A stretch of 50,489 nt of DNA from Planctomycetota bacterium (GTDB lineage Bacteria > Planctomycetota > Planctomycetia > Pirellulales > PLA5), in assembly GCA_003576845.1 (NCBI GenBank), contig QEVJ01000071.1, forward strand, positions 1 to 50,489, read 5' to 3'. Below the pieces are notes generated by a model. The model made no database searches, was not told the DNA's origin, and was given only the letters and a program-made list of their open reading frames with translations. Of the stretch, positions 1 through 50,489 are shown piece after piece; within the stretch, counting starts at the first letter, position 1, and each line of letters opens with the position of its first letter. The position numbers and the translations under genes are program-made.

Positions 1-530
1 GGCGTTTCCGAAATCGCCGAACGCACGAGCGGCCGCAGCGACCACCAATCGTTCTTGTCGGTTTCGTTGCCCGCCAACTCGTCGGGCCACGCCGCGCCCT
101 GATCGATCCAATCGCGAATCGTTTGCACTTCCGCCGCCGAGAGCCGCTGCCCCTTGCCCTCGGGAGGCATCAGCGTATCGCCCTCTCCGGCGACGAACTG
201 CGCGAGCGGGCTTTCCTTCGCGTTGCCGGGCAAAATGTTCGGCGCGTAGGCTTCGCCGCCCTTGTGGGCAATCGCGCGCACATCGAGCCGATATTCGCTT
301 GTCTGCTTCTGCGGCCCGTGACACGCATAGCACGACCGCTGCAAGATCGGCTGCACGTCGCGGACGAAATCGACCTTCCGCTTCTCGGCAGGAACGGGTG
401 CGGGCGCAGCGTCAATCGCCGGTGAGGCCGTCGGCTCGTCCCCGACCGACGGCAAGGCGACGAGCATACCGCCAGCACAGAGAACGGCGACCGCCGCGAT
501 CGTGCGTCGAAAACTTCGCATGGCGTTCAT
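1..530 (-). CDS. Planctomycete cytochrome c (PSCyt1) domain protein, C-terminus outside window
   Basis: The first 176 codons of a larger exported protein are visible. The start MNAMRSFRRT is followed by a hydrophobic stretch (residues about 11-28), i.e. a signal peptide, then a Pro/Ala linker. The mature part contains DFVRDVQPILQRSCYACHGP with one heme c motif CYACH at residues 67-71, then LMPPEGKGQRLS and IRDWIDQGAAWP, which are hallmarks of the PSCyt1 domain. In this family the domain normally precedes PSCyt2 and PSD1 domains, giving proteins near 1000 aa, so most of the gene lies beyond the left edge. The ATG at 528-530 overlaps the TGA of the upstream acyl-CoA synthetase (ATGA), implying translational coupling. 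A second Met at 519-521 is an alternative start. The physiological role of these periplasmic cytochromes is not established. Confidence 0.9.
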   Translation of the reverse strand, partial: MNAMRSFRRTIAAVAVLCAGGMLVALPSVGDEPTASPAIDAAPAPVPAEKRKVDFVRDVQPILQRSCYACHGPQKQTSEYRLDVRAIAHKGGEAYAPNILPGNAKESPLAQFVAGEGDTLMPPEGKGQRLSAAEVQTIRDWIDQGAAWPDELAGNETDKNDWWSLRPLVRSAISET

Positions 531-2206
531 CGTATTCCCATCGTCGAAGCGCAAGCGGACTTCTCCGACGATGCCGCATACAGCGCCGCGATCTCGGCGG
601 CATAATGCCGCGCGATTTCGCCGCGCCGCAGCTTGAGCGTCGGCGTCAGTTCGCCGCTCTCGATGCTGAACGGCCGCTCGACGATCGCGAACCGCCGGAC
701 TTGTTCGTGGTGCGACACGCAGGCCAGGCGCCGCGCGATGCAATCGGCCAAAAGCGCTTTCGCGTCGCCGTTGGGATGCGACGTGACCAATGCTTGGGCG
801 AGCGCGTCGCGATTGACTGCGAGCAGCGCGACCAGATAACTCCGCCCGTCGCCGACGACCATTGCCTGTTCGATGAGCGGGTCCTCGGTCAGCAGCGCTT
901 CGAGCCGCACCGGCGCGATGTTCTTGCCCGAGGCGAGCACGATGAGCTCCTTCTTTCGCCCCGTAATGAACAGATAGCCGTCCTCGTCGATGCGGCCCAA
1001 ATCGCCCGTATGAAACCAGCCGTCCTTGAGCACTTCCGCGGTCGCCTGTGGGCGATTCCAATAGCCCTGCATCACGTTCGGCCCGCGCGTAACGATCTCG
1101 CCGTCGTCGGCGATGCGAATTTCGACGTCGGCGATCGCGCGGCCCGCGGCCCCGAGCTTGTTGGCCTCGGGCGTGCACAGCGTCATCACCGGCGACGTTT
1201 CCGTGAGACCGTAACCCTGCATCAAAGGCAATCCGGCCGCGCGATACGCCTCGGCCACATGATTGGGCAGCGCCGCTCCGCCGCTGTTGCACAAACGCAC
1301 GCGGCCGCCGAACGTCTCGGCGAGCGGCTTGCCCATCGCGTTCGCCGCGGCGAGGACTTTTTCATAAAAGTACGGCACCGCGTTGATCCCCGTCGGCCGC
1401 AAAGCCACGCAATCGGCCAGCGCCGTCTCGCGGCTGCGGGCGAGAGCGAACTGGTAGCCGCATGCGATCCAGCAATACAGGTCGCACGTCCGCGCATAAA
1501 TATGGCTCAGCGGCAACAACCCGACGCGCAAGTCGTCGGCCGCAAAATCGAGCATTCCCAGCGTCGCGAGCGCATTCGTCGTCAGATTCCGCTGCGAGAG
1601 CATCACGCCCTTCGGCTCGCCCGTCGTGCCCGACGTGTAGATCAGCGTGGCCAGGTCGTCGGGCGTCACGTCCGCGACCGCCTCGCGATGCACTCGTTCC
1701 GCTTCCGCGCCGACGATACCGGTGGTCAGGTCGCTTAGCAAACGCACCGCCCGGTCGGGGATCGCGTCGCAGACCGGCTCGTAGGACCACACGTCGATCG
1801 CGTCGCACAGCGCCGGATCGCAGGCGAGCTTCTCCGCCTGCGCCGCGGTCGAAACCAGAACCACCCGCGCTCCGCAATCGCGAATCTGCTCCACGACCTG
1901 CGGCCCCGCGAGCGTCGCGTGGATCGGCACGTGAACGCCGCGAGCAAACTGGATCGCCAGGTCGGCAACGATCCACTCGGGCCGATTCTCGGCAACCTGA
2001 ACCACCCGGTCGCCCGGCCGGACACCCAAACGGCGCAGCGCCGCGGCGAGCGTAAACACCTGATTGCCCAGTGCGCTCCATGTGACCGGCCGCCAGGTTA
2101 CCGCCGCCGAGCGCTCCTCGGGCACAAACAACGCGGGCCGATCCCCACTCTCGGCCAACCGCCGCGTGAAGAGTTGCACCAGGGTCTCGCCGTCGACTCG
2201 CGTCAT
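527..2206 (-). CDS. AMP-dependent synthetase, long-chain acyl-CoA ligase type
   Basis: Predicted to activate a fatty or related carboxylic acid with ATP and CoA through an acyl-adenylate. The 559-aa protein has every core motif of the adenylate-forming family: phosphate loop YTSGTTGEPKG at residues 190-200, GYGLTET at 331-337, the GDLGRIDEDGYLFITGRKKE hinge region at 401-420, and the C-terminal TPTLKLRR around 521-528 carrying the catalytic lysine. The long-chain type is inferred from the TPTLKLRR ending and the overall match to FadD15-like synthetases; the substrate cannot be read from sequence. The start at MTRVDGETLV was chosen because the family N-terminus begins there and an AAAAGGG purine run lies upstream. 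The frame remains open 41 codons further. Its stop overlaps the start of the cytochrome gene by 4 nt. Confidence 0.93.
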   Translation of the reverse strand: MTRVDGETLVQLFTRRLAESGDRPALFVPEERSAAVTWRPVTWSALGNQVFTLAAALRRLGVRPGDRVVQVAENRPEWIVADLAIQFARGVHVPIHATLAGPQVVEQIRDCGARVVLVSTAAQAEKLACDPALCDAIDVWSYEPVCDAIPDRAVRLLSDLTTGIVGAEAERVHREAVADVTPDDLATLIYTSGTTGEPKGVMLSQRNLTTNALATLGMLDFAADDLRVGLLPLSHIYARTCDLYCWIACGYQFALARSRETALADCVALRPTGINAVPYFYEKVLAAANAMGKPLAETFGGRVRLCNSGGAALPNHVAEAYRAAGLPLMQGYGLTETSPVMTLCTPEANKLGAAGRAIADVEIRIADDGEIVTRGPNVMQGYWNRPQATAEVLKDGWFHTGDLGRIDEDGYLFITGRKKELIVLASGKNIAPVRLEALLTEDPLIEQAMVVGDGRSYLVALLAVNRDALAQALVTSHPNGDAKALLADCIARRLACVSHHEQVRRFAIVERPFSIESGELTPTLKLRRGEIARHYAAEIAALYAASSEKSACASTMGIR

Positions 2207-2397
2207 CGGTTTTGCCCTTTTCTCGACGGCATTAGGAAGGCCACGTCCGCTTCGCCGGCACGGCACTTCCAACGCCCTTTGCCGATGGGGACTTACGGTG
2301 ATTTTCGTTGTCCGCCGGTGTGCCGTCAACTGTTTGCTCGGCCTTCAAACATTTTTTCGCCGGCGGCCAAATTGCAACGCAAGTTCCAATTGCTATT

Positions 2398-2415
2398 GAC
2401 TTTAGGCATAAAGTC
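2398..2415. promoter_or_regulatory. Perfect dyad in a divergent promoter region
   Basis: GACTTTA-GGCA-TAAAGTC is a perfect 7-bp inverted repeat with a 4-bp spacer. It lies in the 288-bp region between the divergent synthetase (start 2206) and lipoprotein (start 2495). The surrounding bases are AT-richer than the rest of the window. It could be a repressor operator, or a small hairpin. No convincing pair of -35 and -10 boxes was found with it, so operator function is inference. Confidence 0.3.
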
Positions 2416-2494
2416 GCAGACACTTCGCCGTCCGTGCGCGGGTCGTTTTTTGGGGCTGACCGGGGCCGTTTTCGGGAACTATGGCAAAACTGAT

Positions 2495-3325
2495 ATGTCA
2501 GTGATGCGTCACATCGCGACACCGTCGTTACCGCCAGATCGGAGCAAGCCGATCGTGCCAAGGGGCGCTTCACTCGCCCTCGTCGTATTGACCCTGGTTG
2601 TGCCCGGATGCCAGTTCTGGTCCGCCAAACCGCAACCTTGCCCGCCCAGCGCTCCCGGCGCCGCGGCATCGGGACCGAGCAACGCGATCTTCGTCCCCGC
2701 CATGGACCGCGAGGTGCTCTGGACCAACCTCGTCGATATGACCGACGACTACTTCCGCATCGACCGCGAGCAACGGGTGCATCAGATCGGCGATGTCTTG
2801 ACCGAAGGCGCAATCGAAACGCAGCCCCTCATCGGCGCGACGTATTTCGAACCGCACCGCCGCGACGCAGCCAACGCCTACGAACGCACGCACGGCACGC
2901 TCCAAACCATCCGCCGCCGGGCATCCGTCCGCGTGATCCCGCAAGACGCCGGTTCGCTCGTCGAGATTTCGGTGCTCAAGGAACAGGAAGACCTGCCGCG
3001 TGCGATGCGGAGCACGGCCGGCGCGGCGACGTTTCGCAACGACGGCTCGCTCGAACGCCGCCTCGACGACCAGCCCGGCGGACTCGCCCGCTTGCAGTGG
3101 TATCCGATCGGCCGCGACATCGCGCTCGAGCAAACGATGCTCGACGACCTGCAAGATCGCCTCGGCCTTCCGCCGGGCCGCGCGGTGTTGACCGCAGCGA
3201 CGCCCGACCCCGCGTCGGCGTACTACGAGCCGCGTGAGCTCGTCACGCCGCTACCCGCCGCCGAAGAAGTTTCCCCCGCCCCCGAAACCCGCCGCCTCGA
3301 CGGCGATTGGCAAGCTCGGCCCTGA
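2495..3325 (+). CDS. Predicted lipoprotein of unknown function
   Basis: A 276-aa protein with a lipoprotein signal peptide: a long n-region, the hydrophobic run SLALVVLTLVV and a lipobox ending VVPGC with the lipidated Cys at residue 39. The mature part has no domain I can name. It begins with a Pro/Ala linker, then a region with FVPAMDREVLWTNLVDMTDD and YFRIDREQRVHQIGDVLTEG, and ends in an acidic, Pro-rich tail. The alternation of charged and hydrophobic residues suggests a globular alpha/beta domain outside the membrane. ATG at 2495 is chosen; ATG at 2504 is also possible. The gene is monocistronic and convergent with the giant surface protein to its right. I recognise it only as a planctomycete-type hypothetical. 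Confidence 0.8.
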   Translation: MSVMRHIATPSLPPDRSKPIVPRGASLALVVLTLVVPGCQFWSAKPQPCPPSAPGAAASGPSNAIFVPAMDREVLWTNLVDMTDDYFRIDREQRVHQIGDVLTEGAIETQPLIGATYFEPHRRDAANAYERTHGTLQTIRRRASVRVIPQDAGSLVEISVLKEQEDLPRAMRSTAGAATFRNDGSLERRLDDQPGGLARLQWYPIGRDIALEQTMLDDLQDRLGLPPGRAVLTAATPDPASAYYEPRELVTPLPAAEEVSPAPETRRLDGDWQARP

Positions 3326-3388
3326 CCGAAATCGCCTAGCCGCGTCGCCGGCAAATCGTATCTCGCCCGGCGTCGCCACCAAGCGCGG

Positions 3389-6300
3389 TTACGCGAAACG
3401 TTGCATCGCACGCCGCGTCGCCGTCCGCCGCATCTCGCGGGCGATCGACAAACCGCCGGTTGCATCGCCGTCGAGCACGGTGTCCACGGCGCGTGGCTCC
3501 GGCCGCCGCGCCCGCTCCGCCCGCAACCCTGCTATTCGCGGCGGCAGTTCCGATGCGGCGCGACGCGATGCGGATGCCACGGCAGCGGCCGCCGGCGAAG
3601 GCGCCGCCGATGCGGGCGCCGCCAGCGCCGCGCGGCCGAAGTTGCTGGCCAGAATCGCCGCGTCGGATCGTCCCACGGCGCCGTCGCCGTCGAGATCTCC
3701 TTGCGTGCGCAGCGCGCCGGCCGCCAGGCCAAAATGTGTTTGCAGAATCGCGAGGTCGACGAGGTCGACGCCGCCGTCCCCATTCACGTCGCCCGGCGCG
3801 TCGTCGCTCTGGCCCGGCGATCCGCCGGCGGCGCTGCTCGCCCGCCAACCGGTCGGCTGGCTCCAACGATCGAGCGGGCCGAACGGGTCGACGATCACCA
3901 GCGAGGGCCCGCCGCCGTCGGCCGCCGGATGCCAATCCGGATCGGCATCGTCGTATGCAAAGTCGTGAATCGTGCTGCCGTCCGGGTCGTCGAGCGTAAT
4001 CGCCTCGCCGCCGTTGCTGAGATTGCCGGCGTATTGGCCTGCGATCGGAATGCCGCCGCCGTAGCGCTCGGCGAACGCTGCCGCATCCGAAACGAGCACG
4101 GCATATCCGCCCGGCGGCAAGCTCGCCGCGCCGAACTCGAACGCGATGCCGCTCGTGAACTTCACGCCCGCAAGCTGCAGCGTGGTCGTCGCGCTCGTGT
4201 TGTAAAGCTCGATGAACTCGAAGCGGTCGCCGTCGTCGAAGCCGGCGAGCAGTTCGTCCGGCGTCGGATCGCTCGGATGGTACATCACCTCGGTGATGCG
4301 CAGGAACTGTTGCGTCTCGGACGGCGTCGACGGCGTGTCGACCGACGCCACAACGACTTCGCTGCCGGCCGAATCGGATGCCGAAAGGACGATCGTTTCG
4401 CCGAAGTTGGAGATGTTGCCGCGATAGCCGCCGACGACTTGCAAGCTTTGATTCCCGCGCGGCCCGGCCGTGCGGGTCCGAAACGCCGCAACGTCCGCGG
4501 CGACGTATAGCGTCTCGCCCGTCGGAATCACGGTTCCCGCCGGGAAGGTGAACTCGACGCCGCCCGAAAGCCGCCAATGCGAGATGTCCACGGCGAACGC
4601 GTTCTGATTCACCAGCGCGATGTACTCTTCGTCCTGATTGCCGCCCGCCGGGTTGTAGTCGATCGCCCCGAACGCAATCGCCGGGAAGCCGGTCTGTTCA
4701 CCGGGAATGCCGACCGAACCGCCCGTCGTCGGCGTGCCGTTGACGATCTCGGGCAGCAGCAGCATATCGCTGCTCGTGCCCACGCCGTTGGTCATGTCGT
4801 TGAGTCCGTGAATCGCGAGCACGTTCGTGCCCGTCACGAGAACGCCCGCAAACGCGGCGATGTTGAAATCGACGAATTGCAACGCCGCGCCGTCGTCGTG
4901 CAGCGCGGTCGAGGCCGAGTTCCATTGCGGCGACGCCGGGGCGTTCGCTTCGGCCACCTTCACGCCGTTGAGGTACGCCACGAAGCCGTCGTCGTATTTC
5001 ATCCGCAGCTTGAGCTGCGTCAGCGCCGCGGGATTCGTCACCTCGAACGGAATGCGGATGTAGACCGAGTCGTTCTCGCTCGTGCCGTCGTTGTTCGCAT
5101 CGATCAGCTTCGGCCAGTCGGCCGGATTCGGAAACTGCGTGCGCGAACGGAGATTCAAACCGAGCGACGAATTGTAAGTCGTGTCTTCGTCGTACCCCAC
5201 GCCGCTCGTGCCGGAGAGCCACGTCGCATCGTCGAATGCCGGCTGCGTCCACGCCAAGCCCAAGCTGCCGTCGGTTGGCACATACGCTTTCGCCGCCGCG
5301 CCGCTGGCCAGAACCGTCGTCACGGGCGTCGGCTCACTGCTCTGCGAATGGGTCACGAACAGGTGCGTTCGCCGCGGCGCGAGGTATTCGTTTTCGAGCC
5401 GATCGACCGCTTGTTGAAGCGTGTAGGTCGCGCCGGGGAAGTGCGCGTTTGCGCCCCATCGGGCCTTGTCCAAGAGCACGTCCGGACCGAGCAGCGCCAC
5501 CAGCTCATCGAGCCGCTTTTCGAAGTACCGCTGTTCGGCCGGAGTCGTGGCGGCGCCCAAAAACTGATCCATCAAGCTCCGCACGCGACGCAGAAACATT
5601 TCGCGCGTCCGCGGCGTGTTGACGATCGCGTCGAACAGATGGTTCTTTCGCCCATTGTACGGAAACGCCAGCGTGCCCAGGAACGGATGGCTCGTGTTGC
5701 CGGGCGGTGCGTCGCTCTGGGCGACGATCGTGTCCGTGTTCAGCGCGTTGGGCCCTAGCACGAGGTCCAAGTCCCACGGCAGCATCTCCCATTCGCCGTC
5801 GCCCTCCGTGTCGCGATAGATGTAGAAATTCTTGTCCGTCGCGTCGATGTTCTGCAGGATCACGTCGACGGCCATGAAGTTGACCATCGCCGAGATATCG
5901 ACATTGTCGAAAATGAACCGTTCCAGCGCCGTGCCGCTCTGTGCCAGGCCGTTGATGAGCGCTTGCAAGTCGGAAAAATCCTCGTCCTTGCGGGTCTTCT
6001 TGTCGAAAACGCTCGCCGAACCGGTCAGACCGTTCGTCGGATTCGCCGACGCCTTGTAGAGCGCGCCGTCCGGGTCCATGTCGTATCGCCGCAAGAAATC
6101 GCGGTCCGGCTCTTCGACCCATAGGGCCAGGCTGAAGAACTGGCCGTTGTGCTCGATGCGCACCGGAAGCGTCATCGGCCCCTTGCCGCCCGAATCGTCG
6201 TGGAGTTCGTAAGCCAGAATCGCCCGCGAGTAAGACTTGTCCGTGTACGTCGCATTGAGATTGATTTCGTCTACGCGCGGCAGATCGGGCCGGAACCGAA

Positions 6301-9300
6301 AATGCTCGCCGTCGTTGAATTCGATCTTGTAGCTCTTTTTGGGCCAGTTTACCGCGGTCCCGCCACGAATCCGAATGAACACGTTGTCGTAAAACTCGCC
6401 GCTGTAGAAGAGCGACGCCCGCGTTCCCGTCCGCGTTTCCGCCGCCGCTTCGTTCTGAATGAACCGGTGTAGCACGGGCAACTGCGTGACGATCGCCGGA
6501 TCGTCGATCACCGTGCCGAAATACTCGGGCGAACCGATCGGATCGGCGAACAGCGGCGCTCTGGTCGCCACGCCGCCGACATCCAGCGCCCGCACGGCAT
6601 ACCGCAACATCTCGCCCGGCGCGGCCACCGACGCGGGCAACAGGGCCGTGAACACACCATCTCCCGCCGTCGCGTCGCCGTGCGTGCCGTCGTCGAACAT
6701 TGGCGTCGTCTGTTCCGCGTCGAACATCCGCCGATAGACCAGCGACACGGAACCCACCGCGTCGAGCGTCGGCAGCACGTCCGCCGTCACGCGAATCGGC
6801 CGCTCGGTGTCCGAACCCGCCTCGCCGACGAGTTCGGTCGCGATCAAAAAGTCGTCGTCGCTCGCCGAAACATTCAACGCATGAACCGCCAGCACGTTCG
6901 CACCGCTCTCCAAGAGATGCCGAAACTGCGATACGTCGATCTCCTCGAATTGCGTCGCGGCCGCGTTGGGATGCGCCGCGGTCGCCGCCGCATTCCACGG
7001 TACGCCCGACGATCCGCCGCCGGCCGGCGTCAAGCCATAGCCCGCCGAACCGGCCGCCACGTGCGACTGAAGCTGCTGCTGCGACAGCGCCACCCGCCAA
7101 ATCGCAAACTCGTCGATCAGGCCGGAATACTGAAACGCGGCGTCCGAAATGCGAAAGTTCCCGAGCGTCAAGGGCGCGTTCCCGTTCGTCACGGCCACGT
7201 AGGGCGCGGTCGCCACCGCCACGCCGTTGATCCACGCCGTAATCGTGTTCGACAGCGCGCTTCCGGTCATTGCTACGTGCGACCACACGCCGGCGGGTAG
7301 CGAATTCGCCGGCAAGCCCGTCTGACCGTTGATGACCTGCGCGCCGTTGGCAAACAGGTCCAGCCCATTGTTCGCGTACCGAAACGACCAATGCCAACTC
7401 GTCGTGCCCGGAAACCACTTCGTAGCAAACCGCTCCCATTCGCCGGTGTTCACACCGTCGGGCATTACCCACGCTTCGATCGTCCAATCGCCGGCCAGGT
7501 CCAAGTCGTTCGAGTCGGCCGCGGTCAGCATCGCGGCCTGGCCAGACAGCCGGCTCAACCGCACGGCCTGCCCCACACGACCCGCTTGATACGAAGTCGC
7601 CACCGTCCCCGCCGCCGCCGTCGCGGTTAGAGTATCGACCGTCGCTCCCGAGTTGTTCGTAAACAGCGGTGCCTGATCGGCGAGCGTGTCGTCAAAGCTG
7701 TAATACGTCGCTAGACCCGAAGCCGGCGACAATCCTCCCACTCCCGGCACGTTCCGTGACGCGATCCGCTGGCCGTTCAAATACGCCGCGAACCCATCGT
7801 CGTATTTCACGCGAAGCTTGAGCCGCTCGATCTCCGCGGCATCGTCGAGCGAGAACTCGCTCCGCACATACACTGAAGCATTCGCGCCCTGCATCGTCCC
7901 CTGCACGTTCACACCGATCTGCGGACCGTAATCCCCCGTCAAATCGAACCCCACACCGCCACTGCCCGTCGTCCAACTCTCTCCGTGCGTCCCGGGCACG
8001 TAATCCGCTTCGGTCCATTCCAAGCCGAGCGCATCGCTCGTCGGCACATACGCTTGCACCGGCCCCGACGCGGACACGAGCGTGGTCGTCGTAACTCCCG
8101 AAGGCTCGAGAATCTCGTGCGCCACGTCGCGCACGATCGGTCCCAAGTCCGAAACGCCCGTGCCGTTCGGTCCGCCCGGCGTCGGCGTGGCGAAGTAGCG
8201 GTGCGAATTCGGATCCACGACGATGTCGGCCGACCGCAAGCCGGCGCGGATCAAGAGGTCCCGATCGCTCGCCGACGAATTGAGCGCGTGAATCGCCAGC
8301 ACGTTCTCGCCGGGCTGCACCAGCGAGGCCAGCGGCGTAACGTCGATCGTCTCGACCGCGAGCGCGGCGATGTCGGCCCGATCGAGCGGCGCGGCCGAGT
8401 TCCATTCGAGTTCCGTGCTGCCGCCGACCGGCGTGAGCCCATAGCCGAGCGCCCCCGCCTGATAATGCGACATTACCTGCGACGGCGTAAGCGGCACGCT
8501 CCACATCGCCAGCTCGTCGAGCAAGCCGTTGAACTTGATCGTCGACAGCGCCGTGTTCGAATCGCCGACGCCGAGACCTTCGCTCGCCTGCGCTTTGATC
8601 GTGCCGTCGTAGGGCGTCGCCGCGACTTCCATGCCGTTGAGGTAAACGCGCAAAAAGCTCCCGTCGGCGACGCCGGCGATATGTTGCCACTGGTTGGCGA
8701 CGACGGTTCCGCCGTTGGCGTTCGGCTCGGCGCCGCTCGTCTGACCGTGAAACAGGCTCACGGCGTTCGTGAAGCCGCTTTCGTTGCGAATGGCGAAGTG
8801 ATACGAATGCAGCGCCGCCGCACCGCCCCAATTGAGCACCAGCCGCTGCCACGGGCCGTTCAAGTCGCTCGGGTTGATCCACGCCTCGATCGCATAGGCC
8901 GCCGGAAGCCGCACGTCGTCCGACGCGGGCGCGGCCAAATCGGTCGCGTCGCCGCCTTGCACGCCTACCGCCAGCGCCTGCCCCACGCGCCCCGCCACGT
9001 ACCGCGCCGTGCCGCCCCGCGGCGCGAGATTGTCGGCAACGCTCCCGGAGTTGTTGACGAAATCTGCGGCCCGGTCTTGCGTCGTGCCGTCGAAGTTCCA
9101 ATACGACACCAGACCCGTCGGCGGCGCGACGGCGCTCGAATGGGCGTTGCGGCTGGCGACCTCTTCGCCGTTGAGGTACGCGACGAAGCCGTCATCGTAC
9201 TGCACGTCGAGCAACAGACTATCGACTTCCGTCGCGTCGTCGACCGTGAACTTCGTTCGCGTGTAGACGCCCGGGTTGACGCCGTGCATGGCGGCTTCGA

Positions 9301-9973
9301 CGTCCGTGCCGATGAGCGAGTCGTAGTCGCTGTCCATATCGTAGCCGACGCCACCCGTCCCCGCCGTCCAAGTCGAATCGTCGAACGCGCCCGTCGTCCA
9401 ATCGACTACCAGCGAACCGTCCGTGGGCACGTGCGCGCGGACCGGCCCATTTGCCGTCACGCGGATCGTTTCCGTGCTCGTCACACCCGCACCATACGCC
9501 ACGTCGGCGACTTGTTGCGGATACGGATCGAAAACCGACGTCATCGTCTCGCCGTCGGGCTTCACCAGCGCGAGAAACTCACCCTCGCCCGAGAGGCGAA
9601 AGTTCGTATGCAACTCGTCGGGCGGCGGCGTGTTGTCCTCGGAAGCGAAGACGACGAGATAACCGCCCGGCGCGAGCACGGTCGAGGGAAAGCTCCATTT
9701 CGTCAGGTTCGCCTCGTTGTCGGTGAGGTGCCAGCCGGCAAGATCGACCGGCGCGTCGCTCGGGTTGTGAATCTCGATCCAGTCCGAAAACCGCCCCTCG
9801 CCGTCTTGAAGCGTCGAACTATTGATCGCCACGAACTCGCCGATCACCGGATCGGCGGCGAGCATCGTTCGCGCTTCGAGCCATTCGCAACCGAACGATC
9901 GGCGATGGTGACGCTTGGCATTCTGGGGTCCGCGGGCGGCAACACGTATCAGACGCAACGGCAGTCGGGCCAT
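3389..9973 (-). CDS. Giant exported CotH-kinase / LamG / lamin-tail / dockerin protein with LEPR-XLL-like N-terminus
   Basis: Predicted 2194-aa cell-surface or secreted protein. Order: basic N-terminus with WLEARTMLAA (residues 31-40, a variant of the planctomycete LEPR-XLL export motif); lamin-tail domain about 42-160; galactose-binding-like module with YDDGFVAYLNG near 259-269, interrupted by a LamG domain at about 287-520; a second such module near 700-745, interrupted by another LamG at about 753-980; CotH-kinase domain about 1165-1528 with LPWDLDLV near 1399; a third, uninterrupted YDDGFVAYLNG module near 1664; two more lamin-tail domains near 1772 and 1894; type I dockerin at about 2059-2110 (GDVNGDGGVDLVD and GDLDGDGAVGRSD); Ala/Arg-rich tail. 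The start ATG at 9973 has GAGGGA 4 nt upstream; the frame is open upstream but the LEPR position supports this start. CotH homologues phosphorylate proteins in spores; activity here is unproven. Confidence 0.93.
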   Translation of the reverse strand: MARLPLRLIRVAARGPQNAKRHHRRSFGCEWLEARTMLAADPVIGEFVAINSSTLQDGEGRFSDWIEIHNPSDAPVDLAGWHLTDNEANLTKWSFPSTVLAPGGYLVVFASEDNTPPPDELHTNFRLSGEGEFLALVKPDGETMTSVFDPYPQQVADVAYGAGVTSTETIRVTANGPVRAHVPTDGSLVVDWTTGAFDDSTWTAGTGGVGYDMDSDYDSLIGTDVEAAMHGVNPGVYTRTKFTVDDATEVDSLLLDVQYDDGFVAYLNGEEVASRNAHSSAVAPPTGLVSYWNFDGTTQDRAADFVNNSGSVADNLAPRGGTARYVAGRVGQALAVGVQGGDATDLAAPASDDVRLPAAYAIEAWINPSDLNGPWQRLVLNWGGAAALHSYHFAIRNESGFTNAVSLFHGQTSGAEPNANGGTVVANQWQHIAGVADGSFLRVYLNGMEVAATPYDGTIKAQASEGLGVGDSNTALSTIKFNGLLDELAMWSVPLTPSQVMSHYQAGALGYGLTPVGGSTELEWNSAAPLDRADIAALAVETIDVTPLASLVQPGENVLAIHALNSSASDRDLLIRAGLRSADIVVDPNSHRYFATPTPGGPNGTGVSDLGPIVRDVAHEILEPSGVTTTTLVSASGPVQAYVPTSDALGLEWTEADYVPGTHGESWTTGSGGVGFDLTGDYGPQIGVNVQGTMQGANASVYVRSEFSLDDAAEIERLKLRVKYDDGFAAYLNGQRIASRNVPGVGGLSPASGLATYYSFDDTLADQAPLFTNNSGATVDTLTATAAAGTVATSYQAGRVGQAVRLSRLSGQAAMLTAADSNDLDLAGDWTIEAWVMPDGVNTGEWERFATKWFPGTTSWHWSFRYANNGLDLFANGAQVINGQTGLPANSLPAGVWSHVAMTGSALSNTITAWINGVAVATAPYVAVTNGNAPLTLGNFRISDAAFQYSGLIDEFAIWRVALSQQQLQSHVAAGSAGYGLTPAGGGSSGVPWNAAATAAHPNAAATQFEEIDVSQFRHLLESGANVLAVHALNVSASDDDFLIATELVGEAGSDTERPIRVTADVLPTLDAVGSVSLVYRRMFDAEQTTPMFDDGTHGDATAGDGVFTALLPASVAAPGEMLRYAVRALDVGGVATRAPLFADPIGSPEYFGTVIDDPAIVTQLPVLHRFIQNEAAAETRTGTRASLFYSGEFYDNVFIRIRGGTAVNWPKKSYKIEFNDGEHFRFRPDLPRVDEINLNATYTDKSYSRAILAYELHDDSGGKGPMTLPVRIEHNGQFFSLALWVEEPDRDFLRRYDMDPDGALYKASANPTNGLTGSASVFDKKTRKDEDFSDLQALINGLAQSGTALERFIFDNVDISAMVNFMAVDVILQNIDATDKNFYIYRDTEGDGEWEMLPWDLDLVLGPNALNTDTIVAQSDAPPGNTSHPFLGTLAFPYNGRKNHLFDAIVNTPRTREMFLRRVRSLMDQFLGAATTPAEQRYFEKRLDELVALLGPDVLLDKARWGANAHFPGATYTLQQAVDRLENEYLAPRRTHLFVTHSQSSEPTPVTTVLASGAAAKAYVPTDGSLGLAWTQPAFDDATWLSGTSGVGYDEDTTYNSSLGLNLRSRTQFPNPADWPKLIDANNDGTSENDSVYIRIPFEVTNPAALTQLKLRMKYDDGFVAYLNGVKVAEANAPASPQWNSASTALHDDGAALQFVDFNIAAFAGVLVTGTNVLAIHGLNDMTNGVGTSSDMLLLPEIVNGTPTTGGSVGIPGEQTGFPAIAFGAIDYNPAGGNQDEEYIALVNQNAFAVDISHWRLSGGVEFTFPAGTVIPTGETLYVAADVAAFRTRTAGPRGNQSLQVVGGYRGNISNFGETIVLSASDSAGSEVVVASVDTPSTPSETQQFLRITEVMYHPSDPTPDELLAGFDDGDRFEFIELYNTSATTTLQLAGVKFTSGIAFEFGAASLPPGGYAVLVSDAAAFAERYGGGIPIAGQYAGNLSNGGEAITLDDPDGSTIHDFAYDDADPDWHPAADGGGPSLVIVDPFGPLDRWSQPTGWRASSAAGGSPGQSDDAPGDVNGDGGVDLVDLAILQTHFGLAAGALRTQGDLDGDGAVGRSDAAILASNFGRAALAAPASAAPSPAAAAVASASRRAASELPPRIAGLRAERARRPEPRAVDTVLDGDATGGLSIAREMRRTATRRAMQRFA

Positions 9974-10026
9974 CGATTCCCTCGGGCGATTTGGAAGTGG
10001 GTGAAAGATTCCGGAGGTTACGCAAA

Positions 10027-10056
10027 GCGAGCGGTCGACGCCGGTCGACCGCTCGC
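10027..10056 (-). terminator. Strong 13-bp stem-loop, candidate terminator of the PEP-CTERM gene
   Basis: GCGAGCGGTCGAC (10027-10039) and its exact reverse complement (10044-10056) flank a 4-nt loop. It lies 67 bp past the stop of the PEP-CTERM gene and 53 bp before the start of the giant CotH gene. On the minus strand it is followed by only three T residues, so it is either a weak intrinsic terminator or an RNA-stabilising or processing hairpin between two co-oriented surface-protein genes. Confidence 0.5.
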
Positions 10057-10123
10057 CCGAGATTCCTCGTATTGCTCGTCGGCCCACGCGTCGCCTGCAG
10101 AGCGTCCATTGTCCTCGGTACCG

Positions 10124-11674
10124 TTACTTGCTGCGACCGCGGCGCACGCGACCCGCGGCGCCGCAACCGACGATCGCCATGGCCGCTAGCACCAGCGTCG
10201 TCGGCTCGGGCACGGGCGCGCCGAACCCGTTCAAACCGCTCTGGTACTGATACCGAATCTGGTCCGGCGTCAGCGGCACGGACCAGATCGCCAGGTCGTC
10301 GAGCAACCCGTTGAACTTGATTGTCGATAGCGCCGTATCCGAGTCGCCGACGCCGAGGCCTTCGGCAAGCGCCGTCTTGATCGTGCCGTCGTAGGGCACG
10401 GCCGCCACCGGTTCGCCGTTGAGATACACGCGCAGTGCGCTGCCATCGGCCACGCCGGCGATGTGCTGCCACTGGTTGGCCACGACCGTGCCGCCGTTGG
10501 CGTTCGGTTCCGCGCCGTTCGTCTGGCCGTGGAACAGGCTCACCGCGTTGCTAAACCCGGACTCATTGCGGATCGCAAAGTGATACGCATGCGCATCGGC
10601 CGTCCCGCCCCAGTTCAGCACCAAGCGCTGCCAAGGGCCGGAAAGATCCGAAGGATTGACCCACGCTTCGATCGTATACGTCGCGGGGAGATTCACGTCG
10701 CCCGACACGACGGCGGACAGATCGGTTGTGTCTCCCGGTCCAACCCCGATGCGGAGCGCCCCGCCGATTTGGCCCGGCTCGTAATTCGCCGAGCCGCCTC
10801 GCGGAGTCAGGTTATCGGTCGCGACGCCTACGTTCGCCGGAAAGTTGCTCGCCTCGTCGTCGGTCGTCCCGTCGAACGTCCAGTAACTAACGAGCCCCGT
10901 CGTGGGCGGCGGCGCCGTCGTCGGCAAGGGCGGCGGCGGAACGATCGCCGCGCGCGACTGCAAATACGCGTCGTCGACTGCTGCATTGTGAATCTGCGCG
11001 TCGTCGATGAGCCCGGTGAACTGCAAACCGTTCGGCGCGGCCGTGGCGAAGTTGCCGAAGTTCATGTTTCCGCCGCCGGCAATCGGGGCAACGTAATTGC
11101 CGGTCACAACGTGCGCGCCGTTGATGTACCCGCGAACCTGATTCGCGCTGCTATCGCCGACGAGCGCCACGTGCGACCAGCGTTCCAGGGGCACGGTGTT
11201 CGCCGGCAAACCGTTGAGCGCGCTGACGACCGGGCCGGCGCCGTTGAGAAACAGATCGAGTCCGTTGTTCGGATGCCGAAAGGCCCAATGCCAGTCGGTG
11301 CTGCCTTCGCCCCACTTGGTCCAAAGGCGGTCCCATTCGCCCGTGTTCTGAAGGTCCGGCTTGACGTACGCTTCGAGCGTCCAGTTGGGAGCGAGATTGA
11401 GGTCCGCGGAACTCGGCGCTTGCAGCGCGAACGCAGACCCCGTCGCAAAATCGAGCCGCACCGCGTCGCCGATCAGTCCCGGCTCGTAGCTCTCGCCTCC
11501 CGCTCCGCCGACGATGCGGGCGAGCAGATTGTCGGCATTCGCGCCGGCCGGCGCGGTGTCCGTCAACGTGCCGTCAAACGCATACCGCGTCACCACGTCC
11601 GCCGGGGCAACCGACGCCCAGAACAGCGCCAGAGCGCTCGCCGCGCCGATCCGCATACATTGTTTCGATTGCAT
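10124..11674 (-). CDS. PEP-CTERM anchored protein with two LamG domains
   Basis: A 516-aa exported protein. An N-terminal signal peptide (ALALFWASVAPADV) precedes two concanavalin-like LamG domains at about 27-245 and 264-487. They are joined by a Pro-rich linker (VPPPPLPTTAPPPTT). The C-terminus (488-516) is a classic PEP-CTERM sorting tail: VPEPT, a hydrophobic helix (LVLAAMAIVGCGAAG), then a basic end (RVRRGRSK). Such tails are processed by exosortase, which would have to be encoded elsewhere. LamG domains suggest carbohydrate or protein binding at the surface. Both LamG domains closely match the two LamG domains in the adjacent CotH protein, in the opposite order. Start: ATG at 11674 with GGGAG about 8 nt upstream; Met7 is an alternative. 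Confidence 0.93.
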   Translation of the reverse strand: MQSKQCMRIGAASALALFWASVAPADVVTRYAFDGTLTDTAPAGANADNLLARIVGGAGGESYEPGLIGDAVRLDFATGSAFALQAPSSADLNLAPNWTLEAYVKPDLQNTGEWDRLWTKWGEGSTDWHWAFRHPNNGLDLFLNGAGPVVSALNGLPANTVPLERWSHVALVGDSSANQVRGYINGAHVVTGNYVAPIAGGGNMNFGNFATAAPNGLQFTGLIDDAQIHNAAVDDAYLQSRAAIVPPPPLPTTAPPPTTGLVSYWTFDGTTDDEASNFPANVGVATDNLTPRGGSANYEPGQIGGALRIGVGPGDTTDLSAVVSGDVNLPATYTIEAWVNPSDLSGPWQRLVLNWGGTADAHAYHFAIRNESGFSNAVSLFHGQTNGAEPNANGGTVVANQWQHIAGVADGSALRVYLNGEPVAAVPYDGTIKTALAEGLGVGDSDTALSTIKFNGLLDDLAIWSVPLTPDQIRYQYQSGLNGFGAPVPEPTTLVLAAMAIVGCGAAGRVRRGRSK

Positions 11675-12380
11675 TAGCGTGACTCCCGAATTGGCCCAAC
11701 GAGTGAACGACCTTCTAACGCACGGCGCGCCGTCCGGTTCCGCGCGATACCGCGCGATACCGCGCGGCAGCAGCGCGCGTCGCCGAGCGCGACACGGCCT
11801 ACAGGCTAAATCGCGGCGCAGGCAAAGTCAAACGCCGTCGCCTGCAAGTTCGTCCGCAAGTTGCACGCTTTCGGCATCGGCCCTCGATTAACCGTTTGAC
11901 GGCATCGCGGGGGCGGTGTACGTCCCCGCTTGAAAAACGGTTCGTTTGCCGGAGCGAGATTTGGCTGGAAATCCGCAGGCCGACTGCCGCGCCGAATGGA
12001 TGGCCCAACCGGCAAAGCCGCCGCAATTCGTTCCGTCGCTGCCCAACTGCGGCCTCAAACTTTGCGCCGCCCGAAAGGTCGCGGCGCGTCGCTCGGCCTG
12101 GGCAGACTTTGCCGCGTGCGCAAAGACCTCTCGGCACGTCGAGCGGGCGGTGCAGTCAAGACCTAAGTCCTTAAGACGCACCGGGTTTCCGAAAATCCTA
12201 ACATAGTCCGCGCGTTCGTGGCACCGATCAAGCGGAGTAGATGGGCCGCACGTCCTGCACCCTTCGCTTGCGGGATTTCTCGCGGGCACGACCCGGCGCG
12301 ACCCACGTTTATCCAACGGATTGTCCGCTCGCGACACGGAGTGTCCGAGCACACTTGGTTTCATTGGAAGGAGCCATCTC
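11675..12380. other. 706-bp intergenic region, no convincing gene
   Basis: This divergent region between the PEP-CTERM gene and the porin holds only frames with random-looking Arg/Pro/Ala composition. Near its left end the 10-mer CGCGCGATAC is repeated in tandem at 11741-11760, with a partial third copy. GCAAGTT recurs at a 12-bp spacing near 11845. A small stem (CTTTGC/GCAAAG) lies near 12106-12124. The region probably carries both promoters and a long porin leader, but I cannot assign boxes with confidence. GGAAGGAG at 12366-12373 is the porin ribosome binding site. Confidence 0.5.
11741..11766. repeat. Tandem 10-bp repeat, two copies plus partial
   Basis: CGCGCGATAC occurs at 11741-11750 and 11751-11760, followed by CGCGCG. 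It lies 67 bp upstream of the PEP-CTERM start. It is short and may be simple GC-rich slippage. Confidence 0.6.
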
Positions 12381-13814
12381 ATGCGACAGCGTTGTTGGTG
12401 GCGAACTTTGGCCCTCTCGGCCTCGTTCGCGTTCACGGGCGGCCTCACCGCTGCCCAAGCTCAAGAGTCGTACGGCGAAGCCTATGCCGAACCGGCGCCC
12501 GTCTCGGCCTCGGAAAGCTCGGCGGAACTCCGTGCGATTCTCGCCCGGCTCGACGCACAGGAACGCGAGCTCAACTCGCTCCGTTCGCTCGTCAACCAGA
12601 CGCCGGCCAAAGAGGCCTCGCTCTCGGCCGACGCCGCCGCGGACACCGCTGCCGACGGGCCGTGCAAGAAGGTCGACATCGTCTCGAAGCCGAGCTTCGC
12701 CGTGTTCGGTCGGTTGTTCTTCGACCATATCATGTACGAAGACGATCCGGCACTCGTCGCCGCGACCGGCGTCGACCGCCTGAACGAAACCGGCTTCAAC
12801 ACCGCCCGCCTCGGCGGCAAGGGCACGGTTTACGAAAACGTAATCGGTCAGGTCGAAGTCGAGTTCGAGGGCTCCGAAGTCGACTACAAGGACGTGTTCA
12901 TCGAAGTGACGAATGCACCGGCCCTCGGTACGGTCAAAGTTGGTCACTTCAAGGAACCGTTCTCGTTGGAAGAATTGACCAGCAGCCGGTTCATCACGTT
13001 CATGAACCGCTCGCTTCCACACAGCGCGTTCGTGCCTTCGCGTAACTTTGGTTTGCAGGCTTCGAACTACATTATGGAGAACGACAACTGGTCGTGGTTC
13101 GCGGGTGCTTTCCGCAACGACAGTCCCGACAACCCGACCGGCCGCGCCAGCCATATCGGCGACGAAGGGGATTGGTGCTTCACGGGCCGCGTGGCCGGTT
13201 GCTTGTTCTACGACGAACCGTCGCAAGGCCGTTATCTGGTCCACGTCGGCGCGGCCTTCAGCCATCGGGACGACTTGACTGTCGTCTCATTCGCCCAGCG
13301 TCCGGAACTCGGCTCGCAAGCCGGATACCTGACGAGCACGCACACGGGTGACGACGACTGGAACCTCGTCGGTCTCGAATCGGCGATCGTTTGGGGTCAA
13401 GCCTCGCTACAAGCAGAGTTCTACGGCGCGGATACCGACAACCTGGACGAGAACAACGGCGGCTACGTCGAAGCGTCGTACTTCCTCACCGGCGAAAACC
13501 GCGTGTACAAGAAGGACTCCAAGGCCTTCGACCGCGTCAAGCCGCTCGAAGACTTCTTTCGCGTCAGCACTGCCGACGGCGTCTGCATGGGCCGCGGGGC
13601 CTGGCAGCTCAAAGCCCGCTACTCCTGGGTCGACCTGAACTCCGGACTCGCCGGCATCCGTGGTTACATGGACGGGTTTAGCGCCGGCGCAAACTGGTAC
13701 TGGAATCCGTACACCCGCATGATGTTCGACTACGTGCACGAAGACGTGGACCTGCTCTCCGGCGTCGTCGGCAACAATGATCTGTTCGGCATGCGGTTCC
13801 AGTTCGACTTCTAA
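12381..13814 (+). CDS. Outer-membrane porin, OprO/OprP (phosphate-selective) family
   Basis: A 477-aa outer-membrane beta-barrel. The signal peptide ends TGGLTAAQAQES. Next is a short coiled-coil-like segment (AELRAILARLDAQERELNSL, about 49-68), as in planctomycete porins that trimerise or tether at the periplasmic side. The barrel from about residue 110 has family features: an early FGRLFFDHIMY strand, VGHFKEPFSLEELTSSRFITF with the loop-and-strand signature of OprP-type porins, and a final strand ending in phenylalanine (GMRFQFDF), the outer-membrane insertion signal. Phosphate selectivity cannot be deduced. A strong GGAAGGAG sits 7 nt before ATG 12381. CCAGCC-GCGC-GGCTGG at 13904-13919, without a T-run, could end the transcript. 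The next gene is co-oriented, 156 bp downstream. Confidence 0.92.
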   Translation: MRQRCWWRTLALSASFAFTGGLTAAQAQESYGEAYAEPAPVSASESSAELRAILARLDAQERELNSLRSLVNQTPAKEASLSADAAADTAADGPCKKVDIVSKPSFAVFGRLFFDHIMYEDDPALVAATGVDRLNETGFNTARLGGKGTVYENVIGQVEVEFEGSEVDYKDVFIEVTNAPALGTVKVGHFKEPFSLEELTSSRFITFMNRSLPHSAFVPSRNFGLQASNYIMENDNWSWFAGAFRNDSPDNPTGRASHIGDEGDWCFTGRVAGCLFYDEPSQGRYLVHVGAAFSHRDDLTVVSFAQRPELGSQAGYLTSTHTGDDDWNLVGLESAIVWGQASLQAEFYGADTDNLDENNGGYVEASYFLTGENRVYKKDSKAFDRVKPLEDFFRVSTADGVCMGRGAWQLKARYSWVDLNSGLAGIRGYMDGFSAGANWYWNPYTRMMFDYVHEDVDLLSGVVGNNDLFGMRFQFDF

Positions 13815-13970
13815 ACCGGCAACGGTTTGATGGGCGATGCTCGTGAGAACCGTTCCCGCGAACCTCTGACTTCGCCTATGACATAAACGTTCGAAAACTT
13901 GACCCAGCCGCGCGGCTGGCGACCGGTCACACGCTTTGTCGCCGCGCGGAAACATGGAGGAATACTTATC

Positions 13971-14792
13971 ATGCGACAGTTTGGATTGTTCCTGTCCACG
14001 GCGATGCTCGGCTTGCTGGTGCAAGCCGCGCAAGCCGGCGACTGCGGTTGCGCGGCTTCGGCCGGTGGCTGCGGTTCGTGCAACGACTGCTGCGACCCGT
14101 GCGGCGGATGCTGCGACGGCTGCGGCAACGGCAAACGCTGCGAACTCAAGATCGGCACGAAGAAGATCAAGGTCACGTGCTACGGCTGCGAGTGCAAGGA
14201 AACTTGCTTGCCCGGCCCGAGCCGCAAGGGCTGCACGCACTGCGAAGAGCTTTGCGGCAACTGCGGCGCGTGCGGCTGCGATTGCGAATGCGGCCACAAG
14301 CCGGCGTGCAAAGTCCGTTGGACCGACTGGTGCCCGAGCCCGTGCGCCAAGATGTACAACGTCAAAAAGCTCGTGAAGTACGAAGCCGAAAAGGAAGTTC
14401 CGGACTACAAGTGGGTCGTCGTCGACTGCTGTGCGGAAGGCGCCGCTCCCGCTCCGGCCAAGGCCGGCGGCGGCGAAGACAAGCCCCCGATGCCTCCGGT
14501 TCCGACCCCGGCCAGCACCACGACACAGCGCCGCAAGATTACGCGGCCGGCCCCGGCGAACGCTCGCGTCGGCGACACGTTCCCGCTGACCGACGTCGAA
14601 ATCAAGCAGATCGAAGCCCAGATCCAGCAAGCCAGCCACGTCGCCACGACCGCCCGCACGGCCGCCAGGCCCGTCGCCAAGCTTGCCCCGGCCAAGGCTG
14701 CTCCGGTGAAGGTCGCTCCGGCCAAGACGGTTCGCCCCGTCTCCGCCGAGGTCGTCGCCACCGATGTCCCCTGGTCGCTGTTCGGAAACTAG
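13971..14792 (+). CDS. Exported cysteine-rich protein of unknown function
   Basis: A 273-aa protein. Signal peptide LFLSTAMLGLLVQAAQAG is followed by a mature N-terminal half extremely rich in Cys, mostly in CxxC and CC pairs, e.g. CGSCNDCCDPCGGCCDGCG, CYGCECKETC and CEELCGNCGACGCDCECG. Then comes KVRWTDWCPSPCAKMYNV and KYEAEKEVPDYKWVVVDCC, a block I associate with Pirellulales secreted proteins. The C-terminal half is a Pro/Ala/Lys-rich low-complexity tail. The Cys content could give a disulfide-crosslinked wall component or bind metal; neither is demonstrated. GGAGG at 13956-13960 fixes the start. The first nine bases match those of the porin upstream, and the two genes may be co-expressed. 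An inverted repeat follows the stop. Confidence 0.88.
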   Translation: MRQFGLFLSTAMLGLLVQAAQAGDCGCAASAGGCGSCNDCCDPCGGCCDGCGNGKRCELKIGTKKIKVTCYGCECKETCLPGPSRKGCTHCEELCGNCGACGCDCECGHKPACKVRWTDWCPSPCAKMYNVKKLVKYEAEKEVPDYKWVVVDCCAEGAAPAPAKAGGGEDKPPMPPVPTPASTTTQRRKITRPAPANARVGDTFPLTDVEIKQIEAQIQQASHVATTARTAARPVAKLAPAKAAPVKVAPAKTVRPVSAEVVATDVPWSLFGN

Positions 14793-14805
14793 TTGTATCC
14801 GCGCC

Positions 14806-14836
14806 ACGTAGGACGGACTTCAAGTCCGTCCTACGT
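14806..14836. repeat. Perfect 15-bp inverted repeat between convergent genes (terminator or REP-like)
   Basis: Left arm ACGTAGGACGGACTT (14806-14820), a single C, then the exact reverse complement (14822-14836). The pairing can extend outward through GCGCC/GGCGC with one bulge. It sits 14 bp after the Cys-rich gene and 105 bp before the stop of the convergent CotH gene, so it could stop transcription from both sides. There is no T-run. The GGACTT-AAGTCC core looks like a dispersed palindromic element. Confidence 0.6.
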
Positions 14837-14941
14837 TGGCGCCGCTCAACGCGACCACTTGGTAGGTCAGGACAAGCGGCGATCGACCCAACTCTGCAAA
14901 CCCGCTCTCCCCGCGCCGTCCTGACTCGCCCGCCAAAGCGG

Positions 14942-17900
14942 TCAATGCCGCGCTACGGTTCGCACTCGCTGGACGCGAATCGCACGGGACATCTCGTCCC
15001 AGGGCCCGCTGGACGCCGGCCGGTCCGCACTGCCGAGAACCGCATCCACCGCGGTTCGGGCCAAACGCCGTCTCGCCCGAGCGGCCAGACCCGAATCCGT
15101 GTCCACGAAGGTCGCCCGAACGCTCGTCCGCACGGCGGACGCAGCCGCCGCGGGCGGCGCGTCGAGATCGCCGTCGGACCGCTTTGCCCCTGCCGCGAGC
15201 CCTAAGTGGTTCCGCAGCAAGATCAAGTCGCGAAGTCCAACCGTCCCGTCGGCGTTCAGGTCGCCGGACAGGGCATCGACGTCGCCCGGCGAACCGCCCG
15301 TTTCGCGGCTCGCGCGCCAAGCCGTCGCCTGGCCCCAGTTCCCAGGGTCCGTGAGCGGGTCGACGATGACCAGCGACCAGCCTTGTCCGTCCGCCGCGGT
15401 CGGCCAAGGCGCCGCGTCGTCGTAGGCGAAATCGAGCACCGTCGCCGCGCCTGCATCGAGCAACAGTAGCTGCTCGCCGGCGTTCGACAGTCGATCGTCC
15501 TCCGGCAACGAGCCATACACGCCGACGACCCGCGGCCCGCTGCCGTACCGATTGACGAATGCCGCGGCGTTCCGTACGACGACGGCATATTCGCCGGGAG
15601 CGAGCGTCGCATCGCCGAGCGTCACACGCACGCCGCCGTCGATCCGCATTCCGTCGAGCGAAACGGGTTCGTCCCCCGTGTTCACCAGCTCGATGTACTC
15701 GAATTCGTCCTTGTCGAACGCCGTGTTGCCGCCGGGCGACCGCGCGAGCTCTTCCGCCGTCTGCGCCGCAGGGTGATACATCAGTTCGCTGATCCGCACC
15801 GGCGACGGCAGCGAGAACGACGCGGTCGACAGCGCGCTCCATTCGCCGGCAAGCCACGCCCGAGCTTTCACCGGACCGGTCGCTCCCAAGCTGAACGGTT
15901 CCGCGTAGATACCGGCGCTCGGCGAAACCGCCCCGCCCGGCAACCGCGGGTCGGTCCCGTCGGTCGTGTAATAGAGCGTGCTCGCGGCCGGCGACGTGGC
16001 GACTTCGCGGCCGACGAGTTCCGGCAGGACGAGCATCCGCTGCCCGAATCGCGATTCGTTGTAGCCGTGAATCGCCAGCACGTGCGTTCCCGGCGCGAGC
16101 GACGCGAGGACGTGCGAAATGTCGTGTTCCTCGAACGACCGGGTCAGGGCGTTGTCGCGCAAGCCCGCGAAATCGCCGACGGGATTCCCCGCGGGCGTGT
16201 TGCCGCTGCGCGCCACTTCGACGCCGTCGATATAGGCGATGAAGCCGTCGTTGTACTTCATCCGCAGCCAAAGCTCGTCGAACGCTTGGTCGGCGGCGAT
16301 CGCAAACGTCGTCCGCACGAACACCGACGACGACAGACCATACATTTGCGTTCGCACGTCCGTGCTGACGAGCGACGAGACGGAATAAACGTGCGACGGC
16401 TGCAGTTCGTAGCCCACACCGCTCGTGCCCTGTTGCCAAGCCGCGTCGTTGTAGCCGAGTTGCGTCCAGCTTGTGCCGAGCGCGTCGCTCGTCGGCACGA
16501 AGGCCCGCTTGGCCGAGCCTGCCGCGACGAGCATCGTATCGGTAAAGGACTCATCCGGTGGTGCGACGAGCGAAATCGGCGTTCCTGGATCGACCCGCCC
16601 GCCGTGTGGCGAGAACGCCGGTGCCGCGACGGAGGGATACAGTGCCCCGGGAATCAAATTGCCCGGCAGGGTGGGATTCTCGCGCTGGTCGATCTTGAGC
16701 TGGTCGAGAAATATCCGCTCGCGGGCCGCAAAGAACCGCGCTCGGATGTTCTCGACGGCATAGGCCCAGTCAGTTTGCGTAAACGGTGGCTCGCGCTGCG
16801 CGTCTCCCCAGCGGGCCGACTCGGCGACGATCGGTAGCTCCACCTGTTCCGCCCGCGAGTTCCATCGTGCGAGGATCGCCTCTTGCGACAGCGCTCCGCC
16901 CGGCGACAAGTGCATCTGCACGCGGTCGGCAAATCGCAGCCGGTACTCCTCGTGGGCCATCAGGTCTTGATGCACCCATTGCGGGTTGCTGTAGACGAGC
17001 AGGTTCTGGTTCGAGTGAATGAACGGACCGGTGCGATCGGTGCTCAAGTCGCCGATGTTGTGGTTCGAGAACATCGTCTGCTCGGCATCGTGAATGAAGA
17101 ACCGGAAGCCTTCATCGCCCGTGCGGTTGCGGATCGCGTACCAGTTGTTCGAGCGGTTGTTGCCGAACGGCACGGAGAGCGACGCATCCTCGTCCCCCGT
17201 GTAGAAAATGATCGTCATGTAGTCGATCAAGTTGTCGACGTCGAGCAGCACCGGATACGCCGGATTCCGCGTGCCGTCGGGATTGAGACCTTGCAGACGA
17301 TAGTACGCATCGGGATCGGTCCGCACGCTGCGGGCCAACTGCCACATCGTTTCCCACGCCACCATCGTGCCGTCCGTCGCTTCCGTCTGATACAGCGGGC
17401 TGCCCGTGCTCTTGATGACGTCGTAATCCCGCTTGTCGCCGCCGAAATACGTTTCGCCGAACGACGCTTCGGGCCGCTCTTGCGTCTGGTAAAGCCCCCA
17501 ATACACGCCGTTGATGTAGAGGTGATAGAAACGGCTCCGCGTGTACGGCTGGCCCATCGCCGCTTGCGTGTCGCGCGAGAAGACGTCGTGAATCATCGTC
17601 ATCTCGCGGCTGCGCTGATAGGCCCACGAGTCGTTCTGATCTGTCCGCAGGTCGAACGTGTCGAATTCGCTCGCGCCTTCGTCGCCAAAGAGCGGATATT
17701 CGAGCTTGCTTTCGCCGTATTCCGCTCGGAAGAACAAGCGAAAGGCGTGCTTGGGATTGGCCGGCGTGCGGCTGAATCCGCCGCGAATCCGCAGACCGGC
17801 ATCCGCCTGAAACCCGATTTGCCCATCGGGATAGATCAGTTCGACCGACGTCGGCCGCTCGAACGCTTCGCCGTGCTGCGTGGCGTTGACGTAAATGCCC

Positions 17901-18919
17901 GTCGCCGGGTCGAAGAGGTTGTCGCGATCGGTGACGATCGAAAAGGACGGGATCGCGGTCAGTGCCGACCTGAGTTGCGGTCCCCACACGGGATCGTTCA
18001 CGACCTGGGGATCCATCCCGTAGTTGAACACCTGGTTGTTCGGACCGGTTCCTGCGGCGGGCCAACCCGGCGGTGCTTGTCCGGTCGGCGATTGTGTAAG
18101 CACGTCGTCGAGGAAGATGAATGTGCTCGTGGCGATGCTCAACGGGGCGTAGCCATCGACAAACGTCGCCGCCCGCACGGTCGTCGTGCGGTCGACCAAC
18201 GGCCGCACTTGCGCGTCGTAGTGCGTTGCCGCGGGATTCGTGGGCGCCGGGACGCTGCCGTCGGTCGTGTAGTAGATCGGTGCGTCCCAGATCAGCGATT
18301 GGATGCCGAGTGCGAAGGCTTCACTCGCCTCGTAGAACCCGTGCTCGTGGTCGAACGACGGCTCCGGCGCGAAACCGAGCACGCCTTCGCCGTTCATCGA
18401 GCCGGGCGTGGGCGACAGGAAAAATCGCCGCTCGTTCAAGTCTGGCTCGCCGGCGATGAACTCGACGCCGTAAGAAGCCGTTTGGTGTTGTGCAGGAAAC
18501 GGCAGGGCATCGACGGTCTGTCCGCCGGCGTCGGAAAGCAGGACCACTTCGCCCTCTTCGTCGAGCGCGAAGTTGGTATGGAATTCCGCGCCCGCGACGG
18601 AGCGATCCTTACCGGAGGCGAAAATGACGAGAAACGCCCCGGCATCGAGCGTTGTACCCTGAGGAAAGGACCATTTTGCCGGCGCCGCCGCGTTGTCCGA
18701 AAGGGTCCAGCCCGAAAGATCGACGGGCGTTGCGGCGGGGTTGTAGATCTCGATCCAGTCGCCGAAGTCGCCGTCCTGGTCGGCGAGCGTCGTATTCGCC
18801 GCGGCGGAGATTTCCGTAACGCAAACCGTGCCCGCGCTGAGCGCCAGGCGCGGTTCGAGCCGTTCGCCCGCGGCAAGCGCAGGACGGCGGCGGAGCGGCG
18901 GCATTTGGCGACGAGACAT
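14942..18919 (-). CDS. Exported CotH-kinase / lamin-tail protein with LEPR-XLL-like motif and truncated dockerin
   Basis: Predicted 1325-aa surface protein. Near the N-terminus is GERLEPRLALSAG, a good LEPR-XLL motif. Next come a lamin-tail domain (DWIEIYNPAATPVDLSGW), a chitobiase-like Ig module (YYTTDGSVPAPTNP), a CotH-kinase domain about 310-700 (YHLYINGVYWGLYQTQERPE, FRFFIHDAEQTMF near 610), an uninterrupted galactose-binding-like module (MKYNDGFIAYIDG near 890), another YYTTDGTDPRLPGG module, and a second lamin-tail domain from about 1043. One dockerin repeat (GDLNADGTVGLRD, about 1221) is followed by GDLDAPPAAAA, so the second calcium-binding repeat is lost. The tail is Ala/Arg-rich. 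The start at 18919 places the LEPR motif as in relatives and leaves room for a promoter after the terminator at 19094. No good ribosome binding site is seen; Met at 18904 is an alternative. Confidence 0.9.
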   Translation of the reverse strand: MSRRQMPPLRRRPALAAGERLEPRLALSAGTVCVTEISAAANTTLADQDGDFGDWIEIYNPAATPVDLSGWTLSDNAAAPAKWSFPQGTTLDAGAFLVIFASGKDRSVAGAEFHTNFALDEEGEVVLLSDAGGQTVDALPFPAQHQTASYGVEFIAGEPDLNERRFFLSPTPGSMNGEGVLGFAPEPSFDHEHGFYEASEAFALGIQSLIWDAPIYYTTDGSVPAPTNPAATHYDAQVRPLVDRTTTVRAATFVDGYAPLSIATSTFIFLDDVLTQSPTGQAPPGWPAAGTGPNNQVFNYGMDPQVVNDPVWGPQLRSALTAIPSFSIVTDRDNLFDPATGIYVNATQHGEAFERPTSVELIYPDGQIGFQADAGLRIRGGFSRTPANPKHAFRLFFRAEYGESKLEYPLFGDEGASEFDTFDLRTDQNDSWAYQRSREMTMIHDVFSRDTQAAMGQPYTRSRFYHLYINGVYWGLYQTQERPEASFGETYFGGDKRDYDVIKSTGSPLYQTEATDGTMVAWETMWQLARSVRTDPDAYYRLQGLNPDGTRNPAYPVLLDVDNLIDYMTIIFYTGDEDASLSVPFGNNRSNNWYAIRNRTGDEGFRFFIHDAEQTMFSNHNIGDLSTDRTGPFIHSNQNLLVYSNPQWVHQDLMAHEEYRLRFADRVQMHLSPGGALSQEAILARWNSRAEQVELPIVAESARWGDAQREPPFTQTDWAYAVENIRARFFAARERIFLDQLKIDQRENPTLPGNLIPGALYPSVAAPAFSPHGGRVDPGTPISLVAPPDESFTDTMLVAAGSAKRAFVPTSDALGTSWTQLGYNDAAWQQGTSGVGYELQPSHVYSVSSLVSTDVRTQMYGLSSSVFVRTTFAIAADQAFDELWLRMKYNDGFIAYIDGVEVARSGNTPAGNPVGDFAGLRDNALTRSFEEHDISHVLASLAPGTHVLAIHGYNESRFGQRMLVLPELVGREVATSPAASTLYYTTDGTDPRLPGGAVSPSAGIYAEPFSLGATGPVKARAWLAGEWSALSTASFSLPSPVRISELMYHPAAQTAEELARSPGGNTAFDKDEFEYIELVNTGDEPVSLDGMRIDGGVRVTLGDATLAPGEYAVVVRNAAAFVNRYGSGPRVVGVYGSLPEDDRLSNAGEQLLLLDAGAATVLDFAYDDAAPWPTAADGQGWSLVIVDPLTDPGNWGQATAWRASRETGGSPGDVDALSGDLNADGTVGLRDLILLRNHLGLAAGAKRSDGDLDAPPAAAASAVRTSVRATFVDTDSGLAARARRRLARTAVDAVLGSADRPASSGPWDEMSRAIRVQRVRTVARH

Positions 18920-19093
18920 TCGCGCGAATCGCGGCGCCGGCTTTCGAAGGGCACGGCGCGTGGACGAGACGAGAACCGATGGGCATTTCCCGCGGGCGTT
19001 GTACGAGAAATCATCCTTCAGTCTACGCACGCGCCGCGTTCCAAGCCAACGAAATGGCCGCCGCACCGGCTCCCAGATCGGCCGGCGCCCAAC

Positions 19094-19123
19094 AAAAAAG
19101 CCCCGGCAGGTTTGCCGAGGCTT
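19094..19123 (-). terminator. Rho-independent terminator of the 70-aa gene
   Basis: On the minus strand, AAGCCTCGGCA and TGCCGGGGCTT form a GC-rich stem with a short loop, followed immediately by a run of six T. It begins 28 bp after the stop of the small gene at 19151. It insulates that gene from the CotH gene downstream, and its presence supports the small gene being real. Confidence 0.88.
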
Positions 19124-19150
19124 GTGAGTTTCGAGATCTACCGACGCAGC

Positions 19151-19363
19151 TTACCGCCGCCAGGCCCCCGTATTGCGTCCCTGTGCCCGTGGCGAGGCAT
19201 ACGCCGCCCAACGGGCGACGAGCGTTTCGAGCGATGCGTCGAGGGTCGTTTCGAACTCGGCCAGGGCGGCTGGCCGCACGTGGAGGCCCTCGCCGGAACC
19301 TGCGTCCAAGACGAGCAATTCGCCGGCGACGGACAATTCGGGGTTGGCGGTAGGTTCGTTCAT
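19151..19363 (-). CDS. Small acidic protein, unknown function (70 aa)
   Basis: Begins MNEPTANPELSVAGELLVLD and ends RAQGRNTGAWRR. No signal peptide, membrane segment or recognised domain. The middle (LAEFETTLDASLETLVARWA) is predicted helical and could be an interaction surface. It is taken as real because GAGGG lies about 6 nt before the ATG and a textbook intrinsic terminator follows the stop at 19094-19123. It therefore looks like a self-contained single-gene transcript. Confidence 0.65.
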   Translation of the reverse strand: MNEPTANPELSVAGELLVLDAGSGEGLHVRPAALAEFETTLDASLETLVARWAAYASPRAQGRNTGAWRR

Positions 19364-19952
19364 GGCGGGACCCTCGGGTGCTGAAGCAGGTCCTCCAGCA
19401 AATCTGTTGCCGCACTCGGCCCGGACGCCACTTTTCGCGTCCAGGTCTCTATCAGTTTATCCGTTTTCTGCGGATTTTTGCCGCCTTTTGGTGCGGCCAT
19501 TTTTCGCAGTCGGGATACTTTGCACAACTTTCCATTCGCCCGGCGACTGCCATTCTTGGCGATTCCTGCGCCTCAATCGACACGTCCGGTTCAATTCCGG
19601 TTCGCATTGCTCTTCCTATGCCGATTATCGAGGGACGCCGCCCATCGGTTGCGGGGAATCTGAGCGGTCCAGGACGATTGGCAGACTATACCGACACGTT
19701 CGATGCGCGTTCTGCGGTTTATTCCGGGCATAGGGATGCGCGGTTGCACACTCGGCGTGTGCGGGCCGGCCACCGCGTGCGTCGCCTCTGCGCAAAACAA
19801 CAACCGCACGTCGATTTGCCGCAACAACGGCGTCCCGGAAAAGCTAAAGTTCCCTGGCGCGAGATGGCGTCAAAACTCCCGTTTGCGCCGGTCCGCCAAC
19901 CGCGGTCGACCGGCGACACGGACGCCCGGTGTGGGCGGTGGGACCGATCCCG
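19364..19952. other. 589-bp intergenic region, no gene recognised
   Basis: This divergent region lies between the 70-aa gene and the hybrid kinase. It is less GC-rich at 19450-19520, where promoters of the small gene probably lie. A short stem GCCGC/GCGGC (19480-19497) followed by CATTTTT is the only structure noted. Reading frames crossing it have no recognisable content. Confidence 0.4.
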
Positions 19953-22430
19953 ATGCGCATTCTCCACAAGCTACTGCTGGTCGTCGCGATGCCCGTGGCC
20001 ATGATCTGGGTCGTCGGGCTGGCCGCGATCCGGGTCGGCGAGGACAGCTTGCGGGCGTCGATCGAAGCATCGGCGGCGGCGCAAACCCAAGCGGTCATGG
20101 ACGAAATCGACCGCGCCATGCATGGCCACGTCGCCGAATGGCAGGCGTACGTTCGCGGCTACCTGGTGCAGCAAACGCTCGCCGACTCGAATCGCGAGTT
20201 CGACGCCCTCGGCGAACGGCAACGCGTTATCGACGCACGCGACGAGGCGTGGGTCCAAACGCCGGCCGAACCGGCAACGGGGCTTATCCGCGAATTGCTC
20301 GAAAACCGCTTGTCGAACGACCTGCGCGTCCGCGTCGCCCGGCTGCGCGAAGGGCACGGCTATGCCCTCTACGGGGAAGTCTTCCTGACGAATCGCTTCG
20401 GCGCGAATGCGGCCATGACGGGCCGGACCTCCGACTATCGCCAGGACGACGAAATCTGGTGGCAAGAGGCGATGCGCAACGGCTCGTATGTGGGCGACGT
20501 TAACTTCGACGACAGCGCCCAGGTCTACTCCGTGGACATTTGCGTGCGGGTCGACGATGCCGAAGGACAGATGCTGGGCGTGCTCAAAGCCGTGCTCAAC
20601 ATCAAGGAAGTGACCGAGATCATCGACAAGCGAACGGCCGGTTACGACGACTCGCGAACGTTGACGCTTTACACGCTCGATCGCCGCGTGATTCGCCGCG
20701 GCAACGTCGACTTGCCGCCGCTCGCCGACGCCTCCGCGGAGTTTGCCGGGCTCGACCTCGCACCCGGCGGCGATTCGACCGTCGAACGGCAGGAGTCGCA
20801 AACGGGCGTGACCAAGCTGACGTCGTATGCGCTGTCGAAGGGTTTCGGCCGGTTTGCCAGCTTGGGCTGGATCGTAGTTTGCGACCAGGACGCGGCCGAC
20901 GCCCTCGCCCCCATCGAATCGCTCAGCGTCTGGATTTATCTGGCTGCCAATGCCGCCACGATCATCGCCGCGGCCGTTGCCGGAGGCGGTGCCTGGAATG
21001 TAGGGCGGCGGTTGTGTCGCCTCAACGATGCCGCCCGGCTAATCGGGACGGGCGAAGTGGGCACGCGGGTCGCCGTCGACGGCCGCGACGAGATCGCCGA
21101 TCTGGCGGATAGTTTCAACGACATGTCGCGGCGGTTGGACGAGTTTTCGGTCTCGCTTATGCGGGCGAACACGGAATTGGCCGAAAAGAATTGGGAGCTT
21201 ACGTCGTATGCCAACCATCTGGAGCGGGCCCAGGCCCGGCTAAAAGACCAAGCCGAAGCACTCTCGATCACCACCGAAACGCTTCGCCGCGCGCAGGCCG
21301 AGGCCTCGGCCGAGGAACTTGCGCTCGCCGTCGAGGAACCCGAACTCGCCGACGCCGTGCAGACGATCCACCGCAACGGCCGGCATCTGCTCGAACTGAT
21401 CAACGACATCCTCGATCTGTCGCGGATCGAAGCCGGCAAACTCGCCGTGGAACGCGTGGCCGTTTCCCCGGCGCAAATCGTGCGCGAAGTGGCGTCGCTC
21501 ATGCGAGTGAAAGCCGACGCCAAGGGACTGCCGCTGGAGGTCGAGTTCCGCGGACCGATTCCGCGTCAAATCCAGTCCGACCCGACGCGGCTCCGCCAGA
21601 TTCTCATCAATCTCGTCGGCAATGCGATTAAGTTCACGCAATCGGGATGCATACGAATCTTAACGCGGCTCGTGCCCGATTTCGAAGGCGTGCACCGACT
21701 GCGGTTCGACGTGGTCGACACCGGAGTCGGCATTCCGAGCGAGGCCATGGAACAGCTTTTCGAGCCGTTCGCACAAGCCGACAACACCACCACCCGGCGG
21801 TTCGGCGGCACGGGGCTCGGCCTCGCGATCAGCCGGCGGCTCGCCGAGATGCTCCACGGCGAGATTCTCGTCGACTCGACCGTCGGCCGCGGTAGCACGT
21901 TCTCGCTCGTCGTCGATCCGGGACCGTGCGACGTGGCGGCGTGCGAAGCGGCGACCGAGGTCGAGAATCTGCCGCCAAAACCATCCGAACCGCACGACGG
22001 CGGGGCAACCGGTTCGCGGCACGAGCCACGCCGCATCGAGGCCCGCGTGCTCCTGGCCGAAGACGGCGTCGACAATCGGCGGTTGATCTCGTTCGTGCTT
22101 CGCAAGGCGGGCGTCGATGTGACACTGACCGACAATGGCCGGGCAGCCGTCGATCTCGCACTGGCCGCAGTCGAGGAAGGCGTGCCGTTCGACGTGATCT
22201 TGATGGACATGCAGATGCCGGTGCTCGACGGTTACACCGCCGCGCGGCAGCTTCGGACGCGGGGATACGAAGGCCCGATCGTCGCGCTGACCGCGCACGC
22301 GATGACCGGCGATCGTGAGAAATGCCTGGAAGCGGGCTGCGACGATTATGCGACAAAGCCGATCGAGCGCGCCAAACTGCTCGAACTTATCGCCCGATAC
22401 GCCCGCAACGAGCAGCCGAGCGAACGCTAA
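19953..22430 (+). CDS. Membrane hybrid sensor kinase lacking the HisKA H-box
   Basis: An 825-aa protein. TM1 (about 7-27) and TM2 (about 328-348, IYLAANAATIIAAAVAGGG) bracket a periplasmic Cache-like sensor. HAMP (about 352-400) is followed by a coiled coil. The HATPase domain has NLVGNAIKF (about 553), DTGVGIPSE and FGGTGLGLAI. The C-terminal receiver has the phospho-acceptor Asp at about 752 (ILMDMQMPVLDG) and ends ATKPI. Between QAEASAEELALAVEEPEL and the conserved NGRHLLELINDILDLSRIEA, the usual SEFLANMSHEIRTP block with the phospho-histidine is missing. The kinase therefore appears unable to autophosphorylate at the normal site, though the ATP-binding domain is intact. ATG at 19953 follows GGTGGGA; GTG at 19929 is possible. 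The stop overlaps the convergent lutC stop. Confidence 0.9.
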   Translation: MRILHKLLLVVAMPVAMIWVVGLAAIRVGEDSLRASIEASAAAQTQAVMDEIDRAMHGHVAEWQAYVRGYLVQQTLADSNREFDALGERQRVIDARDEAWVQTPAEPATGLIRELLENRLSNDLRVRVARLREGHGYALYGEVFLTNRFGANAAMTGRTSDYRQDDEIWWQEAMRNGSYVGDVNFDDSAQVYSVDICVRVDDAEGQMLGVLKAVLNIKEVTEIIDKRTAGYDDSRTLTLYTLDRRVIRRGNVDLPPLADASAEFAGLDLAPGGDSTVERQESQTGVTKLTSYALSKGFGRFASLGWIVVCDQDAADALAPIESLSVWIYLAANAATIIAAAVAGGGAWNVGRRLCRLNDAARLIGTGEVGTRVAVDGRDEIADLADSFNDMSRRLDEFSVSLMRANTELAEKNWELTSYANHLERAQARLKDQAEALSITTETLRRAQAEASAEELALAVEEPELADAVQTIHRNGRHLLELINDILDLSRIEAGKLAVERVAVSPAQIVREVASLMRVKADAKGLPLEVEFRGPIPRQIQSDPTRLRQILINLVGNAIKFTQSGCIRILTRLVPDFEGVHRLRFDVVDTGVGIPSEAMEQLFEPFAQADNTTTRRFGGTGLGLAISRRLAEMLHGEILVDSTVGRGSTFSLVVDPGPCDVAACEAATEVENLPPKPSEPHDGGATGSRHEPRRIEARVLLAEDGVDNRRLISFVLRKAGVDVTLTDNGRAAVDLALAAVEEGVPFDVILMDMQMPVLDGYTAARQLRTRGYEGPIVALTAHAMTGDREKCLEAGCDDYATKPIERAKLLELIARYARNEQPSER

Positions 22431-23125
22431 CCGTCCACGACGATCACCCGCCAATCGCCCGGGCCGTGAACGCCGGTCGTCAGTTGCAACTCGATGTCGC
22501 CGGTCTTGCTCGGTCCGGTGATGAACGTGAGATTACTCGGCACCTTATGCGGCGCCCCCGCGGTGGTCCCCGCTTCGTCGAGCGCCGCAAACAGGTCGAA
22601 CAAGTCGGGCAGAATCTGCCGCCGTTCGAGAATCGCCACGTGACACGGCGGGGCAAGGCTGGCGAGCCTCGGCTGCTCGGGCCGTGCGAACATGGCCAGC
22701 GTGCCGGTTTCCGCAATGCCGTAGTCGGCGCTCGTGATGCCGATGTCCGCCGTGAGAATCGTCGCCCGTCGCGTGTCGCGCGGCATCTTGGCGAGTGCCC
22801 CCGGATCGAGCGCCGCCACGCTCAACTCGGCAAGCAAGCCGGCCAGCCCGAGCCGATCGAGGACATCGTGTCGCCAGACAAACGCCGATTCTGCTCGTCG
22901 AGCGCGCAGCACCTTCGCCAATTCCGCCCGTGCTTCGTCGAAGCTGCGCACGACCACCGCCGTGCCGCCGACCGCGTTCGCTTCCGCCGCAAACCGCGCA
23001 CAAAGATCGTCGCCTCCGCCGACATATCCGGTCGTCGGCGTCACTTCGCCGCGCGGCTCAATGCGATACGCACGCCCGGCCTGCGTGGCGTCGCGAACTC
23101 GGGCTAAGTAAGCTTCACGGGACAT
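22427..23125 (-). CDS. lutC: LutC/YkgG family LUD-domain protein
   Basis: A 232-aa cytosolic LUD-domain protein, partner of LutB in L-lactate oxidation to pyruvate in Bacillus and relatives. Family marks: ADIGITSADYGIAETGTLAM, PPCHVAILERRQILPDL and, near the end, TFITGPSKTGDIELQLTTGV followed by HGPGDWRVIVVDG. Length fits LutC. The ATG is directly preceded by a 35-bp C-rich heptamer repeat, with no Shine-Dalgarno sequence. It follows lutB by 45 bp. The third subunit, LutA, is not in this window. The stop TAG shares bases with the TAA of the convergent kinase gene. Confidence 0.92.
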   Translation of the reverse strand: MSREAYLARVRDATQAGRAYRIEPRGEVTPTTGYVGGGDDLCARFAAEANAVGGTAVVVRSFDEARAELAKVLRARRAESAFVWRHDVLDRLGLAGLLAELSVAALDPGALAKMPRDTRRATILTADIGITSADYGIAETGTLAMFARPEQPRLASLAPPCHVAILERRQILPDLFDLFAALDEAGTTAGAPHKVPSNLTFITGPSKTGDIELQLTTGVHGPGDWRVIVVDG

Positions 23126-23160
23126 GGATTGGGGCTGGGGATTGGGGATTGGGGAATACG
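23126..23160. repeat. 7-bp-period G-rich tandem repeat abutting the lutC start codon
   Basis: Five heptamers, centred on GATTGGG, fill the lutB-lutC gap up to the lutC ATG. On the lutC sense strand it reads as C-rich units (CCCAATC type). It occupies the place of the ribosome binding site. Confidence 0.8.
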
Positions 23161-23170
23161 CATTTGCGGC

Positions 23171-24658
23171 TCAAGCGTGGTCGAAGGGTTCTTTTGAAGC
23201 TGGCGATGCTCCTTCCCCAGCCCCCAGCCCCCAGTCCCCAGCCCCTGCGCTCCACCAATCTCGAAATCTTCGTTCCGCCGGCGCCGGGAAGTCGCGCGTT
23301 CGCGTCCAGCCGCCGAGACCGCCCGGAAGCTTCGTGAGCCAACGTGTCGATCGTTTGAGCCTGCCGAGCGTTCGCGTCGCCAGCCACGTGCCGGCCCGAT
23401 ATAGTCGCGGGCTGCGCATCGCGCGGGCCCAGATGCCATACGCCCACCGTTCCACGCGGCCGAGCGCCCGCGGCTCGTGGTGAAGTTGTTCGCGAAGCCG
23501 GATCAGCATCTCGGGAATCTGGATTTTCACCGGACACGCCGCCTGGCAGGCGCCGCACAAGCTCGATGCGTGCGGCAAGTGGTGATTCTGCGAAAGGCCA
23601 TCGTAAAGCGGCGTGAGCACCGCGCCGATCGGACCGGAATACGTGCCGCCGTAGGCGTGACCGCCGACGTTGCGATAGATCGGGCAGGCATTCAAGCACG
23701 CCCCGCAGCGGATGCAAAACAGGCTCTCGCGGAGCGGCCCGCCGAGAATGCGGCTCCGCCCGTTGTCGAGAATTACCAGATGAAACTCTTCCGGCCCGTC
23801 GAGTTCGCCCATTCGCCGCGGACCCGTGATGAGCGACGTGTAAACCGACAGCTTCTGCCCCGTCGCGCCGCGGGCGAGCACCTTGAGAAACACCGGCAAA
23901 TCGGCGAGCCGCGGGATCACCTTTTCCATTCCCATGATCGCGATGTGCACGCGCGGCAGGGCGGTCGTGAACCGGGCGTTGCCTTCGTTCGAGACGAGCA
24001 CGATCGTGCCCGTCTCGGCGACGGCGAAGTTTACGCCGGTAATGCCAGCGTCTGCTTCCGCGAACTTCGACCGCAGCGCCCGGCGAGCGAACCGGGTGAG
24101 TTCCTCGCGGTCGGAGGAAAGCGTTTCGCCCGCCACGGGGCTGAGCACTTCGGCGACTTGTTTCGCGTTGAGGTGCAGCGCCGGGCCGACGATGTGCGAC
24201 GGGCGGTGCCCCGCCACTTGAATGATGTACTCGCCGAAGTCGGTCTCGACCGTTTCGATGCCCGCCTCGACCAGCGCCGGGTTGAGGTGGATCTCTTCGG
24301 TCGTCATCGACTTGCTCTTGACGATCTTTTTGGCCCCGCACTGCCGGAGGATGCCGAGAATCGCCTCGCGGGCGGCCGCACCGTCGTCGCACCAGTGCAC
24401 CCGCCCGCCGAGCCGCGTCACCGAGCGTTCGAGCGTTTCCAGATGCTTGTCCAAGTCGGCGAGCGTCGCGTCCTTGATGCGGCGGGCCCGTTCGCGCGTC
24501 GCGGCCGAATCGGCGAAATCTTCCCACGCTTCACGGTTCCGCACGCCGAGCGTATCGGCGAGCCGGCCCAACACGCCCTGCAACTGCGCATCCGCCATCG
24601 CATCGGCCGCGGCGTCGCGGAACTCGTGGTGCTCGTGTTGGAGGTATGCGAGTTTCAC
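23171..24658 (-). CDS. lutB: LutB family iron-sulfur protein
   Basis: A 495-aa protein with an N-terminal LUD domain (VKSKSMTTEEIHLN, GITGVNFAVAETGTIVLVSN) and two [4Fe-4S] ferredoxin-like motifs, CIRCGACLNACPIY near residue 312 and CGACQAACPV near 368. It is an electron-transfer subunit of the LutABC lactate oxidation complex. After the conserved region, the last 30 or so residues (GAGDWGLGAGEGASPASKEP) are translated from a heptamer repeat and look like a recent non-functional extension. The start is GTG at 24656-24658 with no clear ribosome binding site; a C-rich repeat lies about 9 nt upstream. The order tsaB-lutB-lutC with gaps of 34 and 45 bp suggests one transcript. Confidence 0.93.
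   Translation of the reverse strand: MKLAYLQHEHHEFRDAAADAMADAQLQGVLGRLADTLGVRNREAWEDFADSAATRERARRIKDATLADLDKHLETLERSVTRLGGRVHWCDDGAAAREAILGILRQCGAKKIVKSKSMTTEEIHLNPALVEAGIETVETDFGEYIIQVAGHRPSHIVGPALHLNAKQVAEVLSPVAGETLSSDREELTRFARRALRSKFAEADAGITGVNFAVAETGTIVLVSNEGNARFTTALPRVHIAIMGMEKVIPRLADLPVFLKVLARGATGQKLSVYTSLITGPRRMGELDGPEEFHLVILDNGRSRILGGPLRESLFCIRCGACLNACPIYRNVGGHAYGGTYSGPIGAVLTPLYDGLSQNHHLPHASSLCGACQAACPVKIQIPEMLIRLREQLHHEPRALGRVERWAYGIWARAMRSPRLYRAGTWLATRTLGRLKRSTRWLTKLPGGLGGWTRTRDFPAPAERRFRDWWSAGAGDWGLGAGEGASPASKEPFDHA
23218..23245. repeat. 7-bp-period C-rich repeat inside the lutB 3' end
   Basis: Four CAGCCCC-type heptamers on the plus strand, so G-rich in the lutB sense strand and in frame with it. 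They are roughly inverted relative to the repeat at 23126-23160; the pair could fold back over the 57 bp between them. Confidence 0.8.
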
Positions 24659-24667
24659 GCGGGGCGA

Positions 24668-24688
24668 GAGGTTGGAGGTTGGAGGTTA
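24668..24688. repeat. Three heptamers GAGGTTG/GAGGTTA between tsaB and lutB
   Basis: Three direct 7-bp units lie 9 bp upstream of the lutB GTG. They fill most of the 34-bp tsaB-lutB gap. The sense strand for lutB is pyrimidine-rich. Confidence 0.8.
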
Positions 24689-24692
24689 GAAC

Positions 24693-25394
24693 TCAGGTTT
24701 TCTTGGCGGCTAGTTTTTCTTCTGCGGCGCTGGCTCGCAAGTAGTTGGGGGCAAGCGACCAAAGGTCTTCGCGCTGGCCGGCTTGAAACTTGCGCCAGGC
24801 GAGTTGGCCGACCGGGGCGGCGCGGGGTTGCCAGTGTTCTTCGCCGACGACTTCGACGCCGGGCGGTACCTGTTCGCGCCAGCGACGCACGCCGGGACCG
24901 GAAATGACTGTGCCCCGGGAAAGGCTGGCAATCCACGTCGCTCCGTCGACGATTCGCGGCGCGGTCGTTTCCCGCCAGACGCTCGCGTCGGCCGCGTCGC
25001 GCTGCCACTGGGCGACAAACAACTCGCCTCGTTGAGCGTCGAGCGCCGGCCAGACGCTCGCGACCTGCGGCGGCGACTGGGCGGCGATAGCGGCGAGCGT
25101 GTCGATGCCCAAGACGGCCGCTCCCGTCGCATAGGCAAGCGTTTTGGCGGTCGTCACGCCGACCCGCAGGCCGGTAAACGAGCCGGGGCCGACGGTCACG
25201 GCAATCAACTCGACCTCCCCCGGTTTCCAGCCGACCTCGCCGAGCAATTCGGCGATGCCGGGTGCAAGCGACTGGGCACTCCGGCTTCCGGGGGCAAGTT
25301 CGCGCTCCGTGAGAACCCTTTCGCCCACGAGCGCGGCGACCGAGCCGGAAAGGCCCGTCGTTTCGAGCGCCAGGATGCGGAGGACGGCGGACAT
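24693..25394 (-). CDS. tsaB: tRNA N6-adenosine threonylcarbamoyltransferase accessory protein TsaB
   Basis: A 233-aa cytosolic protein of the ASKHA fold that pairs with TsaD (and TsaE) to make t6A37 in ANN-decoding tRNAs. Family marks: N-terminal ILALETTGLSGSVAAL, GPGSFTGLRVGVTTAKTLAY, and a mid-protein ALDAQRGELFVAQW segment. Length is typical. No Shine-Dalgarno is visible before ATG 25394; the frame is open upstream but the added sequence has no family resemblance. It heads the tsaB-lutB-lutC series. An essential gene leading a lactate-utilisation pair is unexpected and may only reflect proximity. Confidence 0.92.
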   Translation of the reverse strand: MSAVLRILALETTGLSGSVAALVGERVLTERELAPGSRSAQSLAPGIAELLGEVGWKPGEVELIAVTVGPGSFTGLRVGVTTAKTLAYATGAAVLGIDTLAAIAAQSPPQVASVWPALDAQRGELFVAQWQRDAADASVWRETTAPRIVDGATWIASLSRGTVISGPGVRRWREQVPPGVEVVGEEHWQPRAAPVGQLAWRKFQAGQREDLWSLAPNYLRASAAEEKLAAKKT

Positions 25395-25433
25395 GCGGAG
25401 AGTGGACAAGGGACAGTTGGAGGAGTCCGCCGA

Positions 25434-25491
25434 GGAAGTCGCTGGGACTTCCGACGATCCGACGACGAGCCTCGGAAGTCTTGCGACTTCC
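25434..25491. repeat. Two REP-like hairpins with identical 7-bp stems
   Basis: GGAAGTC-(5)-GACTTCC at 25434-25452 and GGAAGTC-(4)-GACTTCC at 25474-25491 lie 21 bp apart in the 304-bp divergent region between tsaB and pntA. The identical stems and flanking CG-rich bases resemble a paired REP or BIME unit. The rest of this region (25492-25698) has no recognised gene or promoter boxes. Confidence 0.6.
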
Positions 25492-25698
25492 GCTATGAGC
25501 CGTGGTATCTGGCCACAGCTTCGACGAAAACAGTCGTCGCGGCAAGGCGGCCTCCCCCCGTAATGCGCCATTAGAAACGACCCATGCCATTGGGTGGTAC
25601 CGCGTTCCGCGCGGTTCGGCTTGGTGTACGAGCCAAATTGTGCAAGAATCGCGGCGATCGATCGTGAAGCCGCGATTCCAACCACCGCCTCCCGCACC

Positions 25699-26856
25699 AT
25701 GCTCGTCGGCGTTCCTCGCGAAACCCATCCCAACGAGCGCCGCGTGGCCCTGACGCCGGGCGTGCTGGCCGCGCTCGCCAAGTGCGGCCTGAGCGTCGTA
25801 GTCGAAGCCGGCGCGGGCGAATTAGCCGGGTTTCGCGACGCGGAGTATGCCGAAAAAGGCGCGAAGCTCGGTTCGCGCGCCGAAGCCCTCGCCGCCGACA
25901 TCGTGGTTCAAGTCCGTTCGGCCGGAGCCAATCTCAAAGCCGGTGCAAGCGACCTGGCGGCATTTCGCCCCGGCCAGTCCGTCGTCGGCCTATGCGACCC
26001 GCTCGGCGAACCCAAAGGCATCGCCGACGCAGCCGCCCGCGGCGTCAACCTCTTCGCCCTCGAAATGGTCCCGCGGATCACCCGGGCCCAGTCGATGGAC
26101 GTGCTTTCGTCGATGGCAACGGTGGCCGGCTATCGGGCCGTGCTGATCGCGGCGATGACCGTGCCCAAGATGTTCCCGATGATGATGACCGCGGCGGGGA
26201 CGCTCGCGGCGGCCAAGGTGCTGATCCTCGGCGCGGGCGTGGCCGGATTGCAGGCCATCGCCACGGCCCGACGGCTCGGCGCGGTCGTGCAGGCTTATGA
26301 CGTGCGCGCCGCGGTGAAAGAGCAGATACAGAGCCTCGGCGCGAAGTTCGTCGAGCTTCCGCTGGAAACGGGCCAGGCCGAAGACAAAGGCGGCTATGCG
26401 AAAGCGCTCGGCGAGGAGTTTTATCGCAAGCAGCGCGAACTGCTCGGCGACGTGGTCGCGACGAGCGACGTCGTGATCGCCACGGCCGCGATTCCCGGCG
26501 TGCGATCGCCGCTCCTGGTCACGCGCGAAGCCGTCGAGCGGATGCCGGGCGGTTCGGTGATCGTCGATCTGGCGGCGGAACGCGGCGGCAATTGCGAACT
26601 GACCAAGGCCGACGAAACGGTCGTGTACGGCGGCGTCACGATCCTCGGCCCCACGAACCTGCCGAGCGAAGTGCCGCACGATGCGAGCCTGATGTTCGGC
26701 AAGAACGCGGCGACACTGCTCGCCCACATTGTCAAAGACGGCAAGGTGCGGCTCGATGCCGACGACGAAATCATCCACGAAACGCTCGCGGCCAAAGGAG
26801 GCGAAGTCGTGCATCCGCGGATTCGCGAGAAGCTCGGACTCGCCCCGCGCGGTTGA
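25699..26856 (+). CDS. pntAA: NAD(P) transhydrogenase subunit alpha 1 (NAD(H)-binding domain I)
   Basis: A 385-aa soluble subunit that binds NAD(H) in proton-translocating transhydrogenase. Family marks: MLVGVPRETHPNERRVALTP at the N-terminus, the Rossmann motif GAGVAGLQAIATARRLGAVV with a following YDVR, the mobile-loop region, and VIVDLAAERGGNCELT. The split alpha1/alpha2/beta architecture is the common bacterial three-gene form. The start at 25699 is set by the family N-terminus; no strong ribosome binding site. It is separated from subunit alpha 2 by about 300 bp of repeat-like DNA, unlike the usual tight spacing. Confidence 0.95.
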   Translation: MLVGVPRETHPNERRVALTPGVLAALAKCGLSVVVEAGAGELAGFRDAEYAEKGAKLGSRAEALAADIVVQVRSAGANLKAGASDLAAFRPGQSVVGLCDPLGEPKGIADAAARGVNLFALEMVPRITRAQSMDVLSSMATVAGYRAVLIAAMTVPKMFPMMMTAAGTLAAAKVLILGAGVAGLQAIATARRLGAVVQAYDVRAAVKEQIQSLGAKFVELPLETGQAEDKGGYAKALGEEFYRKQRELLGDVVATSDVVIATAAIPGVRSPLLVTREAVERMPGGSVIVDLAAERGGNCELTKADETVVYGGVTILGPTNLPSEVPHDASLMFGKNAATLLAHIVKDGKVRLDADDEIIHETLAAKGGEVVHPRIREKLGLAPRG

Positions 26857-26870
26857 GCGGGTCCGCTTTT

Positions 26871-27118
26871 TACCGCAGAGGCCGCGGAGGACGCGCAGAG
26901 GGCGCCGACTGGTTTTCGGCCACAACTTAGTAATTCATTGAAACACGGAGACGCGGACGCACGGAGAGAATGCAGGAGGCAAAATGAAAAAGTGCAGAGT
27001 AACTGCGGATGCTCCGTTTCCAGCATTCTTTAAACGGGTTCTTGCCATTTGCCCGGTGCTTTTCGTGATTTAGCACTTTCGTGATTGGCACAGAATCTTC
27101 CCACGGAATAATGATTCG
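26871..27118. repeat. Mosaic of dispersed-type G/A-rich repeat fragments inside the pnt operon
   Basis: Three blocks can be seen. About 26871-26902 has ACCGCAGAGGCCGCGGAGG and CGCGCAGAGG. About 26941-26999 has ACACGGAGACGCGGACGCAC then AATGCAGGAGGCAAAATG. About 27060-27118 has two TTTCGTGATT units followed by CAGAATCTTCCCACGGAAT. All are AT-richer than the neighbouring genes and look like intergenic repeat families I associate with planctomycetes and some other bacteria. No protein-coding content. Confidence 0.6.
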
Positions 27119-27160
27119 AAGCGTTAGGGGTACTGGAAAGCCGAGGCTTGAGGGACGCAG

Positions 27161-27715
27161 ATGAATGGTCGACGAAGGCGATTCTGGCGGGGCGCGGTTG
27201 TCGCGGGTTGTGCTATCGGTTTGTGTGGATCGTTTGCAGCAAATTCGATCCACGCGCAAACCGACGAGTACGATCTGTCGGTCGAAGACCTCAAGCCGGT
27301 CGTAGCGACCACCGGCGACGAGCAGACGGATGCCGTGACGGCGAAACCACAGAAAGAATATGCCCGAACGACGGAAATGGAGCGGTCCGAAGATACGGAG
27401 TCGAGCGGCGACGGCATCGACCGGTTAATTACTTACCTCACGATCTTCGTCCTCGCCATCTTCGTCGGCTTCGAGGTTATCACCAAAGTCCCGCCGACGT
27501 TGCATACGCCGCTGATGTCCGGCTCGAACGCGATCAGCGGCATTACCATCATCGGCGCGATTCTGGCCGGCGTGGCGGGGGACGTCTCGGGCCGCGAGTT
27601 TTTGGCCGGCGGTCTCGCGTTTGCCGCCGCCGCGCTCGCCATGATCAACGTCGTCGGCGGGTTTGCCGTCACCAATCGCATGCTTCAGATGTTTCGCAAG
27701 AAGGACCGCGCGTGA
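27161..27715 (+). CDS. pntAB: NAD(P) transhydrogenase subunit alpha 2 with extra N-terminal signal-like segment
   Basis: A 184-aa membrane subunit. The C-terminal 97 or so residues match PntAB: three membrane spans (LTIFVLAIFVGFEVI, NAISGITIIGAILAGVAG, AGGLAFAAAALAMINVVGGF) with TLHTPLMSGSNAISG, a proton-channel hallmark. The first 88 residues are unusual: a basic start, a hydrophobic run (GAVVAGCAIGLCGSFAANSI), then HAQTDEYD as a likely signal-peptidase site and an acidic linker. Typical PntAB is near 100 aa. GAGGGA 6 nt before ATG 27161 supports this start, so the extension is probably translated. It ends TGATG with pntB. Confidence 0.93.
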   Translation: MNGRRRRFWRGAVVAGCAIGLCGSFAANSIHAQTDEYDLSVEDLKPVVATTGDEQTDAVTAKPQKEYARTTEMERSEDTESSGDGIDRLITYLTIFVLAIFVGFEVITKVPPTLHTPLMSGSNAISGITIIGAILAGVAGDVSGREFLAGGLAFAAAALAMINVVGGFAVTNRMLQMFRKKDRA

Positions 27716-29184
27716 TGCCTGGCGTTTCGAGTCTTCCCGTGGCGGTGTCCGCGGTCCGGTTTTCCGGCGTGTCGATCGACACGTGGTGCAATTTGGCCTA
27801 CCTGGTCGCGTCGGTGCTCTTCATCCTCGGCCTCAAGGGACTCGGCCATCCCAAGCGGGCGGTCCGCGGCAACTGGCTCGGGGCGCTCGGTATGGCGCTC
27901 GCCATCGGCGTCACGCTCTGGAAGCTCTACACGTACAACCGCATGCCGCTCTTCTGGGCCGTGCTCGTCGGCATGGGCGTTGGCTCGCTGGTCGGCTGGC
28001 TGCTCGCGGTGCGCGTGAAGATGACGGGCATGCCGCAAATGGTGGCCCTGCTCAACGGCTTTGGCGGATTGGCGTCCGTACTCGTCGCCGGCGCCGACGT
28101 GGCGACCAGCCTGCAGCCTTCGCTGCAAGGCAACATCGCCGTCGCGCTGTCCGGCTTGATCGGCGCGGTCACGTTTACGGGCAGCGTGCTCGCGTATGCC
28201 AAGCTGGAAGAGTATAAGTTCCTCAAAAAACTCGCCGCGCTGCCGGGGAAGCAAGTGTTCAACGTCGTTTGTGGTGCCGTGGCGATTGCACTTTCCGTCT
28301 GGCTCGTCGTCGAAAGCCAGACCCGCGATCATCCCGAGCAGTACGACTACATCTACACGATCTTGTGCGTGGTGTCCGCCGTGCTCGGCGTGGGCCTGGT
28401 GCTGCCGATCGGCGGGGCCGATATGCCCGTCGTCATCGCGCTGCTTAACTCCTACTCGGGCCTCGCCGCCGCCGCGACCGGTTTCGTCATCGACAACGAC
28501 GTGCTGATCATTGCCGGCGCCTTGGTCGGCGCCTCGGGCATCATCTTGACGCAGATCATGTGCAAGGCGATGAACCGCTCGCTCATGAATGTGCTGCTCG
28601 GTTTGATGGACTCCGGCGGATCCGCGGCCGACGCCGACAGCGTTTATGCCGGCAAGATCAAGAGCACCACCGCCGACGAAATCGCGATGATCTGCGACGG
28701 AGCGCGGCGGGTCGTCATCGTGCCCGGCTATGGCTTGGCCGTCGCCCAGGCTCAGCACGCCGTGCGCGAGTTGACCAGCGTGCTCGAAGCCCGCGGCACG
28801 GAAGTGCTCTTCGCGATTCACCCCGTCGCCGGCCGGATGCCGGGGCACATGAACGTCTTGCTCGCCGAAGCGGAAATCCCCTACGACAAGCTCAAGGAGA
28901 TGGACGAGATCAACCCGCAGTTCGCCGAGACCGACGTGGCGATCGTCATCGGGGCGAACGACGTGGTGAATCCGGTCGCGCGGATCGATCCCAAGAGTCC
29001 GATTGCGGGCATGCCGATTCTCGACGTCGACAAAGCCCGCACGGTAATCATGGTCAAGCGGAGTTTGAGCCCCGGCTTTGCCGGCATTCCCAATCCGCTC
29101 TTCGCCGCCGACAACTGCCTGATGTACTTCGCCGACGGCAAACAGGCCGTGCTCGACATCGTCACGGCGATCAAGTCGGGGTGA
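27715..29184 (+). CDS. pntB: NAD(P) transhydrogenase subunit beta
   Basis: A 489-aa integral membrane subunit. The N-terminal half has multiple membrane spans and VALLNGFGGLASVLVA; the C-terminal domain III binds NADP(H), with VPGYGLAVAQAQHAV, EIPYDKL and VIGANDVVNP. With the two alpha subunits it couples proton entry to hydride transfer from NADH to NADP+. Its ATG (27715) shares one base with the TGA of pntAB. The gene ends 41 bp before the convergent esterase. Confidence 0.96.
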   Translation: MPGVSSLPVAVSAVRFSGVSIDTWCNLAYLVASVLFILGLKGLGHPKRAVRGNWLGALGMALAIGVTLWKLYTYNRMPLFWAVLVGMGVGSLVGWLLAVRVKMTGMPQMVALLNGFGGLASVLVAGADVATSLQPSLQGNIAVALSGLIGAVTFTGSVLAYAKLEEYKFLKKLAALPGKQVFNVVCGAVAIALSVWLVVESQTRDHPEQYDYIYTILCVVSAVLGVGLVLPIGGADMPVVIALLNSYSGLAAAATGFVIDNDVLIIAGALVGASGIILTQIMCKAMNRSLMNVLLGLMDSGGSAADADSVYAGKIKSTTADEIAMICDGARRVVIVPGYGLAVAQAQHAVRELTSVLEARGTEVLFAIHPVAGRMPGHMNVLLAEAEIPYDKLKEMDEINPQFAETDVAIVIGANDVVNPVARIDPKSPIAGMPILDVDKARTVIMVKRSLSPGFAGIPNPLFAADNCLMYFADGKQAVLDIVTAIKSG

Positions 29185-29225
29185 GCCGCGGCGTATGATT
29201 CCGCAGGCGATTGTCTTGTGCAGCG

Positions 29226-31253
29226 TCAGTTCTTCGGCTTGAACAACCGTGGCGCAAGATCGTACAGCGCATACCGCCAGGTTTGCCACTCGTGGGCAAA
29301 TCCATTGGCATCGCGAAAGTCCACGTTCTTGATGCCGGATTGCTGCAGCTTGGCGTGGAGATCGCGGGCGCTCTCGTGAATTCGAGCGTCCATGCCAACC
29401 GTGCCCGAGTGAAGGTAGAGCAGGTCGACTTTCTGATCGAACACAGCGGGGTCGGCAAACGCGCCGCCGTAAGCGGTCTTGGGATCGACCGCACGAGCTC
29501 CACTGAAGGAGGCAACCGCCGAGAACGTATCCAAGTGGGTCAGCCCAATTTGCAGTGCTTGACCGCCTCCCATCGAGAGTCCCGCGATGGCGCGATGTTC
29601 CCGATCCGCGTACGTGCGGAATGTGGCGTCGATCGTGGGGATCAAATCTTTAAGGACCACGTCCTCGAAGGCGCCGCCGTCGCCGCGCCGTCTTTCGCCG
29701 GGCTGCGGGGACTCGCCCGCTCTCGTCGCGTAACCTTTCTCCATGACGACGATCATCGGCACGGATTTGCCGGCAGCGATCAGGTTATCGAGAACGAAAT
29801 TGGCGTGTCCTTGCCGCGTCCAACCCGTTTCGTCTTCGCCGCCGCCATGTTGCAAGTAAAGTGTCGGAAATCGTAGTTGCGGATCGGCGTCGTAGCCTGG
29901 CGGCGTATACACCTGGACGCGGCGCGTCTTGCCGGTCACCTGCGATTTGTACCAGCACGAACGGACTTCGCCGTGGGGCACGTCCTTGACGTGATAGAAA
30001 TCGACGCCTGCTTCGGGAATCTCGATCCCGCTCGTCGGCTTGCCCGTGCCGAAGAACGTGTCGCTGCCCGGATCGTTGACTTGCACACCATCGACGAGCA
30101 GCCCGTAGTAATGGAAGCCGGGTACGATCGGCGGGGAGGTAAAGGTCCAAAGGCCATCGTCGCCGCGCTGCATGTCCCAGGGGCCGCCGGCGCCCAGTCC
30201 GTAATTGGTAAACACTTGCACCTTCGTGGCCTCCGGGGCCTTGAGCCGGAAGGTAACGCGCCGATCGGGATGAACACGCGGGAAAAGGGCATTGCCGACG
30301 TTCGTGGATGCCGGTTGCGATTCGTCGCCGTCCAATGGCGGCTCCTTCTTCTCTGGCGGCGCTGCGTCGGACTTTTTTTCCGTAGCACTCTCTTCCTTTG
30401 CCGCGTCGCGGAAGAGCAACTGCGCGAAGTGGTACAGGTCGCTCTTCCAAACCTTGAAGTCGTGTCCGCCGCCGGGAATGACGCGGTAGATGTGTGGGAC
30501 GTGCTCTTCTTCGAGCATTTTGTGGACGCCCTCGCTGATGCGGAACAGGCCGTCGCCGTCGCCGCACGCGACATAGAGCAGCCGTAGCTTCTTTGCTGCT
30601 TCGGCGTGGTCCTCGATGAGCTCGGCGGGGCGTTTGGTATTCGGCGCGGACGAAAACCCACCGACCCAGGCGAACGTGTCGAGGTTGTTGAGTCCGAAGT
30701 TGAGCGACTGTCCGCCGCCCATCGACAAGCCGGCCAGCGCACGCGACTCGCGGTCCGACTTCGCGGAATACTTCTTCTCGACGAACGGGATGAGATCGGT
30801 GAGCAGGTCCTTCTCGAACGCGGCGAACGCCGGCGACTGTTTCGGGATCGGGTCGCGCCGGGTGATGTCCTTCGCCGCCCGGCCGTTCGGCAAGACGACG
30901 ATCATGGGGACGATCTTCTTGTCGGCATAGAGGTTGTCGAGGACGATTTCGGCCGCTCCGCCCCGCGTCCACTCGTGCTCGTCGCCGCCGATGCCGTGGA
31001 GCAGATACAGGACGGGATACTTCTGGTCCGCAGCGTAACCCGGCGGCGTGTAGACTTGCGCTTTTCGCGCGGCGCCGACTGTGGTGGACTCATACTCGAC
31101 CGTTTCCAGCTTGCCGCGCTCGATCCCGTCGCGGCGCGTGTCGAAGCCGGCGGGCGGCGCCGGAAATCTCTCGTCGCCCGCCCATGCAACGTTTTGTGCC
31201 GTCGCGAAGGCCAGCGCGGAACAGACGAAAAGCGAAACGCTGCGCGTTCTCAT
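29226..31253 (-). CDS. Exported protein with two carbohydrate-esterase family 1 (EsteraseD/feruloyl esterase-like) domains
   Basis: A 675-aa exported hydrolase. Signal peptide (SLFVCSALAFATAQNVAWAG) then two alpha/beta-hydrolase domains of the Fes/XynZ type, about 50-290 and 435-670, joined by a charged linker and an E-set (CBM48-like) Ig domain (about 310-425: VTFRLKAPEATKVQVFTNYG). Both have the nucleophile GLSMGGGQ near residues 178 and 560. The first has GGGHDFKVW as a probable catalytic His region; the second has AHEWQTWR. The substrate could be ester-linked groups on plant polysaccharide; not determinable here. Translation is coupled to the MarR gene by an ATGA overlap. Confidence 0.92.
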   Translation of the reverse strand: MRTRSVSLFVCSALAFATAQNVAWAGDERFPAPPAGFDTRRDGIERGKLETVEYESTTVGAARKAQVYTPPGYAADQKYPVLYLLHGIGGDEHEWTRGGAAEIVLDNLYADKKIVPMIVVLPNGRAAKDITRRDPIPKQSPAFAAFEKDLLTDLIPFVEKKYSAKSDRESRALAGLSMGGGQSLNFGLNNLDTFAWVGGFSSAPNTKRPAELIEDHAEAAKKLRLLYVACGDGDGLFRISEGVHKMLEEEHVPHIYRVIPGGGHDFKVWKSDLYHFAQLLFRDAAKEESATEKKSDAAPPEKKEPPLDGDESQPASTNVGNALFPRVHPDRRVTFRLKAPEATKVQVFTNYGLGAGGPWDMQRGDDGLWTFTSPPIVPGFHYYGLLVDGVQVNDPGSDTFFGTGKPTSGIEIPEAGVDFYHVKDVPHGEVRSCWYKSQVTGKTRRVQVYTPPGYDADPQLRFPTLYLQHGGGEDETGWTRQGHANFVLDNLIAAGKSVPMIVVMEKGYATRAGESPQPGERRRGDGGAFEDVVLKDLIPTIDATFRTYADREHRAIAGLSMGGGQALQIGLTHLDTFSAVASFSGARAVDPKTAYGGAFADPAVFDQKVDLLYLHSGTVGMDARIHESARDLHAKLQQSGIKNVDFRDANGFAHEWQTWRYALYDLAPRLFKPKN

Positions 31254-31759
31254 GGCTCGACCTCGTGAGAGTTGAAGGAAGGTGGTTGGCCGACGGAGAT
31301 GGATGCTTCGTTCAGGGCTGTCGCGATTCGATTCAGGAGTTGGACGAGCAACGGCGCTTCGCCCGGATTGAGCGCGTCGAACATCTGCGATCGGATGGGT
31401 TCGCCTGCCGCCCAGAGTTTTCGAAACTTGCGTTTTCCTGCGGCCGTCAGCGCGACGGTCCGTGCGCGCGCGTCCGTCGGATGGCCTTCACGTTTGACCA
31501 GTCCAAGTCGTTCCAATAGGACGAGCATCGCCCTGACCGTGCTCGGATCGGACGACATCCGGCGGGCAAGTTCCCGCTGAGTCAACGCGTCACCCCGGGC
31601 GAGCGTCGCCAGTAGGACGAACTGGTCGGCGGTGATGCCCTGCGCCGCGAAGGCGGCGTCCGAGCAGCGGTGAAGCGCCAAATACGCGGCGCGAAGCGCG
31701 ATCGGAATATCGCTCTTGCTGCCCACGAATGCCTTGGCTGAAATCGTGCGTATACGCAT
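31250..31759 (-). CDS. MarR family transcriptional regulator
   Basis: A 169-aa winged-helix protein. LTQRELARRMSSDPSTVRAM is the recognition helix region, followed by the wing KREGHPTDARARTVALT with the conserved D-x-R. Start at MRIRTISAKAF is chosen because an earlier Met would overlap the upstream cation-efflux gene. Its stop overlaps the esterase start, so the two are co-translated. The obvious inference is that it represses or controls the esterase in response to a small, perhaps phenolic, ligand. No operator palindrome was found in the 68 bp upstream. Confidence 0.92.
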   Translation of the reverse strand: MRIRTISAKAFVGSKSDIPIALRAAYLALHRCSDAAFAAQGITADQFVLLATLARGDALTQRELARRMSSDPSTVRAMLVLLERLGLVKREGHPTDARARTVALTAAGKRKFRKLWAAGEPIRSQMFDALNPGEAPLLVQLLNRIATALNEASISVGQPPSFNSHEVEP

Positions 31760-31827
31760 GAATGCGAAGATAGCCCGGCGGCAGGCCCCACGCAAGAGGC
31801 TGACTGACGGCCGCTTGCCCCGTCGGG

Positions 31828-32745
31828 TCACTGTTGCTCGGTATGCACGGCTTCGGCGACTTCGCTCGGCTCGACGTGAATCAGGACGCCGGTCAGATTG
31901 GCGAATTCGGCCCGCAACGCGGCTTTTACTTGTCCCGCGAGGGCGTGGGCGACGCGGACGGAGAGGTCCGGGTCGACGTGCAAGTGCATGTCGACGTGAT
32001 AGCCCGACCCGCTCTTGCGGACGAAGACCTTTTCGACGTCGGCGACGCCCTCGATGCCGCGAGCGGCGGCGGCGACCTGCTCGGCCATTTCGTGGGCGGC
32101 CGCGTCGAGCAGTTCGCGCAGCGCGGGGCGAATCAGCCGCGTCGCCGTGATCAAAATGATGCCGCTCGCGAGCATGGCTGCCGCTTCGTCCGCGAGCACG
32201 AGCGTCGGAACGTCGAACGCGGCCGGTCCCCAGACAGCAACCGTCACGCCGACGAACGCAGCCGCGGAGGTAATCGCGTCCGAACGATGATGCCAGGCGT
32301 CAGCCCGAGCGGCGTCGGAATCGAATGCGTCCGCGCCGCGCATCACGAACCGAAACAGCAACTCCTTGACGAGCACGACGGCCACGAGCACCGCGAGCGT
32401 CCAAGGGGCGGGCGCTTCGTGCGGCGTGACGATCTCGTGAAACGACTTGGCGACGATATACAGCGCCGCGACGACGAGCAACGCCCCCACCGCCAGCGCC
32501 GCGAGCGCCTCGGCCTTGCCGTAACCGTAGGGATGGTCTTTGTCCGGCGGTTTGGCCGCCACGCGCAGCGCTTGCCACACGAGGACCGAGCCGATCGTAT
32601 CGGCGAGCGACTCGACGGCATCGGCCACAAGCGCGCTCGATCGGCCCCACGTCCCGGCGGCGAGCTTGACTAGCGCCAGCGCAACGCTGGTCGCGAAGCC
32701 GATCGTCGTGTTTCGCTGCAAGTGCGACTGGGGCATGAAAGCCAT
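31828..32745 (-). CDS. Cation diffusion facilitator (CDF) family transporter
   Basis: A 305-aa membrane protein with six predicted spans. It carries DAVESLADTIGS in TM2 and HHRSDAITS in TM5, the paired metal-binding motifs of zinc/iron-type CDF exporters, and DHPYGYGKAE in the first cytoplasmic loop. The C-terminal cytoplasmic domain has GYHVDMHLHVDPDLSVRVAH, the metallochaperone-like fold that dimerises. Function: efflux of Zn2+, Fe2+ or a related cation by proton antiport; which ion is unclear. Met at 32745 (after CAGGTAAG) or 32736 can start. It is 68 bp upstream of the MarR gene on the same strand. Confidence 0.93.
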   Translation of the reverse strand: MAFMPQSHLQRNTTIGFATSVALALVKLAAGTWGRSSALVADAVESLADTIGSVLVWQALRVAAKPPDKDHPYGYGKAEALAALAVGALLVVAALYIVAKSFHEIVTPHEAPAPWTLAVLVAVVLVKELLFRFVMRGADAFDSDAARADAWHHRSDAITSAAAFVGVTVAVWGPAAFDVPTLVLADEAAAMLASGIILITATRLIRPALRELLDAAAHEMAEQVAAAARGIEGVADVEKVFVRKSGSGYHVDMHLHVDPDLSVRVAHALAGQVKAALRAEFANLTGVLIHVEPSEVAEAVHTEQQ

Positions 32746-32820
32746 CTTACCTGCGGCGCGCGGCAGGCAGTAGGCCGAGGTCAGCAGGGGCACTCAATGC
32801 GAGAATTGAGCGACAAATCG

Positions 32821-33930
32821 CTAGCCCCGCGCGAGTCGCCGCAGGGCCGCGATGCCGCGGTCGATCGTTTCGTCGCTCGCGGCGTAGGAAACGCGGAAGT
32901 GCGTGTCGCGGCCGCTGAAGATGTTGCCGGGAATGACGAGGAGTTGCTCGTCTTGGATTGCGCGGGCCACGAACTCGCTCCCCGTGCCGCGGGGCGCTTT
33001 GGGAAAGGCATAAAATGCCCCGCCGGGCCGCTGCACTTCGTACACGTCGCGAATGCCGTCGATGAACCGGTCGCGCTTCCGGCGGTAGTCGGCGATGTAC
33101 GAGTCGATGCCGACGTCCATCGCGGTCGCCGCCGCCCATTGCGCCGGTTGCGGGGCACAGACGAACGTGTATTGCTGGAGCTTGATCATCGTGTCGATGA
33201 CGGCGGCGGGACCGTGGGCATAGCCGACGCGCCAACCGGTCATCGCGTGCGATTTGGAAAAGCCGTCGATCACGAGCGTCTGGTCGTTGTACTTGGCAGG
33301 CGTCGAGAACGAAGCGTCGTAGCAGAACGGGCGGTAGATTTCGTCGCTGATGAGGCACACGCTCTTCTCGGTCGCAAGCGCGGCGAGTGCCCGCACCTCC
33401 GCTTCGCTCGCGACGTAGCCCGTCGGATTCGCAGGGCTGTTCAAAAGAATCGCCTTCGTGCGCGGCGTGATGGCGGCCCGCACGCGGTCGACGTCGATGG
33501 CGAACGTGGGATAGGTGTCGATCACCACCGGCTTGCCGGCGACGAGTTCCAACAGCGGCACGTACATGACGAAGTACGGATCGAACAGGATCACCTCGTC
33601 GCCCGGATTGACGAGGGCCATCATCGCCATGACGAGCGCCCCGCTCGTACCACTCGTGACGAACACCTGGCGGTCGCGATGACCGTATTCCTTGTCGATC
33701 TGGGCTTGGAGCTTGTCGCGCAGCACCGGCATCCCTTGCGACGGCGAATAACCGTTCTTTCCGCTCTCGATCGCGTCGATCGCGGCGCGGCGAACTTCCG
33801 CCGGAACGTCGAAATCGGGCTGGCCGATCGACAGATTGATCGGGTTCGTGAGCGACCGAGCCAGCTCGAACACCCTGCGGATGCCCGAGCTGTCGAAGCG
33901 TTGGGTGCGGTCGGCGATCCAGGGATGCAT
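32821..33930 (-). CDS. PLP-dependent class I/II aminotransferase, aspartate-aminotransferase-like
   Basis: A 369-aa enzyme of PLP fold type I. Marks: INLSIGQPDFDVP, GYSPSQGMPVLRDKLQ, LLNSPANPTGYVAS, ISDEIYRPFCY, and the Schiff-base lysine near residue 224 in GFSKSHAMTGWRVGYAHG. The final Arg that binds the alpha-carboxylate is in THFRVSYA. This motif set fits the aspartate/aromatic/alanine transaminase group; the amino donor cannot be fixed. A 14-bp tandem repeat (two 7-bp halves) immediately precedes the ATG, so no Shine-Dalgarno is present. Confidence 0.93.
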   Translation of the reverse strand: MHPWIADRTQRFDSSGIRRVFELARSLTNPINLSIGQPDFDVPAEVRRAAIDAIESGKNGYSPSQGMPVLRDKLQAQIDKEYGHRDRQVFVTSGTSGALVMAMMALVNPGDEVILFDPYFVMYVPLLELVAGKPVVIDTYPTFAIDVDRVRAAITPRTKAILLNSPANPTGYVASEAEVRALAALATEKSVCLISDEIYRPFCYDASFSTPAKYNDQTLVIDGFSKSHAMTGWRVGYAHGPAAVIDTMIKLQQYTFVCAPQPAQWAAATAMDVGIDSYIADYRRKRDRFIDGIRDVYEVQRPGGAFYAFPKAPRGTGSEFVARAIQDEQLLVIPGNIFSGRDTHFRVSYAASDETIDRGIAALRRLARG

Positions 33931-33935
33931 CGGCA

Positions 33936-33966
33936 GGAGTCGGGGGTCAGGAGTCGGGGATCAGGG
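33936..33966. repeat. 14-bp tandem repeat (heptamer sub-period) abutting the aminotransferase start
   Basis: GGAGTCGGGGGTCA is followed by GGAGTCGGGGATCA and GGG. Read as heptamers this is GGAGTCG, GGGGTCA, GGAGTCG, GGGATCA. It begins 5 bp before the aminotransferase start codon. The sense strand is C-rich. Confidence 0.8.
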
Positions 33967-34016
33967 TGCGTCGGCCGGGGCATCGTAGCGGACGCGCGAC
34001 GGGGCGTCGAGGTTCG

Positions 34017-34976
34017 CTAGATGTTGCTCACCAGCCGCCAGAGAACGACGCTGCCGTGGCCGAGGGTCGAAACGGTGGGCAGCAACAGCGTCCAGAAGAG
34101 CCGCCGGAGCTTGACGGGCTGGACCTGGCCGAGCTCGTCAACTTGCGGACGATACGGCAGATGGGCGAGCAGCGTCGCGTCGCCGGGATTGGCGGGGTTG
34201 TACAGCAGCGGCTGCTGAGCCGCGGCGAGCGTTTCGGTCAGATGCGTCGAAGCCGTCGCTTCGTAGACGTTTCCGTCCGCGGCCGGGAACTCGTAGAAAT
34301 ACTTCATCACCGTTCGATTGTTGATCTTCACGTTCGTGGCTTCCTCGCGGACGCGCGTCCCCACGGCGGGCATGCCGTCGGCCAAGAGCCGGGCCGCGCC
34401 CCGCCCGCGGCGAAAGCCGACGGACATGAAGATCAGGCCGACGAGCGGGAAAATCGTCACGAACAGCACCCATATCGGCATCGGCGCGCTGCCGGCTCCC
34501 CGAATTCGCGAGACATCCGGGTTTCCCGCGGGGTATTCGATCGTCGTTTTCGATTTGGGCCCGAGACCACCGTCGGTCGTGTACGACGTGCCGCTTCGCT
34601 CCACGCCGCCGACGGTGAACCGATAGTCGACGCGATGCACGGACCGCTTGTTGACCTTGAAGCTGAGTTCTTCCGTAGCCGCGACGACGCCGGGCGCGGT
34701 TTCGACGTCGCTCGCGAAGAAGTAAATCGACTCGTAGTCGGCGTTGGCGGCGAAGACCCAATAAAAGATCATGCCGAAACCGAAGAACAACCAGCCAAAC
34801 TGGTTGTAGAACCCGCCGAACCAGAGGCCCAGGCGCAGCGAAACGGGCACGAACCGCGGCGGCTGCGGCAGGAGCGCGAGCGGCGGTTCGGCGGGCGTCG
34901 CGGCGTCGCCTACCGCGTCCACGGGGGCGGCATTGGGCGCGTCGAACGGGCCATCGTTTGCAGCGTCGGAGTCCAT
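34017..34976 (-). CDS. DUF3592-like membrane protein
   Basis: A 319-aa protein. Pro/Ala-rich N-terminus, a membrane span near 70-90 (FGWLFFGFGMIFYWVFAA), an extracytoplasmic segment (VDYRFTVGGVERSGTSYTTD, KTTIEYPAGNPDVSRI) with the DUF3592 pattern, a second span (PIWVLFVTIFPLVGLIFMSV), a second similar segment (YLNPANP-like block YNPANPGDATLL), and a final span. The repeated beta-rich unit suggests internal duplication. Function unknown. GAAGGAAAGG precedes the ATG. It follows the glycerol-3-phosphate dehydrogenase gene by 10 bp, so they form an operon. Confidence 0.85.
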   Translation of the reverse strand: MDSDAANDGPFDAPNAAPVDAVGDAATPAEPPLALLPQPPRFVPVSLRLGLWFGGFYNQFGWLFFGFGMIFYWVFAANADYESIYFFASDVETAPGVVAATEELSFKVNKRSVHRVDYRFTVGGVERSGTSYTTDGGLGPKSKTTIEYPAGNPDVSRIRGAGSAPMPIWVLFVTIFPLVGLIFMSVGFRRGRGAARLLADGMPAVGTRVREEATNVKINNRTVMKYFYEFPAADGNVYEATASTHLTETLAAAQQPLLYNPANPGDATLLAHLPYRPQVDELGQVQPVKLRRLFWTLLLPTVSTLGHGSVVLWRLVSNI

Positions 34977-34986
34977 CGCCTTTCCT

Positions 34987-36570
34987 TCAATCGTCGTAAA
35001 CCCGTTTGCCGTAGTGTTCCGCGAGCCGCGCAATCGCGTCCGCCACGTGTTCTTCGATACTCGCTTCGGCAACCTTGCCTTCGTCGGCCAGGATTTTCGC
35101 CAGCCGCCGCAGCCAGCGGCGCGTCAACCGCGGATGGTAGAGCAGCATCAGGCGGCGTTCAACCAGGTCGGCGAGGTTCGTGGCCCATTCGCGACGGATC
35201 GACCAGCGCGCGAGGTCTTCCGGAATTTCGCCGCGCGGCGGCAACGCTCCAAATTGGGCGGCGATCGCGTCGTCGTCGCACGCTCTCAGCGGCCGCTCGC
35301 GGGTCGAAATCTGCCGGGAGCGGCCGAGTTTGTCGAGCACGCGGTCGGCCACGATTTCCGCGAGTACCCGACAAGTCGTCAGTTTGCCGCCGATGACCGA
35401 CAGCACGGGCGGCGCGCCGGATTCGCCTGGCTTGTGGTCGACGATCGCGTGCCGCCGCGTGACGCCCGCCGTGCTGGCGGCATCGCTTCGCGGCAACGGG
35501 CGGACGCCGGCGTAGTGAAAGTCGATATCGCCGCGGGCGAACCCGAGGGCGGGAAAGATACCGGCGACCGTCGCGACGAGGTAGTCGAGCTCCGCGTCCG
35601 TGGCGACGGCCGTTTCCGGCGGGGCATCGAACGGAATGTCGGTCGTGCCCACGAGCACCGCATCGCCCAGCGGCAGCACGAACACGGGCCGGCCGTCGGC
35701 GGCTTCGGCGTAGATTCCGCGGCCGCCGAGGGCCTCGATCAATCTCGCGTGGCGTGTGACGAAGTGGCTTCCCTTGGTCGGGCCCATGAGCCGCGGCGAT
35801 TCGATGGCCAAGTCGGCGAGCGCTCGATCGACCGACGCGCCGGTGGCGTTCACGATAATGTCGGGTTCGATGATCCGCGATGCGGCAGAACCAACGGCGG
35901 CAACACCGGCGTCCATCGGCACGATCTCGACTTGCGCTCCCGACCGCCACGCGCGATGGTACGTGAGCACCTCGAACGGCGCGCCGCTCGCCTCGGCCGC
36001 CGCGCGAGCGTCGTGCAGCAGCGCGATCGTGAAGCGTTCCGGGAATTCGACCTGCGCGTCCCAATACGCGCAAAGCCAGCGATAGGTCGCCGCATCGACT
36101 GGGGGCGTGCCCGGCTCGCCGACGCAGTGCGCGGAATGCTTGGGCAGCGTTTCGTCGCGGGCGTAACGGTCGTAAAGCCACAGACCCATCCGCACAAGCC
36201 ATACACCGCGCGGGCCGGTCGCCTTCGCGCCCAGCCGCCCGCCGGTGAGGAACCGCAGCGCCGCCGAGGTCCAACCGCCGCCGCGCGAAGCGACGGGAAT
36301 CATCAACTCCAGCGGCCGCACGTGGTCCTTCGCCAGCCGCAACAGCCGCCCGCGCTCCGCGAGCGATTCGCGCACGAGGTCGAATTCGCCGAACTCGAGA
36401 TACCGCAGCCCGCCGTGGATGAGGCGCGAAGAATACGCGGTCGCTCCGGACGCGATGTCGCCGCGATCGACGAGCGTCACGCCGACGCCGTTGAGGACCA
36501 AATCGCGGGCAATCGCGGAGCCGTTGATGCCGCCGCCGAGCACCAAGACATGCGGCGCGGCGACGGACAT
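34987..36570 (-). CDS. glpD: FAD-dependent glycerol-3-phosphate dehydrogenase
   Basis: A 527-aa flavoprotein that oxidises sn-glycerol-3-phosphate to dihydroxyacetone phosphate and passes electrons to quinone at the membrane. Marks: N-terminal FAD motif VLVLGGGINGSAIARDLVL, GATAYSSRLIHGGLRYLE, GPTKGSHFV, VGTTDIPFD and VIGGKLTTCRVLAE. Length fits GlpD. The start at MSVAAPHVLV was chosen by the family N-terminus; the frame is open far upstream, but that part lies antisense-like over the end of the neighbouring surface gene and has no family content. No strong ribosome binding site. A glycerol kinase or uptake facilitator is not nearby. Confidence 0.92.
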   Translation of the reverse strand: MSVAAPHVLVLGGGINGSAIARDLVLNGVGVTLVDRGDIASGATAYSSRLIHGGLRYLEFGEFDLVRESLAERGRLLRLAKDHVRPLELMIPVASRGGGWTSAALRFLTGGRLGAKATGPRGVWLVRMGLWLYDRYARDETLPKHSAHCVGEPGTPPVDAATYRWLCAYWDAQVEFPERFTIALLHDARAAAEASGAPFEVLTYHRAWRSGAQVEIVPMDAGVAAVGSAASRIIEPDIIVNATGASVDRALADLAIESPRLMGPTKGSHFVTRHARLIEALGGRGIYAEAADGRPVFVLPLGDAVLVGTTDIPFDAPPETAVATDAELDYLVATVAGIFPALGFARGDIDFHYAGVRPLPRSDAASTAGVTRRHAIVDHKPGESGAPPVLSVIGGKLTTCRVLAEIVADRVLDKLGRSRQISTRERPLRACDDDAIAAQFGALPPRGEIPEDLARWSIRREWATNLADLVERRLMLLYHPRLTRRWLRRLAKILADEGKVAEASIEEHVADAIARLAEHYGKRVYDD

Positions 36571-36662
36571 GAGCGGCTCGGCAAACGCGATGGCAAGGGT
36601 ATAGGCAACGGCGACGAATCGGCACGAACGTGCCGAATGGCCGCAGCGATGCGTCCCGTATT

Positions 36663-39600
36663 CTACCGCCGCAATGCCCGCGCGACACGGGCGGTTCGCA
36701 AGGTTTGTGCCCCGTCGTTCGCCGCGAGACCGATCGCGGAATCGACGGCGTTCGGTGCAGCCGACCGCGCGACACGACGCGACGCGGATCGGGCGGCGCG
36801 CGCGGCGACGACGGCCGAGCCGGCATCGGACGCGCTCGCGGCTCCGGCGGTGTCTTCGCGCCGGGTATCCCGCGTCGCCGCGATGGATTGTCGCGGAGCG
36901 ATCGCGCCGCCGCCGGATACCACGAGCGCGCTCGACGCCGAGGCCGCGAGCGAGCCGCCGCCGAAGTTCCGCACGAGCATCGACAAGTCGGCAACCGTGA
37001 CCATGCCGTCGCCGGTGAAGTCGCCGTCGCCCCAGCCGCCCGGCGAACCCAAGTTCTGCCGCACGGTAAATACGTCGGTGAGCCCCATGCGGCCGTCGAG
37101 GTTGGCGTCGCCGAAGCTCGCGCCGATCAGCGTGGTCACCAGATACGTCCGGTCGCTCGCGTCGAGCGTGCCGCTGCCGTCGAGGTCGAAGTGCGCATCG
37201 TACGTTCCGGCGCTCAGAGCGAACGTCAGGGCGTCGATGTCCGCCGGCGTTACCGTGCCGTCGCCGTCGCAATCGCCGGGGAGCGGCGTCGTGTTCGCGC
37301 TGCCGGGAGTTCCGCCCGGCGTCTGGCTCGCCATCCAGTTGGAGATCTGGTTGCCGTAAACGTTCGGACTGATGCGCTCGAGCGAGGCGCCGCCGCCGTC
37401 GGCCGCGGTCGGCCACGGCGCGGTGTCGTCGTAATTCACGCGGTCGACGAGGAATTCTTTCCGTTGGTTGCGGCCATCCTCGCGTTTGATTTCGTCGTCG
37501 TTGCGCACGAGTTCGATTTCGCCGCCACCGTTGGGCAGGTCGCCGAACCACGGTCCCGCGACGATAACCTCCAGTCCGAGGTTGTGCTGCAAGCGGAACT
37601 CGCTCGGCGAGATGCTCGTCACGACCGCCCGGCCTCCGGCGGGCAGCACGGTTCCCTGAGCGAACGTGAATTGAACGGCGCCGGCGAGCCGCCATTCGAA
37701 CCCCGGTTGGCCCAAATCGACGGGCGTCGCGGAGGTATTGACCAATTCGACGAATTCGACGCCGCTGGCCTGGTTGTACATGATCTCGGAAATGACGACG
37801 GGGCCGACGCGCGGCCCGCTGTTCTCCGCGCCGAACGTCGTCGTCTGCTGCGGGAGCATGTCGACCACGCCGGCCACGTTTTCATAGCGCCCAAACGACA
37901 CGCCGACCTCGGTTCCGCCGAACGTGACCGATTCGGCGTAGCCCGCCATCGCGCCGTATTCGTCTCCCGCAACGAGGTGCAACGTTTCGCCGAAGCTGCT
38001 CAAGCCGAATACGCCGAAATCGCTCTCACGGCTGAGGACCAAATAGCCGTTCGCCGGCACGACGGTTCCGCCGGGGATGCGATATCGCGTCAGGTAGATC
38101 AGCGGCGAGATTTCGCTGTTCGAGTCGCCGAGATACCAGCCGCCGATGTCGATATCGGCATTCGTCGTGTTCCGCAGTTCGATCAGGTCGTTGAACCCGT
38201 CGTCGCTTTTGGTGAGCACTTCGTTGATCAGGATCGCGCCGGGGTTCGGCGTCGTTCCCGGATCGGGCCGGCCCGGCGAACCGGCGAGGTTGCTGCTCGG
38301 CCGCCACGTGCTCCGCTGCTCCCACAGTTCCGGAGCGATCGTGTCGTCGATGACCGAAAGCGTCCAAGGCATCGTCTCGCGGTCCATCAAGACGAACCAG
38401 TCGTCGTCGTACTCGAAACTCAGCACGGTCTGGCCAAGGCCGTCGATGAGCGTCAGGCGTTCCTGACGGTTGATGTCGCCGGAGTACAGCCCCAGCACGT
38501 TGATCTGCGTCACGTCGGTGCGGCCCGAGAGCAACTCGTAATCGCCGACAATAACGCCGTATTCGCCGGGGAACAGGCTCGTCAGGCCCATCGAGAAGTC
38601 GTAGCGGATGCCCTTGGTGAACTGGACTCCGGCAAGGTCGATCGGCTCTGCGCCAACGTTGCGGACTTCGACGAACTCGGAGTTCGAATGGCCGACGAAG
38701 CCGACCTCCGTCACGCGGAGGTTCGCTTTGACGTCGGTGGAAAGCGGCCCGAGGTACACGCCGACGTCCTGCGACGAGTCGGTTTGTCCCGCGAAGATCG
38801 GCAGCGGCGCGGTCAAGCCGGACCCGCGATTGACGTCGCTGTCGGCCAGATCGTCGCCGCCTTGATTCATCGGGCTGAGCGTGCCTGCCGGCGGCGTGAA
38901 CCGCAGCAAGTACCCGCCCGGCGCGACGTTCGCGATCGTGTAGTTGCCCGCGGCGTCGGTCGTCGCCGCGCCCACGAATGCGCCTTCCGGAGTCAAGAGC
39001 TGAACGCCGACGCCGGCGAGCGGCTGTTCGCCGGATTCGCGGACGCCGTTGCCGTTAGCGTCGTTCCAGGCGGAGCCGGCAACGGCCGTCGCGGCGGTGG
39101 TTCCGCGCAGCCCGAAATCGCGCGTGACGATCGCATTCGACGCCAGCGCGAATGCCGCGGTGCGGCCCGTGACCGGATTGGCGCCGGCCGTGACGGTCGT
39201 GCCGTCGGGCCGCGCAATCTCGACGATGTAGGCTCGCGGCAAGAGGTCGGCGAAAACATACGTGCCGTCGGCCTGCGTCCGCACCGCGGTAACGAGCGTG
39301 CCGTCCTCGCGGAGCAAGCGGACTTCGGTCGCGGGCGTTAGCGCTTCTCCGCCGGATCGTATTCCGTCGCCGTCGGCGTCGTCAAAAACGACGCCGCGAA
39401 TGCTGGCGCGATAGAACAATCCGCCGTCGAAATCGAGCAGGTTCGCGCCCGCTTCCACAACGAACGCGGGCGTGACGCCGCTGGTGGGCTGAAAGTCGCT
39501 GTCGAGGCTCGCGTCCACGTTCGACTGCCGCGGGGCGCTGAGCGCCTCGTTGTTGACGACGTACGGCGAATAGCTGAAGGTCGTCAACCCGAGCTGATAG

Positions 39601-40580
39601 CGAGCGGGTGGAAGTCCGTCGAACCGGTAGTTGCCTTCGGCGTCGGTCGTGACGCGCGGGCCGTAGTTGTACCAACCTTCCCGCGCGCTCGTGACGATTC
39701 CCACCTGGCGCCCGGCGATGCCCGGTTCACCGGGGTCTTGACTGCCGTTGGCATTGAGATCGTGCCAGAGCCGGCCGCCGACGGAAAGCGGCGCGTCGGT
39801 CGAGATGTGCACGTGGGATTCCACCGTTTCGCCGCCAAGGTGAAACGTGGGCGTGCGCAAGGTTTGCGCATCGAACAGCACCCCGCCCATCGACGATGCG
39901 ACGGTAGCGTTTCCCAAAGGCTCGACGCGGAGGTAATAGTCTCCTTGAGGCACTTCGGCAAACGTGTAGAGGCCCGTTTCTTTGGTCGTGAACTCGGCGT
40001 ATTCGTTGCCTGCAGCCGTGTGGAGCGTAAACTTGATGCCGCCTAGCGGAATCATCTCTTGGACTCCGTTGATCGTACCGACGTACGTCGCCGAACCTTC
40101 GATTCGCCCGGGCTGCCAGACGCCCACGTCGACGTTCGTCGCGGACTGGCCGTCGGATAGCGTCACCACCGACGTAAACCCAGTCGCCGGGTTGACGTCG
40201 TTGTCGAGCGCTTCGTCGGACGTGCGATTGAGCGGGCTGTAGCGATAGGCGGCATTGTCGCGGAGAAGGGCGTCTCCCAGCGAGATGACGTAGTCTCCGG
40301 CGGGCAGCCCACCGATGGAATACTGACCGCCCGAAATCGGCGTGGAGGCGACCGGTCCCGACGCCAAGCCGCTCGCTGTGTAGAGCAGCACGGTGAAGCC
40401 GTCGACCGACGCCGTTTCGCTTGCATCGCGGACGCCGTCGCTGTTCGCATCGAGCCACACGGCGCCGCCGATCGACGCGGAGAGGACCTGCCGAGCTTCG
40501 AGCGGTTCGAAACCGCCACGGTGCGGCCGACGCGACGTAGTCCGATCCGTACGCGGAAGTTTTGCTGCGAGCGAGAACAT
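36663..40580 (-). CDS. Surface protein with SdrD B-like repeats, lamin-tail domains and dockerins, LEPR-XLL-like N-terminus
   Basis: Predicted 1305-aa exported protein. The N-terminus has FEPLEARQVLSASIGG, a LEPR-XLL-type motif. Five Cna-B/SdrD-like beta-sandwich repeats span about 35-615 (openers such as GAVWLDANSDGVRDASE, GRLWHDLNANGSQDPGE, GSAWNDANGNGVRESGE). Three lamin-tail domains begin near 618, 780 and 927. Two dockerin-like calcium-binding regions follow (GDCDGDGTVTPAD near 1100, GDANLDGRMGLTDVF near 1157, then GDFTGDGMVTVADL). The tail is Ala/Arg-rich and ends VARALRR. This is a typical long stalk-like adhesin architecture; binding partners are unknown. AAGGGG about 10 nt before ATG 40580 supports the start. 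Confidence 0.93.
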   Translation of the reverse strand: MFSLAAKLPRTDRTTSRRPHRGGFEPLEARQVLSASIGGAVWLDANSDGVRDASETASVDGFTVLLYTASGLASGPVASTPISGGQYSIGGLPAGDYVISLGDALLRDNAAYRYSPLNRTSDEALDNDVNPATGFTSVVTLSDGQSATNVDVGVWQPGRIEGSATYVGTINGVQEMIPLGGIKFTLHTAAGNEYAEFTTKETGLYTFAEVPQGDYYLRVEPLGNATVASSMGGVLFDAQTLRTPTFHLGGETVESHVHISTDAPLSVGGRLWHDLNANGSQDPGEPGIAGRQVGIVTSAREGWYNYGPRVTTDAEGNYRFDGLPPARYQLGLTTFSYSPYVVNNEALSAPRQSNVDASLDSDFQPTSGVTPAFVVEAGANLLDFDGGLFYRASIRGVVFDDADGDGIRSGGEALTPATEVRLLREDGTLVTAVRTQADGTYVFADLLPRAYIVEIARPDGTTVTAGANPVTGRTAAFALASNAIVTRDFGLRGTTAATAVAGSAWNDANGNGVRESGEQPLAGVGVQLLTPEGAFVGAATTDAAGNYTIANVAPGGYLLRFTPPAGTLSPMNQGGDDLADSDVNRGSGLTAPLPIFAGQTDSSQDVGVYLGPLSTDVKANLRVTEVGFVGHSNSEFVEVRNVGAEPIDLAGVQFTKGIRYDFSMGLTSLFPGEYGVIVGDYELLSGRTDVTQINVLGLYSGDINRQERLTLIDGLGQTVLSFEYDDDWFVLMDRETMPWTLSVIDDTIAPELWEQRSTWRPSSNLAGSPGRPDPGTTPNPGAILINEVLTKSDDGFNDLIELRNTTNADIDIGGWYLGDSNSEISPLIYLTRYRIPGGTVVPANGYLVLSRESDFGVFGLSSFGETLHLVAGDEYGAMAGYAESVTFGGTEVGVSFGRYENVAGVVDMLPQQTTTFGAENSGPRVGPVVISEIMYNQASGVEFVELVNTSATPVDLGQPGFEWRLAGAVQFTFAQGTVLPAGGRAVVTSISPSEFRLQHNLGLEVIVAGPWFGDLPNGGGEIELVRNDDEIKREDGRNQRKEFLVDRVNYDDTAPWPTAADGGGASLERISPNVYGNQISNWMASQTPGGTPGSANTTPLPGDCDGDGTVTPADIDALTFALSAGTYDAHFDLDGSGTLDASDRTYLVTTLIGASFGDANLDGRMGLTDVFTVRQNLGSPGGWGDGDFTGDGMVTVADLSMLVRNFGGGSLAASASSALVVSGGGAIAPRQSIAATRDTRREDTAGAASASDAGSAVVAARAARSASRRVARSAAPNAVDSAIGLAANDGAQTLRTARVARALRR

Positions 40581-40978
40581 GTCTTCGTCCCCTTGCGCTA
40601 AGAAGGCCGGAAGGTCGTGCGGTTGTATTCGAAAGCCGGCCGCGTTCGACCCGCTTCACCATCTGCGCAAGGCAAGGCGACGTACACACCTGCCGAACGC
40701 GGACGGCGCCGCGGCGACGGACGCGGAAAGCGATCTTCTTCAACGTGCCGGCAGGTGCGAAATCAAACCGACGAGGGCGACGCAAGATTCAGAGGACCAC
40801 GCACGCGCGGCAAGGCGATATCATCGGCGACGAATATTTCGAGAAAGGTTGCCGTCAGCTTCCCGCGCGGAATAGGTGGTGTCAATAGATTTTTTTGGTT
40901 TGGGCGGAATGCGAAGCCGTGCCGACGATGTTCCGCGGCCCGTTGGAAGCCGTCGGCAGGAATCGGCAGACTTTGCCG
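40581..40978. other. 398-bp intergenic region upstream of the SdrD-type surface gene
   Basis: No gene recognised. On the minus strand, an A-rich tract (CCAAAAAAATC) leads into TTGACA at 40885-40880, a perfect -35 hexamer, but no good -10 hexamer is found 16-18 bp further. It is the most promoter-like spot for the surface gene, which would then have a leader of about 270 nt. No hairpin terminator was found after the PfkB gene. Confidence 0.35.
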
Positions 40979-41944
40979 TTAGAGTTCGCGAACATCGAGC
41001 GGATGGGCGGCCATGAACGCTTGCGCTTCTTTGGCCGTGAAAACGCCATCGGTAGCGCTCACCGAGCGGACGCAACTGGCCCCGATGGCGCTGCCCCAAC
41101 GCAGGCACTCCCGTTCGTCGCCGCCGGCGAGCAGGCCCATGATAAACCCGGCGTCGAAGGCGTCGCCGGAGCCGGTTCCGCCGACGTAGTCGATCGGGTA
41201 GACGCCCGACAGAAGCCGCACGCGGTCGTTAACGAGGATCGAGCCGGCGCCGCCGCATGTGACGACCACGGTTCTCGCCCCGGCGGCGCGGAACTGCTCC
41301 GCCTGAGCGACGGGATCGGGCTTGCCCGTGATCAGCCGGGCTTCGTCTTCGTTGGGCAGGAACACGTCGGTTTCGGCCAAGAGCGGCGCGAGACGCTCCC
41401 ACGGAGTGCCGCGGCCGATGCCCTCGCCGGCGACCACCACGTCGAGCACCGTCTTGACGCCCGCCGCTCGGGCCGCGTGGAATAGGGCCACCATCCGCTC
41501 GTTTTCGAGCGCCGGGGCGAACAGATAACCGCCGAGGTACAGCACTTTGGCTTGTCGCACGGCATCGAGCGGAATCTGCTCGGGCACGAACGCCGCGTTC
41601 GCGCCGAGCGTGGTGATGAACCGCCGGTCTTCGCCGGCGACGTTGATGATGAGCGAGCAACTCGTGCCGCAATCGTCGCGGGTGACGATGCCAGCCACAT
41701 CCACGCCGGCCTTGGCGAGCGACTCGACGACGAACCCGCCCAAGGGATCGCCACCTACCGCCCCGAACACGCCGACCCGCTTGCCGAGCCGCGTCAAATC
41801 GACGGACACGTTGGCCGCGCAGCCGCCGATCGAAAACGGCATGGCGTCGCAAAGAACAAGCTCGCCCGCCCGCGGCAGCCGCGCAATCGGCGTGGTCAAA
41901 TGATCGGCAACCAGAATTCCGGCGCTAACGACGTCGAAGGGCAT
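40979..41944 (-). CDS. PfkB family carbohydrate kinase (ribokinase-like)
   Basis: A 321-aa sugar kinase. The N-terminal PfkB signature region is GGCAANVSVDLTRLGKRVGV; the C-terminal signature GGTGSGDAFDAGFIMGLL contains the catalytic Asp near residue 260 and the anion hole GTGSGD. DVFLPNEDEARLITG is the usual middle segment. It phosphorylates a sugar or nucleoside hydroxyl with ATP; ribose, fructose, or a ketodeoxy-sugar cannot be told apart. It is separated from the PEBP-like gene by 132 bp and lacks a clear ribosome binding site. Confidence 0.92.
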   Translation of the reverse strand: MPFDVVSAGILVADHLTTPIARLPRAGELVLCDAMPFSIGGCAANVSVDLTRLGKRVGVFGAVGGDPLGGFVVESLAKAGVDVAGIVTRDDCGTSCSLIINVAGEDRRFITTLGANAAFVPEQIPLDAVRQAKVLYLGGYLFAPALENERMVALFHAARAAGVKTVLDVVVAGEGIGRGTPWERLAPLLAETDVFLPNEDEARLITGKPDPVAQAEQFRAAGARTVVVTCGGAGSILVNDRVRLLSGVYPIDYVGGTGSGDAFDAGFIMGLLAGGDERECLRWGSAIGASCVRSVSATDGVFTAKEAQAFMAAHPLDVREL

Positions 41945-42080
41945 GCTGGCCTAGGGCAATGGGCAAATAAAACCCGCGGCCAAACGCGCCGCGATGCTTT
42001 GCCCATGATAGTCGCGCGGCGGATAGCTGCCCATTGCTTCGCTGACCCTGGCCTCTTCGGGCGTTGGCGGCTGGACGGCC

Positions 42081-42548
42081 TTACTTCCGCTCATACGTCC
42101 CCACCGTCACGGCCTCCGCCAACGTTTGCCCGGCAATCGCGCGCCGCACGGCGCTCGCATCGGCGCCGGGTGGCACACCCGCGGCGGCGTCGAGCGCGTA
42201 CAGGTGAAACCGATAGTGGTGAATGCCGTGTCGGGGCGGCGGCGCTGGGCCGCGGTAGCCGATCGTTTTTCCGGTTTTCCACGAGTTACGCCCTTCCGTG
42301 CCAGGCATTTCGTCTTGCCGAGAGACGCCCTCAGCAAAGCGGCGGATGTCGGCGGGAATGCCGTACACGACCCAATGAACCCACGGCATCGGCGTCGGCG
42401 CGTCAGGATCGTCGCATACCAGCGCAAATTCCTTCGTCCCGACAGGCACTTCATCCCATTCCAGCGGCGGAGAAATGTCCGCGCCGTCCCCCGTGTATGC
42501 TCTGGGAATCGCACAGCCAAGATCAAACGCCGTCGATCGTATTCGCAT
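42081..42548 (-). CDS. YbhB/YbcL family Raf kinase inhibitor-like protein (PEBP)
   Basis: A 155-aa phosphatidylethanolamine-binding-protein fold. Marks: AIPRAYTGDGADISPPLEW, CDDPDAPTPMPWVHWVVYGI, and GYRGPAPPPRHGIHHYRFHLYAL, matching the anion pocket residues. In E. coli homologues the function is unsettled; no signal peptide here, so cytosolic. ATG at 42548 follows GGGAGG by 6 nt, which beats the TTG two codons upstream. It is 39 bp after the NusG-like gene on the same strand. Confidence 0.93.
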   Translation of the reverse strand: MRIRSTAFDLGCAIPRAYTGDGADISPPLEWDEVPVGTKEFALVCDDPDAPTPMPWVHWVVYGIPADIRRFAEGVSRQDEMPGTEGRNSWKTGKTIGYRGPAPPPRHGIHHYRFHLYALDAAAGVPPGADASAVRRAIAGQTLAEAVTVGTYERK

Positions 42549-42587
42549 GACCAACCTCCCTCGCGCGCACGCGTTCGCCAGAATCTG

Positions 42588-43169
42588 TCACTTACCGGGC
42601 ATTCCGGGCGGTCGCGTCGCCGGTTCGACCAGGCGATCCTCGACCTCCACGGACACACCCTGCTGCAACATTCGCACCGCGACAACGAGAAAAGTGCGCC
42701 GCTTGCGTTGTAGGATCGTGCCTTCGATGCCTTCCAACGGGCCTTTTCGCACCCGCACCCATTCGCCGGGCGCCAGCCGTGTCTCGACCGTCAACGGTTC
42801 TCCACAGTCGATCAACGTCTGCACGCGGGCCAAGTCTGAGCAAAGCGCGTCGCCGTCAGGAACCGGTAACACCGAGCATACCCGGTTGGTCTTAAGGCTC
42901 AGCTCGCGGTCCCGATGGTCGCCGTAGACGAATACATAACAAGGAAACACCGGAACGAATGCGCAAACGGGACGACCGCGCCCGGAAACCGAGCGCGCTA
43001 CGAGCGGCAAGTAATGCGCGACTTCCTGTGCGCGAAGCGCGCGGGCCAGCGCTTTTTCTTGCCTCGATTTCGTATACACGATCCACCAACGGCGGCCACT
43101 GGTCGTGCGCCCCAGGTCGTCCAGCAAGTTGACCGGGTACACCGCGGGCTCGGGTGGGAGTATGGGCAT
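42588..43169 (-). CDS. NusG-like transcription elongation/antitermination factor (NGN + KOW)
   Basis: A 193-aa protein. The NGN domain starts WWIVYTKSRQEKALARALR and includes AHYLPLVAR and FVPVFPCYVFVYGD. The KOW domain is at about 130-178: PGEWVRVRKGPLEGIEGTI and FLVVAVRMLQQGVSVEVED. This is the layout of specialised NusG paralogues (RfaH, LoaP, UpxY), which act on particular operons by binding paused RNA polymerase. Here it lies with CBS, Hsp20 and CsrA genes, not a polysaccharide cluster. Its ATG has no Shine-Dalgarno; an in-frame TGA lies 8 codons upstream. A strong ribosome binding site 30 bp upstream serves another frame. Confidence 0.88.
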   Translation of the reverse strand: MPILPPEPAVYPVNLLDDLGRTTSGRRWWIVYTKSRQEKALARALRAQEVAHYLPLVARSVSGRGRPVCAFVPVFPCYVFVYGDHRDRELSLKTNRVCSVLPVPDGDALCSDLARVQTLIDCGEPLTVETRLAPGEWVRVRKGPLEGIEGTILQRKRRTFLVVAVRMLQQGVSVEVEDRLVEPATRPPGMPGK

Positions 43170-43198
43170 TGTCGTAAGCCAAACGTGAGGTCAATCAT
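42998..43198 (-). other. Out-of-frame overlapping short ORF with strong ribosome binding site at the NusG-like gene
   Basis: The GGGAGG at 43203-43208 precedes ATG 43198 by 4 nt, and the reading frame then runs 66 codons (MIDLTFGLRQCPYSHP...) across the start of the NusG-like gene in a different frame. The composition (many Arg, Trp, Ser, Cys) suggests it is not a functional protein. It may be a leader peptide that controls translation of the NusG-like factor, or the two frames may be joined by a frameshift. Confidence 0.3.
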
Positions 43199-43283
43199 GA
43201 TGCCTCCCTGGTTGTCTTCACGGCGTTCCGTCGTGGCGTGCATCCAATGCCCGCCGCCGCCAAGACGACAATCTCCATTCCCG

Positions 43284-43706
43284 TCAAACCTGTGCCGTGA
43301 GCGTCGGCTCGACGATCTTGCTGAGATTCGACAGTTCGCTTGCGCACAAGGCCAGCATGTCGTCGAACGAGACAATGCCCACGAGTACGTCGTTCTTGTC
43401 GACGATCGGCAAGCGGCGAATCTGGTGCTGGGCCATCAACTGCGTGGCGTTGAAGATGCCCTGATCCTCTCGAATCGTGATCGGCGGCTGCGACATGATG
43501 CGGCTGACCGAGGATTCCGGCGCCGCTTCGCCACCGCACAATCGGATGGCGATGTCGCGGTCCGTGACCAATCCCTTGACCTGTTTTCCCTCCGCGACGA
43601 CGGCCGCGCCCACGTTGTGGTCGCGCATTTTCCACATGGCAGTGACGATCGTGTCGTCGGGTTCGACGGTCACGACGTTGCTGCGGAATTGTTCGCCAAG
43701 ATGCAT
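43284..43706 (-). CDS. Two-CBS-domain protein
   Basis: A 140-aa stand-alone CBS pair. First CBS: VVTVEPDDTIVTAMWKMRDH and GLVTDRDIAIR; second: ITIREDQGIFNATQLMAQHQ and GIVSFDDMLALCA. Such pairs bind adenine nucleotides and are often stress or dormancy proteins (compare mycobacterial Hrp1 of the DosR regulon). The strong AAGGAG 7 nt before ATG 43706 sets the start. Located between Hsp20 and NusG-like genes on one strand. Confidence 0.93.
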   Translation of the reverse strand: MHLGEQFRSNVVTVEPDDTIVTAMWKMRDHNVGAAVVAEGKQVKGLVTDRDIAIRLCGGEAAPESSVSRIMSQPPITIREDQGIFNATQLMAQHQIRRLPIVDKNDVLVGIVSFDDMLALCASELSNLSKIVEPTLTAQV

Positions 43707-43812
43707 GACGTATCTCCTTCTTTTGAGACAGATGAACGCCCGGTTCCAAACGAGAGAAAGGCCACCCACCGCGCCGCGGACACGTGCGCCGCCGCGCGTC
43801 TTTCGAGCGGCG

Positions 43813-44277
43813 CTACGTCTTGACCTTGATCTTGCGGGACTTCGCTTCGTCGGTTTTTTCCATCGTGATGGTAAGCACGCCGTCGCGATACTGCGCGTCG
43901 ACCTTGTCTTCCTTCACGGCAGCCGGCAGTGTAGTGCTCCGCGAGAACTTGCCGTAGCGCCGCTCGATGCGGTGATACGTCTTGCCTTTCTCTTCCTTCT
44001 CCTCCTTGCGCTCGCCGCTGACCGTAAGCAGATTGCCGTTCACCTGCACGTCGATGTCGGCCGCTTGAATGCCGGGAAGATCCATTTTCACTTCGATCGT
44101 CTTGTCGGTTTCCGAGACGTCGGCGGCGGGCACGACTTGCCCCGCCCAGACGTCCTCGCCTTCGCCCCAGGCGCCGGAGATCAAATCTTCCATCTCTTGT
44201 CGCAGCGTTGAGAGAGGTCCGCGACGAAACCAAGGACGAATCGCTCGTAGCGGCGATGCGGTCAGTGTTCCTGCCAT
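43813..44277 (-). CDS. Hsp20 / alpha-crystallin small heat-shock protein
   Basis: A 154-aa ATP-independent holdase chaperone. The alpha-crystallin domain spans about 50-140: VPAADVSETDKTIEVKMDLP, GNLLTVSGERKEEKEEKGKT, and the conserved GVLTITMEK. A short basic C-terminal end (KSRKIKVKT) has I-x-V, the inter-subunit motif. The WFRRGPLSTLRQEMEDLI start is typical of the family. AAGGAGAAAGATC before ATG gives a strong ribosome binding site. Its neighbours (CBS, receiver, CsrA) suggest induction by stress such as oxygen limitation. Confidence 0.95.
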   Translation of the reverse strand: MAGTLTASPLRAIRPWFRRGPLSTLRQEMEDLISGAWGEGEDVWAGQVVPAADVSETDKTIEVKMDLPGIQAADIDVQVNGNLLTVSGERKEEKEEKGKTYHRIERRYGKFSRSTTLPAAVKEDKVDAQYRDGVLTITMEKTDEAKSRKIKVKT

Positions 44278-44318
44278 GATCTTTCTCCTTGCACATAGGA
44301 AAATGGTTCAGGCGATGC

Positions 44319-44765
44319 CTAACTGAGTTTCGAAGCGAGTCCGACACCGGCCGTCGCCCTAGTCGAGGCTTCACGGTGCAAGCGGCGTGCCACGCGCCGG
44401 CTTTCCGCAGCGTCGTGGATGGTCGCGCGAATCTCGGCCAGCGAGCAGGGCTTCGTCATGTAGGCGTTCGCGCCGGAGGCGAATGCCTGTTCGCGGCGGG
44501 CGGGGTCGGCGCGGCCCGATAGGACCACGATCGCCACATCGGGATCGGCGAGGCGCAACGCCTCCACCGCTTCACAGCCATCGCGACCGCGCACGGACCC
44601 GTCGATCAGCGCAACGTTGAACGCGCCGCGAGAAAACGCCTCCATGCAGTGCGTCAGACTGGTGCACGTCATGACGGTGAAACCACAGCCCACGAGGAAG
44701 TCGCCCAAAATCTCACTGAAATCTTCGTCGTCGTCGACGAGCAACACACGCAGCGAACTCGACAT
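44319..44765 (-). CDS. Stand-alone response-regulator receiver protein
   Basis: A 148-aa CheY-like receiver. LRVLLVDDDEDFSEILGDFL holds the acidic pair; the phospho-acceptor Asp is in ALIDGSVRGRDG (about residue 54), where the usual L-D-L-x-M-P-x-x-D-G is loosened. ANAYMTKPCSLAEI contains the conserved Lys. The C-terminal 25 residues are basic and have no output domain. It starts one base after the stop of the divergent CsrA-like gene, so the two are co-translated. A partner kinase may be among the four plus-strand genes. Confidence 0.9.
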   Translation of the reverse strand: MSSSLRVLLVDDDEDFSEILGDFLVGCGFTVMTCTSLTHCMEAFSRGAFNVALIDGSVRGRDGCEAVEALRLADPDVAIVVLSGRADPARREQAFASGANAYMTKPCSLAEIRATIHDAAESRRVARRLHREASTRATAGVGLASKLS

Positions 44766-44766
44766 A

Positions 44767-44994
44767 TCAGCTACACTCCACGACGTACGGGGACTGCTCG
44801 TTGTCCGAACTCGAATAGTACGACTCCACACTGCGGTCGGCGCTGCTCGCCGTAGGCGATTGCTTGCAAAGTGATACGCCGGGCGGGAGTTGAATCGACA
44901 TTTCCACCATGTCGGGTTTTGTCCGCACGATAACGATCTCGATGTTCCCACCGATGCGAATGCGTTCGCCGGGCAGGCAGATGACCTTGGACAT
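44767..44994 (-). CDS. Divergent CsrA-like protein with acidic/Ser-rich C-terminal extension
   Basis: A 75-aa protein. Residues 1-17 (MSKVICLPGERIRIGGN) align without gaps to the CsrA start of the gene just upstream (MLVLSRRVGESIQIGSN). Leu4, Arg6 and Arg7 of the RNA-binding first strand are replaced (Val, Cys, Leu), and at the end of the fold PPGVSLCKQSP stands where CsrA has the key Arg-x-Glu. The tail (about 48-75) is Ser/Glu-rich. It could be a dimerisation partner or antagonist of canonical CsrA, or bind different RNA; unknown. AAAGGAG precedes ATG 44994. Its TGA lies one base from the receiver start. Confidence 0.75.
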   Translation of the reverse strand: MSKVICLPGERIRIGGNIEIVIVRTKPDMVEMSIQLPPGVSLCKQSPTASSADRSVESYYSSSDNEQSPYVVECS

Positions 44995-45046
44995 GGCTTT
45001 TCTCCTTTGGGCAGGAAACGGGCGGTGGTGCAAGTGTCGCCGCGGG

Positions 45047-45268
45047 CTAATCGACGTCGGGATCGGTGAAGCGGAGGCCCCGATTCACACCGGCGGCATC
45101 GTCCGTTGGCCAGTTGTCGAATGCCGGCAACTCGCTGCGGCGAATCGGGATTTCGCGTGGACAGGCGATGCCGACGCGAATCCGGCCGCCCGCGTTTTCA
45201 CAAACGGTTATCACGATGTTCGAGCCGATCTGAATCGACTCACCGACTCTGCGGGAAAGAACCAACAT
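45047..45268 (-). CDS. csrA: Carbon storage regulator CsrA
   Basis: A 73-aa RNA-binding translational regulator. MLVLSRRVGESIQIGSNIVI, then ITVCENAGGRIRVGIACP and REIPIRRSEL match canonical CsrA, including the first-strand L-x-L-S-R-R and the I-R-R-x-E that binds GGA motifs. CsrA dimers sit on ribosome binding sites and repress or stabilise mRNAs. The tail after the fold is about 25 residues long. GGAGACGCC precedes the ATG. No flagellar or FliW gene is nearby, the usual context for CsrA. Confidence 0.92.
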   Translation of the reverse strand: MLVLSRRVGESIQIGSNIVITVCENAGGRIRVGIACPREIPIRRSELPAFDNWPTDDAAGVNRGLRFTDPDVD

Positions 45269-45336
45269 GAGGCGTCTCCGTATGAATCCGTTCGACTGGT
45301 AACTCAGTTCAGGTCTGGGGCTTGAAAGAACTACCG

Positions 45337-45618
45337 TCAGTCTGTGGCCGACGAGCAAACGCGGAGGCAGTTCTCGACTCGCGACACTTCGTCGATCCCC
45401 CGCACTATCGTTTGCGCGAGTTGCTTGAGGTGATAGGTCGCAACGACGCCGCTCAGCGTCAGGACGCCGTCGGCATAGCTGCACGACACGCGACGCATCG
45501 CCGCGAACCGAGCCGCGCGCAACCGCTGTTCGGCCAGCGCCGCGACAATTCGGAAATCGGTCGCAGAAAACTCGTCGCACGTCGCGAAACGAGCGGTGGA
45601 CAAAGCTTGTGCAAGCAT
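45337..45618 (-). CDS. BON-domain protein
   Basis: A 93-aa protein whose C-terminal 60 residues form a BON domain (CSYADGVLTLSGVVATYHLK, RGIDEVSRVENCLRV). BON proteins bind phospholipid or osmoprotective partners and are common in stress operons. There is no signal peptide in the chosen start (MLAQALSTAR). The ATG at 45618 has GGAGG 5 nt upstream. It begins the minus-strand regulatory series and diverges from the protoglobin kinase operon. Confidence 0.85.
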   Translation of the reverse strand: MLAQALSTARFATCDEFSATDFRIVAALAEQRLRAARFAAMRRVSCSYADGVLTLSGVVATYHLKQLAQTIVRGIDEVSRVENCLRVCSSATD

Positions 45619-46110
45619 GGACACCTCCGGGGAACAAAGCGTGAAAGAACACGCCCGGCAAGACATTCCGGGAAGCGTCCGAAGCGGCGGACGCACAAGC
45701 GGCAGGCCCAAAGCCCGCAAGACCACAGCGACAAAAAAAGCCCGCCAGCGCTCTCGATTGCACCGAAGGGCGTCGTTTGCCTGTCTCAAATGGCCCGTCA
45801 CGAACCATTCGACAAGAGCAATTTATTCCCGGTCGACCGATTCGTCAATCCGGACAAATTCGATTTCGTTAGATTTTCTCGTCAGGCAAACTTTTTGGAA
45901 ATGCGTCGCTCGTGCCTCGCCATTTCGTCGCCGTAAACCTCGGTTTTGCCGCAAAAGCGCTCGTCGATGGACCGATTCGCGCGGGGAGTGTGCGATCCGG
46001 CACAGGTCGGGTGGGCACGGGAGTCATTGTTCGGCTACCTCGCACCGTGCTGCACGAAAACTCGCCGACTTTTTTGCTGTACCAAACGATTCCAGTCCGC
46101 GGGCGTCGCC
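45619..46110. other. 492-bp divergent region between the two halves of the regulatory island, no gene
   Basis: This region separates BON (minus) from the protoglobin kinase leader (plus). Reading frames through it have random composition. The motif GCGTGAAAGAAC at 45639-45650, just upstream of BON, recurs with one mismatch at 45320-45331 upstream of csrA. The centre (45800-45900) is AT-richer and could hold minus-strand promoters. Confidence 0.4.
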
Positions 46111-46118
46111 TATATAGT
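46090..46118 (+). promoter_or_regulatory. Candidate promoter of the protoglobin kinase operon
   Basis: A TATAGT -10 hexamer at 46113-46118 within TATATAGTAAAAG. The -35 region 17 bp upstream (TTCCAG, 46090-46095) is poor, so an activator may be needed. The transcript would start near 46124, right before the first hairpin of the leader. Confidence 0.4.
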
Positions 46119-46119
46119 A

Positions 46120-46209
46120 AAAGACGATTGAACGCCTCGCGATGGGACGTTCAAAGCCAAAGCTCACGCAAGCTCACGAGACCCGCCGCCTGGTCCGTGG
46201 GCTTTTTTG
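46120..46209 (+). ncRNA. Candidate structured leader / attenuator RNA upstream of the protoglobin kinase operon
   Basis: Hairpin 1 pairs TTGAACG (46128-46134) with CGTTCAA (46148-46154); CCT/GGG can extend it to leave a six-base loop CGCGAT. After a 15-nt linker, the terminator hairpin occupies 46170-46204. Its 5' arm AAGCTCACG is also present one 10-bp step earlier (46160-46168), so either copy can pair with the 3' arm. The start codon is 28 nt after the T-run. It could be an attenuator or an independent RNA of about 85 nt. The operon encodes an ANTAR-domain regulator, a family that binds paired six-base-loop hairpins; loop position 4 is G as expected, but position 1 is not A. Confidence 0.5.
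46170..46208 (+). terminator. Intrinsic terminator 28 nt before the protoglobin kinase gene
   Basis: AAGCTCACG-A-GACC pairs with GGTC-CGTGGGCTT: 13 base pairs with one bulged A and one G-U wobble, an 8-nt loop, followed by six T residues. The stem and T-run are of textbook quality. Position between a promoter-like -10 box and a start codon, not after a gene, points to attenuation. Confidence 0.75.
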
Positions 46210-46236
46210 TTGCGGCGATGCGTAGCGACCCGTCCC

Positions 46237-47421
46237 ATGAACCCCGACATTGTCTATCAACGCTTTCTGGCGATTCGCTCGTACATCGGCTGGGACGAAC
46301 ATGACGAACGTCGGATTCGTGCCGTCGCCCCGATTCTGGAACCCTGTTTTGCGGGTCTGGTCGACGATTTCTATGCGGAAATCGACAAACACCCGGACGC
46401 CCGCCGAGTTATTACCGGCGGCGACGCCCAGGTTGCCCGCCTGAAACAGTTGCTGAATCAGTGGCTGTGGGAATTGTTCTACGGCGAGTACGATTCGAAC
46501 TACGTGATGCGGCGCTGGCGGGTCGGCCTGCGGCACGTTCAGATCGGCCTTGAGCAGACTTACGTGAACGCGGCCATGTCGCGGCTCCGCGGCGGCCTGC
46601 TGTTGTATGGAGCCACCCACCACGCGGGCGATCAGGCCGAAGTGCTGGCCACGCGCATGTCGGTCAACCGGCTCGTCGACTGCGACCTGGCGATCATCGA
46701 AGACGCCTACCAAACGGAGTTCATGGCGCGTCAGCAACGCACGGAGCGGCTGGCGGTCATTGGCCAGGTTTCCGGCGGCGTTGCACACGAACTTCGCAAC
46801 CCGCTGAATGTCATCAAGACGTCGATCTACTACTTGCGAACCGCAACGACGGTAGCGCCGGAAAAAATGAACGCGCATTTGGAGCGAATCGACCGTCAGG
46901 CGACGCTCGCCGACCAGGTCATCACGGCTCTGCACGACTTCGCTCGGCTGCCGGAGCCGGTCGTCCAGCCGGTCCCTCCCCGGCGACTTTTCGAATCGGT
47001 CATCGCGTCGCTCTCTCTGCCGGGAAACGTCGAGGTGAGCATGGATTGTGCCGCTGGCCCTGGCGCGGTACGCGCGGACGAGCGGCAAATGGCGATCGTG
47101 CTGTCCAATCTCGCCCGAAATGCTTGCGATGCCATGCCTGAGGGTGGTAAGCTAACCCTCTCCGCGACCGTTGCGGAAGGCGAAGCGCAATTGTCCGTTA
47201 GTGATACGGGCAAGGGTATTGCACGGAGCGCACTGCCGAAGGTCATGGAACCGTTGTTCTCGACCAAGGCCCGAGGGCTCGGCCTCGGCTTGGCGATCGC
47301 CAAGGCGATCGTCGAGAAACACCGCGGTCGGATCGCCGCGGAAAGCGAATTGGGCAGAGGAAGCAGGTTTACGATTGTCTTGCCGATCGCCGTCGGCGAC
47401 GCGAGTGATGGGAGCGCGTGA
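46237..47421 (+). CDS. Globin-coupled sensor histidine kinase (protoglobin + HisKA + HATPase)
   Basis: A 394-aa cytosolic protein. N-terminal protoglobin domain about 1-165: GWDEHDERRIRAVAPILEPC, DDFYAEIDKHPDARRVI, and the proximal heme ligand candidate His100 in RVGLRHVQIGLEQTYVNAAM. Such heme domains sense O2, NO or CO. Kinase core: H-box GGVAHELRNPL with His184, N-box NLARNACDAMPEGG, DTGKGIAR and GLGLGLAIAKAIVEKH. No membrane segments. Start ATG 46237 is chosen over an earlier in-frame TTG because the leader terminator overlaps that site. Weak ribosome binding site. Its TGA overlaps the next ATG (TGATG). Confidence 0.93.
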   Translation: MNPDIVYQRFLAIRSYIGWDEHDERRIRAVAPILEPCFAGLVDDFYAEIDKHPDARRVITGGDAQVARLKQLLNQWLWELFYGEYDSNYVMRRWRVGLRHVQIGLEQTYVNAAMSRLRGGLLLYGATHHAGDQAEVLATRMSVNRLVDCDLAIIEDAYQTEFMARQQRTERLAVIGQVSGGVAHELRNPLNVIKTSIYYLRTATTVAPEKMNAHLERIDRQATLADQVITALHDFARLPEPVVQPVPPRRLFESVIASLSLPGNVEVSMDCAAGPGAVRADERQMAIVLSNLARNACDAMPEGGKLTLSATVAEGEAQLSVSDTGKGIARSALPKVMEPLFSTKARGLGLGLAIAKAIVEKHRGRIAAESELGRGSRFTIVLPIAVGDASDGSA

Positions 47422-48152
47422 TGGTGAATTCAGGGCTCCACTTGCTCATCGTCGACGACGAGCCGGACATCTGTGCGAACTTGAGCGACATCTTCGCCGA
47501 CCTCGGGTACGAGGTCGATGCCGCCCATAACGGCGCCGACGCGCTCGCGCTCATCGAGCGCAAGTTTTACGACGTCGCGCTGCTCGACTTGAAAATGCCC
47601 GGAATGGACGGAGTGGAGTTGTACCACCGGCTGCGCGAAGCGTCGGCCGGCACGGTGGCGATCATCGTAACGGCGTATGCGAGCACGGAGTCCGCTCGAT
47701 CCGTGTTGTCGGCTGGCGCTTGGCAGATCGTCTCGAAGCCGGTGGACTTTTCGCATCTCTTGAATCTGGTGCGCGACGCGTTGGACCAGCCCTTGCTGCT
47801 GCTTGTCGACGACGACAAAGACCTTTGCCAATCGTTGTGGGACGTTCTGCGTCAGCAAGGCATCCGTTGTTCCCTCGCGCATAGCGTCGAAGAAGCCTGC
47901 GAAGTTCTGGCGAAGCGTGCGTTCCCGGTGGTGCTTGTCGACATGAAGTTGCCCGGCGGCAACGGTTGCGACGTGGTCGATGCCGCCAAGGCGGTCGACG
48001 AGGCGACGCGGATCGTCCTCATCACCGGCTACCGCCAAGAGGCGAGCGAGCAGGTGCGGCGCGCGCTGGAGCGCGGGGCGCATGCGGTCTGCTTCAAGCC
48101 GCTGGATATCGACAGCCTCTTGGGAACCCTGAGAACCCTTGTGGGAAAGTGA
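47421..48152 (+). CDS. Tandem receiver (REC-REC) response regulator
   Basis: A 243-aa protein of two CheY-like receivers with no output domain. First: LLIVDDEPDICANLSDIFAD, phospho-acceptor Asp56 in LLDLKMPGMDG, Lys in IVSKPVD. Second, from about residue 127: LLLVDDDKDLCQSLWDVLR, Asp174 in LVDMKLPGGNG, and CFKPLD. A double receiver suits a branched phosphorelay, taking phosphate from the protoglobin kinase and passing it on or acting as a sink. GGGAG at 47409-47413 precedes ATG 47421, which overlaps the kinase stop. Confidence 0.93.
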   Translation: MVNSGLHLLIVDDEPDICANLSDIFADLGYEVDAAHNGADALALIERKFYDVALLDLKMPGMDGVELYHRLREASAGTVAIIVTAYASTESARSVLSAGAWQIVSKPVDFSHLLNLVRDALDQPLLLLVDDDKDLCQSLWDVLRQQGIRCSLAHSVEEACEVLAKRAFPVVLVDMKLPGGNGCDVVDAAKAVDEATRIVLITGYRQEASEQVRRALERGAHAVCFKPLDIDSLLGTLRTLVGK

Positions 48153-48158
48153 ACACGC

Positions 48159-49640
48159 ATGGCGAATGACTCGCCAACGCTGTTGTCTGTCGCTGTGGAG
48201 ACGTGCCCGCGCATACTCGTGATCGAGGACGACGCCGACGCGCGCGAAAACCTGACCGACCTTTTGGAGTTGGATGGCTTCGAGGTCGATGGCGCCGCGA
48301 CGGCGCGGGAAGCGCTCGCCAATCCCAGGTTGAAGCAATATGCGGCCATCGTGCTCGATCGGCGGCTGCCGGATGCGGTCGCCGAAGACTTGCTGCCGGA
48401 CCTGCGGTCGCTCGCCCCCGATGTGGGAGTCATCGTCGTTACTGCATTCGCGGAAGTATCGGGAATCATCCAGGCGATGCGCGGCGGCGCCGCCGACTAT
48501 ATCTTCAAGCCCGTCGATGCCGAGTTCCTCCGGGCGAGCGTTGCCCGCCTCGTCGAGCGGCGATCATTGCAGCAACTCGTCCGACGCAGCGAGTCGGCGC
48601 GGCTCGCGCTCATGGAGTCGGTGCCGTGCATCGTGCTATCGCTCAAGGCCGACGGCCGCATCGCGTACTTCAACGAGTTTGCCGCGGAATTGCTCGGCAC
48701 GCTGCCGAGCGACGCAATCGGACAGCCTTTTGGCGACATGTTGAAGCCCGAACTGCAGGAAGGCGGCGGTCGTCAACGAGTGCGATACGATCCGCTCGTC
48801 CACGGCCGGATGCACGACGTCGAAGCGGTCATCTACTGCCGCGACGGTTCCGAGCGGTGGACGATATGGAATTGGAGCGCCGTCGAGGATGCGGATGGAA
48901 ACGTATTGCTCGGCGTCGCTCAAGACATTACCGCCCGCAAGGCAGCTGAGGAACGGGCCCTGCAGAACGAGCGGCTCGCCGCCATCGGACAGACGATGGC
49001 CGGGCTGGTTCACGAAAGCCGCAACGCCCTGCAGCGTTCCAAAGCCTGTTTGGAGATGTTAACGCACGAGGTGGACGACCGGCCGAATGCGCTCAAGCTG
49101 CTCTCTCGCGTGCAGCGCGCTCAGGACGACTTGCACCGTTTGTTCGAAGAAGTCCGCGAATACGCGGCGCCGCTGCGGCTCGATATCAAACCGACCGACG
49201 TGCCTGTGATTTGGCGCGAGTCCTGGGAGCAACTCGCCGCGCGACGCGGTGGGCACAACGTCGCGCTCATCGAGCGGCTCGATCCTAAGGATGCTGTTAT
49301 CCCGGTCGACCGGTTCGCCTTGGGGCAGGTGTTCCGCAACGTTTTCGAGAATGCGATCGACGTCTCGCCCGCCGACGGCGAGGTTTCCATCGAAATGGCC
49401 GCCGATTCGCTCTCTGGCACGGACGCCGTCCGCATTTCGATTCACGACCAGGGCCCCGGTTTTTCCGAAGAGCAGAAGAAACGCATCTTCGAACCGTTTT
49501 TCACCACCAAAACCAAGGGCACGGGCCTCGGCATGGCGATTTGCCAACGCATCGTCGAAGCTCATGGCGGCCGGATCGCCGTCGAATCCAACGGCGCCGG
49601 CGCGGAGATTGCCATTCGTTTACCGCGAGGAAAACCATGA
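48159..49640 (+). CDS. REC-PAS-histidine kinase
   Basis: A 493-aa cytosolic protein. N-terminal receiver (RILVIEDDADARENLTDLLE) with Asp67 in VLDRRLPDAVAED; PAS domain about 148-265 (GRIAYFNEFAAELLG, VAQDITARKAAEE); HisKA H-box GLVHESRNALQRS with His285; HATPase with NVFENAIDVSPADG, HDQGPGFSEEQ and GTGLGMAICQRIVEAHGG. Its receiver precedes the kinase core, as in kinases that are themselves controlled by phosphorylation from another kinase. It starts 6 bp after the tandem-receiver gene and ends overlapping the ANTAR gene (ATGA). Confidence 0.94.
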   Translation: MANDSPTLLSVAVETCPRILVIEDDADARENLTDLLELDGFEVDGAATAREALANPRLKQYAAIVLDRRLPDAVAEDLLPDLRSLAPDVGVIVVTAFAEVSGIIQAMRGGAADYIFKPVDAEFLRASVARLVERRSLQQLVRRSESARLALMESVPCIVLSLKADGRIAYFNEFAAELLGTLPSDAIGQPFGDMLKPELQEGGGRQRVRYDPLVHGRMHDVEAVIYCRDGSERWTIWNWSAVEDADGNVLLGVAQDITARKAAEERALQNERLAAIGQTMAGLVHESRNALQRSKACLEMLTHEVDDRPNALKLLSRVQRAQDDLHRLFEEVREYAAPLRLDIKPTDVPVIWRESWEQLAARRGGHNVALIERLDPKDAVIPVDRFALGQVFRNVFENAIDVSPADGEVSIEMAADSLSGTDAVRISIHDQGPGFSEEQKKRIFEPFFTTKTKGTGLGMAICQRIVEAHGGRIAVESNGAGAEIAIRLPRGKP

Positions 49641-50233
49641 GCGAGAAACTACGCATTGCCGTGGCCGACGACGAGCCCGACATGCGCGACTTTTTCGAAT
49701 GCGTCCTGCCGCAATGCGGGCACCAGGTCGTCGCCGTGGCGGAAACCGGCGCCCAACTCGTCGAGCTTTGCCGCAAGGTGCGGCCCGATCTGGTCATCAC
49801 CGACATCAAGATGCCGGACATGGACGGCATCGCCGCGAGCGACGCCATCTGCGCCGAGCGGCCCGTTCCCGTGATTCTCGTCTCCGCCTACCACGACCCG
49901 CAACTGATCGACCGCGCGACGTCGGATCATGTGATGGCGTATCTCGTCAAACCGATCGGCGAGGCCGACCTCGAACCGGCGATCGCTGTCGCCGTGCGGC
50001 GGTTTCAACAGTTCGAAGCCGTGCGGCGCGAGGCTTCCGATCTGCGTCAAGCGCTGGCCGACCGCAAGGTCATCGAGCAAGCCAAAGGCATCTTGATGAA
50101 AACGACGGGCGCGGACGAAAAGGACGCGTTTCGACGCCTGCAGGAACTGGCCGCCGAGCGCAACCAGAAGCTGGTCGAAGCCTCCCAAGCCGTCATCGCG
50201 ATGGAAAAGGCGTTCCGTCCCGCCGGTGTGTAG
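49637..50233 (+). CDS. Receiver-ANTAR RNA-binding antiterminator
   Basis: A 198-aa protein. Receiver: IAVADDEPDMRDFFECVLPQ, Asp56 in ITDIKMPDMDG, and Lys in YLVKPIGEAD. A short coiled coil leads into an ANTAR domain (about 145-195): ADRKVIEQAKGILMKTTG and EKDAFRRLQELAAERNQKL. Phosphorylated ANTAR regulators (AmiR, EutV, NasR relatives) dimerise and bind two adjacent hairpins in mRNA leaders, blocking an intrinsic terminator. This is the apparent output of the operon. GAGG about 8 nt upstream and ATGA overlap support the start at 49637; the frame is open further upstream only as overlap. Confidence 0.94.
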   Translation: MSEKLRIAVADDEPDMRDFFECVLPQCGHQVVAVAETGAQLVELCRKVRPDLVITDIKMPDMDGIAASDAICAERPVPVILVSAYHDPQLIDRATSDHVMAYLVKPIGEADLEPAIAVAVRRFQQFEAVRREASDLRQALADRKVIEQAKGILMKTTGADEKDAFRRLQELAAERNQKLVEASQAVIAMEKAFRPAGV

Positions 50234-50349
50234 AGCGTTTTCGGTAATAACCTGGACGCCACGAAGCGGTTCGCCTAGGTGCTACACGTTACCGCGGTGC
50301 AACGCGCCCAGTCGCAAATCACCCCCCCTCTTAGAAAACAACCTGTCCC

Positions 50350-50398
50350 GCAAACCGTGTCCAGCACCTCCGGCCGAAGGGTGCAGGACGGGGTTTGC
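50350..50398. terminator. Long imperfect hairpin downstream of the ANTAR operon
   Basis: Three paired segments are nested: GCAAACC/GGTTTGC, GTCC/GGAC and GCACC/GGTGC, 16 bp in total with two small symmetric internal loops and an 11-nt apical loop. It starts 117 bp after the ANTAR stop. There is no T-run, so it may be a bidirectional stop signal, a repeat, or a structured RNA. The DNA from 50234 to 50460 otherwise shows no gene. Confidence 0.4.
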
Positions 50399-50460
50399 TA
50401 TCCTGTGGAATGCGGTTTGCCGGGCTTGCGGAAGCCGGTTTGGCGGGTGGCGCGGCGGCG

Positions 50461-50489
50461 TCAGAAGTCATCGAGCGGTTTCGTGTCGC
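50461..50489 (-). CDS. Possible C-terminal end of a minus-strand gene running off the right edge
   Basis: Read on the minus strand, the last bases give DTKPLDDF followed by TGA. The composition is protein-like, and a hairpin follows about 60 bp beyond the stop. Eight codons are too few to identify or prove a gene. Confidence 0.2.

Follow-up and report, generated by a model that had tools for sequence, protein, structure and literature searches.

The locus analyzed here raises the question of how a gas-sensing phosphorelay acts on its target genes when no recognizable DNA-binding regulator is encoded beside it. The best-known heme-kinase oxygen responses (FixL, DosS/T and Nmp) end in such regulators. 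The window, which is the whole stretch of 50,489 nucleotides that was analyzed and whose positions are used throughout, contains the locus in the interval 42588-50233. A first-pass annotation had read this interval as an island in which gas sensing feeds a phosphorelay that controls genes after transcription has started, with no classical DNA-binding regulator present. The second point held, since a search for Pfam-type domains recognized no DNA-binding regulator in the interval, neither an AAA+ nor an HTH domain. The first is supported at the level of sequence by the co-occurrence of the two gene sets, by the leader element that they share, and by the stress and fermentation genes among the putative targets.

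Genes of the two divergent operons

All the genes named in the first-pass annotation were found at the positions given there, and the four relay genes on the plus strand were tightly spaced or overlapping. The first gene (46237..47421, plus strand) encodes a protoglobin histidine kinase, the sensor, with Protoglobin (107.5 bits), HisKA and HATPase_c domains. Its globin aligned with that of the oxygen sensor AfGcHK (5OHE, E 4e-26), the nearest solved globin, and the proximal histidine of the F-helix and the distal tyrosine were conserved (RHVQIGL/VHVRIGL and DFYAEI/EFYDRI, respectively). These two residues and the fusion to HisKA-HATPase are those of AfGcHK-type globin-coupled histidine kinases, and the heme protein is probably an oxygen sensor. 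The second gene (47421..48152, plus strand) encodes an NmpT-like REC-REC protein with two Response_reg domains, and also adjoins the kinase gene in relatives. The third (48159..49640, plus strand), also conserved in relatives, encodes an NmpS-like REC-PAS histidine kinase with Response_reg, PAS, HisKA and HATPase_c domains. The last gene (49637..50233, plus strand) encodes a REC-ANTAR response regulator, the proposed antiterminator, and both of its domains scored above the Pfam cut-off (ANTAR 66.5 bits, cut-off 27.3; Response_reg 83.2 bits). It thus combines a receiver carrying the phosphoacceptor aspartate with an ANTAR domain, as ANTAR response regulators do; D11, D12, D56 and K105 were invariant across its orthologs, and those from other families were 61-74% identical. 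Comparison of relatives' loci showed that the whole operon, in this order, is kept across planctomycete families. In a genome of the same genus (G008), the relay operon was absent, and the best match was limited to a related receiver, carried by a protein that also has a kinase part.

The minus operon begins with a gene for a BON-domain protein (45337..45618, Pfam BON 31.2 bits, cut-off 27), which is conserved together with the next gene, encoding CsrA (45047..45268, Pfam CsrA 61.8 bits), itself a conserved neighbor of the relay. Further genes on the minus strand encode a divergent CsrA-like ORF (44767..44994), whose Pfam CsrA score of 25.6 bits was under the cut-off of 27, a lone receiver domain protein (44319..44765, Response_reg 65.6 bits), Hsp20 (43813..44277, Pfam HSP20 91.4 bits), a CBS-pair protein of uncertain membership (43284..43706, Pfam CBS), and a NusG-like protein with NusG-N and KOW domains (42588..43169, Pfam NusG 37.7 bits), which was closest to the UpxY/RfaH families yet under the cut-offs of those families. 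In a relative locus (L070), a CsrA and receiver pair was likewise divergent.

The first-pass annotation had named rare co-occurrence of the two halves as a point that would count against it. The data showed that the relay and BON-CsrA operons occur together across families: CsrA lay within 8 kb at 18 of the 33 loci bearing the relay operon (0.5 expected), and within 8 kb of REC-ANTAR at 21 of 48 loci with orthologs of at least 58% identity (0.7 expected), the co-occurrence of relay and CsrA having a p of about 1e-21. However, not all the genes that had been counted as members of the system were conserved partners. The NusG-like gene was not found at the relay loci of relatives, the second CsrA was not seen at relatives' loci, and the CBS gene was rarely conserved there. 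Therefore these three genes are probably passengers or local targets, and the NusG-like gene, judged by this distribution, probably stands outside the conserved system.

Leader elements and their distribution

The leaders of both operons were analyzed with two models, R1, which scores hairpin P1, and R2, which scores P1 together with hairpin P2. In the BON-CsrA operon, a sigma-70-like promoter (TTGACG-N17-TAAATT; 45820..45848, minus strand), of the same kind as that upstream of P1 in relatives, is followed by P1 (45788..45810, minus strand; R1 26.5 bits), by P2 (GGC-AAACGAC-GCC; 45769..45781, minus strand), and by an intrinsic terminator ending in U7 (45733..45771, minus strand). The 5' arm of the terminator is the 3' arm of P2, so that the two structures exclude each other, and P1 with P2 matched R2 at 43.1 bits (E 2e-5 in a search of the whole own genome). 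The leader of the protoglobin-kinase operon carries P1 (46130..46152, plus strand; R1 24.9 bits), which belongs to the seed sequences, and an intrinsic terminator ending in U6 (46170..46208, plus strand), 28 bases 5' of the kinase start codon. Sequence and nascent fold gave a degenerate candidate P2 between them (AGCU-CACGCA-AGCU; 46161..46174, plus strand), whose second AGCU is shared by the base of the terminator, and with this P2 the plus leader as a whole failed R2. Both divergent operons thus start with an attenuator, as they also do at two relative loci (L045 and L080), where P1 and the terminator were found. In searches of the own genome with R1 and R2, convincing elements were found at this locus only. 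A wider regulon in this genome was sought with R1 and rejected, as the other matches, of about 21-25 bits, were GC-rich background lying mostly in coding sequence and lacking P2 and the terminator.

In the elements, P1, a hairpin of 9 bp with an invariant U-G pair and the loop RYGAN (G3 in 37/37), is separated by about 4-8 bases from P2, with the loop ANGRN (A1 in 33/38, G3 in 36/38), and the 3' arm of P2 doubles as the 5' arm of the terminator. Covariation in P1 was 0.78, compared with 0.25 in shuffled alignments, and P1 and P2 together were 94.9% paired, compared with 78.4%; neither value was reached in any of 500 shuffles. A terminator overlapped the P2 3' arm in 46 of 61 elements, against a background of 0.9%. 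Tandem hairpins with like loops and a short linker, the second being exclusive with an intrinsic terminator, are features of ANTAR-target RNAs. However, the loops are pentaloops and not the hexaloops with A1 and G4 of such RNAs, and placing the canonical A1/G4 hexaloop (rule from PMC3369931) in the leaders by hand gave no consistent position. The dual-pentaloop attenuator with an overlapping terminator at both divergent operons is new here.

The element tracked the close REC-ANTAR ortholog. Among 397 genomes of the class, with kinship ignored, it was present in 33 of 40 genomes with the ortholog and in 6 of 357 without it; when seed genomes were left out, the former count was 18 of 25 (p 2e-20, kinship again ignored). 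A smaller genome set searched with R2 gave 22 of 26 against 0 of 25, likewise ignoring kinship. No REC-ANTAR ortholog was detected in 3 of the 39 element-bearing genomes, and one genome (G004) had the operon and P1 and no R2 match. Protoglobin was present in many of the element-free control genomes. In relatives, the element was also found upstream of Hsp20, Usp, GroEL, PFOR, acetyl-CoA synthetase and sigma-factor genes, and some of these genes were unlinked to the relay locus. Stress, chaperone and anaerobic-metabolism genes are thus represented among the putative targets.

Proposed mechanism and its alternatives

We consider it likely that the locus encodes an oxygen phosphorelay of the Nmp kind, in which the last step has been switched from DNA to RNA binding, by ANTAR antitermination, and which runs a hypoxia and stress regulon after initiation. 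The order of the genes, their conservation, the dual hairpin with its covariation, the terminator overlap and the tracking of the REC-ANTAR ortholog are features of the sequences; the identity of the binding protein, the signal, the order of phosphotransfer and the sign are assigned by the model. The heme kinase would phosphorylate two proteins, the REC-REC protein and, on its receiver, the PAS-kinase. Oxygen would keep the PAS-kinase off, by analogy with NmpU/NmpS, and after a drop in oxygen this kinase would phosphorylate REC-ANTAR. We infer that REC-ANTAR binds P1 and P2 in the leader RNAs and that the system responds to oxygen; because P2 shares bases with the 5' arm of the terminator, binding would prevent termination and the operon would be read. 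The predicted targets at this locus are the relay's own operon, which would be autoregulated, and the divergent operon of BON and CsrA, possibly extending to Hsp20 and beyond; in relatives, Hsp20, Usp, GroEL, fermentation and sigma-factor genes would join them. CsrA, proposed earlier as an output, seems instead to be among the system's targets, and may add a second, translational layer. Since the relay ends in a putative RNA-binding protein and the operons share an RNA switch, regulation of the low-oxygen response seems to take place once transcription is under way. With somewhat less confidence, we favor the wider claim that planctomycetes have a whole hypoxia and stress regulon under post-initiation control, in which an oxygen phosphorelay acts through one ANTAR protein on a new class of dual-pentaloop attenuators. 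These would lie at as many as about 14 operons in a genome, among them that of the relay and that of CsrA, which would form a second layer at the RNA level.

A possible but clearly less probable reading keeps ANTAR antitermination and changes the signal to NO, CO or redox state, or reverses the sign, so that oxygen turns the genes on. Protoglobins bind several gases, and the polarity was taken from the NmpU/NmpS analogy alone; however, the PFOR and acetyl-CoA synthetase targets fit low oxygen, and the closest solved globin is that of an oxygen sensor.

We think it unlikely that the leader hairpins serve as binding sites for CsrA or another RNA-binding protein, with CsrA autoregulated by attenuation and REC-ANTAR a neighbor with other targets. 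CsrA autoregulation at the RNA level is common, elements at relay loci mostly adjoin CsrA, and the order's ANTAR-ortholog loci without CsrA had no P1. However, all 25 element-free control genomes have CsrA, in 2 to 17 copies, and the P1 loop has no conserved GGA, which disfavors CsrA as the reader. The element also precedes Usp, Hsp20 and PFOR genes that do not adjoin CsrA, and paired like loops with the overlap of P2 and terminator are the ANTAR design.

Still less probable is a riboswitch, or another attenuator that is self-contained or read by a trans factor, merely co-inherited with REC-ANTAR. Element and REC-ANTAR cluster in the same lineages, the link between them being one of genome co-presence only, and no Rfam family matched the window in a gathering search, so a hitherto undescribed class of attenuator is conceivable. 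Against this, in family f22 the element was found in 5 of 6 genomes with the close ortholog and in 1 of the 25 whose ortholog is weaker, and a dimeric protein fits two small hairpins with identical loops better than a ligand pocket does. A fortuitous pairing of the two halves, with ordinary terminators in their leaders, is highly improbable: the NusG-like, CBS and second CsrA genes are not conserved and terminator-like matches over the whole interval did not exceed those in shuffles, but the co-occurrence, the covariation and the P2-terminator overlap already contradict it.

If the antitermination model is true, the locus is a natural case of a heme-kinase relay coupled to transcription antitermination, with a defined and searchable RNA signature. 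It would also provide a candidate hypoxia regulon for planctomycetes, whose regulation is little known, and widen the ANTAR RNA code past the A1/G4 hexaloop. Leader reporters in cultivable species offer a direct test of the model.

Comparison with known systems

Hsp20 and Usp genes are among the targets of the mycobacterial DosR regulon, in which we know of no attenuators. DosR binds DNA and ends a short kinase-regulator chain, in contrast to the relay here. No DosR-type (NarL family) DNA-binding regulator is present in the interval, and the likeness is limited to the types of sensor and target. The DosR/DosS/DosT system joins heme kinases to a dormancy regulon (PMC9062744).

The first-pass annotation knew of no description of this combination of genes as one system. 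This stands insofar as the literature search found no paper joining ANTAR, CsrA and protoglobin, and few on ANTAR, planctomycetes and antitermination, each with a single mention of ANTAR. It does not stand for the front end, where the first three relay proteins have the domain order of NmpU-NmpT-NmpS (PMC11841059). A protoglobin kinase, a two-receiver protein and a receiver-kinase are encoded together in NmpRSTU of Myxococcus xanthus and at the AfGcHK locus of Anaeromyxobacter, as they are in one operon here, and the Nmp regulon, with oxygen as its signal, includes its own relay as well as a universal stress protein and a CBS protein (PMC11841059). The CBS gene is a target of NmpR in Myxococcus (PMC11841059), and a CBS-pair gene also lies in this interval. 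However, the output of the Nmp relay is NmpR, a DNA-binding sigma-54 activator of the NtrC type (PMC11841059), whereas no NtrC-like output was found here: the final gene encodes REC-ANTAR, the second kinase has a PAS domain, and the targets carry RNA attenuators.

The EutV, NasR and AmiR systems have in common with this locus a receiver-ANTAR protein and a tandem pair of hairpins whose loops are alike, the second hairpin and the intrinsic terminator of the leader being mutually exclusive; their loops follow the hexaloop rule of A1 and G4 (PMC3369931). In the large dual stem-loop family of actinobacterial ANTAR RNAs, A1 and G4 are only somewhat more than 50% conserved and the loop can drift, but these are still hexaloops, terminators are rare, and a heme kinase relay is not described there (PMC8164766). 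In contrast to EutV, NasR and AmiR, the elements described here have RYGAN and ANGRN pentaloops with G3, a 9-bp first hairpin and an invariant U-G pair, and they are associated with a gas-sensing relay and with stress and anaerobic targets.

Conservation of the relay operon and its neighbours

A contig of 64.5 kb, from a planctomycete-type genome of 7.05 Mb, contains the window. All genes named in the first-pass annotation were found, and the second CsrA alone was weak, below the Pfam cut-off. The minus-strand order was BON, CsrA, CsrA-like, receiver, Hsp20, CBS and NusG-like, with intergenic gaps of 1 to 114 bases. These genes may form a single operon, inside which the Hsp20 gene of this genome sits. 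The minus strand also encoded giant proteins of secreted type (3389-10087 and 36663-40580), which bear lamin-tail, CotH or SdrD-B, and dockerin domains. Just past the window end, directly after the ANTAR operon, lay a tyrosine recombinase of phage type (Phage_integrase in Pfam, 37.8 bits; contig C21 50836-52152, equal to L076 837-2153, minus strand); a mobile element may adjoin the relay locus.

Loci were sampled in three steps: the surroundings of protoglobin genes in the same order, those of ANTAR genes from 396 genomes of the order, and orthologs across the class. The four-gene operon encoding protoglobin kinase, REC-REC, REC-PAS-kinase and REC-ANTAR was present in several families, and REC-ANTAR was the most conserved relay protein (61-74% identity). 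Among 48 loci of REC-ANTAR orthologs with at least 58% identity, 21 had CsrA no more than 8 kb away (expectation 0.7), as did 18 of the 33 loci also carrying a globin (expectation 0.5), whereas it was near only 3 of 37 ANTAR genes below 50% identity. BON was found beside CsrA at many loci. The two divergent halves had been proposed to form one heme-sensing island; at the relatives' relay loci CsrA, often with BON, co-occurred with the relay operon, but neither the NusG-like gene nor the second CsrA recurred. The CBS gene recurred rarely there. Because they were absent or rare, these three genes were set aside.

The window's genome encoded another REC-ANTAR (L227, G000:C52:15375-15944; 57% identity); it adjoined a related kinase, and its neighbourhood contained no globin, CsrA or P1 hairpin. 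Protoglobin-PAS-kinase fusion proteins were seen in L074 (9027-10841, contig C278 of this genome), L078, L241 and L247; in the last two, which represent a more compact version of the relay, the fusion immediately preceded REC-ANTAR. In L054 (12847-13485) the REC-ANTAR frame was lost ahead of the ANTAR domain in an otherwise complete operon, which is either real or an assembly error.

A two-hairpin leader element overlapping a terminator

In the window an intrinsic terminator upstream of the globin kinase ended 28 bases before the start codon; L045, L070 and L080 likewise had one just upstream of this gene, and the leader of the divergent BON-CsrA operon contained one too. Upstream of each such terminator was a hairpin, P1, with a nine-pair stem and a pentaloop RYGAN; the pair beneath the closing pair was invariably U-G. 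The outer pairs differed almost totally in sequence among loci, with pairing kept. P1 cells were 88.9% paired versus 62.5% in shuffles, and covariation was 0.78 versus 0.25 (0 of 500 shuffles).

A P1 model (R1), completed ahead of the class sampling and then applied to the class loci, gave many new P1s, often directly downstream of a TTGAC-N17-TAnnnT promoter. Behind these a second hairpin, P2, was seen, with loop A-N-G-R-N and a linker of about 4-8 bases. The two helices were jointly 94.9% paired versus 78.4% in shuffles (0 of 500). With a two-hairpin model (R2), 61 distinct elements were gathered. In 46 of the 61, a terminator hairpin followed by a U-run included the 3' arm of P2 in its own 5' arm, whereas randomly chosen positions in these loci gave 0.9%. 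Because the terminator is outside R2, this overlap is an independent check. In the window's plus-strand leader P1 and the terminator were good and P2 was degenerate, and genome G004 had P1 only. Since E-values of short models are rough in GC-rich genomes, single elements that lack a terminator (e.g. L333, L340, L346) are to be regarded as unreliable. One P1-like hairpin (L250, G000:C208:42284-42306; 25.2 bits), without terminator and upstream of an aat-type-looking gene, may be a chance match.

The window's REC-ANTAR protein is an ANTAR regulator. The element loops were pentaloops with R/A1 and G3, and the canonical hexaloop with A1 and G4 was not found in them. Judged by its sequence, the RNA would act like an ANTAR target, yet this defining feature is missing; because the pentaloop replaces the hexaloop, we describe the element as a variant class and not as a canonical ANTAR-target member.

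Distribution and candidate targets of the element

Among 51 chosen genomes, the element was present in 22 of 26 with a REC-ANTAR ortholog versus 0 of 25 without. Across 397 class genomes it was present in 33 of the 40 whose ortholog was close (E up to 1e-95) versus 6 of 357 others. Excluding seed-sequence genomes gave 18 of 25 versus 6 of 357 (p = 2e-20), statistics that ignore phylogeny; this lowers the weight of the p-values but leaves intact the pattern within family f22, where 5 of 6 genomes with a close ortholog had the element versus 1 of the 25 whose ortholog was weaker. CsrA was present in 25 of 25 element-less control genomes, and protoglobin in many. Thus, element presence follows REC-ANTAR. 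In three element-bearing genomes, no REC-ANTAR ortholog was detected by the class-wide search.

Candidate targets were the Pfam-checked genes immediately 3' of the element in relatives. These were BON-CsrA, the relay operon, Hsp20, Usp, GroEL, pyruvate:ferredoxin oxidoreductase (PFOR), an ADP-forming-type acetyl-CoA synthetase, ECF sigma factors, a Crp-like protein with a 4Fe-4S protein next downstream, and a baeRF protein. Large genomes had up to 14 elements, and some candidate targets were remote from the relay; in G439, for example, about 0.86 Mb separated the PFOR gene from REC-ANTAR. The genome of the window itself had convincing elements only in the plus and minus leaders of this locus. 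A small protein of about 85 residues (HHRxFPEVxGEG...TLDSAPSDWRR) that matched no Pfam family was often encoded first downstream of the element (L287, where the element is at 6229; L292, L298, L306, L308, L320), and in L296 a similar stretch was fused to a Usp protein.

Proposed mechanism and comparison with known systems

The window globin aligned with that of the globin-coupled histidine kinase AfGcHK, and both the heme His and the distal Tyr were conserved. The sequences themselves show the anatomy of the locus and its leaders, their conservation, the covariation, the overlap of P2 with the terminator and the tracking of REC-ANTAR by the element. From these and the known systems we infer the signal, its sign, the phosphotransfer order and the binding of REC-ANTAR to the RNA: low oxygen would lead to phosphorylation of REC-ANTAR, which would hold P1-P2, so that the terminator would be prevented and the operon read.

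The input side of the relay matches the Nmp system of Myxococcus. There, the protoglobin of NmpU senses oxygen, NmpT has two receivers, and the receiver-kinase NmpS is off once phosphorylated by NmpU; at low oxygen NmpS phosphorylates NmpR (PMC11841059). However, the Nmp output is NtrC-like, and the window relay, otherwise Nmp-like, lacks such an output. Its output architecture is the same as that of ANTAR antitermination, in which two hairpins have like loops and the second is mutually exclusive with the terminator (PMC3369931).
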